From positions 1-41,035 of IMG/VR virus record IMGVR_UViG_3300033143_002635: 41,035 nucleotides of DNA; one strand, written 5' to 3'. Shown one piece after another: positions 1-41,035 of this stretch. Both the position numbers and the translations under genes were made by a program. The DNA comes from a virus. The stretch's first letter is position 1; the number at the start of each line of letters is the position of its first letter. The notes beneath the pieces were generated by a model. It was not told the DNA's origin, did not search any database, and was given only the letters and a program-made list of their open reading frames with translations.

Positions 1-489
1 AGTGTTTTCTGTCGTAGCTTGCGCTACTATACGAGATCCATTGTCAAACTCCATCGAACCTTTGTTGTACGATGTTACACCTGCTCTTATGTGATCTGGA
101 CATAGTTCATATGCATAGCGGATACGCTGCATAATTTCTTGTACACCACTGTACTTGTGTGCTGCTACAAGGATTGTACTATCAGGAACAAACATAGCGT
201 ACCACAGTAAGTAACCTGCGGCTGTTGTTGTTTTACCTGTTTGTCTTGATAGTAAGTTAATACTGAATCTGTAATTTACGTATGACTCTATTAGTTCAAT
301 TTGGTAGTCGAAAGGTTGATACAGCAATCTACCTTTAAGCGGATGCTGTATGTAAAAGAAGTTACTCAGGAAATACAATGGGCCAGTTACTGGATCCGCA
401 CATTTTGCAAATTTAATGAGTTCTGCTTCGCCGTAATCTGTTTTACTATGCGGTTTTTTTATTAATGATGTATCGTTTTGGTATGACAT
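1..489 (-). CDS. 17: Large terminase subunit, gp17-like (N-terminal part, cut by window edge)
   Basis: This is the ATPase and nuclease motor that packages DNA into the prohead. Only the first 163 codons lie in the window; the frame stays open at position 1, so the gene continues outside. The translation from the ATG at 489 carries a Walker A motif, SRQTGKTT, near residues 79-86. It closely matches the SRQLGKTT of T4 gp17 and sits in the same setting (RFSINLLSRQ before it, AGYLLWYAMF after it). The T4 motif lies about 80 residues further in, so this N-terminus is shorter. A hairpin terminator lies just upstream and separates the gene from 633-974. No late-promoter octamer was found directly before the start. 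Confidence 0.93.
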   Translation of the reverse strand, partial: MSYQNDTSLIKKPHSKTDYGEAELIKFAKCADPVTGPLYFLSNFFYIQHPLKGRLLYQPFDYQIELIESYVNYRFSINLLSRQTGKTTTAAGYLLWYAMFVPDSTILVAAHKYSGVQEIMQRIRYAYELCPDHIRAGVTSYNKGSMEFDNGSRIVAQATTENT

Positions 490-524
490 AATGTTATTTA
501 ACCAATCTGCGTTGTTCTTTGGAG

Positions 525-548
525 AAAAAACACGCCGGAGCGTGTTTC
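525..548 (-). terminator. Rho-independent terminator between the 633-974 gene and the large terminase
   Basis: Read on the minus strand, an 8-bp perfect stem (AAACACGC / GCGTGTTT) with a TCCG tetraloop is followed by a run of T. It lies after the stop of the 633-974 gene and before the large-terminase ATG, so it should stop or attenuate transcription entering the terminase gene. Confidence 0.85.
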
Positions 549-559
549 TAATTACTATA

Positions 560-593
560 CAGTTTAAAGTTGGTAGCGATACCGTGTAAACTG
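560..593. repeat. Nested inverted repeat upstream of the large terminase gene
   Basis: Outer arms CAGTTTA (560-566) and TAAACTG (587-593) enclose inner arms GGTA (572-575) and TACC (580-583), with a GCGA loop on the plus strand. No coding frame explains it. A weaker ATAACG/CGTTAT pairing lies next to it at about 608-630. The role is unknown: it could be mRNA structure, a processing site or a packaging signal. Confidence 0.55.
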
Positions 594-632
594 CGGCCGT
601 AACACCATAACGGTCCTAAGAGTCGTTATTCT

Positions 633-974
633 TTAATATCCTTTAAATCCTGTTGCTATACTCTGTGTATTAATAGCGTCAGGTTCTTCACTTCCGCTTG
701 TAATGTGCTCTTGGTAGTTAATGCCCATCTTCTTAAAGGCTTGCTTAACCATTTCTTTTTCTTCGTCTGTGTAAGTAACAATCATTGGACGGTTAGTTAC
801 ATAACTATAAGGATCTATATCATCTGTGTTTGAAGGACAACGTGCCATTATAGCACTTGCTCTGTATAAGTCACCAAAGCCATCTAAGGTAAATGCTGCG
901 CCGGGGCTTACTTTAGCATGTGCATCAAGTGGTTTGCCCCGTTGCGTTTCGACTATAAAGTCCTTTGCTCGCAT
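633..974 (-). CDS. Conserved phage hypothetical protein, 113 aa
   Basis: The product begins MRAKDFIVET and has no transmembrane segment or recognisable catalytic motif. It is soluble and mixed in charge, with a predicted helical stretch in the second half (DEEKEMVKQAFKKMG). It follows the large acidic protein after a 3-base gap and precedes a terminator, so it is the last gene of the packaging and head-assembly transcript. I recognise the MRAKDFI start only loosely from other T4-like marine phages and cannot assign a function. A virion or assembly role is inferred from position alone. Confidence 0.75.
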   Translation of the reverse strand: MRAKDFIVETQRGKPLDAHAKVSPGAAFTLDGFGDLYRASAIMARCPSNTDDIDPYSYVTNRPMIVTYTDEEKEMVKQAFKKMGINYQEHITSGSEEPDAINTQSIATGFKGY

Positions 975-977
975 TGT

Positions 978-3140
978 TTATTTCTTTTCGCCGCGTATTG
1001 AAAATGCTTTATATAAGTTTAAGAAGTTATCAACATCTTCGTGCTCGTTAACAAATTCAAAGTCTTCTTCATTTACTGCCATTGGATTGTCTCCGCCTGC
1101 TGCTGGTGGATGCATAGTCTTAGGCTTGTTTAAGCCACCGCTTGTTCCAGTTATAATAGCATCTAACTTAGCAATTAATTCATCTGGTGAGTTAGCGTGT
1201 TGTGGTGCATCTTGTGGTTCTTCAGCTACTACTTCTTCGCCTGGCTCTAATGTTTCTGTTCCACGTTCTGCAACTCTAGTATGTATACGTTCTGCGCCTT
1301 GCTCAAAACGATCTTGTACTCTACCTGCAATACGATCAGCTGTATCTGCTTTTAGTTGTGCACCTTCTTCTTCAATTGCCGCTGCGCGTTTTTCGCCACG
1401 TTTTGGAATTGCTGCAATACCTGCTGCAAGCTTAGTAAGTCTATCATCTTCTGTGCTAGTTTCTACTTCATCTTCAAAGTTAAGTTCGCCGAACTCATCA
1501 TCGCTTGCAAATTCTGATTCACCTTCTGGGGAAAAGCCTAATGCGTCTGATGCTGAGTTATTTTCGTAACCATCATCACTATCAACGTCAATCATTCTGT
1601 CGCCGACTTCTTGTGCGTCAAGTGCATCTTCATCGTCTTCAACTGCTTCTAGCTCTGGCTCTGGGCCTGGTACTATTGCAACTGGACCTGATTCTTCTGG
1701 TGGAGCATCCATCATGTTCATCATATCGCCCATAGGCATTGCTACAGGTTCGGCTGTTGGTTCAACTTCTGCTTCGCCGTTGTCAATTTCAGCTGCGTCC
1801 ATTGGTACTGCATATTCGCCTGTGTTAAGACCTGCGTTTTGCATCATAGCTGCTAATGTATCACTAGCTTCTTGGCCAACTGCTGTTACTGTAGTTGTGT
1901 CGTTGTTTGGTTCATCTACGTTAGATGTTTGTGTAACTGTAATTTCTTCTGCAAGTAACTTATTAAAGTTCATATCGTATTCCTCGTATATACTAGAGTT
2001 AGTAACATCAGCACTTGCTATATCGCTCATGTGTACACTAATTTCTTTACCGTCTGCGTTGCGCACTACTGTTCCAAAGCTTCCGCTTTTTGCGCGTGAA
2101 ACAAAAATGCCTGTTCTATCGCCTGTGTATTCTTCGTGTGACGGACCAAATAAATTTGCCTTAAGTACCACTGGTGTGCCACGCTGCAATGATGATCTAT
2201 GATCTACGTTGTTATCATCGTAAGTACTCCATTCAATACCTTCGTCTGCGTCTGGTGTGCCATTGGCATTGTAGTCATCGTAATCACCAAAGCCTTCGTT
2301 AAACTGTTCGTTTCCACTTTCGGCATTTGCAATCATTTGTTTCACGTTCTTAATTCGTTGTGTTAGTCTATCGTCGGACACATTTTCTGCTGCTTTAGCT
2401 TCTAAGTCTTTCAACGTTGATTGCAACTCTGCTTTAGTGTAGCCTTCTGTAACTTCTTCTTTGTCTTCTTCTTTGTCTTCTTCTTTGCCTTTATTATATG
2501 CACTATCTGGATCTTCATGTGCTTGGTCAAATGCGTAATCGCCGTCGTCGTCTTTACGTGCTTCATTGATCTTACCGTTGTCGCAGTTATCGCAAGTGTC
2601 GCCATCGTCTGTAGTACCTGTACCTTTACAAGTTCTGCAGTATTCTTTGAAGTCGGCTTTCTCTTCACTTTCAGTAGTAAAGCCGTTCTCGTCATCGTCG
2701 CCACCCATCATTGCTGACGCTGTTTCTGCATCGTCGTACTCAGTGGTGTCGCCGTCTGTTGTAACTTTTATTTTATTACCCATTGTTTGTACTTTAGTAT
2801 TGCTTTCTTGCATTCCGCCTAATTGATAAAACGCTGATGTTAAATCATTGTACTCTGCATCCATGTCGCCCTCGCCACCGTCTTGATCTGCGTAGCCTGA
2901 CAGTAATTCCATTGCTGCATTTTCCATGTCGCCATTTTGATAGAATGCGTATGCTTGATCTAAGTTTTCGCTATAGTCGCCGTATATGCCTCCCATTGCT
3001 TTCATACTTAATTCGTCATCGTCTAAAATTCTTGCAACAATATCTTCAAAACGGATTCTAGTCTTATCTTCGTTAATAATAGGCTCTGCTTCTAATGTGT
3101 CAAACGTTTCTAATAGTCTGTATACTTCTAAATCGCTCAT
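978..3140 (-). CDS. Large acidic low-complexity protein with a DnaJ-type zinc knuckle
   Basis: A 720-residue, very acidic protein with long Asp/Glu tracts (for example KEEDKEEDKEE) and stretches rich in Pro, Ala and Glu. Residues about 168-190 hold two CxxC pairs spaced like half of a DnaJ zinc-binding domain: CRTCKGTG, then CDNCDNG with Cys183 and Cys186. The N-terminal 110 residues look folded and helical; the rest is probably largely disordered. The start ATG overlaps the stop of the upstream gene (ATGA), so the two are translationally coupled. The position beside the terminase genes suggests head assembly, scaffold or internal protein, but I do not recognise the family. Confidence 0.8.
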   Translation of the reverse strand: MSDLEVYRLLETFDTLEAEPIINEDKTRIRFEDIVARILDDDELSMKAMGGIYGDYSENLDQAYAFYQNGDMENAAMELLSGYADQDGGEGDMDAEYNDLTSAFYQLGGMQESNTKVQTMGNKIKVTTDGDTTEYDDAETASAMMGGDDDENGFTTESEEKADFKEYCRTCKGTGTTDDGDTCDNCDNGKINEARKDDDGDYAFDQAHEDPDSAYNKGKEEDKEEDKEEVTEGYTKAELQSTLKDLEAKAAENVSDDRLTQRIKNVKQMIANAESGNEQFNEGFGDYDDYNANGTPDADEGIEWSTYDDNNVDHRSSLQRGTPVVLKANLFGPSHEEYTGDRTGIFVSRAKSGSFGTVVRNADGKEISVHMSDIASADVTNSSIYEEYDMNFNKLLAEEITVTQTSNVDEPNNDTTTVTAVGQEASDTLAAMMQNAGLNTGEYAVPMDAAEIDNGEAEVEPTAEPVAMPMGDMMNMMDAPPEESGPVAIVPGPEPELEAVEDDEDALDAQEVGDRMIDVDSDDGYENNSASDALGFSPEGESEFASDDEFGELNFEDEVETSTEDDRLTKLAAGIAAIPKRGEKRAAAIEEEGAQLKADTADRIAGRVQDRFEQGAERIHTRVAERGTETLEPGEEVVAEEPQDAPQHANSPDELIAKLDAIITGTSGGLNKPKTMHPPAAGGDNPMAVNEEDFEFVNEHEDVDNFLNLYKAFSIRGEKK

Positions 3141-3739
3141 TGTAGTATGTCCTTAATTGATAGACGTTTGACTTTTGTCATTGGGCTGTCTTTGCCTTCT
3201 TTCTCGTCTGTTGTGTATTTTGCTGGAGCAGTTTTTTCGCCTGCAATTTCGAAGTCTGTTTCTGCTTCACTTGCAAATTCTCTAGCTGCTGTTTCGTAGC
3301 TATCTGCATAAGCGTCTTTAGCTTCAGTTTGTTCTGTTGTATTTGCTGGATATTCCGGAGTCTCTAAACGTACCACGTCATCTTCAACTGCTTGCACTTC
3401 TGCTTCTGCGTTCATGCTATCATTGAATGACTTATCAACTACAACAATAGTATTAAGGTCTAGTCCAAGCTGTCTAGCTTGTTCTCTAACTTGCTCTGTT
3501 GATGCTGGGTAGTTCATTGTAATATCAAAAATGTTTACTTCTTGATTTTCTAATCCTGGAAAGCCTACTGGGTCAGATTGTATAGGAGTTAGTTTAGGCT
3601 TAGTGCAATCTGTAATGTCAAACATTCCAAGTGCATCTTTAAATCTATCATAAAAACCTTCTGGCATTTCGCCTGCAATCTTTACTCTGTATTCGTATGT
3701 CTTTGCTGATTCTGTTAAATATTCGTTTAAGTGTCTCAT
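3137..3739 (-). CDS. Hypothetical protein between the small terminase and the acidic protein, 200 aa
   Basis: I place the start at the ATG at 3739 (MRHLNEYLTE) rather than at a TTG ten codons upstream. The N-terminal half contains YEYRVKIAGEMPEGF and predicted strands, suggesting a small alpha/beta domain. The C-terminal half is acidic, Ala/Glu-rich and probably disordered, ending in a basic tail (KVKRLSIKDILQ). A late-promoter-like GATAAATA at 3759-3766 places the predicted transcript start about 14 bases before the ATG. The gene lies in a late morphogenesis operon and is coupled by ATGA to the acidic protein. Function is not recognised. Confidence 0.75.
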   Translation of the reverse strand: MRHLNEYLTESAKTYEYRVKIAGEMPEGFYDRFKDALGMFDITDCTKPKLTPIQSDPVGFPGLENQEVNIFDITMNYPASTEQVREQARQLGLDLNTIVVVDKSFNDSMNAEAEVQAVEDDVVRLETPEYPANTTEQTEAKDAYADSYETAAREFASEAETDFEIAGEKTAPAKYTTDEKEGKDSPMTKVKRLSIKDILQ

Positions 3740-3758
3740 ATAATTTACTCGTTTTGTA

Positions 3759-3766
3759 TATTTATC
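3759..3766 (-). promoter_or_regulatory. T4-type late promoter (GATAAATA) for 3137-3739
   Basis: On the minus strand the octamer GATAAATA differs from the T4 late consensus TATAAATA only in its first base. It lies between the small-terminase stop and the next ATG and predicts a leader of about 14 bases. Confidence 0.55.
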
Positions 3767-3774
3767 CAATTTAA

Positions 3775-4290
3775 TTATTCTGCTTCTTTCTTTGCAGCTT
3801 CTGCTTTTGCTTGCTTAAGTATCTCAGCAAGTAATTCGTTTCTGTCAAGTGCTTTACCAGTACCTGTTGTTTCGTCTTCGCCGGCTGGCTTATTCTTAAG
3901 TGCATCGGCATCTAACTTAGCTTTCTTAAGCTGCAAGTCAAGCATTTTTAATTTCTTATTTATTTTTGCGTTCTTTGCTGTTATAGCGTGGCCAAGGAAC
4001 TGACTTGCAGACGAAAGTATATCACTTGCTACTCTTGCTTCGACGTTCATTCCTAAGTCGATTAAATCCTTGTAACTACCTACCGCCATCGCTGCAATTT
4101 CGTCCATCTCACTATCCGCTGCTTCTAAGCCTTTAATAGACGGTAGTGCATCATCAATCTTTTCGAGATTGCTAAGTGCTTCTGTTGTTATTATTTCTGC
4201 TTGTATTGTTTCAGTTGCTGGAATAGCGTCGACAGTTTCTTCTGTTTCGTCTTGTGGTAGGTTAAATAATTCTTCAAGTTTTTGTGTCAT
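3775..4290 (-). CDS. 16: Small terminase subunit, gp16-like
   Basis: The small terminase recognises DNA and regulates the packaging motor. The 171-residue product is close in length to T4 gp16 (164). It has an acidic N-terminus, a central long helical region (about residues 60-125: EARVASDILSSASQFLGHAI, then a Lys/Leu-rich segment) typical of the oligomerising coiled coil of T4-like small terminases, and a charged C-terminal tail. It lies two short genes upstream of the large terminase. The start is fixed by the first ATG after the upstream gp4 gene; the next methionine lies about 60 residues in. No Shine-Dalgarno sequence is present. A perfect late promoter lies five bases before the ATG, predicting a leaderless mRNA. 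Confidence 0.8.
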   Translation of the reverse strand: MTQKLEELFNLPQDETEETVDAIPATETIQAEIITTEALSNLEKIDDALPSIKGLEAADSEMDEIAAMAVGSYKDLIDLGMNVEARVASDILSSASQFLGHAITAKNAKINKKLKMLDLQLKKAKLDADALKNKPAGEDETTGTGKALDRNELLAEILKQAKAEAAKKEAE

Positions 4291-4295
4291 ACTCG

Positions 4296-4303
4296 TATTT
4301 ATA
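4296..4303 (-). promoter_or_regulatory. T4-type late promoter (TATAAATA) immediately before the small terminase start
   Basis: A perfect TATAAATA on the minus strand followed by CGAGT and then the start ATG. In T4 late promoters the octamer covers about -13 to -6, so the transcript should begin at or next to the A of ATG. Confidence 0.85.
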
Positions 4304-4320
4304 CGTTCATGACTACAGTG

Positions 4321-4761
4321 TTACTTTCTAAACATGTCTCTTTCAGTTACAATGCGGAACTTAATGCCTTGTTTGCTGCACCACTTCTGTGCCATAGCCC
4401 ATTTAGCGTGATTGACTGCTACTGTAGCTCGCATGTTAGTGTTTTGCCCTTCTTTAATTATACTCTGATTGTGTGGTTTGATTTCAATAAGCTCAGTAAT
4501 AACTTTATTATTTTTATCTCTATAACGTATTAAGAAGTCTGGAACGTATGTTGTTTGTTTGCCGGTTATTGGGTTACGATACGGAATACGTATTGATTCA
4601 CTTGCCCACTCGAGTACATAATCGTTAGTGTCGCAAAATATACAAAAGTGATTTTCCCACGAACTGCGATAGGTTATTTTACCTTTACCTATGTACTTCT
4701 CTGGGTTGCGTGGATGATATATCCCTTGTGAAAATTTGTTACTGCCTTTGAATCCAGCCAT
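4321..4761 (-). CDS. 4: Head completion protein, gp4-like (PD-(D/E)XK nuclease fold)
   Basis: T4 gp4 completes the packaged head before tail joining. The 146-residue product matches the T4 protein in length (150) and in the characteristic string NPEKY...ITYRSSWE. It also has the nuclease-like residues of the TnsA/PD-(D/E)XK fold: Glu in YRSSWE, Asp in the PDF of VPDFLIRY, and ExK in IEIKPHNQ. It is read just before the small terminase and starts three bases after the stop of the 4764-5123 gene. In T4 gene 4 is not beside genes 16 and 17, so the order here is rearranged. Confidence 0.88.
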   Translation of the reverse strand: MAGFKGSNKFSQGIYHPRNPEKYIGKGKITYRSSWENHFCIFCDTNDYVLEWASESIRIPYRNPITGKQTTYVPDFLIRYRDKNNKVITELIEIKPHNQSIIKEGQNTNMRATVAVNHAKWAMAQKWCSKQGIKFRIVTERDMFRK

Positions 4762-4763
4762 AA

Positions 4764-5123
4764 TTAACTCAGTACGTTTCTTCCTGCGTAGTAGTTAGGT
4801 TTAATTATATTTTTAACTCCTAACAGTACTGCGGGTGAGCTTATGCTGTTTAAGTAATAAGACATAGACTCGTTTAACGTCATTTCGTCTTGTCCTTTAA
4901 GCGGCTCAAGTAATTCAAGAACGTTTGTTTGTGTGCGTGTTGCTACTTCGTACAATGAATCTGCAAAGTTTCCTGCTGCATCTGGGTCTTTCATTATCTT
5001 AACAAAGAAGCTTAATACATAATCGTACTCGTTGCCAGCTAGGTCGTTACGTATTACCGTGTCTGGCGCTAGTGCTGTATTAATAGTGTCAGTCGTTGTA
5101 ATGTTGTTAAGTGTATCACTCAT
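4764..5123 (-). CDS. Conserved virion/assembly hypothetical protein, 119 aa
   Basis: A 119-residue soluble, largely helical protein ending NYYAGRNVL. The central part (FVKIMKDPDAAGNFADSLYE) and the NVLELLEPLKG segment look like a compact helical bundle. No catalytic motif is visible. The ATG overlaps the stop of the 5120-6244 tail gene (ATGA), so the proteins are likely made together. Its place between a tail-tube-fold protein and gp4 suggests a tail or head assembly role. I do not recognise a named family. Confidence 0.75.
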   Translation of the reverse strand: MSDTLNNITTTDTINTALAPDTVIRNDLAGNEYDYVLSFFVKIMKDPDAAGNFADSLYEVATRTQTNVLELLEPLKGQDEMTLNESMSYYLNSISSPAVLLGVKNIIKPNYYAGRNVLS

Positions 5124-6244
5124 TTGTCTTTTTCTATTATGTTGTCTGTTGCTGGAGTATTAGCTGTATTGTTGCTACTAGCTGAATCCATTAAAAACTT
5201 ATTAGCACCTTTAGCTGAGGTTGTTAATATCGTTGTTGCTTGTTGCGTTGCATCTGCTGTCACTTCACTGCTTAACATACCAGCTAAATCTTTACCATCG
5301 AATGTCCCTTGTACTGCTCTAGCAGTTCGCAATGCACCTATTAGATTGCGGCTTGACAAATCTTCAAAAAATGAACCACCTGCATCAAGTAGTCCGCCTT
5401 CTCCTAGTACTGTAGGATTTGCTGCACCAAATGGTCCTGGCTCTGTATCGTATCGTGCTTCTGTTGCAAACCCACGTACATTCGAATCTCCTGCTTGCCC
5501 TACTTTACCGCTGCCGTACTTCACTGCTTCGTACTGTATAGTAACATCGTGTTGCATTACGCCATCACCTGCACTGTAATCGTACTGGTCGTGTTTCCAT
5601 GCACTAATAACAGGATTAACTAATGTATAAGATCTGTACTGTCCTCTTGACATTCCGTAAATTGTTATATCTTTAAAGAATGCTGGCTTAGTGTCGCCAC
5701 CGTTGGGATTAGTAATAGTCTTACCCCAACCCGCTGACTGTTGCACCCTGTTACCATCGTAAATATCTCTATCGTGGTAATTAGCTTTACCTTTTGCAGG
5801 ATCGCCCGGGATACCGCTTTCATATTGATAAGCTGCATCGTTGAAATGATAGGTGTAGTACTTGTGCCACAACTGCCTAATTATATCACTAGCATCATCG
5901 TGTAATACAACTTGTACTGGTTCGTACTTAATTCTATTATGCACTAAACGTTTTCTATTGTACTGTATGTACTCTTCAGTGTCTAATGTAAATGATGGAA
6001 GTTGAACAGTTTTAACTAGAGCACCAATAAGACCATTGTCATTACCGGTTATGCTAGTCATCATACTTTCATCTGTTAAGTTGAAGTACACATGGAATAA
6101 AAACTTTTGATTCGGAGCTAATGCCATCCCATTTGGGCGCATTAGCTTCGACGCATGAGAATAATCTTTAAGATTGCCCTCTGAGGCTGGGTGCCCTACT
6201 ACTTGAGATAGGACACTATTAAATAGATCGTCGCCGAAAGCCAT
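5120..6244 (-). CDS. Tail-tube-fold structural protein (gp19/gp54-like)
   Basis: A 374-residue late structural protein. The N-terminal 150 residues have the layout of phage tail-tube or tube-initiator folds: a strand-rich segment beginning KFLFHVYFNL, a loop and strand LVKTVQLPSFTLDTEEY, then IKYEPVQVVLHDDAS followed by a helix LWHKYYTYHF. This resembles T4 gp19 and gp54, although T4 gp54 is somewhat shorter. The C-terminal third is Ala/Thr/Ser-rich and probably flexible. The ATG overlaps the stop of the homing endonuclease upstream (TAATG) and the 3' end overlaps the next gene (ATGA). It may be the baseplate tube initiator; it could equally be another tube-like virion protein. Confidence 0.6.
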   Translation of the reverse strand: MAFGDDLFNSVLSQVVGHPASEGNLKDYSHASKLMRPNGMALAPNQKFLFHVYFNLTDESMMTSITGNDNGLIGALVKTVQLPSFTLDTEEYIQYNRKRLVHNRIKYEPVQVVLHDDASDIIRQLWHKYYTYHFNDAAYQYESGIPGDPAKGKANYHDRDIYDGNRVQQSAGWGKTITNPNGGDTKPAFFKDITIYGMSRGQYRSYTLVNPVISAWKHDQYDYSAGDGVMQHDVTIQYEAVKYGSGKVGQAGDSNVRGFATEARYDTEPGPFGAANPTVLGEGGLLDAGGSFFEDLSSRNLIGALRTARAVQGTFDGKDLAGMLSSEVTADATQQATTILTTSAKGANKFLMDSASSNNTANTPATDNIIEKDK

Positions 6245-6891
6245 TATGCTATTTCCCTCATTTTACAATTATCAAAATGATATCGTTTCATGTTTCCTGC
6301 TCCGCCAACTTTATCACAATGTGGACAAGTTGCTTTCTTTTTCGGAACACCCTTTAATGCTTTACTAACAGATTCGCCGATTTGTTTCTTAACTGTAATC
6401 GAATGCGTTTTTTTATACATTGCATTACCGGATCCGGTCTTTAACTTACTTAATATTTTTCTAACTTCAGGGCGTTTCGCTGGATTATCATTACCTGTGC
6501 ATTTACCTTTACGGTTGGCTGACATTAACTGTAACGACTCATAAGTATGATTTTTATCGTACATTCCATTATCTTTTCCGTTGCAAACAGGGCCTGCATC
6601 GCCACCTGGCGTCATATTATATCCATGCTTTGTGCGGTAAGTATCGAGCGTTTTAATAAAGTACGGTTCCATAATATTTAATGCAAAGTCTCTATCGTTA
6701 CTTTTATATAACGATTCAATTACGAAATTATCTTTTCCGTATTTGTTTATTGCATTGTGAAACTTATAATTTGTATTTAATTTTGCTTCGCTTAAGTGAC
6801 CGATAAAACGTGTATGTGGAGTACTGTTCGTGAATCCCACATACACATTTCCGTTTACTTTATTAGTAACTTTATAGATAGTATATAACAT
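6244..6891 (-). CDS. GIY-YIG homing endonuclease with C-terminal zinc finger (copy 1)
   Basis: A free-standing homing endonuclease of the Seg type. The N-terminal GIY-YIG domain is seen as YTIYKVTNKVNGNVYVGF, with the catalytic Arg in HTRFIGHL and a Glu in IMEPYFIKTL, followed by the GYNMTPGGDAGP signature. The middle has NUMOD-type DNA-binding repeats (SANRKGK, KILSKLKTG, KKQIGESVSKALKG). The C-terminus has a zinc finger (CPHCDKVGG...HFDNC). The gene sits between tail tube gp19 and the tube-fold protein, starting five bases after the gp19 stop. Its own stop overlaps the next ATG, so it is embedded in the structural operon without breaking it. Confidence 0.92.
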   Translation of the reverse strand: MLYTIYKVTNKVNGNVYVGFTNSTPHTRFIGHLSEAKLNTNYKFHNAINKYGKDNFVIESLYKSNDRDFALNIMEPYFIKTLDTYRTKHGYNMTPGGDAGPVCNGKDNGMYDKNHTYESLQLMSANRKGKCTGNDNPAKRPEVRKILSKLKTGSGNAMYKKTHSITVKKQIGESVSKALKGVPKKKATCPHCDKVGGAGNMKRYHFDNCKMREIA

Positions 6892-6896
6892 CTATA

Positions 6897-7514
6897 TTAG
6901 CCTGTTACTGAAGTCCCCAACGTGCGGCCCACATCCGTTCCAATACCTGAACCGCCTGGTGTTTGTACTGCATTGTCAAACTTTAAAGTTAATTCAAGTT
7001 CAACTGGATCAGACGAACCGTAATCTAAACTTCCGTAATTTACTGCTTGTAAGTAACAACCGTACATTTCCCAAGTTTCAAGAACTGATGCTTCGTGTGC
7101 GCCGTTACCACCGTCTAGCATTTCTAAACGTGTAGTAAATTTATAATCGATACCTGATGCAGCTGAAGCTTGCTCCATGAAATCGAATTGCTTTTGCATT
7201 TGCTCACCAATTAACTTAGTAACTGCACCCGACGCATCGTCACGTAATGTACATGTGATGTCAGCCCAACTAGGCTTACCGGCTAATTTAACTTTAGAGT
7301 TATAAACGTCAATTACTACTTCATCAAAAGTAGGGTTCGGACGTCCAAAAGATTTTACTTGTTTTGTTAACTCTGTGCGTGGAGTTGATACACCAAGGTT
7401 TTCAAAAATAACGCGGAAGCGATATTGAAGTTTTGGCATTAACAAGCCTTGGCTTGTTGCACTCTGATCACTCGCTAAAGGAGTGGTCATTTTTGTTAAT
7501 GATGAACTAGACAT
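6897..7514 (-). CDS. 19: Tail tube protein, gp19-like
   Basis: The inner tube of the contractile tail, through which DNA passes. The 205-residue product is slightly longer than T4 gp19 (163). Supporting segments are LQYRFRVIFENLG (first strand pair), SWADITCTLRDDAS (the central strand and loop, compare T4 TFDDWTVTVMNDEA), and the C-terminal ETWEMYGCYLQAVNYGSLDY followed by a strand LELTLKFDNA, matching the closing strands of the tube fold. It lies directly after the sheath gene, as in T4. A late promoter (GATAAATA, 7543-7550) and a strong Shine-Dalgarno (AGGAGA) precede the ATG. Confidence 0.9.
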   Translation of the reverse strand: MSSSSLTKMTTPLASDQSATSQGLLMPKLQYRFRVIFENLGVSTPRTELTKQVKSFGRPNPTFDEVVIDVYNSKVKLAGKPSWADITCTLRDDASGAVTKLIGEQMQKQFDFMEQASAASGIDYKFTTRLEMLDGGNGAHEASVLETWEMYGCYLQAVNYGSLDYGSSDPVELELTLKFDNAVQTPGGSGIGTDVGRTLGTSVTG

Positions 7515-7542
7515 TTATTTGTCTCCTGTTATATATTACTCT

Positions 7543-7550
7543 TATTTATC
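7543..7550 (-). promoter_or_regulatory. T4-type late promoter (GATAAATA) for tail tube gp19
   Basis: On the minus strand GATAAATA lies between the sheath terminator and the tube gene. It predicts a leader of about 23 bases that contains the AGGAGA ribosome-binding site. The tube gene can therefore be made in excess of sheath. Confidence 0.75.
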
Positions 7551-7576
7551 CTTTTTTTAAGATCGGAAAATTAGTC

Positions 7577-7603
7577 AAAAAAAAGCACTCCGAAGAGTGC
7601 TTT
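7577..7603 (-). terminator. Rho-independent terminator after tail sheath gp18
   Basis: Minus strand: a 9-bp perfect stem (AAAGCACTC / GAGTGCTTT) with the stable TTCG tetraloop, followed by eight T. It lies 19 bases past the sheath stop codon and directly before the promoter for the tube gene. Confidence 0.95.
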
Positions 7604-7621
7604 AATTATAATGCTAAGTGT

Positions 7622-10600
7622 TTAGCTTCCGCTAATTTCGCCCGTATTCTTCACCCTAACCGGGATATATATAAATTCGGCGCTTTTAACCGGCTCAATA
7701 GCTACATCTACATAAAGTTCATTACGATCAATACGTGTTGGTGTGTTGTTACTCTTATCACACACTACAACATAATCGTATAATGCACGTTTAGAAACTA
7801 AATCGTTCATCATACGTTCTACTTGACCTTTGATTTCATCACGTGTGATTTTATCATTTGGTTCATGAACAAACAAACGACCAATTTGATCTAATAGTAT
7901 ACGTATATGCGATACTAAACGTGATACGTTAGTACGATCAAGTGCTGTACCTGGCTTAGTTGTTTTGTTACCATCATTGATAAAACCTGCACCTGGAACA
8001 AATGTAATTGGATTAACACTGTTTGAGTACAATACATCACGTATGCCTTGGCGTGTTGACATCTGCACAAATTCACCTGTAACAGAATCAATGTAACCGA
8101 TACCGTCTACGTTATCAATAACACCACGTCTAACACCTGCTGGCGCTAACCATGGGTATGATTGCTCATCGCTGTGTATAATAGTACGTAACATCATGTG
8201 ACTTGGCGGAACAACAATAGCTGTACCTGTTAAGTCTGTAGTCCGTCCACTTGGGTAATAAGTACTTAAGTACTCATCGTTACTAACTAAACCATTACCA
8301 GCTGCTAAGCCTGTACCATTATCGTTAGTAGCCCACTCAGTGATGTCGCCACCTGTGTTAGCTAAACGCATTGGGCTATCGCCAATTACGTGCGCTGTAT
8401 TTGTACGCTCGTTGTTTAATGCTACCATGTTAGGAATAAGTTCTGGATAACCTGGTGCTGCCATTATAGTGAATAAACGTTGTTCTTCACGTATATCTGG
8501 ATTAGTGTCAATCGCTGATTTCATTGCTTTTACAACCATTGCTCTTTGTGCATGTCTACCGAAGTTTGCTGAACCATCTCCACGTAGGCCTGATACACTT
8601 ACCCAAGCATTAGTTTCATCTGGAAGAACTGCTGTACCAAAGTCATCTGCGTTGAAATAGTTCTGTCTAAATTCTTTAACGTTGTAACCACTTCTGCGTG
8701 TGTTCCAAAGTAACATACCATCTGGGTAAAGATCTGCATTTGGTGCATCAACATCTAAGTAATCACTACCTAGTAAGTCTTCTATTAGCGGCATATCACC
8801 AGTAACTGGATCTGTAATGCCGTCTACTGCCCAACGTGCATCTGCAAATAAAACACCATCTGTCGTTGTTTGATCAGCGTTATCAAGTGTAACCCACTTG
8901 CCGCCGACTTCTGCATCTTCCCATCTGCGTAGGATTGGATACTCTTCTAAGTTGCTAGTATCAACCCATAAGTCACCGTATACAAGTGGTGAAGTGTCTG
9001 ACTGTGTATCTGGAGCGATTGGACTAACCTGCGGTCCACTTGGATCAGTGTTAGTTAAATCAAGACCGCGGATATCGTTAGTTACATTTTTGTAACCTTT
9101 CCATGCGCCGCCATCATGTATCATGATATCAATTTCATTAATCTCTGGGTAGTACCATTTAGTTCCACTAATTGGATCTTGTCCTGGTTCTACTATGCTT
9201 GCTGTATAAGCTAACACGTTCCAGTTACTTAACACAAGTTGTCCTGCGTTGTTAGTACGAACACTTTCTAATGCGTCACTAATGCCTGTAGCAGAAATTG
9301 CTCCGCCTGCTGTATCTTCAAGTACAATAACGCCACCGCCTGTGTGTGTAATTTTAACACGGCCGTTAGCTGTTACTTCACCTGTTACATTCGGGATGCC
9401 TGCCGCAGCTAAGTCACTGACAAAGTCTGTTGCTGCTATTCCTGACATTGTAATAGTTACCGGCGCCGTTAATGCTGTGCTATTTGTCTCGCTTACTTCA
9501 ATTGTAAACTCATGACCAACAACAAATAATGGGTTAACCGTTGGGCCTGTAATTGCTGTTGCTCCAAATGCACGTTCAAATATTTTAATTGTACCTGTAT
9601 CATTTTCAAGTACATCATACTGTGCATAAGTGTCGCCTACCGGAATTGACTTTCCGCCTGTTGCTGGATCTAAAGTCTTATTAGCTGTTTGATCATTTGC
9701 AAATACTGGAACTGGTTGTACATCAAATGTATCTGTAGTTGCGTTATACTTCTTAATAACAAGGTCGACCCCGTTATTAACTGATGTAGTCTTAACCCAA
9801 ATAGATCCACTAGGGCGAGGAGAGACATCTGTTTCTCTCCAACGTGGAATTTGCACATGACTTGCATGTTCTACAATCGGTGCATTATATGTTCCTGCTG
9901 TAATACCTAAGTCGCCAAGTAAGTCACCTGTTGTGCCGTTAGCTAATTCAATTGTAACGTCAACTGAACTATCTTCAAAGCCTGTACCAGATTCAACATA
10001 AAATTCAATTCTATTGTTAACCTTTGCGGCCGTAACACCAAGTATGCCTGCGCCATTTATTGCTGTTACTAACGTATCAATTGTTGTGCCTGTGTTTGCT
10101 ACTGTTGCTGTACCGTTAATAAGAATATCGTCATTTGCTGTTAATGTTGGGTCAGCTGCATCGCCTACTACTGTTGCTAAACTTGCTTTCCAATCATCTG
10201 AACCAATTAATGTCCATTCGTTGTTTGAATTTTTGTAATACGATGGGTTGTTTGCGTTTGTAGCTACAATCGCGTACTGGCCGATATTACCAATACTTGC
10301 TAACGGGACGCCGCCTGGTGAATCTAAATCATCGTCGTCTGTGATAGCAATAGGCGTTATATAATCGAATGAATTTTTAGCTGAGTTCCAAGCAAATAAG
10401 CCCGAAGTTGATTCAGATAAGTCTAACCAAGCTGCGCCGTTATTAGGACGTCCTGTTGGGCGTGATAAAGATGCACTTAACTCTGCCATGTCAATGTCTA
10501 CACGCTGTATATAAGCTCTGTTACTAACGCCAAGTACACTGTATGCTGCCATTAAGCCGTATTCGTTTAATTCGTAACCGTGGATTGCGTTACCGTTGTT

Positions 10601-10834
10601 AGTTTTGTAAAAAGTTGGATTACCGAACGTGTTAACTAATTCACGTTGACTTGTAACCAAATACACGTCATTTGCATTTGATTGTAATGTACCTGGGGCT
10701 ACACTTGTACCGGCTGCATCTAGTTTGTTAGCTGCTGTTGCCATTAAAATGTAAGGTACTGTGTTTGTTGCGCCTGCTGTATATTGACTCTCATCAATAA
10801 TCGTTACATCAACGCCTGCTGAAACTAGTGCCAT
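7622..10834 (-). CDS. 18: Tail sheath protein, gp18-like, with a large inserted region
   Basis: The contractile sheath subunit. The N-terminus (MALVSAGVDVTIIDESQYTA, then a GNPTFYKTN segment and LNEYGLMAAYSVLGVSNRAY) and the C-terminus (IRILLDQIGRLFVHEPNDK, DVAIEPVKSAEFIYIPVRV) match the conserved ends of T4-type sheath proteins. The length, 1,070 residues, is far above T4 gp18 (659). The excess lies mostly in the middle (about residues 200-560) as beta-rich, Thr/Gly-rich modules. Residues about 236-310 resemble a flagellin-type IN motif (DILINGTATV...IDTLVTAINGAGI). The start has a good Shine-Dalgarno (AGGAGA). A terminator follows the gene. Confidence 0.93.
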   Translation of the reverse strand: MALVSAGVDVTIIDESQYTAGATNTVPYILMATAANKLDAAGTSVAPGTLQSNANDVYLVTSQRELVNTFGNPTFYKTNNGNAIHGYELNEYGLMAAYSVLGVSNRAYIQRVDIDMAELSASLSRPTGRPNNGAAWLDLSESTSGLFAWNSAKNSFDYITPIAITDDDDLDSPGGVPLASIGNIGQYAIVATNANNPSYYKNSNNEWTLIGSDDWKASLATVVGDAADPTLTANDDILINGTATVANTGTTIDTLVTAINGAGILGVTAAKVNNRIEFYVESGTGFEDSSVDVTIELANGTTGDLLGDLGITAGTYNAPIVEHASHVQIPRWRETDVSPRPSGSIWVKTTSVNNGVDLVIKKYNATTDTFDVQPVPVFANDQTANKTLDPATGGKSIPVGDTYAQYDVLENDTGTIKIFERAFGATAITGPTVNPLFVVGHEFTIEVSETNSTALTAPVTITMSGIAATDFVSDLAAAGIPNVTGEVTANGRVKITHTGGGVIVLEDTAGGAISATGISDALESVRTNNAGQLVLSNWNVLAYTASIVEPGQDPISGTKWYYPEINEIDIMIHDGGAWKGYKNVTNDIRGLDLTNTDPSGPQVSPIAPDTQSDTSPLVYGDLWVDTSNLEEYPILRRWEDAEVGGKWVTLDNADQTTTDGVLFADARWAVDGITDPVTGDMPLIEDLLGSDYLDVDAPNADLYPDGMLLWNTRRSGYNVKEFRQNYFNADDFGTAVLPDETNAWVSVSGLRGDGSANFGRHAQRAMVVKAMKSAIDTNPDIREEQRLFTIMAAPGYPELIPNMVALNNERTNTAHVIGDSPMRLANTGGDITEWATNDNGTGLAAGNGLVSNDEYLSTYYPSGRTTDLTGTAIVVPPSHMMLRTIIHSDEQSYPWLAPAGVRRGVIDNVDGIGYIDSVTGEFVQMSTRQGIRDVLYSNSVNPITFVPGAGFINDGNKTTKPGTALDRTNVSRLVSHIRILLDQIGRLFVHEPNDKITRDEIKGQVERMMNDLVSKRALYDYVVVCDKSNNTPTRIDRNELYVDVAIEPVKSAEFIYIPVRVKNTGEISGS

Positions 10835-10852
10835 TTTAAAATTCTCCTGTAA

Positions 10853-10884
10853 AATAAATTTATTTTCTGTTAACTCTATTTATT
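10853..10884 (-). promoter_or_regulatory. Late promoter-like octamer (AATAAATA) and palindromic leader of gp18
   Basis: Minus-strand AATAAATA at 10877-10884 has one mismatch to the T4 late consensus. It predicts a leader of about 37 bases that contains a 16-base AT palindrome (AAAATAAATTTATTTT, 10853-10868) and an AGGAGA ribosome-binding site before the sheath ATG. Confidence 0.5.
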
Positions 10885-10952
10885 TGAAACGGTGAAATAA
10901 TGGTGGCTACGCTGCCCTTTTAAAGGTTCGCTTATTAAGGCTAAATAAATGT

Positions 10953-11297
10953 ATGAATAGACCTATTTGTACAGTGTGTCACAAGAAACCTGCTGCGGTT
11001 AATTACAAGCGCGGGGATAAAACGTACTACAGAAAGAAGTGCGATAGCTGTATTCGTGAGAGAAGAAACATAAAGCCGCCGAAGCCACGGTGGGCAGAAG
11101 CTGGCTATAAAAAGAAATTACAGTGTGATAAGTGCGGGTTTAAGGCTAGGTGGTTAAATCAAATAGTTGTTTACTACATTGACGGCAATATGAACAATGC
11201 TAAACAGAACAACTTAAGATCTGTATGCTTAAATTGTACCGTAGTAATCGAAAAGCAGGATATGCCTTGGGCTAAAGATATTAGCCCAGACTTTTAA
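10953..11297 (+). CDS. HNH-like zinc-finger protein
   Basis: A 114-residue basic protein with two zinc-binding halves. The first has C6xxC9 and C30xxC33 (ICTVCHKK ... CDSCIRER). The second begins QCDKCGF and ends in an HNH-type segment, YYIDGNMNNAKQNNLRSVCLNC, in which the usual His before IDGN is Tyr. HNH nucleases of this layout cut DNA; loss of the His may mean it only binds. It is a lone plus-strand gene between minus-strand sheath and exonuclease genes, and its 3' end overlaps the exonuclease gene by four bases. It looks like a mobile HNH-type insertion, though a phage regulatory role is possible. Confidence 0.75.
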   Translation: MNRPICTVCHKKPAAVNYKRGDKTYYRKKCDSCIRERRNIKPPKPRWAEAGYKKKLQCDKCGFKARWLNQIVVYYIDGNMNNAKQNNLRSVCLNCTVVIEKQDMPWAKDISPDF

Positions 11298-11833
11298 TTT
11301 CGTTTTCTAGATTTGAATGTAGTGATACCAAGCTGTCTAAATGCTTGTTGTAGTAAATCAATTTGATTGCAGCAATCCATTAAAGCGTTGTGGTTGTTAC
11401 CTAGCTTAGGAAGGTCTGGACAAATCTTGTACACTGTTCTTGCATCATGTAACTGCCAGTACTTCCACGGCACATTAACGCCGTATGCAAGCATAGCGTT
11501 TTCAAGTATAACAAAATCAAATGTAATACCGTTAGCCCATAAGTCGCCATGTTTCCATGCTATCTTAGCTAACTGTTCAAGTGCATCCTTGATAGCAATA
11601 CGTCCTTCAACACCAAATGCTTCTTCTTGTGCTTCTTCGCTTTGCTTACCCCACCATTCAACAGTGTCGTCGTTCACATCACGCCCGTCTTGTGATTCAA
11701 GTGTAATCTTTTCGTAAAATGTTACGTCAGTGTATTTTTGACTGAATGGATCGAAGCCTTGTGCTCCGATTGTAAGTATTGTTGAGTTTGGTGATACCGC
11801 AAGTGTTTCGATATCGATCATAAGTGATGACAT
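11294..11833 (-). CDS. dexA: DexA-like 3'-5' exonuclease (DEDDh family)
   Basis: An exonuclease of the DnaQ-like superfamily, related to T4 DexA, probably acting on DNA or RNA during infection. The motifs are in order: DIET near residues 7-10 (Exo I), the TVEWWGKQSEEAQEEA segment that matches STIEWWKNQSPEAR in T4 DexA, NGITFDFVILENAM (Exo II), and HNALMDCCNQ (Exo III, HxxxxD). The length of 179 is a little shorter than T4 DexA (227). It is read from its own sigma70-type promoter with a clear AAAGGAA ribosome-binding site, which suggests early or host-polymerase expression among late genes. Confidence 0.88.
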   Translation of the reverse strand: MSSLMIDIETLAVSPNSTILTIGAQGFDPFSQKYTDVTFYEKITLESQDGRDVNDDTVEWWGKQSEEAQEEAFGVEGRIAIKDALEQLAKIAWKHGDLWANGITFDFVILENAMLAYGVNVPWKYWQLHDARTVYKICPDLPKLGNNHNALMDCCNQIDLLQQAFRQLGITTFKSRKRN

Positions 11834-11855
11834 ATTCTATTCCTTTGTTGCTGTT

Positions 11856-11883
11856 ATTATAGCAGGATATAAGAATATGTCAA
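11856..11883 (-). promoter_or_regulatory. Sigma70-type promoter for the DexA-like exonuclease
   Basis: Minus strand: consensus TTGACA (11878-11883), a 16-base spacer and consensus TATAAT (11856-11861), about 20 bases before the exonuclease ATG. It lies in the gap after the gp13 gene. Confidence 0.85.
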
Positions 11884-11891
11884 TAAGGAAT

Positions 11892-12641
11892 TTAGCCAAT
11901 TACCCAACTAAGTGGATCAGAACCATCAACGTAGTTACGCAAGTCTTCAAGTAAGCTTGTCATCAATTCTTGTGCTTCACTTTTCATTGCTGCACCGTTC
12001 AAGCTTGTTCCGCCGCCTGGGCCTGCAATAGACTGGAACTTATCACGTGCTTCACCTTCCATGTACTTACATGTTGCATAAGTGTAATCTTTAATCCACT
12101 GTGATATTTGATGTTCGGTTAAAAGTTGTATTTCTGGTTTTGAATTGTAAGTCCACAATAAAATAGTTTCACCGGAACTTGTGATGTCTCGTATTAAGTG
12201 TAATCGTTTTGTGCTTGGGTTAAATGTAAAGTTCATAAAGCCACCAAACATTCTTGCTGCAAGCTCTAACTTCTGTGTGTACATTTCCCACGTTGCTAAA
12301 CCACCGCTACCGCCTAAGTTCAGTACATAAGTATTAATTACTGCTGAACTAAACGGATCAAATGCACTGTCACCACCAACACTACCAAACGTCTTACGAA
12401 ATACTTGACGTACTTCTGTTACTTCTTGCGGAAGTATGTATTCGTTTTGGTCGTCTTTTAATTCAATCCATACGTAACTTTCTTCAACTGAGTTTTGTGC
12501 TCGTTGTCTGTACATGCCTATTGCTCGCTTGTACGCTGTTTCGTAGTGAATAGGATCTAAACTTAAATCCACCATACCACTACCCATCATTGCTGATGCG
12601 TAATCGAATATTTCTTGTTTCAGTTCTTTTAAAGTAGCCAT
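11892..12641 (-). CDS. 13: Neck protein, gp13-like
   Basis: T4 gp13 forms the neck with gp14 and seals the filled head before tail attachment. The 249-residue product opens with a helical region (ELKQEIFDYASAMMGSGMVD, then DPIHYETAYKRAIGMYRQRA) followed by YVWIELKDDQNEYILPQEVT and VRQVFRK, the pattern seen in neck proteins of T4-like cyanophages and pelagiphages. The C-terminal half has the helix HQISQWIKDYTYATCKYMEG. It is separated from gp14, which lies about 8 kb away on the opposite strand; in T4 the two are adjacent. A late promoter ends five bases before the ATG and no Shine-Dalgarno is present, so the late mRNA should be leaderless. Confidence 0.68.
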   Translation of the reverse strand: MATLKELKQEIFDYASAMMGSGMVDLSLDPIHYETAYKRAIGMYRQRAQNSVEESYVWIELKDDQNEYILPQEVTEVRQVFRKTFGSVGGDSAFDPFSSAVINTYVLNLGGSGGLATWEMYTQKLELAARMFGGFMNFTFNPSTKRLHLIRDITSSGETILLWTYNSKPEIQLLTEHQISQWIKDYTYATCKYMEGEARDKFQSIAGPGGGTSLNGAAMKSEAQELMTSLLEDLRNYVDGSDPLSWVIG

Positions 12642-12646
12642 AAATG

Positions 12647-12654
12647 TATTTATG
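12647..12654 (-). promoter_or_regulatory. T4-type late promoter (CATAAATA) immediately before gp13
   Basis: Minus-strand CATAAATA followed by CATTT and the ATG of gp13 at 12641. The predicted +1 coincides with the A of the start codon. The surrounding 16 bases (12639-12654) are almost palindromic. Confidence 0.75.
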
Positions 12655-12671
12655 ACTTAAGTGTGCTTCTA

Positions 12672-12977
12672 TTAGGCTTCCTCGACGGTTGCGTTCAATG
12701 GGAACCCTGCTGCTGTAGCTGCAATATGTGTTTCACTTGCTTTTGTTTCAGCAATCTCAAACGGGAAGGTGCCTGCTAGTCCACGTCCTTTGTGATGCAC
12801 GTCAAGCGTCACTTCTTCAGCTCGTTCTACACTTTGCCCGTATTGCTCAGTTAATGTTATCATAACAAATTCAAATGTTGTTTTATTATCATCCATTATA
12901 TACACGTTAAACAAGCTTGGCTCTTTAACTTTAGGGTTAACTTGGATTTTAGGGCGTGTTATTGTTTCAGTTGTCAT
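12672..12977 (-). CDS. clpS: ClpS-like adaptor of the ClpAP protease
   Basis: ClpS delivers substrates, notably N-end-rule proteins, to the host ClpA ATPase. The 101-residue protein matches the family in length and core: PSLFNVYIMDDNKTTFEFVM (compare PxxYKVxLxNDDxTPMEFV), then ERAEEVTLDVHHKGRGLAG and FPFEIAETKA, corresponding to the A..VHxxG and EIAETK signatures. The usual Pro after the NDDxT turn is replaced by Thr. A good ribosome-binding site (AAGGAATAAG) precedes the ATG. It is the last gene of the minus-strand accessory run before the late gp13 promoter. A phage version may redirect host proteolysis; that is inference. Confidence 0.92.
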   Translation of the reverse strand: MTTETITRPKIQVNPKVKEPSLFNVYIMDDNKTTFEFVMITLTEQYGQSVERAEEVTLDVHHKGRGLAGTFPFEIAETKASETHIAATAAGFPLNATVEEA

Positions 12978-12986
12978 GCTTATTCC

Positions 12987-13415
12987 TTATTGTGTCTTAG
13001 GTGGTTGTGGTTTACGTGATGGTGTAGGTTGCGACTTTGGGCTATATCCGCCTGGTTGGCCTATTTTGCGGGAGAATGGATTGCCTGTTCCTGTGCCCAC
13101 AACACCTGCTGATTTATGCACTGCTGGTTTAAACTGGTCGTCCTCCTCGTACTTTACTTTCATTGGATTTTTAATTGTCATCCATAAAAATTCTTTATCA
13201 AACTTTACTTTGTTGTTTGAATACATAATTACTACCACGACTGCTAATACCGCTGCTATAATAGCAAAAGTTATATGCTCGTCCTTCAATGACATTGCGA
13301 CCATTTGAGCTGCGAAATGAAATGTCCAGCCCATCCAAAATGCAAATGCAAACCTCCAGCCTGGGGTTGGTTTAAAATCTTTAAACTTCTTAAACTTCTT
13401 CTTTAAATTGAACAT
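12987..13415 (-). CDS. Two-helix membrane protein with a Pro-rich tail
   Basis: I place the start at the ATG at 13415 (MFNLKKKFKKF), eight bases after an AGGA site, rather than at a TTG two codons upstream. A basic N-terminus is followed by two hydrophobic helices (about residues 20-41, FAFAFWMGWTFHFAAQMVAM, and 47-67, HITFAIIAAVLAVVVVIMY). A charged cytoplasm-type region and a Pro/Ser/Lys-rich tail ending in PPKTQ follow. It could be an inner-membrane protein involved in host takeover or lysis control. No family is recognised. It overlaps the 3' end of the 13390-13632 gene. Confidence 0.72.
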   Translation of the reverse strand: MFNLKKKFKKFKDFKPTPGWRFAFAFWMGWTFHFAAQMVAMSLKDEHITFAIIAAVLAVVVVIMYSNNKVKFDKEFLWMTIKNPMKVKYEEDDQFKPAVHKSAGVVGTGTGNPFSRKIGQPGGYSPKSQPTPSRKPQPPKTQ

Positions 13416-13632
13416 ACTCAAATCCTAACCTCTTTTTAAATAGTTCTTCTTCAGACGTAACATTCTCGTCCATTAATTGCTTACATCGGCTCGGCATACC
13501 CACTGATCCTACAATAGCCATACAGCTCCAACACCTGTAACTGTATCCGCTATCTTCATCGAAGTGTGTTTCACCACCACAAGGTATTGAAATTGATTCT
13601 GGGACTTTTGTTCCGTCAAATGCTGTTGGCAT
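13390..13632 (-). CDS. Small Cys-containing hypothetical protein, 80 aa
   Basis: The start is taken at the ATG at 13632 (MPTAFDGTKVPES) because a strong AGGAGG site lies just upstream and the ATG directly follows the previous gene's stop; a longer in-frame extension is not needed. The protein contains C18 and a CWSC pair (YRCWSCMAIVG) with a further Cys downstream, which suggests a small metal-binding fold. No function is recognised. It is part of the compact minus-strand accessory run. Confidence 0.72.
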   Translation of the reverse strand: MPTAFDGTKVPESISIPCGGETHFDEDSGYSYRCWSCMAIVGSVGMPSRCKQLMDENVTSEEELFKKRLGFEYVQFKEEV

Positions 13633-13633
13633 G

Positions 13634-13840
13634 TTATGCCTCCTTAAGTATGTTCCAAACTTTGCCGCTTTTGTTAAGCACTGCTTCAGCAATCCACTCT
13701 TCAACTTGTTCATCACTTAACGGATCAAGTGCTGCAACTCTCATTCTGCCTTCTTCAACAGTATCAAATTCAAGCGTAGTCCACTTGCCTTTGTAAAACA
13801 AGTTAATACCATCGTAGTCAATAAGCTGCAATCGTCTCAT
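13634..13840 (-). CDS. Hypothetical protein, 68 aa
   Basis: A small acidic protein, MRRLQLIDYDGINLFYKGKW at the start and predicted helices in the second half (DEQVEEWIAEAV). The ATG overlaps the stop of the upstream gene (ATGA). The first half resembles a short beta hairpin. Unknown function. Confidence 0.68.
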   Translation of the reverse strand: MRRLQLIDYDGINLFYKGKWTTLEFDTVEEGRMRVAALDPLSDEQVEEWIAEAVLNKSGKVWNILKEA

Positions 13841-14037
13841 TCGACGTGTTCTCTTATTGACAATTCATTTTGAATTGTTACGCGGCATGCTGTCCAACTA
13901 TCAGCTTTTGCTTTGTCCTCAGGGCTAGGATGTTCGCTATAATAGCTGATAAACGGGTTACGGCCATTGCGATAATGCTTTTTATAGTACGCAAGCAAAC
14001 GTGGAGTTGGTAGTTTTAATATTTCTTTAAGATTCAT
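13837..14037 (-). CDS. Hypothetical protein, 66 aa
   Basis: A small basic protein containing LAYYKKHYRNGRNPFISYY. It starts inside the 3' end of the zinc-ribbon gene (11-base overlap) and couples to the next gene through ATGA. Unknown function; similar short proteins are frequent in T4-like early regions. Confidence 0.68.
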   Translation of the reverse strand: MNLKEILKLPTPRLLAYYKKHYRNGRNPFISYYSEHPSPEDKAKADSWTACRVTIQNELSIREHVE

Positions 14038-14323
14038 CGCCTAATTCGATGCTACCATCGCCCTTCATCTTAATTTCGATATTGACACGTTCGCTGTCGT
14101 CGGGTTCCAACCCCATGCCATTGAGCATTGCTGTCATTTTAACAAGGACGTTAACTGTTTCCATATCCTCAGGTGTTAGTAAGCTTTCGCCGCACTTAGG
14201 ACAAGGCTTGTTTAAGTACGATTCGTAATCTTCAAGCTTTGCGTCAAAGTCTTCGTAGTCACACGCTTCGTTGTCACACTTCAGTCCCGAGACTAATAAA
14301 TCTGCTATATTTTCAGTTGTCAT
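14027..14323 (-). CDS. Zinc-ribbon hypothetical protein, 98 aa
   Basis: An acidic protein with a likely zinc ribbon: CDNEACDYEDF near residue 16, then CPKCGESLLTPED near residue 41. This resembles the knuckles of small regulatory or adaptor proteins. The second half (VNVLVKMTAMLNGMGLEPDD) is helical. It overlaps the upstream gene by four bases (ATGA). Function unknown; a nucleic-acid-binding or host-protein-binding role is plausible but not shown. Confidence 0.75.
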   Translation of the reverse strand: MTTENIADLLVSGLKCDNEACDYEDFDAKLEDYESYLNKPCPKCGESLLTPEDMETVNVLVKMTAMLNGMGLEPDDSERVNIEIKMKGDGSIELGDES

Positions 14324-14553
14324 AAGTTTCCGCCTATTGTGATACTGTACGCTTTAAGATATGTAAAGCCCCAGGTAAACAAATACATTTTAGCTTTATC
14401 AGCATCATTTGTATCTGCAAAGATTTCGTTTGCTTCTTTAACAAGTGCTGACACTTGTTCGTTAGTTGCGCCTTGTGGAGCTAACATTGTTAACTCTACG
14501 TAAGGAGCGTCATCGCCGTACTTCTCGATATGTACTATCATTTGCTTAGCCAT
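14320..14553 (-). CDS. Hypothetical protein, 77 aa
   Basis: I place the start at the ATG at 14553 (MAKQMIVHIEKYGD), with an AAGGA ribosome-binding site nine bases upstream, rather than 12 codons earlier. The product is a small alpha/beta protein (IVHIEKYGDDAPYVELTML, then helix EQVSALVKEANEIF). It resembles small phage proteins without known function. About 100 non-coding bases precede it. Confidence 0.72.
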   Translation of the reverse strand: MAKQMIVHIEKYGDDAPYVELTMLAPQGATNEQVSALVKEANEIFADTNDADKAKMYLFTWGFTYLKAYSITIGGNL

Positions 14554-14659
14554 TAAATTTTCCTTGTTATTTTTAAATAAATCCAACAAACAAAAATTAT
14601 CGGGTACGTCACTACCTTTTGCATGAATATTGAAAAATGAAATTTTAGTTTAAAAAACA

Positions 14660-14848
14660 TTAGTATCTCATTGTTCCGTCTGCGCGAATGTAAGCTGTTT
14701 CGAGCTTACGTTTAATGTTTACAGAATCGCTGCTACCGTGTCCGTCAAATTCCCAACCTGCCCAAATATATGATTCTAAGGATCTTGCCTGCTCAGGAAA
14801 TTTATTGCGTACCGCTTCAAGTAATGCTTCTTCTTTTGCTGCTTTCAT
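14660..14848 (-). CDS. Hypothetical protein, 62 aa
   Basis: A small charged protein: an N-terminal helix (KAAKEEALLEAVRNKFPEQA) followed by YIWAGWEFDGHGSSD and a short C-terminal strand region. The ATG overlaps the last codon of the lipoprotein gene, so the genes are coupled. Function unknown. Confidence 0.65.
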   Translation of the reverse strand: MKAAKEEALLEAVRNKFPEQARSLESYIWAGWEFDGHGSSDSVNIKRKLETAYIRADGTMRY

Positions 14849-15081
14849 TATAATTCTGCCTGTCCGTCTTTTGCCCGAACCTTAATATTCCAAGTCTTTG
14901 TAATGCCGTTAAATACCGCGTCGTTGTTACAATAAACGTCAAATCGCAATGTGCCCATTGTAATACTGCGTAGGCCGGCATTGTTCTTGCACAATTTTTC
15001 AGCTTGAACCATATGCTCAGGACCGACAGTATTCGAACAACCTGCTGTGAATAAAACTAATAGCAATAAGTACTTTTTCAT
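14848..15081 (-). CDS. Small predicted lipoprotein, 77 aa
   Basis: The N-terminus MKKYLLLLVLFTAGCSNTV is a textbook short lipoprotein signal: two Lys, a hydrophobic core and a lipobox-like TAGC, giving a mature protein that starts at Cys15. The mature part is short (about 63 residues) with two more Cys (KLCKNNAG and VYCNNDA) that could form a disulfide in the periplasm. Phage lipoproteins of this kind can act in superinfection exclusion or as outer-membrane spanins; no spanin partner is recognised next to it. The signal supports a Gram-negative host. Confidence 0.78.
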   Translation of the reverse strand: MKKYLLLLVLFTAGCSNTVGPEHMVQAEKLCKNNAGLRSITMGTLRFDVYCNNDAVFNGITKTWNIKVRAKDGQAEL

Positions 15082-15082
15082 T

Positions 15083-16219
15083 TTAATACACCTTTAAAAT
15101 AATAACATCTTCTGAGAATCGACCACTGAACTTAGTGCCCACGGACTTAATACTATCAAACACCTTGCGGCTGCTTGGTTTACTCGCAGCAAGCATTTCT
15201 TTAAGTTGGTCTTTTGGTTTACGCAATGTTTTCTGCACAGACTTAGTAGCATCAAACCCAACAATAGTGTTGTTCTTAACTACTAACTCATTCCCAGCGT
15301 GTTCATCAGCAACGAAGTACATCAACTTACGTTTCTTTGTATTGTAAATGTACAGTTCTTTTGAACTAACAATTTTAGTTGCTGCTACGCTTTTTATTTT
15401 AAGTTCTTTGAACTCTTTCATGTACTTCAACTTGTGTACAAGCTCAAGTGGTGTCTTAACCTTACGTGCTCGTACCTTCTTTGTTGACTTTTTGTACGCG
15501 ATGTAACTATTCAAATCACTAATAACCAAGTCACAGAACTTAACTAAATTCTTTAGCTGGATTTTAGTAAACTGACTGTAGCCTTCTGCTAACTCTTTAT
15601 CAGTCTGTGCGTCAATGAACTCAGCTTTTGTACGTGCCCAGTGATCAATTTCATTTGGAACGTGCTGGGCCATAATGTTTGCAACTTTTAAAGTAGCAAT
15701 AGGATTGATTTTGTGTTTTGCTTTTGCACCATCTGCAATAAATGTATCAAGCAAGCCTTCAAGTTCGCCACCTGCTTCTGCTGCTTTCTCGCGCATACGT
15801 TCTTGTATGTTGAACTTAACTTTTGCCTTAGAAGCGTCCACAGCGGTTGTGTCTTCAACTGTTTCAATTTTAATTGCTCCGAAGCCTGTGCTTATTGCTT
15901 TTGCAATTTTGCTTTTTTCTTCATCTGTTAGTTTAAAGCCCATCATCGACATACGTGCTAACCACGCTATTGCATTTGGTACTGAGTTTACTGGGATTTT
16001 CTTAGCAAGCTTCACTTCAGCTTTGTCTGCTTTTAATTCTTGCAAGTACAGTGACAGGAAGGATGCAACATCTTTATAACCGAAGTGAAAGTTATACCAG
16101 TTAAACCCAGTTAGCAAATGCGTCAAGCGATTATCTTCTGTAATCTCCACATCTGCCCAATTCACTTCAGTACCAGTGTACTTTGTGTCCACTGCACTTA
16201 ATTTTAATGCTTTTGCCAT
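15083..16219 (-). CDS. Conserved hypothetical protein, 378 aa
   Basis: A basic, mostly helical protein of unknown function, the longest in the accessory run. Visible features are an N-terminal segment LLTGFNWYNFHFGYKDVASF, a Lys-rich middle (YIAYKKSTKKVRARKVKTPL), a strand-rich portion (KELYIYNTKKRKLMYFVADE) and a C-terminal VKNNTIVGFDATKSVQKTLR with KFSGRFSEDVIIL at the end. I recall similar proteins in marine T4-like phages but no experimental role. It directly follows the 16221-16547 gene and is read early from the sigma70-type promoter at 16578-16606. DNA or RNA binding is suggested only by charge. Confidence 0.75.
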   Translation of the reverse strand: MAKALKLSAVDTKYTGTEVNWADVEITEDNRLTHLLTGFNWYNFHFGYKDVASFLSLYLQELKADKAEVKLAKKIPVNSVPNAIAWLARMSMMGFKLTDEEKSKIAKAISTGFGAIKIETVEDTTAVDASKAKVKFNIQERMREKAAEAGGELEGLLDTFIADGAKAKHKINPIATLKVANIMAQHVPNEIDHWARTKAEFIDAQTDKELAEGYSQFTKIQLKNLVKFCDLVISDLNSYIAYKKSTKKVRARKVKTPLELVHKLKYMKEFKELKIKSVAATKIVSSKELYIYNTKKRKLMYFVADEHAGNELVVKNNTIVGFDATKSVQKTLRKPKDQLKEMLAASKPSSRKVFDSIKSVGTKFSGRFSEDVIILKVY

Positions 16220-16220
16220 G

Positions 16221-16547
16221 TTATTCTCCTGTTAATGCTTTTTTAATTTGTGGTGATAATTCTTTCAAGCACCTTAATTTATGAATACGTGCTTCCATTG
16301 CGTTGATTTCAACATCAATCCACTCTGGGTTAGCTAACTCTTCAAATGGAATTTTCAAACCACCGTTTTCCATTGTGTGCGTATCACGCATAATATCAAA
16401 ACCAAACTGTGCTGGAATTAATACACTTGAAGGTGCTTTAATAACAGTATTAAATAATAAGTTAGCTTTACCGTCGTAAATGAATGGACCTTCTAAATGT
16501 GTTGTCCACATTGTACAGTAAGTATCACCTTTCTTCAATTCTGGCAT
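16221..16547 (-). CDS. Hypothetical protein, 108 aa, first gene of the minus early operon
   Basis: A soluble protein, MPELKKGDTYCTMWTTHLEG at the start, with predicted strands in the first two thirds and a helical end (MEARIHKLRCLKELSPQIKK). It is the first gene after the minus-strand early promoter, with a leader of about 20 bases, so it should be made very early in infection. Function not recognised. Confidence 0.75.
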   Translation of the reverse strand: MPELKKGDTYCTMWTTHLEGPFIYDGKANLLFNTVIKAPSSVLIPAQFGFDIMRDTHTMENGGLKIPFEELANPEWIDVEINAMEARIHKLRCLKELSPQIKKALTGE

Positions 16548-16577
16548 TTTGCTGCTCCAATTACTCTAAGTCCAGTA

Positions 16578-16606
16578 AGTATAGCAAACGGGCAGATAAA
16601 GGTCAA
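16578..16606 (-). promoter_or_regulatory. Early sigma70-type promoter, minus strand
   Basis: TTGACC (16601-16606), a 17-base spacer and TATACT (16578-16583) on the minus strand. The -35 sits in the palindrome AAAGGTCAACCTTT (16598-16611). It should drive the 16,547 to 12,672 accessory operon. Confidence 0.88.
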
Positions 16607-16756
16607 CCTTTTATTTTGTTGCGAGGTAGTACAATACGCTGGTTCGCGTAGACTTACAGCACCATATTTTGCTAAGTCACTGTTTTGTATACAGTTTTTA
16701 TTTTAAGTACCTATATTATGGTTGTTTTTACCCTATATAAATCAATGACTTACAAG

Positions 16757-16788
16757 TTATACGCACCTTAGTGAATCACTGCGTATAA
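16757..16788. repeat. 9-bp perfect inverted repeat in the divergent control region
   Basis: Arms TTATACGCA and TGCGTATAA are separated by 14 bases. It lies midway between the two early promoters with no coding frame. It could be a repressor or activator site, or form a hairpin; nothing shows which. Confidence 0.6.
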
Positions 16789-16829
16789 TTACACTTATAT
16801 ATAGTATAGTGGAATAATGGATAAAAAGG

Positions 16830-16858
16830 TTGACCTTTTGCCCAAAGCATCATATAAT
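16830..16858 (+). promoter_or_regulatory. Early sigma70-type promoter, plus strand
   Basis: TTGACC (16830-16835), a 17-base spacer and consensus TATAAT (16853-16858). The -35 lies within the palindrome AAAAGGTTGACCTTTT (16824-16839). It drives the plus-strand run of small genes starting at 16,898, with a leader that carries a GGGAGA site. Confidence 0.92.
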
Positions 16859-16897
16859 GTGTACATAGTAAGAAATTAGGCAAAACGGGAGAATAGC

Positions 16898-17218
16898 ATG
16901 TTATATATAGTAGGCGACAATGGTAAGCAAGAAATTAACATTAAACTTAACAATGAGCAGACTATAACTGCTATTAACTGTATGGCGCTAATTGCTAGTG
17001 GACACGAAGATGATTTTAAACGTGAGCTTGCTAAACTTCCAGCAGTAGCTAAAAAATGTATTGATGCTATTTGTTGGGAGGCTGAGGAAACTGTTAACAC
17101 GTTTATTACACTTATTGAAAATGCAGGGCGTTTTGCAATTTGCCACGGTGAATTAGAGTTTGGTGTTAGTATTACTCCAGAAGCGGCAATGACAGCTTGG
17201 AAACGCGAAGAATTTTAA
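16898..17218 (+). CDS. Hypothetical protein, 106 aa, first gene of the plus early operon
   Basis: A small acidic protein beginning MLYIVGDNGKQEINIKLNNE, then helical (DFKRELAKLPAVAKKCID) with three Cys. The ATG follows a GGGAGAA ribosome-binding site ten bases upstream and the early promoter. As the first gene of the operon it should appear at once after infection and may act on host functions; the sequence gives no specific activity. Confidence 0.78.
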   Translation: MLYIVGDNGKQEINIKLNNEQTITAINCMALIASGHEDDFKRELAKLPAVAKKCIDAICWEAEETVNTFITLIENAGRFAICHGELEFGVSITPEAAMTAWKREEF

Positions 17219-17232
17219 AGTAGGAGGCTAGT

Positions 17233-17496
17233 ATGACTACAAGACGTGAAGAATTTTTTACTGAATTGGCAGCTTTGATGGAAAAGCACAAAGTTGAATT
17301 GGAAGTGCGTGAAGATTGCAGTAACTACTCTTGCATGGCTGACGGCATTGATTTTGATTTTAATGCTTTGCCTTACGCTGAAGATGAAAGTGTTGATCGT
17401 GATGCAGATCGCAACTATTACACTGTTACGTGGGAAGGCAAGTACTTCGACGCTGACATTATGAGAACATTGGCTGTTAAGGGAGATGAAAAATGA
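17233..17496 (+). CDS. Hypothetical protein, 87 aa
   Basis: Begins MTTRREEFFTELAALMEKHK after a strong AGGAGG site. The shape is an N-terminal helix followed by strands (VELEVREDCSNYSCMADGID, YYTVTWEGKYFDAD). I recognise this general pattern (a short helix, then a Cys-containing strand region) from other T4-like phages as a conserved unknown. It overlaps the next gene by four bases (ATGA). Confidence 0.75.
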   Translation: MTTRREEFFTELAALMEKHKVELEVREDCSNYSCMADGIDFDFNALPYAEDESVDRDADRNYYTVTWEGKYFDADIMRTLAVKGDEK

Positions 17497-17705
17497 GTAA
17501 AGAATTTAATATAGCGAACGCTGAGCTTTTAGCACTTGTCACCAAGGATGGTGCAACACAGGACGAAGTGCAAACTAAGTTCGAGCAGTGTAACAAGATG
17601 CGAAAGCAATTGGCAGACTACGGTGATAACCGGAAGTACTTGGCTGAGATGGAAACAATGTACATCAGTATACAAGGTGCTATCCGCGAACGGTTTACGG
17701 GGTAA
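17493..17705 (+). CDS. Hypothetical protein, 70 aa
   Basis: A small helical, possibly coiled-coil protein (DEVQTKFEQCNKMRKQLADY, then YLAEMETMYISIQGAIRERF). It is coupled by ATGA overlap to the upstream gene and ends three bases before the HNH gene. Function unknown. Confidence 0.72.
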   Translation: MSKEFNIANAELLALVTKDGATQDEVQTKFEQCNKMRKQLADYGDNRKYLAEMETMYISIQGAIRERFTG

Positions 17706-17708
17706 CTT

Positions 17709-18158
17709 ATGATTTCGCTCAAGAACTTACATAGTGAAGAGGGTGGCAAGTGTTATTACTGCAATTGCCAAACTGTTATTCCTAAGTACAGGGGCAAAGG
17801 TGCTAAGAAAACGATCATTAAAGCGCCTAACAATGCATCACGTGAGCATTTAATTCCAAAAGACCACGGTGGGCTCGATACTAGAATTAATATTAAGCTT
17901 GCTTGTTCACAATGTAACTCCTTACGCGGCACGATGAATGCAGTTACTTGGAAAATTATAGCAATTAGCCCAAGCGCGAGGCGCGGCTACATTAAAATGA
18001 AACAGAATTTAAAGTTCATAAAGAACCGCGAGCACAAAGAAGCTAGTAAGCAAAGACGCGCACTTGAAACAATCGAAAAGACAGCGGGCATAATTGTAAG
18101 ACATCACAGTTTTGCAATGGTATATTTTAAAGAAGTTTTTGGAGAGCAACGAGTATGA
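17709..18158 (+). CDS. HNH endonuclease
   Basis: A DNA endonuclease of the HNH family, probably mobile. A CYYCNC knuckle at residues about 16-21 is followed by a basic loop, the HNH core SREHLIPKDHGGLDTRINIK and the second zinc pair LACSQCNSLRG. The C-terminal half is helical and strongly basic (KMKQNLKFIKNREHKEASKQ), suitable for DNA contact. The length of 149 is typical. It lies inside the early operon, three bases after the previous gene, and its stop overlaps the ATG of a membrane peptide. The operon frame structure is intact around it. Confidence 0.85.
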   Translation: MISLKNLHSEEGGKCYYCNCQTVIPKYRGKGAKKTIIKAPNNASREHLIPKDHGGLDTRINIKLACSQCNSLRGTMNAVTWKIIAISPSARRGYIKMKQNLKFIKNREHKEASKQRRALETIEKTAGIIVRHHSFAMVYFKEVFGEQRV

Positions 18159-18307
18159 ACTTTTTATTAGGACTTTTGTTTAGTGCATCATCCATGCTAT
18201 TCTGGGGCGGTGCTTACACACTATTCGCAATAAATTACGTTTATAGAAAGTACAAGTGGGTTGTACTTATTGTAGTATTGGCATTTGTCGCAGGAATTTA
18301 TGTATGA
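18155..18307 (+). CDS. Small two-helix membrane peptide, 50 aa
   Basis: A 50-residue peptide beginning MNFLLGLLFSASSMLFWGGA. It has two hydrophobic stretches (residues about 3-28 and 36-50, VVLIVVLAFVAGIYV) separated by a basic turn (YRKYK). Both ends are coupled to neighbours by ATGA overlaps: its ATG lies in the HNH stop, and its stop overlaps the ATG at 18304. The tight coupling argues that it is a real gene. Holin-like or other inner-membrane action is possible; nothing more specific is visible. Confidence 0.75.
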   Translation: MNFLLGLLFSASSMLFWGGAYTLFAINYVYRKYKWVVLIVVLAFVAGIYV

Positions 18308-18690
18308 ATTTCAATGATAAAATATACGATTTATTGTCTGATAAAGATGCTACTTTTATTAAACTAAAGTATCCCGACAGAAAAACAATGTTTAAAGCGT
18401 TCTTGGACTACTTTAATGTTACTCAAGAACAGATACACGATATTTTAGGTGATGGAAGAATAGAACCAATGTTCGTAGAATTTTGCAAGGATGCGATGTC
18501 AGAAAAGAAATTGAAGCATAGCATCACTGCAAAGGCTGTACGCGAATTGCGTGAAGCTAAAGGTATTAGTATGCACGAAGCTAAGATGATTTTAGTACGT
18601 GAGAATTTGTCGCTTGAAGTCTGTGCTGCTGAAACCGTTGAAGATTTAAAATCTGTACTGCTTGCAATACTTGAGGACAATGTGTTATGA
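18304..18690 (+). CDS. Hypothetical protein, 128 aa
   Basis: I take the start at 18304 (MNFNDKIYDLLSDKDA), which overlaps the stop of the membrane peptide (ATGA); an upstream extension would overlap that gene. The product is helical throughout, with an internal SITAKAVRELREAKGISMHE segment that looks like a helix-turn-helix or ribosomal-like helical pair, and a regular acidic C-terminus. Unknown function. Confidence 0.72.
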   Translation: MNFNDKIYDLLSDKDATFIKLKYPDRKTMFKAFLDYFNVTQEQIHDILGDGRIEPMFVEFCKDAMSEKKLKHSITAKAVRELREAKGISMHEAKMILVRENLSLEVCAAETVEDLKSVLLAILEDNVL

Positions 18691-18962
18691 ACTTAAGTGA
18701 ATTCTTAACTTACTGTACGCTTAAGGGTCTTGTCAATTACAAGATTAAAATTGATTCTAAACTTACAGCGTACGATGTTGAAGCTGATGCACATTACAAG
18801 ATTCAAATAGCCAATGACGATTATAAGCTTGATATGATATATGCCGTAGTTGGTGAGAGTGCTGTAATTGTTAAGTTTGATTTAGGTAGACATTTTCCAA
18901 TGGGGCATGAAGTATTATATCAACCTGGGGTAGCTGATATGGTGGAGTGTTTTTGCAAATGA
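18687..18962 (+). CDS. Member 1 of a tandem small-protein family, 91 aa
   Basis: Begins MNLSEFLTYCTLKGLVNYKI, followed by strand-rich sequence (AHYKIQIANDDYKLDMIYAV). The opening pattern (MNxxxFxTxxxLKxxV, about 20 variable residues, then alternating hydrophobic strands) recurs in four more genes up to 20,652. This marks a locally amplified family. The gene is coupled by ATGA at both ends. Function unknown. Confidence 0.75.
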   Translation: MNLSEFLTYCTLKGLVNYKIKIDSKLTAYDVEADAHYKIQIANDDYKLDMIYAVVGESAVIVKFDLGRHFPMGHEVLYQPGVADMVECFCK

Positions 18963-19138
18963 AAACGTTATTTTACATTCCAACAATGTTACTTAACACA
19001 CTGCAATCATTGTTACCGCGTTCGCTGTTTATACGCTCTTACAGCCCGTCTAACAGCACATTACGTGAAGTGGAGCACAATGTACGCAATGTAGAACGCT
19101 TGCTTGCTTACAAAGCTAAGAAGGTGCTAGGGCTATGA
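18959..19138 (+). CDS. Hypothetical protein, 59 aa
   Basis: Start at 18959 (MKTLFYIPTMLLNTLQSLLP) inside the previous stop (ATGA). A hydrophobic/amphipathic N-terminal helix is followed by a charged helix (LREVEHNVRNVERLLAYKAK). It may associate with the membrane. The stop overlaps the next ATG. Function unknown. Confidence 0.68.
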   Translation: MKTLFYIPTMLLNTLQSLLPRSLFIRSYSPSNSTLREVEHNVRNVERLLAYKAKKVLGL

Positions 19139-19344
19139 GACTTTTACATAATACTGCCACTGTAGAAAGATTAGGATGGCATGCAGTTAAGCGTGGCCAT
19201 TATGGGAAAGATACTGCAAAGGATGTTAAGGCGTTTTTAGATACACATCCGTCTTCAAGCGGATACAACAACAAACAAGGTTGCAGCATTTGGTACTTCG
19301 AAGACGAGCAAGACGCTGTAATATTTAAGTTGAGGTTTGGATAA
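19135..19344 (+). CDS. Hypothetical protein ending WYFEDEQDAVIFKLRFG, copy 1
   Basis: A 69-residue protein ending SIWYFEDEQDAVIFKLRFG. The next gene ends almost identically, so the two are tandem paralogues that differ in their first halves. The Trp/Tyr/Phe-rich strand followed by a short helix (DEQDAVIFKLRF) is a signature I associate with small unknown proteins of T4-like phages. Function unknown. Confidence 0.75.
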   Translation: MRLLHNTATVERLGWHAVKRGHYGKDTAKDVKAFLDTHPSSSGYNNKQGCSIWYFEDEQDAVIFKLRFG

Positions 19345-19348
19345 GATT

Positions 19349-19555
19349 ATGAGAACTTCACTGCGCGAACAAGTAGCAATAAAAGAAGCCTGGGCTAAAG
19401 TTACCATAAACCGTGGATGGGACTTTGTTGATACTACGCTTCCGTGGTGTATAGCACACAACTCAGCTGGAGCATTTTGTTCTGTAGGCTTTGGCAAATT
19501 ATGGTACTTTGAAAACGATGAAGATGCTACACTTTTTAAATTAAAATTTGGATAA
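19349..19555 (+). CDS. Hypothetical protein ending WYFENDEDATLFKLKFG, copy 2
   Basis: Start at the ATG at 19349 (MRTSLREQVAIKEAWAKVTI), five bases after the stop of copy 1. The C-terminus KLWYFENDEDATLFKLKFG aligns closely with copy 1, while the N-terminal half (including WDFVDTTLPWCIAH) differs. The same TAAGATTATG junction follows both genes, consistent with a duplicated unit. Confidence 0.75.
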   Translation: MRTSLREQVAIKEAWAKVTINRGWDFVDTTLPWCIAHNSAGAFCSVGFGKLWYFENDEDATLFKLKFG

Positions 19556-19559
19556 GATT

Positions 19560-19817
19560 ATGAACTTTGGACAATTATTAACATGGTGTGAATTGAAAGG
19601 TGATGTTAAATTTCATTATTCATTCATGGATAATTTCCAGAGAAAATCAATGCTTTATTACTTTCACGCTAAACTTGATTCAACAGAACTATCTGTTAAT
19701 TACCGCAAATACAAGAACCGATTTGTAATTGTATCAGCCGGGGTCAGAGTGAACTCGAAATTAAGCAACTATTATACTTTTAGAGAATTAATGGCTGCAC
19801 TTACTATCAACCTATAG
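19560..19817 (+). CDS. Member 2 of the tandem small-protein family, 85 aa
   Basis: Start at the ATG at 19560, MNFGQLLTWCELKGDVKFHY. It shares the MNxxxxxTxCxLKGxV opening with the genes at 18687 and 20389, and the later strand pattern (VNYRKYKNRFVIVSAGVRV) with 20389. It ends in a short helix (FRELMAALT). Function unknown. Confidence 0.75.
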   Translation: MNFGQLLTWCELKGDVKFHYSFMDNFQRKSMLYYFHAKLDSTELSVNYRKYKNRFVIVSAGVRVNSKLSNYYTFRELMAALTINL

Positions 19818-19826
19818 GATATTAAA

Positions 19827-20111
19827 ATGAACTTTGCACAATTAGTTACATTTTGGAAGATGAAGGATATGGTAAAGAGCGATGCTTGTCTTTATGAAAA
19901 GCCTATTTACGACAGTGACAAGTTCCATGCTATTATGCTGATGGATGTGCGAGACGCACATAACCACGTTGCTAAAATTCTATACAAGTACAATAACGGC
20001 AAGCTTGCACTTATCAACGCTGACATAATGTTCAAGGGGTGGGGCGGGGAAGATGATCGAATTTGGATTAAGAACGCTAAACTTTATCAATTAGCGGAGT
20101 ACGTAAAGTAA
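19827..20111 (+). CDS. Member 3 of the tandem small-protein family, 94 aa
   Basis: MNFAQLVTFWKMKDMVKSDA at the start matches the family opening with a Cys-to-Trp change. The strand region HVAKILYKYNNGKLALINAD aligns with the YKxYxxxxIV segment of its neighbours. Its stop overlaps the next ATG (TAATG). Function unknown. Confidence 0.73.
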   Translation: MNFAQLVTFWKMKDMVKSDACLYEKPIYDSDKFHAIMLMDVRDAHNHVAKILYKYNNGKLALINADIMFKGWGGEDDRIWIKNAKLYQLAEYVK

Positions 20112-20392
20112 TGCATAATAAAAACTTCTTGTCTAAGGTAATACTAATGGCTACGCTCAAGGGCGATGTTATATGCCATAATGAATTTAAAAAATCTGCG
20201 GCTGACGAATCAACAGGTAGTAGATTTTCCTTTCAGTTTAACTACAGCGGTGATTTGTTTACTATTCAGTACTGGAAAGATGGTGATGAGTTAACGTTCA
20301 TCACCGGTTCGCACCATGAGCGTGACCCTAAATTAGGCACATTAATTTCAGCATTAACACCAAATAAGTTATCCAGGCTACTTTCATTATGA
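20111..20392 (+). CDS. Member 4 of the tandem small-protein family, 93 aa
   Basis: The family opening is seen a few residues in (FLSKVILMATLKGDVICHNE). The strand-rich middle (FSFQFNYSGDLFTIQYWKDG) and the helical end (LGTLISALTPNKL) follow the family layout. It is coupled by TAATG upstream and ATGA downstream. Function unknown; the most divergent member. Confidence 0.7.
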   Translation: MHNKNFLSKVILMATLKGDVICHNEFKKSAADESTGSRFSFQFNYSGDLFTIQYWKDGDELTFITGSHHERDPKLGTLISALTPNKLSRLLSL

Positions 20393-20652
20393 ACTTAGGT
20401 GAATTTATAACTTATTGCACTCTTAAGGACATTATTGTATTGCATGAGAAGCTTGATCCTGTGTGGCCTAAGGATCCTGGAGATATGCACAAACTTATAA
20501 TTGAGGTCAAAGATTATATCGCTACTATCACGTACAGAAAATACCGCAGTGAGTATGATATTGTGTACACTGAATTGAAAATAGTAACAGTACTTGATGA
20601 CTTGCTCTGTAAGAATGCTAATTACAGTGATATCTTAGAAGCGTTCGCCTAA
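20389..20652 (+). CDS. Member 5 of the tandem small-protein family, 87 aa
   Basis: MNLGEFITYCTLKDIIVLHE is nearly the same as the start of the 18687 gene (MNLSEFLTYCTLKG). The strand segment ATITYRKYRSEYDIVYTELK aligns with member 2. It is the last gene before the late promoter of gp14. Function unknown. Confidence 0.75.
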   Translation: MNLGEFITYCTLKDIIVLHEKLDPVWPKDPGDMHKLIIEVKDYIATITYRKYRSEYDIVYTELKIVTVLDDLLCKNANYSDILEAFA

Positions 20653-20674
20653 CATTTCATACAGTATATTTCTG

Positions 20675-20682
20675 CATAAATA
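20675..20682 (+). promoter_or_regulatory. T4-type late promoter (CATAAATA) for gp14
   Basis: CATAAATA on the plus strand after the last small early gene. The predicted transcript starts about 13 bases before the gp14 ATG and includes an AGGAA ribosome-binding site, so this promoter has a normal, if short, leader. Confidence 0.72.
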
Positions 20683-20700
20683 CATGAACAGGAATATACT

Positions 20701-21900
20701 ATGCCACGACTTAGTCTATACAGACCAGACAAAACAGCCGATTACAAGTTCTTAGATGGAATCATCAGAGAGCAATATACTGTTGGCGGGTTAGACATAC
20801 ACGTTCACAAGTACTTAGGCGTTAAAGAAACTGCCGGGACGGAAGATGCTACTCAACCTACATACAACGAAACTAATCCACTGTTTATAGAAGATTTGCT
20901 ATTGCTTGAAAATAGAAATCGCGAGTACGAAGACGATGTGTACACGCTGCGTGGCGTTTATAGCACACAGGATATTGATTTTGACCTGAGCCAATTTGGT
21001 TTATTCATGCAAAATGATACACTGTTTATAACATTCCATTACAATGATATGATCGACCACATCGGCCGTAAGTTAATGAACGGTGACGTACTAGAGTTTC
21101 CAAATTTAAGAGACTTTCACCCGCTAGATGATAGTATTCCAGTAGCACTACCTAAATTTTATGTAATAAACGATGCTAACTTTGCAAGTGAAGGTTTTTC
21201 ACAGACATGGTTACCACATTTATGGCGCATTAAAGCTGTACCACTAGTAGGTTCGCAAGAATACAGCGATATACTTGATAAGTACGCTGATTCAAAAGGC
21301 GGGATAGATGGCGACGACGGTGATGGCAATGGTAGCGATACACTTGCTGATTACATGTGTCAGCACAATACAAATATAGCAATTAACGATGCTGTTTTAA
21401 CACAAGCTGAAGTGGAGGTTCCACTAAGTGGCTACGATGTAAGCAAGTTTTATGTGGTAGGGTACGATGAAAATGGCGAACCAGTTAAAGAAGTAGGTAT
21501 AACTGCCGACAACACTCTAGTAACTGCTGACTTAGATATTATAACAGTAGACAAGACTGCAATATCTCCTGAGAGTCAGGATCCAAGACTTGGATATTTA
21601 ATAGGTGACGGACTGCCGCCAAATGGATGGCCAGTTACTCCGGGCGTTTCGTTCCCGTTTGATCCCGCAGAAGGAGATTATAGCCTAAGGTTAGATTACA
21701 TGCCAAATAGATTATTTAGATACAATGGACAAGTTTGGGTTAAGGTAGAAGATAGTGTCAGAACTGATCTTTACTTAGATGGCGATACACAACGTAGTGG
21801 TTTCGTTAATAACACAGACACTGTGTCAACAACCGACCAAGGTGACGTACCAAGTAGACAATCACTTAGTGATTTGTTAAAACCCAAATCAGACAATTAA
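20701..21900 (+). CDS. 14: Neck (head-completion) protein, gp14-like
   Basis: T4 gp14 joins the head to the tail with gp13. The 399-residue product aligns with T4 gp14 (256) over the first 200 residues: LLLLENRNREYEDDVYTLRG (T4: [20 protein letters not shown]), FGLFMQNDTLFITFHYNDM (T4: NFGMQVQDEVTLSINPNLF), NGDVLEFPNLRDFHPLDDSI (T4: [20 protein letters not shown]). Unlike T4 it has a C-terminal extension of about 150 residues with a YNGQVWVKVED strand module. Its 3' end overlaps the antisense homing endonuclease by 12 bases. Confidence 0.85.
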   Translation: MPRLSLYRPDKTADYKFLDGIIREQYTVGGLDIHVHKYLGVKETAGTEDATQPTYNETNPLFIEDLLLLENRNREYEDDVYTLRGVYSTQDIDFDLSQFGLFMQNDTLFITFHYNDMIDHIGRKLMNGDVLEFPNLRDFHPLDDSIPVALPKFYVINDANFASEGFSQTWLPHLWRIKAVPLVGSQEYSDILDKYADSKGGIDGDDGDGNGSDTLADYMCQHNTNIAINDAVLTQAEVEVPLSGYDVSKFYVVGYDENGEPVKEVGITADNTLVTADLDIITVDKTAISPESQDPRLGYLIGDGLPPNGWPVTPGVSFPFDPAEGDYSLRLDYMPNRLFRYNGQVWVKVEDSVRTDLYLDGDTQRSGFVNNTDTVSTTDQGDVPSRQSLSDLLKPKSDN

Positions 21901-22608
21901 TTTTTTACCCAATACATAGCCTTCGGGCTGTGTACCCGGCTTAACACGAATTGCTGTCTTTCCATTATTATACCACTTTTTACCGAGGGCCGACGCAGAC
22001 ATTTTTGCTTTAGTTGAGTCTGACGTTTTGTGTCCCAGTTTTGCTTTGGATATTTTTCTTCCTGTCTCCGCAGATACCTTTTTTCCAACGAACATACCCG
22101 TTAATGACTTTGACATTTTCTGTCTTGTTTCGTCTGTGACAGGCTTCATTATTTGTTTAGCCCTGGCATCTCTAATTTTTTGTTTTGTTTTCTCGCTATG
22201 TTTCTTACCGTACATTGAACTGTTATTGCCCGTCCTACGTTTAGCTGCTTCTGATAATTTATCTTTATGCTCTGCTGTCATTGGGTTTTTGAGTTTGTAT
22301 TTCCGACCCGAGTTATCGAATCCAGTGGATGTCTGTTTTACAACATTGTAAAACTTCACACTGTGACTAACGTCATATCTATCGTGTAGTAAAATTTCAT
22401 GTGCTACTGCTTCTTTTCGATTCTTAAACGTTGATAAAATACGTTTTTGAAAATGACAAATACCTGTACTATTAATAGCTTCGGATAATGTAGCACATGA
22501 TCCCCAATATTTAATATCATCATCTGCTGGACCGTTGCATGACCTGACGCCAATGTATACCTGCTTAGTTAATTTATTTCGAATAATATATGTATAATGT
22601 GTCTGCAT
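21889..22608 (-). CDS. GIY-YIG homing endonuclease (copy 2), antisense between gp14 and gp15
   Basis: A 239-residue Seg-type endonuclease. The GIY-YIG domain is HYTYIIRNKLTKQVYIGVRS, with a downstream HEILLHDRYDVS carrying the conserved Glu, then NUMOD-type DNA-binding repeats (LSEAAKRRTG, YGKKHSEKTKQKIRDA, ETRQKMSKSLTG, AETGRKISKAKLG). The C-terminus has a KKWYNNGKTAIRV module seen in other homing endonucleases. It is read against gp14 and gp15 and overlaps the gp14 end. A CATAAATA octamer ends six bases before its ATG, so late expression from an essentially leaderless mRNA is predicted. Confidence 0.92.
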   Translation of the reverse strand: MQTHYTYIIRNKLTKQVYIGVRSCNGPADDDIKYWGSCATLSEAINSTGICHFQKRILSTFKNRKEAVAHEILLHDRYDVSHSVKFYNVVKQTSTGFDNSGRKYKLKNPMTAEHKDKLSEAAKRRTGNNSSMYGKKHSEKTKQKIRDARAKQIMKPVTDETRQKMSKSLTGMFVGKKVSAETGRKISKAKLGHKTSDSTKAKMSASALGKKWYNNGKTAIRVKPGTQPEGYVLGKKLIV

Positions 22609-22622
22609 AAATAGTATTTATG
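22606..22622. promoter_or_regulatory. Palindromic two-way late promoter between the antisense endonuclease and gp15
   Basis: The 17-base perfect palindrome CATAAATAGTATTTATG contains the late octamer CATAAATA on both strands. On the plus strand it serves gp15 with a leader of about 45 bases. On the minus strand it serves the homing endonuclease, whose start codon overlaps the end of the element and lies next to the predicted +1. Confidence 0.75.
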
Positions 22623-22663
22623 TTAAATTCAATATTTTTATTAAAACCAAAGAGTGATAATTA

Positions 22664-24052
22664 ATGGCTAACCCGAACTTTTTTTACGATGAACAAATAA
22701 GACGATTCCTACTGCAATTCGCTAGAATGTTTAGCAACTTTGAAGTAGAATACGGCGTTGACGGCGTAACTAAATTGCCAACGTACATGCGCGTACCAGT
22801 ACGCTATGGTGATGCAAGTCGTCAGGCACAGACTATTATGCAACAAAATAGTCAGAACAATGTGCCGTGTGCTCCGCAAATGTCTTTTTATATTACAGAC
22901 TTAAAGTACGATAGAAAGCGCGTACAAGAGCCGCATCATGTTGATAGACGTAACGTCAGACAGCGTGAATGGAACGAAGATTCGCAAACATACGAAGAAA
23001 CACAAGGCAATGCATTTACTGTAGAACGTCCAATGCCTACACCGTATGAGCTAAGTTTAAATTTAGATATTTGGACTACTAATACAAATATGAAAATGCA
23101 ATTACTTGAACAGATATTACCATTATTTAATCCATCACTGGAAATACAAAGTACAGATAACTATTTAGACTGGACAAGTTTAAGCGTTGTTGAAATCGAC
23201 AATGTTAAATGGAGTAGCAGAAGTGTTCCACAAAATGACAATAATATAGACATTGCTACACTATCATTTAAGTTACCTATATGGATTAGTCCGCCTGCAA
23301 GGGTTACTAAAGAAGGTGTCATTCATAAAGTTATTGCCAGCGTGTACGACGAGGACGGAATATACGTAGATGCTATCAGCAGTGATGACTTATTACTCGG
23401 CACACGAATTAAAATTACACCACATGGTTATCAAATATTATTATTAGGTAACGAGTTACGTATACTACCGGTGACTGAACCACTACAAGACGATGGAGTC
23501 ACATCTACTGTAATTATTCCAGACAGCGACATTAACTGGCACGGTGTTATCGACGAGTACGGTGTACTAAATGATGGCATTACACAAATTAGATTAGAAT
23601 CTGAAGAGATGGATGAGGCTGATATCATAGGCACAGTAGCATATCATCCGGCAGACGATAACATATTATTATTTGCTATAGATCCAGACACACTCAACAG
23701 TAATACACTACCGCCTATAGACGCTGTAATAGATCCGCTTGCTAGTGGACCAGGAAGTGGGTTGCCTGCTGCGGCCAATGGCCAAAGATATTTACTTACA
23801 GAAGATACTAATTTAGGTGACACTGCGGCGTGGAATGGTCCGGGCTCAGAGTTCATAGCATCCAAAAATGATGTAATTGAATTTAACAGTGGTGAGTGGA
23901 ATGTAGTATTCCACGCTGATTCACATCCTACTAAAGAATACATTACTAATGCTACTACTAACGATCAGTTCAAATGGAAGAAAGAAGATGGTGAGTGGGC
24001 GCGTAGTTACGAAGGTATTTACCCTGGAGGCCGTTGGGGACTGGTTTTGTAA
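22664..24052 (+). CDS. 15: Tail sheath stabiliser/completion protein, gp15-like
   Basis: T4 gp15 caps the tail and connects it to the neck. The first 240 residues align with T4 gp15: ANPNFFYDEQIRRFLLQFA (T4 FGYFYNSSFRRYATLMGDLF), MRVPVRYGDASRQAQ (T4 IRVPITYASKEH), PTPYELSLNLDIWTTNTN (T4 PIKMIYELSIFTRYEDD) and MQLLEQILPLFNPSLEIQ (T4 FQIVEQILPYFQPHF). The protein is 462 residues against 272 in T4. The extra C-terminal part carries a domain with RYLLTEDTNLGD and FKWKKEDGEWARSYEG and ends GGRWGLVL, as I recall for marine T4-like phages. An AAAGAG site precedes the ATG. Confidence 0.92.
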   Translation: MANPNFFYDEQIRRFLLQFARMFSNFEVEYGVDGVTKLPTYMRVPVRYGDASRQAQTIMQQNSQNNVPCAPQMSFYITDLKYDRKRVQEPHHVDRRNVRQREWNEDSQTYEETQGNAFTVERPMPTPYELSLNLDIWTTNTNMKMQLLEQILPLFNPSLEIQSTDNYLDWTSLSVVEIDNVKWSSRSVPQNDNNIDIATLSFKLPIWISPPARVTKEGVIHKVIASVYDEDGIYVDAISSDDLLLGTRIKITPHGYQILLLGNELRILPVTEPLQDDGVTSTVIIPDSDINWHGVIDEYGVLNDGITQIRLESEEMDEADIIGTVAYHPADDNILLFAIDPDTLNSNTLPPIDAVIDPLASGPGSGLPAAANGQRYLLTEDTNLGDTAAWNGPGSEFIASKNDVIEFNSGEWNVVFHADSHPTKEYITNATTNDQFKWKKEDGEWARSYEGIYPGGRWGLVL

Positions 24053-24058
24053 TTTAAT

Positions 24059-24066
24059 GATAAATA
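24059..24066 (+). promoter_or_regulatory. T4-type late promoter (GATAAATA) immediately before homing endonuclease copy 3
   Basis: Plus-strand GATAAATA followed by AACTT and then an ATG at 24072. The predicted +1 is the A of that ATG. It lies seven bases after the gp15 stop. Confidence 0.6.
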
Positions 24067-24071
24067 AACTT

Positions 24072-24839
24072 ATGTTTTATCATTATACTTACTTAATTTC
24101 AAACTTAACCCCACTTAGTGGGAAGCGATATTATATCGGAGTACACTCTGGAGAAATACAACCAGAGTACGACAACTATTACGGGTCTAGCAGATATCTA
24201 AAAGCAGATATAAAAATTCAAGGCCAAGACAACTTTGAAAAAATAATTATTAAATGCTGGGCTACTCGAATACAAGCAAACGATCACGAAATAGAGCTAC
24301 ACGAATCATACAACGTCAAAGCTAATCCATTATTTTACAATCGAGCAAACGCAACATCTTCAGGTTTTACTATTTTTGATAATCCCGAGACCATACTCCG
24401 AATTGCTAAAACCAACAAGTTAATATGGGAAAATAAAACACAAGAAGAAAAAGATGCACATTCTTTGCGCACATCAGAACAATGGAAGAATAAATCTCAA
24501 GAAGAAAAGATAACAATAGGGCAGAAAATATCAAATACAGGTTTACATAATTGGGAAAGTAAAACACAAGAAGAAAAAGATGCACACGCTAAGAAAAATA
24601 AAGATATTTGGGAAAATAAAACACAAGAAGAAAAAGATGCACATTCGTTGCGTTCAAAACTTCAACACTTGAATCGAACTGATCAAGAACAAGAACAAAT
24701 AAACAAAAAGAATTCAGAATCTGTCAGTCAGCTGAGATGGTTTAATAATAAAAAAGTCAATAAACGATGTGTGCCTGGGTATGAGCCTAAAGACTTTACA
24801 CAAGGTCGCTTACCTAATAGGAATCGCAATGCAAAATAA
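24072..24839 (+). CDS. GIY-YIG homing endonuclease (copy 3) with repeated DNA-binding segments
   Basis: The GIY-YIG motifs are YHYTYLISNLTPLSGKRYYI followed by GVHSG. The conserved Arg/Glu region follows in YGSSRYLKAD and DHEIELHESYN. The C-terminal half is made of about four repeats of a charged unit (WENKTQEEKDAHSLR) and ends GYEPKDFTQGRLPNRN, typical of Seg-type binding tails. I choose the ATG at 24072 because a late octamer stands exactly five bases before it; an ATG at 24057 in the same frame is possible. It follows gp15 on the same strand and overlaps the Nudix gene by 11 bases. Confidence 0.88.
   Translation: MFYHYTYLISNLTPLSGKRYYIGVHSGEIQPEYDNYYGSSRYLKADIKIQGQDNFEKIIIKCWATRIQANDHEIELHESYNVKANPLFYNRANATSSGFTIFDNPETILRIAKTNKLIWENKTQEEKDAHSLRTSEQWKNKSQEEKITIGQKISNTGLHNWESKTQEEKDAHAKKNKDIWENKTQEEKDAHSLRSKLQHLNRTDQEQEQINKKNSESVSQLRWFNNKKVNKRCVPGYEPKDFTQGRLPNRNRNAK
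24424..24655 (+). repeat. Degenerate repeats inside homing endonuclease copy 3
   Basis: The DNA encoding WENKTQEEKDAH recurs about four times with modest divergence, the copies near 24427 and 24611 being almost the same. These repeats explain the repetitive C-terminal DNA-binding part and could recombine. Confidence 0.75.
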
Positions 24840-25260
24840 GATAGACGCTGTAGGCATTTGGTTCTATAGCGCAGACACAAAAAGACATCTGTACTTAATG
24901 CGCGATGATAAAAAGTATCACGGGCATTGGGGCTTACCTGGTGGCAAAGTAGAACAAGGTGAAAGCTTATTAGAAGCACTTGAACGTGAGTGCATTGAAG
25001 AAATGAGTTTTATGCCTGAGTACATCAAACTAATTCCAATTGAAAAGTTCACAGCGGATGGTGAACATTTTTGCTATCACACCTTCTATTGTATTGTAGA
25101 AAAAGAGTTTACGCCCATTTTAAATCACGAGCACGTAGGATATAGTTGGATTAATTCTAATATAATACCAAGACCACTGCATCCTGGCTTCTGGGCTACA
25201 CTAAAAATTGATGATGTATTTAAACGTATAGATACGTTAAAAGATCTTTACACTGCTTAA
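24829..25260 (+). CDS. Nudix hydrolase
   Basis: Nudix enzymes cleave nucleoside diphosphates linked to another group, such as oxidised nucleotides, caps or dinucleotide cofactors. I take the start at 24829 (MQNKIDAVGIWFYSADTKRH), next to a TAGGAA site, giving 143 residues. The Nudix box is GGKVEQGESLLEALERECIE followed by EMSF: it keeps the catalytic Glu residues and the RE pair but has Ser where the consensus has Gly near the end. The preceding GHWGLPGG loop is standard. The gene overlaps the endonuclease upstream and converges with the minus-strand gene at 25257 by four bases. The substrate cannot be read from the sequence. Confidence 0.92.
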   Translation: MQNKIDAVGIWFYSADTKRHLYLMRDDKKYHGHWGLPGGKVEQGESLLEALERECIEEMSFMPEYIKLIPIEKFTADGEHFCYHTFYCIVEKEFTPILNHEHVGYSWINSNIIPRPLHPGFWATLKIDDVFKRIDTLKDLYTA

Positions 25261-25925
25261 ATATCGCAGTAAGAAACAAAATCCCGTTGTGACATAACTT
25301 CTAAATTGATATTACAACGCCATTTGTCCGGAGTAGTGCCATCATCGCAAACGTGATAAAAGTTTACATCGTTGTAAGTTTTCATTACTACATTTACCGC
25401 TTCTATCACTTTAGTTTTTTCAACGCCATCTGTATACACATCATACCCAAATAAGTAAATATCTTTGTGTCCATCGAAACAAGCAATCCATAATGCAGTT
25501 GCAGGTGTTACATAGTTTGTGCCATGCGGCACTAGATAAAACTCGCCTGGGTTATTAATGCACAGACGTGTAGTTGTATAAACAATGTGATCGACTTGAT
25601 AGTTAGCTTCTTTAATTGCATCTAAATGATCTTGCTCAAGTACTACTAAAAAGTCTGAGTTCATTTGTTCCCAAATTTCTTCACATCCGTACAGTTGCAT
25701 TTTGTTTTTACTTAACAATCCGCCCCTGTGTTCTTGTAGTCGTACCATTGGAAACTTTTCTATACTTGCGCCTGGCGCTATACAACATGCTCTGTGATTT
25801 ATACTTTCGTTGGTAATTGGATTATCTATCCATTCGCGTTCTTGTTCTTTTTTGCCACCCTTAAAGATAGTATTTGTAATAACAAACTCACCTGTGTACT
25901 CTGTTCTGTATTGTTTAATTGCCAT
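25257..25925 (-). CDS. Sialyltransferase/DUF115-like Rossmann protein, 222 aa
   Basis: Start at 25925 (MAIKQYRTEYTGEFVITNTI), overlapping the stop of the fibre gene upstream (TAATG). Two motifs suggest a glycosyltransferase or MptE-like (DUF115) fold: an N-terminal nucleotide-binding-type turn CIAPGASIEKFP (compare GxGPSL), and near residue 150 TPATALWIACFDGHKDIYLF followed by GYD, matching the T/S..A..A...G.K.IYL.G.D pattern of CstII-like sialyltransferases and DUF115 proteins. It may transfer a sugar to a fibre or to the host surface; the family assignment is by pattern only. Its place at the end of the tail-fibre operon fits a modification role. Confidence 0.5.
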   Translation of the reverse strand: MAIKQYRTEYTGEFVITNTIFKGGKKEQEREWIDNPITNESINHRACCIAPGASIEKFPMVRLQEHRGGLLSKNKMQLYGCEEIWEQMNSDFLVVLEQDHLDAIKEANYQVDHIVYTTTRLCINNPGEFYLVPHGTNYVTPATALWIACFDGHKDIYLFGYDVYTDGVEKTKVIEAVNVVMKTYNDVNFYHVCDDGTTPDKWRCNINLEVMSQRDFVSYCDI

Positions 25926-27022
25926 TAACCAATCCACCACAAACCACTTATTGTGCCTGCGGCGTTCGCTGGATCTACTCTCCAGTAATCACCTTGCTTT
26001 ACATTCATTACTAAACTAGCGTATTGTCCTTCTCTACCATTTACAAGAGTCCGCATTGTTGTTGGTACTGATGCTGCGTCCGTATAACCACGTAATTCGG
26101 TACTAGCATTACTACCAGCTTCTTTTCTAAGGCCGTAAACAACCAAGTCGGTTGCTGCTAAGTAATTTGTACTAATTGAATAACTGTTCCAGCCTGAGAA
26201 CCCTGTGCTACTAGCTGGAGGTGGGTTGCCTGCACTGTAGTAATAACTACCTTCTTGTCCGTCTAATAGATCAGAGTCAAGTCCACTGGTTGTGCCGTCT
26301 ACTGTTTTAATACTCGTTAATAACTGTGCCGCTGTAACTGCACCAGTATTGCCGCCAACACTTAATACAACATCTGTTGGTGTTAATAGATCGCTCCAAT
26401 CTGCCATTGTGCCGGCTACGCCGCCATTGTGCGCGTATGTTTTATTTAAGTCGGTACGTATAGCTATATCACCTTCTTGTGCTGTAAGAGCAAGCTGCGC
26501 AACTTCACTGACTACTGTAAAGACGTCTGTCAATGCAAGTGCCGGTAATTGCGCCGAAGGTATTTTTAATCCTGCATCTAAAGTTGCTATGCCATTTGCA
26601 ATACCTTTATCACTTGGAAGTAAATATGATTGTAAATCACTTATTTGCCCTTCTGTAACAGAAATAGTTTCAAATGCTACTACACCGCCACCGTCTGTTG
26701 TTAGTACTTGTCCATCTGTACCATCTGCTGCCGGAAATGCAAATGCATCTGTAGCTAAGTTCTTAACTTGCAAATCTGCATACGAGGTAAATGCTAAGTC
26801 ACCTGACGATTCACTGTCTGCTGTTGTTTGCACAAACGCAAATTGTTGAGCTGACTTATCCCAAAGTATACCTACGTTGTCACCAGTTGATCCTCGGTTA
26901 ATTATAATACCTAAGTCACTAGTATTTGCACCTGTTAGTGCTGAATTAATCTCAAGAATTGGATCTTCAATTTTAGTAATACTTGTATTTAATTGATTAA
27001 AATTTGGTCTCGTAAATGCCAT
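25925..27022 (-). CDS. Tail-fibre-like protein, 365 aa
   Basis: A modular virion protein. The N-terminus (NTSITKIEDPILEINSALTG) resembles the fibre attachment modules that carry a VEDPILVL-type string in the 1,771-residue protein (33239-38554). The segment SGLDSDLLDGQEGSYYYSAG repeats a module (GLDADLLDGQEGTYY) present there too. The C-terminus GYTDAASVPTTMRTLVNGRE, then WRVDPANAAGTISGLWWIG, looks like a small receptor-facing domain. A ribosome-binding site (AAAGGAATAAG) precedes the ATG. An imperfect sigma70-like element (TTGACT, 15-base spacer, TATACT) lies upstream but is weak. Confidence 0.75.
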   Translation of the reverse strand: MAFTRPNFNQLNTSITKIEDPILEINSALTGANTSDLGIIINRGSTGDNVGILWDKSAQQFAFVQTTADSESSGDLAFTSYADLQVKNLATDAFAFPAADGTDGQVLTTDGGGVVAFETISVTEGQISDLQSYLLPSDKGIANGIATLDAGLKIPSAQLPALALTDVFTVVSEVAQLALTAQEGDIAIRTDLNKTYAHNGGVAGTMADWSDLLTPTDVVLSVGGNTGAVTAAQLLTSIKTVDGTTSGLDSDLLDGQEGSYYYSAGNPPPASSTGFSGWNSYSISTNYLAATDLVVYGLRKEAGSNASTELRGYTDAASVPTTMRTLVNGREGQYASLVMNVKQGDYWRVDPANAAGTISGLWWIG

Positions 27023-27101
27023 GTCTTATTCCTTTAATTGTTTTATCATTTTTTACTGTAAGTATATTTAGCAAGAAAACAAGTCAAATAAAAAGGTTTG
27101 A

Positions 27102-28049
27102 TTATCTACAAGGAATAACAGAATCTTCGCGAGCCATACATCTCATACCTTTAGCTTCTAAATTAGTTTTATTAAAAGTTAAATAATTATTAAGTATTAA
27201 TTCTGAATTATCTTCTAAAAAATTAGCAATTATATTTCCATCTGGAATTGCACAACAATCAGCAACATTCCCATCAGCAGTAATATACATAAATAGATTT
27301 GTCAACTGAGGGCAAGGTACATTTACATCCGCTGTTTGATATGCAGGATCATAAGATAATGTATGAATATAACCTAATTGTTTAGCTTCCTTATCACAGT
27401 ATTCAAATATCTCTTTAGCTTCTAATCCTTTTCTAAAAGCATTACCCACACCAGTACTTTCCCAAACTCGTATACGGTTAACACCTAAGTCTGCTGCTTG
27501 CTGAAATATACTTTTAACTTCTTTTAAGTTATACTTTCCAATGGTAGTAGTGGTTGTTACTTCAATATCATTGGCAACCAGATGTTTAATTCCTGCTACT
27601 TGTTTGTCAAAAGAACCTACTACACCGTGAACGTTGTCATGATGTTTCAAACCTTGCCAATTTATTTGAACTTGTCTGACGTTATGTTGTTTGAGTTCTG
27701 CCGCCATTTCACTGGTTATATGTTCACCATGCGAAGCAATATGAAGTAAGAAGCCTGCATCGTTAGTCATTTTTACAAATGTCATGAAGTGTTTATGTTC
27801 AGTTGGTTCGCCACCTGTCAATGTAATTTGCTTAATACCAATTTGCTTACATTTCTCTAGAACAGTTTCAAACATTTCGATAGACATTTGATTATCTAAG
27901 TTATGGTTAAATCCACCATAGCACCAACTGCATTTATGTGAACAGTTGTCGCATATAGCAATGTACGCCCATTTAGGAATACCATCAAACTGTTTAATCT
28001 TTTGCAACGACGAATAATTAGATTCCCTAGAGAATGAAACCATACACAT
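27102..28049 (-). CDS. Radical SAM enzyme with a SPASM/twitch-type C-terminal motif
   Basis: Radical SAM enzymes use a 4Fe-4S cluster and S-adenosylmethionine to start radical chemistry. The start is the ATG at 28049 (MCMVSFSRES), overlapping the stop of the micro-gene upstream (TAATG). The cluster motif is CSHKCSWC (Cys36, Cys40, Cys43; CX3CX2C), followed by the SAM-binding LTGGEPTEH. The C-terminal part has C-X13-G-X4-C (CPQLTNLFMYITADGNVADC), matching the CX9-15GX4C signature of SPASM/twitch domains, then more Cys (CC, CMARE, and a terminal PCR). Such domains are common in enzymes that modify peptides or proteins. A Shine-Dalgarno (AAGGAG) inside the micro-gene serves the start. It sits among tail-fibre and adhesin genes. 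Confidence 0.9.
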   Translation of the reverse strand: MCMVSFSRESNYSSLQKIKQFDGIPKWAYIAICDNCSHKCSWCYGGFNHNLDNQMSIEMFETVLEKCKQIGIKQITLTGGEPTEHKHFMTFVKMTNDAGFLLHIASHGEHITSEMAAELKQHNVRQVQINWQGLKHHDNVHGVVGSFDKQVAGIKHLVANDIEVTTTTTIGKYNLKEVKSIFQQAADLGVNRIRVWESTGVGNAFRKGLEAKEIFEYCDKEAKQLGYIHTLSYDPAYQTADVNVPCPQLTNLFMYITADGNVADCCAIPDGNIIANFLEDNSELILNNYLTFNKTNLEAKGMRCMAREDSVIPCR

Positions 28050-28144
28050 TAAGCTACGGCTCCTTTCCAAACGCCGCCTGCTTTTACATAAACAGTATTT
28101 AGAGTTGACTGAGTAACACTATTTGTTACTCTTAAATCTGCCAT
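28049..28144 (-). CDS. 31-residue micro-gene coupled to the radical SAM enzyme
   Basis: ATG at 28144 with an AAGGAA ribosome-binding site; stop TAA at 28051-28049 overlaps the radical SAM ATG. The peptide starts MADLRVTNSVTQSTLNTVYV and ends KAGGVWKGAVA. It resembles the first part of the glycine-rich adhesin (MADLRVKNGGVWTTPNTVYV), and the first 19 bases are identical. It has one Tyr, one Trp and the VYVKxxGxWK motif. It could be a precursor peptide for the radical SAM enzyme, a truncated adhesin N-terminus kept as a leader, or a remnant. The intact frame, ribosome site and coupling make translation likely. Confidence 0.7.
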   Translation of the reverse strand: MADLRVTNSVTQSTLNTVYVKAGGVWKGAVA

Positions 28145-28153
28145 AATAATTCC

Positions 28154-28810
28154 TTACTTAAAGTTATAATACTTAAACCTATTTGGAAGGTTTGTAGAAT
28201 TATCTATTGTTAAACCAAAATAATCGTTAGCTTCAACTGTTACACCTACCTTAGGTACTGCCAATCCAAAATAAGATGCTATTGTAGCCATTTCGGTGTC
28301 AGTAGCTTTAAAGTATAAATCATAATATGATGAGCTTGCTACACCAGTATCAGAATAACCAACAGCAATATACGTTGTGTCTAAATCTAATGTTACAGGC
28401 ATAGTTAAAGGGATACTATCTATTTTACCCATTGCTTTAAATGACATAGTGCTATCATCTAGATTATATTTTCTAGCATGAACAGGTAGCCATTGAGTAA
28501 CTGTACAATTCAAGTTAAAATCTGCTTGGTCAATTGAATTAATTAGAGGCACTATATGACTACTCATGTAAGCTGACATTGAATGATAATTATATCCTGC
28601 TGCAACATTTACATCAGATTCAGCAACCCATTGCGGTGCTTGATTATAAGTTATACTACCTTCAATGTATTCAAACGGTATAACATCAACTAATGCTAAG
28701 ATGTCTTCGTTAATATTTTTTGGTGCATCAGGTAAAGCAAACTCATCTGCTTTATATAATGTACGCTGAATAGAATTGTCAATCCACATTTCTTCTACTA
28801 CTATACTCAT
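28154..28810 (-). CDS. Hypothetical protein next to the glycine-rich adhesin, 218 aa
   Basis: A beta-rich protein of unknown function (MSIVVEEMWIDNSIQRTLYK at the start). It contains FEYIEGSITYNQAPQWVAES, a strand-rich centre with PLTMPVTLDLDTTYIAVGYS and a C-terminal VEANDYFGLTIDN. It starts inside the stop of the adhesin gene (ATGA) and is read between the adhesin and the micro-gene. Co-translation with the adhesin suggests a chaperone or accessory fibre part; that is inference from position only. Confidence 0.72.
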   Translation of the reverse strand: MSIVVEEMWIDNSIQRTLYKADEFALPDAPKNINEDILALVDVIPFEYIEGSITYNQAPQWVAESDVNVAAGYNYHSMSAYMSSHIVPLINSIDQADFNLNCTVTQWLPVHARKYNLDDSTMSFKAMGKIDSIPLTMPVTLDLDTTYIAVGYSDTGVASSSYYDLYFKATDTEMATIASYFGLAVPKVGVTVEANDYFGLTIDNSTNLPNRFKYYNFK

Positions 28811-29649
28811 ACTTGAGCTCCTTTAACTTGTGTGCTGTTGTTACCTGAAATCCAGGTTATAGCGTTACCGTTAGCATTTATTGATTTGCCACCAGTTCCG
28901 CCTGCAGATATTACATACAAGGAGTCATTCGATATACCTGGTAAGCCGGCTTCTCCCCAATAACCTCCTCGGTTGCCGTACTGTCCGCCCAATACATTAA
29001 GGTAACCGCCATTGCCAGGCGCAGTAACTGAACCGTTAGTAGCTATGGATACAGTGTATTGTGCATCTATAATCTCTGCACCAGCTAGTCCGCCGACTTG
29101 ACCCTGGCCGCCGCCACCGCCGCAGCCGGCATCGCCTGGCTCTTGTTTAACTGCACCACCGCCACCGCCGCCGCCAAAGATAGAACCCGCATTAGTAATA
29201 GTCATTGGTACCGTTGTATAAATTGCTGTTCCACCTGTAGAACCAGGTGTAGCCGAACCAGATGAACCGGTGGTAGTACGACCACCAACAGCACCAGCTC
29301 CATAAATTAATCCGTTATTAATTAATGTAATAGTACTACCAATTGGTAAACCGCTCGTATCAAACGATGGGTTAGTATACAATGTGCTATAGACCTGTAC
29401 ACCTGCATCAATTGTTACTACTACATCTACCGCACTTAATGGACTACCCAATGCAGTAAATAAATTAAAGTTAGCAACATTTGCAGAAATAGTTAATGGA
29501 ATCGATGAAACACTAGCCCATACTTCTTTCCATGAGCCAGCTTCTCTTACATGCACTGCTGAGCATTCTTTCCATACACCTGCTTCTTTTACATAAACAG
29601 TGTTTGGAGTTGTCCAAACACCTCCATTTTTTACTCTTAAATCTGCCAT
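28807..29649 (-). CDS. Glycine-rich phage adhesin, gp38-like
   Basis: The N-terminus has three related units with the pattern VxVKxxGxWK (NTVYVKEAGVWKEC, SAVHVREAGSWKEV), a phage tail-attachment motif. The C-terminal two thirds contain glycine-rich runs (NAGSIFGGGGGGGAVK, GDAGCGGGGGQGQVGG, LNVLGGQYGNRGGYWGEAGL) alternating with short hydrophobic strands. This is the arrangement of the polyglycine-II adhesins of T-even gp38 and related receptor-binding proteins. The protein should sit at the fibre tip and bind the host surface. It shares its N-terminus with the 31-residue peptide downstream. The Shine-Dalgarno is AAAGGAATAAGG. Confidence 0.8.
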   Translation of the reverse strand: MADLRVKNGGVWTTPNTVYVKEAGVWKECSAVHVREAGSWKEVWASVSSIPLTISANVANFNLFTALGSPLSAVDVVVTIDAGVQVYSTLYTNPSFDTSGLPIGSTITLINNGLIYGAGAVGGRTTTGSSGSATPGSTGGTAIYTTVPMTITNAGSIFGGGGGGGAVKQEPGDAGCGGGGGQGQVGGLAGAEIIDAQYTVSIATNGSVTAPGNGGYLNVLGGQYGNRGGYWGEAGLPGISNDSLYVISAGGTGGKSINANGNAITWISGNNSTQVKGAQV

Positions 29650-29660
29650 GCCTTATTCCT

Positions 29661-30167
29661 TTAATTGTTTAACTTTACTTGCTCGGGTTGAGCAATTGTA
29701 ATTAATTCTTGTTCTTTATTTAGCGTGTTTAACATTATACTCGACGCAATTTCATCAGGCAGGACTAAAATTTGTTCAAGAGTTGCGACAGATATTTGGC
29801 CGGTTCCTAATTTTTCTAATGCTGCTTTTTTACTATAGTACTGTATCCAATGTTCACACTCTGCAGATTCGAAACCGGCTTCCCAATATTCATCTGGTGT
29901 TGCGTCAATTAATTGTTTTCTCATTTCTAGAAAGTTCGCCAGGCGTCTTTCTGCGTAACCGTAAGTATTATTTAATAACGATTCTCCGATTATTATATTC
30001 CCAGTGCCAACACCGCGATCATCATGCTTAAATAATTCCGCTTCACTAACTCCTGCTGTTATTTCATTTAATAAATCAGCCGCTTTTGCTTCAGCGGCTG
30101 ATATATCATATATAGAATATAAAGTTCTAAAGAGTTCTTTATTAATATACATCTTTTCAAAAAGCAT
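29661..30167 (-). CDS. Hypothetical protein in the fibre operon, 168 aa
   Basis: A helical, slightly acidic protein starting MLFEKMYINKELFRTLYSIY. It includes EYWEAGFESAECEHWIQYYS and several short amphipathic helices. No motif is recognised. A ribosome-binding site (GGGGAA) precedes the ATG. Genes of this size beside adhesins are often fibre-assembly chaperones; that is only positional inference. Confidence 0.7.
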   Translation of the reverse strand: MLFEKMYINKELFRTLYSIYDISAAEAKAADLLNEITAGVSEAELFKHDDRGVGTGNIIIGESLLNNTYGYAERRLANFLEMRKQLIDATPDEYWEAGFESAECEHWIQYYSKKAALEKLGTGQISVATLEQILVLPDEIASSIMLNTLNKEQELITIAQPEQVKLNN

Positions 30168-30179
30168 TATAATTCCCCG

Positions 30180-31592
30180 TTATTCATATTGGAACCAAAC
30201 ATCACCATCGACGCCGCCTGTTGGCGCAGATAAAGAAACAGTTTTAGTACCGCCGCCCCACTTAGTGGAATCTGTAGCTGAAGTAGCTGTTGTAGCTGTT
30301 GTAGCCAATGTTGCTGTTGCTGAATTACCAGAACAAGCTGCTGACGTAGTTGCTGTCAATGAATTACCAGAACAAGCTGCTGACGTAGTTGCTGTTGCTG
30401 AATTACCAGAACAAGCTGCTGACGTAGTTGCTGTCAATGAATTACCATTCAACGCACCATAAAAAGTTGTAGCATAAGCTGCTTGGAACTTTGCACCTGC
30501 TGAACCTAAGTCATGTACGTTAGTGCCTTGTGGAAGTAAATCACCGTTAATGCTATCGCCAGTATTTGAAATAAACGCATCATCAACGTTTAAAGTGTTA
30601 CCGATGTACGATAAGTTTGTACCAGCACCAACTTGTGTTGGGCTCATGAATATACGCCATGCCGCATCAGCTGCATCATACACATATCCATAACCGAAGT
30701 AATATGCTAACTCTTGTTCAACAAAAATAGCATCTGATCCAGATGGTGCAATATCTGTATATGATACACCTTCAACCCAGCTACCCGGAGTCCAAGTAGG
30801 GTCGAGTTGAACGATATGATCATCAAGCCCAGTAAACACGCCTTCTGCTACTGCTGGGTGACTAATTGAAATACCGTAACGGACAACGCGATTTGCAGCA
30901 ATTTCAGTAACTGAATTCATTATAACTACCCAAGAACCTGATTGTACTTGAATTAAATCACCAGGAATAACTGCTGTACCTGACCACGTTGCTGTTGCAT
31001 TTACTAAATAACCTTCGCCTTCAACCATTGATGGTTCAGCTGATACTTCGTTAATTACGTTAACGAATGATACTGGAGCTTTCCAAGTAATACCGCCAAC
31101 TAATGAATCAACGTATGCTTTATTCACTAAGTGATTTGCATTAGCCGGAGCAGTTGCCCAGGCAATAGAGCCAGCTACGTCAATAGTTAAATCACTTGTA
31201 ACCGTGTCTGGAACATCACTTCGTGCGTATGAAGCACCTTCGATACCGTCTAATGTATCAGCATCAAGAAGCGTACCAGTGCCATCTACCGTTAATAACG
31301 CAGCTAAAATTTCAGCTGCTGATTGATCAGATGTTGCACTTGGCTCAATAAGAGCTAATGCTGCTTTTTCTGCATCTGTGTATGCATTTGTATTTGCATT
31401 TAATTCATACTGTGTTTTAACGTCAGCATCTGATAATGATTGACTTGCTACGATATCAATAACATTGTTACCGCTGTCTTTCATGTAGACTTTGCCGTCT
31501 GCTGTATTAAGAGCTAGTTCGCCTGGAACTAGATCCCCTGTTAGTGGAACCTTTGCTGCTTCTGAACTACTTTTTAAAATTATTTGTGACAT
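30180..31592 (-). CDS. Tail-fibre protein, paralogue B (470 aa)
   Basis: Virion fibre protein beginning MSQIILKSSSEAAKVPLTGD, the LKSSSxAxKxPLxGDLxxGELxxN attachment module found at the start of many phage fibres. Residues about 170-330 (WKAPVSFVNVINEVSAEPSM, IQVQSGSWVVIMNSVTEI, FVEQELAYYFGYGYVYDA) are nearly the same as in the neighbouring paralogue A. The C-terminus diverges: it has a TSAACSGNSATAT repeat encoded by 39-bp DNA repeats and ends GGVDGDVWFQYE. A GGAGG ribosome-binding site lies before the ATG. It follows paralogue A after three bases. Confidence 0.85.
   Translation of the reverse strand: MSQIILKSSSEAAKVPLTGDLVPGELALNTADGKVYMKDSGNNVIDIVASQSLSDADVKTQYELNANTNAYTDAEKAALALIEPSATSDQSAAEILAALLTVDGTGTLLDADTLDGIEGASYARSDVPDTVTSDLTIDVAGSIAWATAPANANHLVNKAYVDSLVGGITWKAPVSFVNVINEVSAEPSMVEGEGYLVNATATWSGTAVIPGDLIQVQSGSWVVIMNSVTEIAANRVVRYGISISHPAVAEGVFTGLDDHIVQLDPTWTPGSWVEGVSYTDIAPSGSDAIFVEQELAYYFGYGYVYDAADAAWRIFMSPTQVGAGTNLSYIGNTLNVDDAFISNTGDSINGDLLPQGTNVHDLGSAGAKFQAAYATTFYGALNGNSLTATTSAACSGNSATATTSAACSGNSLTATTSAACSGNSATATLATTATTATSATDSTKWGGGTKTVSLSAPTGGVDGDVWFQYE
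30322..30438 (-). repeat. Three tandem 39-bp repeats inside fibre paralogue B
   Basis: The unit starting GAATTACCAGAACAAGCTGC (plus strand) repeats at 30322, 30361 and 30400, with a fourth, broken start at 30439. Each unit keeps the frame and encodes the 13-residue SGNSxTATTSAAC unit. It is a site of likely copy-number change. Confidence 0.85.
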
Positions 31593-31595
31593 AAA

Positions 31596-33110
31596 TTATC
31601 CTCCTACCACAATTTCTATTATTGCTTCGCCTTCAGAATTTTCTAAAGCCTTACCAATCACTGTACCCATTAATGGGTTAGCTTCTGCGCGAGCTCCACC
31701 ATTGCCATTACTGACCATCATGTCACCTTTCTTAACGCTGCCGCTTACTTTACATGGAACTCGCCCACGCAATGCTATTGCAATACCGTCTGACTCTGCA
31801 TTCATTAAGAACGCTGGGTTTGTAGAAACAATACCTGCTACACGTGAAGTTGCATCATCGTTACAAGTTGTAACTTCAGCGTCGCCGCCAAATGCTACTA
31901 CCGTACCTGGAGCAATTTCTGCATCTGCTGAATAAATTTCTGCTAAATCCGCGTACTGTGCTGATGTACTTTCACCGTAGAATGTAGTTGCGTACATTGC
32001 TTGGAATACTGCACCTGCAGAACCAATGTCATGTACGTTAGTACCTTGTGGAAGTAAATCACCGTTAATGTTGTCACCGGTATTTTTAAGATAGCTGTCA
32101 TCAACATTTAATGTGTTGCCTACATAAGATAAACCAGTACCAGCGCCAACTTGAGTTGGGCTCATGAATATACGCCATGATGCATCACCTGCATCATATA
32201 CATAACCATAACCGAAGTAGTATGCTAACTCTTGTTCAACAAAAATAGCGTCAGACCCAGTTGGTGTAATATCGTCATATGAAGTGCCTTCAACCCAGCT
32301 ACCCGGAGTCCATGATGGATCAAGCTGAACAATATGATTATCTTTACCAGTAAACACGCCTTCTGCTACTGCTGGGTGACTAATTGAAATACCATAACGA
32401 ACTACTCGATTAGCTGCAATTTCTGTTACTGAATTCATTATAACTACCCAAGAACCTGATTGTACTTGAATAAGATCACCAGGGATAACCGCAGTGCCAG
32501 ACCATGTTGCTGTTGCATTTACTAAGTAACCTTCACCTTCAACCATTGATGGTTCAGCTGCTACTTCATCAATTACGTTAACAAACGAAACTGGTGCTTT
32601 CCAAGTGATACCACCTACCAATGAATCAACGTATGCTTTGTTCACTAATTGATTTGCACTAGCCGGAGCAGTTGCCCAAGCAATAGAACCAGCTGCATCG
32701 ATTGTTAAATCACTTGTAACTGTATCTGGAACATCACTGCGTACCAATGAAGATAGGTGGACAGTATCTAATGTATCAGCATCCAATGTTGAACCTGAAC
32801 CATCTACAGTTAACAATGCAGCTAAAATTTCAGCCGCTGATTGATCAGATGTAGCACTTGGCTCAATAAGAGCTAATGCTGCTTTTTCTGAATCTGTAAA
32901 TGCATTTGTTTCTGCATTGTTTTCGTATGCTGCTTTAATATCAGCATCTGATAACGCTTGACTTGCTACGATATCAACTACCGTACCACCTGCGTTTTTG
33001 ATGTAGATCTTTTCATCTGTTGTGTTTACTGCTAATTCGCCTGCAACTAAATCACCTTCGAGAGGTATTTTTGCCGCAATTGAACTACTTTTTAAAACTA
33101 TTGTAGCCAT
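31596..33110 (-). CDS. Tail-fibre protein, paralogue A (504 aa)
   Basis: Shares the attachment module (MATIVLKSSSIAAKIPLEGD) and the middle domain with paralogue B. The C-terminal 130 residues carry the module YADLAEIYSADAEIAPGTVV, VAGIVSTNPAFLMNAESDGI, ALRGRVPCKVSGSVKKGDMM and a GTVIGKALENSEGEA end. I recall this module at the ends of structural proteins in many marine T4-like phages. It ends EIVVGG. The gene is preceded by a 128-base gap with repeats and a hairpin after the giant fibre gene. Confidence 0.87.
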   Translation of the reverse strand: MATIVLKSSSIAAKIPLEGDLVAGELAVNTTDEKIYIKNAGGTVVDIVASQALSDADIKAAYENNAETNAFTDSEKAALALIEPSATSDQSAAEILAALLTVDGSGSTLDADTLDTVHLSSLVRSDVPDTVTSDLTIDAAGSIAWATAPASANQLVNKAYVDSLVGGITWKAPVSFVNVIDEVAAEPSMVEGEGYLVNATATWSGTAVIPGDLIQVQSGSWVVIMNSVTEIAANRVVRYGISISHPAVAEGVFTGKDNHIVQLDPSWTPGSWVEGTSYDDITPTGSDAIFVEQELAYYFGYGYVYDAGDASWRIFMSPTQVGAGTGLSYVGNTLNVDDSYLKNTGDNINGDLLPQGTNVHDIGSAGAVFQAMYATTFYGESTSAQYADLAEIYSADAEIAPGTVVAFGGDAEVTTCNDDATSRVAGIVSTNPAFLMNAESDGIAIALRGRVPCKVSGSVKKGDMMVSNGNGGARAEANPLMGTVIGKALENSEGEAIIEIVVGG

Positions 33111-33139
33111 TTTAAATTTCCTTTTTGTAATAGGTCAAG

Positions 33140-33211
33140 TTATATTTCTATAACGCCTTGTGGGTCAGGATGACTTGCGTCAACGCCCGGTGGGTCAGGA
33201 TAGAGTAGCAT
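33140..33211 (-). other. Possible 23-codon mini-ORF after the giant fibre gene
   Basis: An ATG at 33211 opens MLLYPDPPGVDASHPDPQGV and ends IEI at a TAA, in the same frame as the fibre gene but after two stops. The repeated PDPxGV is encoded by two 20-bp direct repeats. The ribosome site is weak. It may be a remnant of a longer fibre C-terminus or a translated peptide. Confidence 0.3.
33152..33201. repeat. Two 20-bp direct repeats in the gap after the giant fibre
   Basis: AACGCCTTGTGGGTCAGGAT (33152-33171) and AACGCCCGGTGGGTCAGGAT (33182-33201) match at 18 of 20 bases. A 12-bp hairpin (33199-33224, with one G-U pair on the minus transcript and no U-run) follows. No terminator is present in the classical sense. 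Confidence 0.75.
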
Positions 33212-33238
33212 TTGCTACCCTATCGCCCGGTTTCTTAC

Positions 33239-36200
33239 TTAGTACGTACCGCCAGTAATATCTGTATCTGGATCAATTGGTGCTTCAATTGGCGCTGGTG
33301 TTAAACCATCGCTTTCGAAGAACTTAATTGTACCTGCATCATTCTTAATTAACACGCCACCTAAATCAATAGTTGTGCCTGCTAAGTATAAGTCTCTGAA
33401 GCGGTTGCTTGCAGAACCTAAATCGTAAGTTTCAGTAACAGTTGGTAAGATGTGTCCAGTTAATTCTAAGCCAAGTACTGTAGCTTCAAGTGAGTTACCT
33501 GTTCCTGAATCAATACCAACAATTGTAGTAGTTGTTGTTAATTCACGTACTTCAATTACGTCGCCTGTTGCTGGAGCACCAGTAAACGTTAAAGTAGTAC
33601 CACTTACCGCGTAAGCAGTAGTTGGAGTTTGAACAACACCGTTTAAGCTAACAATACATGAAGCAGTTGTTTGTGAACTTGCTAATGTAAATACTGTTTG
33701 TACATCATTACCTGCAAATGTTTCGCTTGCAATAACTGTAAACTCAGTACCAAATGTCTGCCATTGCGTACCATCGTAGTACTCATATTGGTTAACATTT
33801 GTGTTATAACGCATCATACCCGCTACACCAATTGCTGGACGTTCTAGTGTTGTACCACTTGAGAACTTAACTGATGAAGTGTCGCCAACTAAGAACTTAA
33901 TACCTGTTACTGGAGCTGTTATTGCAACACCTACAGAGTTAGTGCCTGCGTCTACACCAAACAATCCTTCGTCTGTTGTACCTTCAACACGGAAGTCATA
34001 ATCTGCGCCGTTGTCGTTAATAACAATTTCAGTACCACTGTTGCCTTCGATGCCGCTACCGCCAATAGTAATATTGTCGATAAATGCTGCGCCAACTACT
34101 GTTAATGTACCAGTTAAGTTAGTATCAACTAATGTTGTAATACCATCTACGTTTAATGTACTATCAAAGTCAACTGCGCCTGTTGCGTGAGCTGTTGTCA
34201 TTGTAGTTAAACCAGTTACACCTAATGTGCTACTCAATGTAGCTGCGCCAGTTACACCTAATGTAGTTGAAACAACCGCACTATTTAATGTAGCTAAACC
34301 ACTTGATGCAATAGTTGTTACTTGTGTATTACCAGTTACGCCTAATGTACCAGTTAAAGTACTGTTACCAGTTACTGCTAAAGTAGTGTTAGCAATTAAG
34401 CCAGCACCTGCTGTTAATGTACCAGTTGTTTGTACGTTATCAGGTAAACCAATTGTTAATGTATCAGTTGCTGTTACTGCAACCTCAACTTCAAGTAATG
34501 TACCGTTAATGGTCATTGTGTCGCCACCTGATATAGCCAATGTAGTCGTACCATCTGTTATATCAAAACCACTTGCTGCAACACTATCAACATAGTCTTT
34601 AGTTGCTGCGTCTTGTGGGTTTGTTGGATCTAATAAGTTAATCCATTTGTTTGCACCTGCATCCAATGTGCTAGTTGCATCAACTGTAATATCACCTACT
34701 GTTAACAAACCATTTAAGTCTGTTGTACCAGCGATAGTAGCTGTTCCTGCAACTACTGTATTACCAGTTGCTGAATCAACGCTGAACTTAGTTGTTGTAC
34801 CATCTGTGATAGTAAACGTTTCAAGTCCGCCTGTTGTGCTACCAACTAATGACATATTAGCTTGGAATGTTGCATCACCAGTTATACCAACAGTGCCACC
34901 GATTGTAACGTTGCCAGTTGTATCTAATGTAGCTGCATCAATATTGCCTGCACCCATGTCGCCTGTGAACGTTGAAATACCAGTTACACTTAATGTACCT
35001 GCTGTTGCTACGTTACCAGTTGTATCTGCTACTGTAAACGCATTTGTGTCTACTGCAATACCACCGTTTAAGTCTGCAAGACCTGACGTTGTTAATGATG
35101 TCATCTGTGTTGCTGCAAGAACGTCTAAAGTTGAACTTAAAGTAGTTGCACCAGTTACACCTAATGTATCAGTGATTGTGATGTCATCTGGTAAGCCAAT
35201 TGTTAATGAATCAACACCAGTTGCAACGTTAACTTCATTTAAAGTACCGCTTACTGTTAATGTGTCGCCACCTGATACAATACTTGGGTTACTACCGTCT
35301 GTAATTGTCCAACCATCGCCTGCTACGCTATCAACGTATGCTTTATTAGCTAAATGCTCGTCTAATGTTGGAGCCGTTACCCATTTAATCTCACCTAGTG
35401 CTGTAACAGTGTAAACACCGTCCATTGTATCACCAGTATCAAGTAATCTGCTATCTAAGTTAGTTTGTAAACCATCTACGTTAGCAATGATGTGTGCGTG
35501 ACTGTCATCAACGATAGCAACCGTTAATGTACCGTTACCTAAGTCTGTTAATGTTACAGAACCTGTAGCATCACCACTTAATGTAATAATTGGATCTGGT
35601 AAGTTAGTTAAATTAGTGTAGTCATTGTAGTAAGTACCTTCTTGACCGTCTAATAAATCTGCATCTAAACCTGAACCTGCACCTTCAACAACGTTAAATG
35701 TTGTACCATCTAATGTTAATTGATTGCCTGGTAAGTAAGCTGGTAAGCCCTGGAACTGTGTGAAGTTCAATGGATCTGTATCAATTACTGCAAGTGCTGG
35801 ATCGCCGCCGCCTGTTAAGCCAACGCCTGTTAATGCCCAACCACTTTTAACGTTTTGTGTACCTTCATCAATGAATGTAAATGTACCTTCTTTAACTTCG
35901 CCTGATGGGTTGCCATCATAATCTGTTGCACGAGTTAATACAAACGGTACACCAACTGTACCTTCTGTAGTACATTTGTAAATACCGTTATCTGCACCTG
36001 CTACTTGATCTTTAACTAATACACGATCGTCAAGTACAATAGTAACACCATCTACAACTAATACGCCAACTGCGTCAGCTGTTAATAGTTTACCAACACC
36101 TGGGCCAGCTGATGCTGTTACTGCTGGAAGGACGCCATCTGTTGCTGCATCACATGAATCTTTAACTAATAGACCAGCTTGTGCCGCATCTAATTGATCT

Positions 36201-38554
36201 TTTGTTACAACGTCTTGTGGGTTAACACCGTTAGCTACGTTAGTGATAACGTTACCGCCCATATCAATTGTTGATGCTGCATCAAATGTAACATCTGTCA
36301 TTGTAGTAGCGCCGTTTAAGTCTGTTGTACCTGTTACAGAAGCCGAAGCAAGTGTAGCAAGACCAACTGTACTTAATGTACCGGCAATTGCAACGTTAGT
36401 TGCTAAGCCGTATGTAATTGCATCTGCTACCGAAGTATCAACTGTAATTTCATCTGCTGTACCATTAACATTAATAGTATCGCCGCCTTGGATAGTAAAT
36501 GGTGTAACACCATCTGTCCACGTGAAGTTAAGTTGAGCTGTTTCTGCATCAATGTAAGCTTTAGTAGCTGCATCTTGTGGGTTGGTTGGATCTGCAACAT
36601 TTGTAATTGCATTTGCGCCAACGTTGATAGTTGCTAATGCATCAAACGTTAAATCATTCATTGAAACTAAACCATTGAAATCCGATGTGCCGTTTGCAAT
36701 TAATGTACCTGTTAATACTGTATTACCAGTTGTATCTGCTACTGTGAACACGCCATCAACATCAATGCCGCCATCTAAACTAGCTAAGCCTGAAGTGTTT
36801 AGAACACCTAAAGTAGTTGTGCCCGTTACACCAAGTGTACCAGTAATTGAAGCTGCATTTGAAACTGTTAAGTTGTTTGAAATAGTAACATCATTTGGTA
36901 AACCAATTGTCATTGTGTCTACTGCTGATACTGCAACATCAACTTCATTTGCTGTACCTTGTAGTGTTAATATATCACCACCTGATATAACTTGAGTTGT
37001 TGTGCCATCATCTAATGTCCAACCAGTTGATGAAATAGTATCAACATACGCTTTAGTTGCTGCGTCTTGGTTAGCTGATGGTTCTGCTAAGTTTGTTAAT
37101 TTGTTTGCACCTGCATCAAAAGTACTTGCTGCATCTAACGTAATGTCAGTTGCTGTAATTGCACCGTTAAAATCTGCTGCGCCTGTTACTGTTAAAGTTC
37201 CGCCTACTGCTGTGTTACCACTTGCAGCGATAACATCAAATGCTGTACCAACTTCAAAAGTTGTGCCGTCAAATGTTAAGTTTGCATCACCTTCTAAACT
37301 ACCGTCTACGCCAGCAATAACAAGTTGGTTATCAGTTAAGTCTGAGATTGTAGCTGAAGCTAAAGTTGATTCACCTGTTACGTCTAATGTACCGCCAATT
37401 GCTGTTGTTCCTGCAATTACCGTGTTACCATTTGTCGAATCAACACTGAATACTGTAAGTGAAACACCATCTGTGATGCTAAACACTTCGCCAGTACCAC
37501 CAGCTAATGTTACATCGTCGTTAAATTCTGAAGTACCAGTTACTGTTAAGTTCGAACCAATTAAAGCTGAACCAGTTGTATCTAATGTAGTTGCGTCAAT
37601 GTTACCAGCTGTCATAGTACCTGTAAATGATGAAGTACCAGTTACACCTAAGTTACCAGTTGTTGTTACGTTACCAGTTAAATCAGCTACAATAAATGCG
37701 CCGTCTACGTCGATACCGCCGTCTAAGCTTGCAACACCAAGTACGTTAATAGCGCCTGAAGCGTCCATTGTTGTAATAGTTGTGTTACCAGTTACACCAA
37801 GTGTACCACCAACAGATGCGTTTGCTGTAATACTAGCTGATGCTAGTGTAGCAAGACCTGATGTGCCTAATGTTGTTAAAGATGTGTCGCCAGTTACGCC
37901 TAACGTACCACCTACTGTAGCATTGTTAGTTACTTGAGCACTATCTAAAGTAGCTAAGCCACTTGTTGATACAGTAGTTAATGTTGTGTTATCAGTTACA
38001 CCAAGTGTACCACCAACAGTTACGTTACCAGTTGTGTCAAGTGTAGCTGAATCAATATCACCTGCTGTTACTACACCAGTAAATCCTGAAGTACCAGTAA
38101 CAAGCAAGTTGCCCGATAATGATAAATCTGTCATTGCTACTGCTGCGTCAGCTGTTAAGCTGTTTACATGCATATCAGCGTAACCCGAAACTGTTACTGT
38201 CGTGTTTGATTCATCTTCATCTACAAATGCTGCAATAAATTCATCGGCACTTTCGTCCCAAACAAATGCAACGTTTGTATCTGTACCACGTTCGCCAATG
38301 AAACCTACGTCCACTGCCGGTGCGGCTGTTTGTTGTGATGCCAATACTAAGATTGGATCTTCAACAGTTGTGTTTGTTGTGCTAATGGTAGTTGTTGTAC
38401 CATTAACTATCAAATCACCTGTTACTGTCAGACTCGAATCATATGTTAAATTCGCTTCTAACTTACCAGAGGTTACTGAGTTATCTACTAACTTCGATGA
38501 ACCTACGATTGTAGCGTCAGTGATCTGATTATTTTTAATTCTAGTTATAGCCAT
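33239..38554 (-). CDS. Giant repetitive tail-fibre protein (1,771 aa)
   Basis: A very long modular fibre. The N-terminus (AITRIKNNQITDATIVGSSK and TVEDPILVLASQQT) is an attachment module. Most of the length is a beta-helical type repeat built from GTLGVTGNTTLTT, SGLATLDSA, TTGNVTVGG units with Asn, Gly and Thr, interrupted by WTLDDGTTTQVISGGDILTL-type modules (at least five copies) that each include NPQDAATKAYVD. Near the C-terminus is a shared module (SLNGVVQTPTTAYAVSGTTL), then ETYDLGSASNRFRDLYLAGT and the tail PIDPDTDITGGTY. A perfect late promoter and an AGGAGC site precede the ATG. It probably forms a long trimeric fibre. Confidence 0.88.
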   Translation of the reverse strand: MAITRIKNNQITDATIVGSSKLVDNSVTSGKLEANLTYDSSLTVTGDLIVNGTTTTISTTNTTVEDPILVLASQQTAAPAVDVGFIGERGTDTNVAFVWDESADEFIAAFVDEDESNTTVTVSGYADMHVNSLTADAAVAMTDLSLSGNLLVTGTSGFTGVVTAGDIDSATLDTTGNVTVGGTLGVTDNTTLTTVSTSGLATLDSAQVTNNATVGGTLGVTGDTSLTTLGTSGLATLASASITANASVGGTLGVTGNTTITTMDASGAINVLGVASLDGGIDVDGAFIVADLTGNVTTTGNLGVTGTSSFTGTMTAGNIDATTLDTTGSALIGSNLTVTGTSEFNDDVTLAGGTGEVFSITDGVSLTVFSVDSTNGNTVIAGTTAIGGTLDVTGESTLASATISDLTDNQLVIAGVDGSLEGDANLTFDGTTFEVGTAFDVIAASGNTAVGGTLTVTGAADFNGAITATDITLDAASTFDAGANKLTNLAEPSANQDAATKAYVDTISSTGWTLDDGTTTQVISGGDILTLQGTANEVDVAVSAVDTMTIGLPNDVTISNNLTVSNAASITGTLGVTGTTTLGVLNTSGLASLDGGIDVDGVFTVADTTGNTVLTGTLIANGTSDFNGLVSMNDLTFDALATINVGANAITNVADPTNPQDAATKAYIDAETAQLNFTWTDGVTPFTIQGGDTINVNGTADEITVDTSVADAITYGLATNVAIAGTLSTVGLATLASASVTGTTDLNGATTMTDVTFDAASTIDMGGNVITNVANGVNPQDVVTKDQLDAAQAGLLVKDSCDAATDGVLPAVTASAGPGVGKLLTADAVGVLVVDGVTIVLDDRVLVKDQVAGADNGIYKCTTEGTVGVPFVLTRATDYDGNPSGEVKEGTFTFIDEGTQNVKSGWALTGVGLTGGGDPALAVIDTDPLNFTQFQGLPAYLPGNQLTLDGTTFNVVEGAGSGLDADLLDGQEGTYYNDYTNLTNLPDPIITLSGDATGSVTLTDLGNGTLTVAIVDDSHAHIIANVDGLQTNLDSRLLDTGDTMDGVYTVTALGEIKWVTAPTLDEHLANKAYVDSVAGDGWTITDGSNPSIVSGGDTLTVSGTLNEVNVATGVDSLTIGLPDDITITDTLGVTGATTLSSTLDVLAATQMTSLTTSGLADLNGGIAVDTNAFTVADTTGNVATAGTLSVTGISTFTGDMGAGNIDAATLDTTGNVTIGGTVGITGDATFQANMSLVGSTTGGLETFTITDGTTTKFSVDSATGNTVVAGTATIAGTTDLNGLLTVGDITVDATSTLDAGANKWINLLDPTNPQDAATKDYVDSVAASGFDITDGTTTLAISGGDTMTINGTLLEVEVAVTATDTLTIGLPDNVQTTGTLTAGAGLIANTTLAVTGNSTLTGTLGVTGNTQVTTIASSGLATLNSAVVSTTLGVTGAATLSSTLGVTGLTTMTTAHATGAVDFDSTLNVDGITTLVDTNLTGTLTVVGAAFIDNITIGGSGIEGNSGTEIVINDNGADYDFRVEGTTDEGLFGVDAGTNSVGVAITAPVTGIKFLVGDTSSVKFSSGTTLERPAIGVAGMMRYNTNVNQYEYYDGTQWQTFGTEFTVIASETFAGNDVQTVFTLASSQTTASCIVSLNGVVQTPTTAYAVSGTTLTFTGAPATGDVIEVRELTTTTTIVGIDSGTGNSLEATVLGLELTGHILPTVTETYDLGSASNRFRDLYLAGTTIDLGGVLIKNDAGTIKFFESDGLTPAPIEAPIDPDTDITGGTY

Positions 38555-38583
38555 GTTTAAGAGCTCCTATATTGCGCTAAACG

Positions 38584-38591
38584 TATTTATA
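38584..38591 (-). promoter_or_regulatory. T4-type late promoter (TATAAATA) for the giant fibre operon
   Basis: A perfect TATAAATA on the minus strand. It predicts a 24-base leader containing AGGAGC before the giant-fibre ATG. It is the only perfect late octamer found in the fibre region and could serve the genes read from 38,554 onwards. Confidence 0.88.
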
Positions 38592-38636
38592 GGATTATGG
38601 CCGAATTCGGATATGCGTATATTATTATGGACTTAT

Positions 38637-39836
38637 TTAAAATTCAAGGAATCTTATTGATATAACGTCAGTGCCCGACGGAGCTGATGTAAATGTAAGT
38701 GCTGTACCAATAACAGAATACACTGCGCCGCCCTGTGGATCTTGCACAATACCGTTAATTATTACTAAAATACCGTCTGTTGTTGCTGTCTTATTAAGAA
38801 CAAATGTTACTGTTATATTGTCGCCGAGTATTTGCTGTGATGTAACATTGAACCCGCGCTGTACTGTCCGCCAAAAGGCGCCATCGTAAATCTCTGCGAG
38901 GCCACTGGTTTCGTTCCAGCGTATCATACCTGCTGTTGCTGATCCAGGACGTTCTAAGTCTGTACCACTTGGCAATAATGCTGCTGCTGATGAATCAAGT
39001 ACAATAATGCCTGCGGCTGACGTAAGAGTTAAGTTACCGTTTGCTGTGGTAGTTAGTACTAACGTGTCTGCTGCTGTTATTGTATTTGCATCTATTTTAA
39101 TATCATCTACTACAATTTCACCGGTTACTTCAAACTTTGTACCGTTAAATTTCAGATTCGGCGATGTTATTAATATCTCCGAAACGTTTGTGTATGGCAC
39201 ACGGCTGGCGGTAGCGCCAGTAAGTTGCATACCTGAAGTAATTTCAATTACACCAGTGTCACTTGATAGTGTATTAGCAGAAATGTTTAAGTCGCCTATC
39301 TGCGCTGTTAATGCATTAAGTTCGCCATCTGTAGTAATCGTGCCGGTGGTAGTAATTGGCATTGTTAAGTCAAATAACGTAGCATCCATTGTTGCTACTA
39401 CACCACCATCTAGTGTATAGCTGTATGATGAGCCTGTTCCTGTGTCAATTACTGTTAAATCTGAATCACCTGCTACAATTTTATCTAAGTTAAAGCCGGA
39501 AATAATATTGTCCAGGAATCGTTTATTAACTACGTCTTGATCTGCTGTTGGATCAGCACATAAAATAATTTTCTTATCACTTACTGTAATATTGCCGCTT
39601 GTTGAATTAAGGGCTAAGTCACCCACTACGGAATTAATTGCGCTACCAATTGTTGTTACGTTCGCAATTTTGCTGCTGCCGTTTACATCAAGTGCAAGTG
39701 CTGGAGTATCTGTGTTAACACCAACGCGATCATTTGTAACGTCAATGTACAATAGTGATGTTTCGATCGCAATGTCGGCGCCTTCACGTAGTAAATTGTC
39801 TTGCAGCATCTTGCCGCTAATGCGATTAATAGCCAT
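38637..39836 (-). CDS. Tail-fibre-like structural protein, 399 aa
   Basis: N-terminal module MAINRISGKMLQDNLLREGA, then a beta-rich body with NGSSKIANVTTIGSAINSVV and several short repeats. The C-terminal 70 residues contain the module LGDNITVTFVLNKTATTDGI and IVQDPQGGAVYSVIGTALTF, which is also in the giant fibre and in the 39850-40284 protein. The WRTVQRGFNVTSQ join precedes it. The gene is read from upstream without its own promoter; a ribosome site (AAGGATTGAG) lies before the ATG. Likely a fibre or collar whisker component. Confidence 0.8.
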   Translation of the reverse strand: MAINRISGKMLQDNLLREGADIAIETSLLYIDVTNDRVGVNTDTPALALDVNGSSKIANVTTIGSAINSVVGDLALNSTSGNITVSDKKIILCADPTADQDVVNKRFLDNIISGFNLDKIVAGDSDLTVIDTGTGSSYSYTLDGGVVATMDATLFDLTMPITTTGTITTDGELNALTAQIGDLNISANTLSSDTGVIEITSGMQLTGATASRVPYTNVSEILITSPNLKFNGTKFEVTGEIVVDDIKIDANTITAADTLVLTTTANGNLTLTSAAGIIVLDSSAAALLPSGTDLERPGSATAGMIRWNETSGLAEIYDGAFWRTVQRGFNVTSQQILGDNITVTFVLNKTATTDGILVIINGIVQDPQGGAVYSVIGTALTFTSAPSGTDVISIRFLEF

Positions 39837-39849
39837 TAAATCTCAATCC

Positions 39850-40284
39850 TTATAAATTTGGAACATCAAATACATCGCTAGTAACTAATGTATTACTCAT
39901 ACCGTGTATAATTGTAATCGGTTCGCCTGTAGGAATAACCGAAGTAAACGTAATATCAAATCCGAATACTGTATAATTCGTTATTGGTGTCTGATATATA
40001 CCATTCACAAAAACTAAAAGATGTTTTGCTGTAGGGGATATAAACGACATAGGGGTAAACGTTGTAGTGATGTTGTCTCCGACGTACCTATCGATGCCAA
40101 CTTCTGCAAAGCCTGCTTTAGCCAGATCAACAAATTGCGTACCGTTAAAATATTCCAAACTGTTTAAGTCTGTGTTATATCTTAATGTAGCTTTAATCGG
40201 AGTTGCTGGACGTTCCGAAGTTGGGCCTGATGGTAAAACAAATCCTTCGTTACCGTGCTTGTCTTTTTTAACAAAATATCCCAT
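39850..40284 (-). CDS. Fibre module protein, 144 aa
   Basis: MGYFVKKDKHGNEGFVLPSG at the start, then SERPATPIKATLRYNTDLNS and YFNGTQFVDLAKAG (a short trimeric-type module), and the shared C-terminal module VGDNITTTFTPMSFISPTAK with VNGIYQTPITNYTVFGFDIT. The protein is essentially one free-standing copy of the end module found in the larger fibre proteins. Its ATG overlaps the stop of the 40284-40598 gene (TAATG). Confidence 0.75.
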   Translation of the reverse strand: MGYFVKKDKHGNEGFVLPSGPTSERPATPIKATLRYNTDLNSLEYFNGTQFVDLAKAGFAEVGIDRYVGDNITTTFTPMSFISPTAKHLLVFVNGIYQTPITNYTVFGFDITFTSVIPTGEPITIIHGMSNTLVTSDVFDVPNL

Positions 40285-40598
40285 TATACTTCCATGTAAC
40301 TTGTAATTGCAGATACAACGTTATCTGTACTTGCTGATACAACTATCGCATCATTGTTAGCAAAGATTATTTTTTCAGCGCCGTGATATAAAATATATGT
40401 GTCGCCTGCAATTATTTCTAAGTCAGTGATAAGTAAATTATTAACACCAGCACTATCGCCGTCTGCCACAATATAAATCTCTACTGTTATATTACCTGCG
40501 CTGTGATTACACAATGACATAAATGTCACTGCACTATCGCCTGAACTAATATATGTTGTTACGTTGCCTGCGCCTACGTTTGTTGTTGATATTGCCAT
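40284..40598 (-). CDS. Small beta-rich virion protein, 104 aa
   Basis: A strand-rich protein (NVTTYISSGDSAVTFMSLCN, VEIYIVADGDSAGVNNLLIT, GDTYILYHGAEKIIF). The layout is a small beta sandwich of the kind that decorates phage fibres or capsids. A ribosome-binding site (AAGGGTT) precedes the ATG and the stop is coupled to the next gene. No specific family is recognised. Confidence 0.72.
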   Translation of the reverse strand: MAISTTNVGAGNVTTYISSGDSAVTFMSLCNHSAGNITVEIYIVADGDSAGVNNLLITDLEIIAGDTYILYHGAEKIIFANNDAIVVSASTDNVVSAITSYMEV

Positions 40599-40609
40599 TT
40601 AATAAACCC

Positions 40610-41035
40610 TTAAAAAATTATACTGTAAATTATTGCTTTACGCTTAGTTATTACTTCGTCTTGCGTAGTATCGTTTGAAACATATAAGCCCGAACCACCT
40701 TTGCCCGGTGCTTTTGCATATAGCTTATTATAACCAGCTAACGGTGTTTCGTCTGTTAACTGTTCTTTGATTGTTAAGTCTTGCTCGAATACAATTGAGC
40801 CTGTAGTGTCTGGTGCTAGTACAATATCACCACCTAATGTAGTTGTGATTGCATAGCCATTCATATCTAAGTCTGCGCCAAGCTGCGGTGATAAATCATC
40901 TACTAGATCGAAGCCGCCTGCGATTACTGAATTAAGGGGATACCAAACAGTGCCATCATCTGTTGCTTCCCAGTAGCCTGCCAATTCATTAAATTGTATA
41001 CCAACTGATAAGCCTGTGCCACGGTCAATATCGAT
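40610..41035 (-). CDS. Structural protein, C-terminal part (cut by window edge)
   Basis: The frame is open to the window edge, so the start lies outside; the part seen begins IDIDRGTGLSVGIQFNE and continues LAGYWEATDDGTVWYPLNSV. A TTG at 40984 is not needed as a start. The remainder is acidic and beta-rich (LGADLDMNGYAITTTLGGDI) and ends RKAIIYSIIF. The modular composition and position at the head of the fibre cluster indicate a fibre, whisker or baseplate protein. Confidence 0.75.
   Translation of the reverse strand: MDIDRGTGLSVGIQFNELAGYWEATDDGTVWYPLNSVIAGGFDLVDDLSPQLGADLDMNGYAITTTLGGDIVLAPDTTGSIVFEQDLTIKEQLTDETPLAGYNKLYAKAPGKGGSGLYVSNDTTQDEVITKRKAIIYSIIF

Follow-up and report, generated by a model that had tools for sequence, protein, structure and literature searches.

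The window analysed here, the whole 41,035-nt stretch of DNA of record IMGVR_UViG_3300033143_002635, is a 41-kb fragment of an uncultured phage whose neck gene has its nearest matches in Agrobacterium phage Atu_ph07 and Pseudomonas phage PA5oct. Its minus strand carries a tail-fibre operon, the 3' part of which runs in order from a GP38-like adhesin through a 218-aa protein, a microgene and a radical-SAM (rSAM) enzyme to a fibre-like protein. The features concerned are as follows.

29661..38554, minus strand: upstream tail-fibre region, encoding 168-, 470-, 504- and 1771-aa proteins (open reading frame list)
28807..29649, minus strand: glycine-rich, GP38-like tail-tip adhesin, the proposed substrate, from whose 5' end the microgene was copied (Pfam GP38)
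28154..28810, minus strand: 218-aa protein, a remote relative of the c7 family (c7 profile, hhalign, kept motifs)
28150..28155, minus strand: microgene ribosome-binding site AAGGAA, within the segment that aligns to the adhesin gene
28049..28144, minus strand: microgene of 31 codons, of which the first 27 duplicate the start of the adhesin gene, with a TAATG junction to the rSAM gene
28060..28066, minus strand: likely rSAM ribosome-binding site AAAGGAG, inside the WKG codons of the microgene
27102..28049, minus strand: rSAM enzyme of 315 aa with a twitch-like C-terminus (Pfam Radical_SAM, motifs, AlphaFold2 model)
25925..27022, minus strand: tail fibre-like protein downstream of the rSAM gene (PHROG tail families)

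This gene order bears out the placing of the enzyme inside a tail-fibre operon by an earlier note on the same DNA. Two of the upstream tail-fibre genes (30180-31592 and 31596-33110, minus strand) are tandem paralogues with 72% identity over 465 residues which, taken with the copied adhesin leader, suggests that the region is prone to duplication. Elsewhere in the window, open reading frames at 6244-6891 (minus), 21889-22608 (minus) and 23949-24839 (plus) look by eye like GIY-YIG-type homing endonucleases, the last of them overlapping the end of the neck gene. Within the fibre region, a Nudix hydrolase gene (24769-25260, plus; PHROG 6e-25) overlaps the end of an opposing 227-aa gene (25257-25940, minus).

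The enzyme matches Pfam Radical_SAM at 7e-20 and contains every motif previously read in it, namely CX3CX2C (C36/C40/C43), GGEP (residues 79-82) and C246-X13-G-X4-C265. The first two are invariant in 17 sequences and, with the barrel of the model described below, place the enzyme in the radical-SAM superfamily, which is defined by CX3CX2C in a partial TIM barrel and a GGE motif; the start at 28049 is correct because homologues keep the N-terminus MC[LMQ][VI][ST][FY]S. Only seven cysteines are invariant across the set: C2, the three radical-SAM cysteines, C246, C265 and C304. The AlphaFold2 model (pLDDT 86) finds its best structural match in SkfB (6efn; Z 24.8 over 271 residues, 2.9 Å), with SuiB (Z 23.1), BlsE, anSME (Z 22.4) and MoaA (Z 20.2) behind it. 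Of the original "SPASM/twitch" label the second half fits better, the C-terminus being twitch-like and SkfB the closest solved structure to the enzyme. The full seven-cysteine SPASM motif (CX9-15GX4C - CX2CX5CX3C - C) is absent: CX13GX4C and C304 are conserved, CX2CX5CX3C is lacking and there is no Pfam SPASM match. Twitch-type maturases such as SkfB have a short C-terminal extension with one auxiliary iron-sulphur cluster and resemble SkfB/MoaA in structure; the fold match of the predicted model, which can show no cluster, and the three invariant C-terminal cysteines may point to this type, and judged by its motifs the enzyme would be better labelled twitch-type than SPASM. All 25 of the best NCBIfam models stay below their curated cut-offs for this protein.

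The product of the microgene is MADLRVTNSVTQSTLNTVYVKAGGVWKGAVA, followed by a stop codon (28144..28049, minus strand) whose TAA shares one base with the rSAM ATG at 28049 (TAATG). The earlier description, in which 31 codons preceded by a ribosome-binding site of their own read directly into the enzyme, is therefore confirmed. When the microgene is aligned with the 5' end of the adhesin gene, its ribosome-binding site and first 27 codons give a DNA score of 109, where 300 shuffles reach 41 at most, and the two protein N-termini share 67% amino-acid identity over 27 residues (E 4e-7). The likeness ends directly behind the codons for Trp and Lys, at the AAAGGAG that is now the likely ribosome-binding site of the enzyme. 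By this alignment, the microgene is a DNA-level duplicate of the adhesin leader, not an orphan. Insertion of the rSAM gene into a copy of the adhesin gene was ruled out, as no adhesin remainder lies downstream of it. Between microgene and adhesin 5' end there are nine non-synonymous and three synonymous codon changes (dN 0.22, dS 0.29), a tiny sample that gives no sign of purifying selection on the microgene peptide.

The earlier note had pointed to the peptide itself as a possible substrate of the enzyme, which would then modify the 31 residues at Tyr19, Trp26 or Lys27. Small precursor peptides are the targets of SkfB- and SuiB-type enzymes, and the peptide's own ribosome-binding site, its junction with the enzyme and the VYVK..GVWK half that it has in common with the adhesin all speak for such a role. 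Against it, none of the roughly 18 distinct phage loci that encode this enzyme has a VYVKxxGxWK microgene: a scan of the homologous loci found none, and in L055-L058, added later, the gene upstream of rSAM lies within 13 bases of it or overlaps it, so that there is no room for one. Enzymes without any such peptide nearby had been named in advance as evidence against the idea, and the search for the pair in other phage genomes has returned exactly these. Nor do the loci preserve a gene for a short peptide next to the enzyme, as would mark a RiPP maturase with an adjacent precursor. Missing from every homologous locus, copied from the adhesin leader and showing no sign of purifying selection, the micro-peptide is a very improbable substrate. 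What survives of the proposal is the type of enzyme and the broader form in which it would modify a protein.

The TAATG junction is not peculiar to the peptide either. The rSAM start overlaps its upstream gene by one base in seven other loci (L026, L031, L033, L040, L047, L055 and L056), where the upstream genes are quite different, and by 14 bases in many more. These overlaps indicate that tight coupling is a habit of the rSAM gene, and in the window the microgene would supply it. On this view, the ribosome-binding site and short frame of the microgene would feed ribosomes into the rSAM start codon. The microgene could instead be untranslated or without a role, mere debris of the adhesin duplication beside an rSAM cassette that is decaying in this phage. 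Truncation exactly after WK and the lack of a halogenase in the 41-kb window would fit such a history; the rSAM frame is nevertheless intact, as are all its catalytic cysteines and the two ribosome-binding sites, and we consider this explanation unlikely.

Homologues of the enzyme were sought by stepwise profile scans, which were used in place of a single-protein scan of viral contigs that had given no match, and loci were counted after merging repeats. Full-length homologues, 39-50% identical and with the same start, come from one bacterial MAG, of Marinamargulisbacteria (L023), and from uncultured phages, on about 18 distinct contigs. Their median pairwise identity of 45% means that the set is not one recent lineage. 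Among 50,697 records of isolated phages no homologue covers 80% of the rSAM protein, and the 13 records searched of relatives of the window phage, found by neck gene, hold no copy of it. Matches on plasmids were general radical-SAM proteins only, and L061-L067 were rejected as unrelated proteins of the same general kind.

Several other radical-SAM genes were seen in the course of these searches. Neither an adhesin nor a halogenase adjoins the bacterial homologue (L023, 2114-9596), whose neighbours, judged by eye, include further radical-SAM genes, genes like TatA/TatC and one resembling a U32 peptidase. On a siphophage-like contig (L060, 8001-9960), a distant rSAM relative (26%) and a second radical-SAM gene stand directly behind the gene for a 1163-aa tail-like protein. 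Other radical-SAM proteins lie by glycosyltransferase-like genes on the phage contigs L024 (542-2454) and L067 (4364-11408), again by eye, with several in a row on the latter. In two relatives of the window phage, a radical-SAM gene of another sort lies with the virion genes, near the neck gene (L010, 5775-6665; L007, 1946-2842).

The conserved order in the phage loci is fibre gene, GP38-like adhesin, c6 (~140 aa), c7 (~200 aa), rSAM and tryptophan halogenase, so that the companions of the enzyme are an adhesin, the PT-barrel-like c7 protein and a halogenase. A GP38-like glycine-rich adhesin precedes the enzyme in 11 of 18 loci, most of the rest having tail-tip genes of collagen-like or other type there, and a flavin-dependent tryptophan halogenase follows it in 16 of 18 (the exceptions being L041/L042 and L027). 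Often, 2OG-Fe(II) (PF13640) and Asp/Arg (PF05118) hydroxylases are interspersed. Since the tail-tip protein of some loci is collagen-like instead of GP38-like, a substrate sequence common to all of them did not emerge.

The downstream halogenases of the relatives match PF04820 (1.6e-96 and 2.3e-74) and carry the features by which we recognised this family (GxGxxG, catalytic Lys and WxWxIP): GxGxxG is found in all but L036/L037, where the start has possibly been misread, and ATYK and WxWxIP are present in most. The window holds no halogenase and no PF13640 oxygenase in its 41 kb although, as it is a fragment, absence from the whole phage does not follow. Its enzyme set may have been pared down, or the remaining genes could be located beyond the ends of the fragment.

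Halogenases and 2OG oxygenases of phages have been described as auxiliary metabolic genes (PMC10452541, PMC3037559), and those of the loci might likewise be auxiliary metabolic genes that make a small molecule, a halogenated, hydroxylated and perhaps prenylated amino-acid derivative, their adjacency to tail genes reflecting late co-expression. In its passages on the halogenase-2OG cluster of cyanophage S-SSM6a, the article of Iyer et al. 2021 (PMC7824862) reads that cluster as one for a secondary metabolite or for decorating a polysaccharide. Furthermore, the cyanophage halogenase VirX1 takes many free aromatics in vitro, an open active site and a broad substrate range being reported for it with neither biosynthetic context nor natural substrate given (PMC8407142), and cyanophage halogenases exist without this rSAM. 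Three observations weigh on the other side. The set stays directly behind tail-tip genes despite wide divergence of both adhesin types and enzymes, the rSAM enzyme and c7 resemble enzymes that modify peptides, proteins or aromatics, and no dedicated small-molecule scaffold gene was seen in the loci. A metabolic role thus strikes us as rather unlikely.

The c7 protein was modelled on the L036 member with a 12-sequence alignment, giving ten strands in five hairpins with few helices (pLDDT 84); the PT-barrel (ABBA) fold is defined as a ten-stranded antiparallel barrel of alpha-beta-beta-alpha repeats. Foldseek ranks PagF, PirF, LimF and PatF first (E from 4e-4). Among the 50 matches listed by VIA-align all are aromatic or peptide prenyltransferases, including PagF, LimF, PatF and KgpF, with Z 7.3-9.4 over 159-177 of 198 residues and a top match, among those listed, of Z 9.4 over 172 residues. 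Identity to these enzymes is about 10%, c7 has ~200 residues as against roughly 260-430, and the sequence search gave no match. A Z of about 9 at ~10% identity makes the predicted PT-barrel fold likely and says nothing certain of activity. In PT-barrels, basic residues and a tyrosine shield hold the prenyl diphosphate (PMC4786772, PMC3485228). The nearly invariant residues of c7 (K68, K79, K191, Y16, Y50, Y81 and Y193) resemble these, a likeness that is compatible with the same function only.

Three scans in the reverse direction, seeded with c7 subgroups, led, within the limits of such pattern scans, only to contigs already known for rSAM. When the c7 profile was run against all reading frames of the window, its one significant match was the 218-aa protein (E 3.5e-4; next 0.14), a weak similarity that hhalign also detects (E 7e-4). 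The 218-aa protein retains [KR]xY and a C-terminal FKYY, and its gene occupies the operon position of c7. The G+C contents of its gene (0.324) and the rSAM gene (0.338) are both low beside those of the adhesin gene (0.450) and the window (0.391), consistent with the arrival of the two as a pair.

These proteins could themselves be what the enzyme modifies, the substrate being a tail-tip protein of the c6/c7 class, to which the 218-aa protein would answer in the window, with a structural and not an enzymatic function. Genes of the c7 type are the most constant upstream neighbours of rSAM and evolve fast, as virion surface proteins do, and no homology between the c7 and c8 families is detectable by profile. 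However, the predicted barrel keeps its lysines and tyrosines at 20-40% sequence identity, as expected of an active site, and its listed structural matches are prenyltransferases throughout. We give this explanation only a small probability.

The adhesin, rather than the tiny gene next to the enzyme, offers the likeliest target. That of the window matches Pfam GP38 (4.6e-15; 56.5 bits against a cut-off of 25) and clusters at protein level with the adhesins of the homologous loci; the suggestion that an adhesin-like sequence is involved has thus been borne out, as the adhesin both travels with the enzyme and is the source of the microgene. In the GP38-like adhesins of these loci, the glycine-rich part always contains between one and three Trp along with several Tyr. 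Cysteine is missing from 4 of the 12 adhesins, which makes a common Cys thioether unlikely. Four observations together point to the adhesin as substrate: the tail-tip position of rSAM behind fibre and adhesin genes, the peptide-modifying function of its nearest structural relatives, the membership of its usual partners in families acting on indole or phenol rings, and the Trp and Tyr in the glycine-rich part of the GP38-like adhesins.

We therefore propose, with a probability of about 0.52, that a RiPP-like enzyme set modifies the phage's own tail adhesin and that the microgene is a duplicated leader serving translational coupling. In this model, the twitch-type rSAM maturase would belong to a modification set at the tail-fibre tip and, through hydrogen abstraction, would cross-link or otherwise alter side chains in the glycine-rich, aromatic-containing part of the adhesin. 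It would work alongside the prenyltransferase-like PT-barrel protein, joined in the relatives by 2-oxoglutarate hydroxylases and a tryptophan halogenase. Weighing on the other side are the lack of a halogenase and a PF13640 oxygenase in the 41 kb, the weak likeness of the 218-aa protein to c7, the low identity and small size of c7 beside the matched prenyltransferases, the collagen-like tail tips of some loci, and the bacterial homologue with neither adhesin nor halogenase at its side. A fuller version, in which the adhesin is matured in RiPP style by the rSAM enzyme, a miniature PT-barrel prenyltransferase, halogenase and hydroxylases that add cross-links, prenyl, halogen and hydroxyl groups to the tip, is more tentative, and we put it forward as a possibility.

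The interest of the locus lies in its operon and not in its microgene. If adhesin modification is correct, the receptor-binding proteins of phages would exceed the side chains of the genetic code, with a tail-tip chemistry wider than the twenty amino acids, and the recognition of hosts by phages would have a further layer. A natural role would be gained for the halogenases and 2OG oxygenases that are so puzzling in marine phages, and the loci would hold compact enzymes acting on folded or fibrous proteins. Whether the GP38-like adhesin is chemically modified is a directly testable question.

A search of open-licence literature found no published phage rSAM-halogenase pair, modified tail fibres or enzyme set of this kind, and the nearest known systems each share a part of it. 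SkfB, the sporulation killing factor maturase of Bacillus subtilis, matches the rSAM sequence over nearly its whole length (5e-18) and has the same radical-SAM barrel with a cysteine-bearing C-terminal extension. However, identity is 23% and the rSAM scores 74 of the 300 bits of the NCBIfam SkfB cut-off. The phage enzyme also differs in sitting in a tail operon with no conserved precursor-peptide gene beside it, and in having only the three C-terminal cysteines and C2 as invariant cysteines beyond the radical-SAM motif. With the cyanobactin prenyltransferases (PagF, PatF, LimF and KgpF) and dimethylallyltryptophan synthases, c7 has in common the predicted ten-stranded PT-barrel and nearly invariant Lys and Tyr residues; in contrast to them it is shorter, at ~10% identity and with no sequence match, and its prenyl transfer is putative.

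The S-SSM6a cluster likewise combines a phage halogenase with 2OG hydroxylases, whereas its additional carbamoyltransferases and methylase accompany a reading as metabolite or polysaccharide biosynthesis, and the passages on it in that article name no rSAM or adhesin for it (PMC7824862). The VirX1-like halogenases of the cyanophages Syn9, Syn10 and S-RIM44 belong to PF04820, as do the genes after rSAM in the relatives, and are ~30-36% identical to these; no rSAM, c6 or c7 was detected in the cyanophage halogenase loci. In Synechococcus phage syn9 (L050, 6995-10100) and S-RIM44 (L051, 7497-10608), paired tryptophan halogenases stand right behind the tail-fibre genes, followed by many small genes, and these pairs are possibly an rSAM-free version of the same idea. 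Finally, the T-even/S16-type GP38 tail-tip adhesins differ in that modifying enzymes lie behind the window adhesin, while none were found described for GP38 adhesins; in both its match to GP38 and its position at the tip of the tail fibre, the window adhesin is nonetheless like them.
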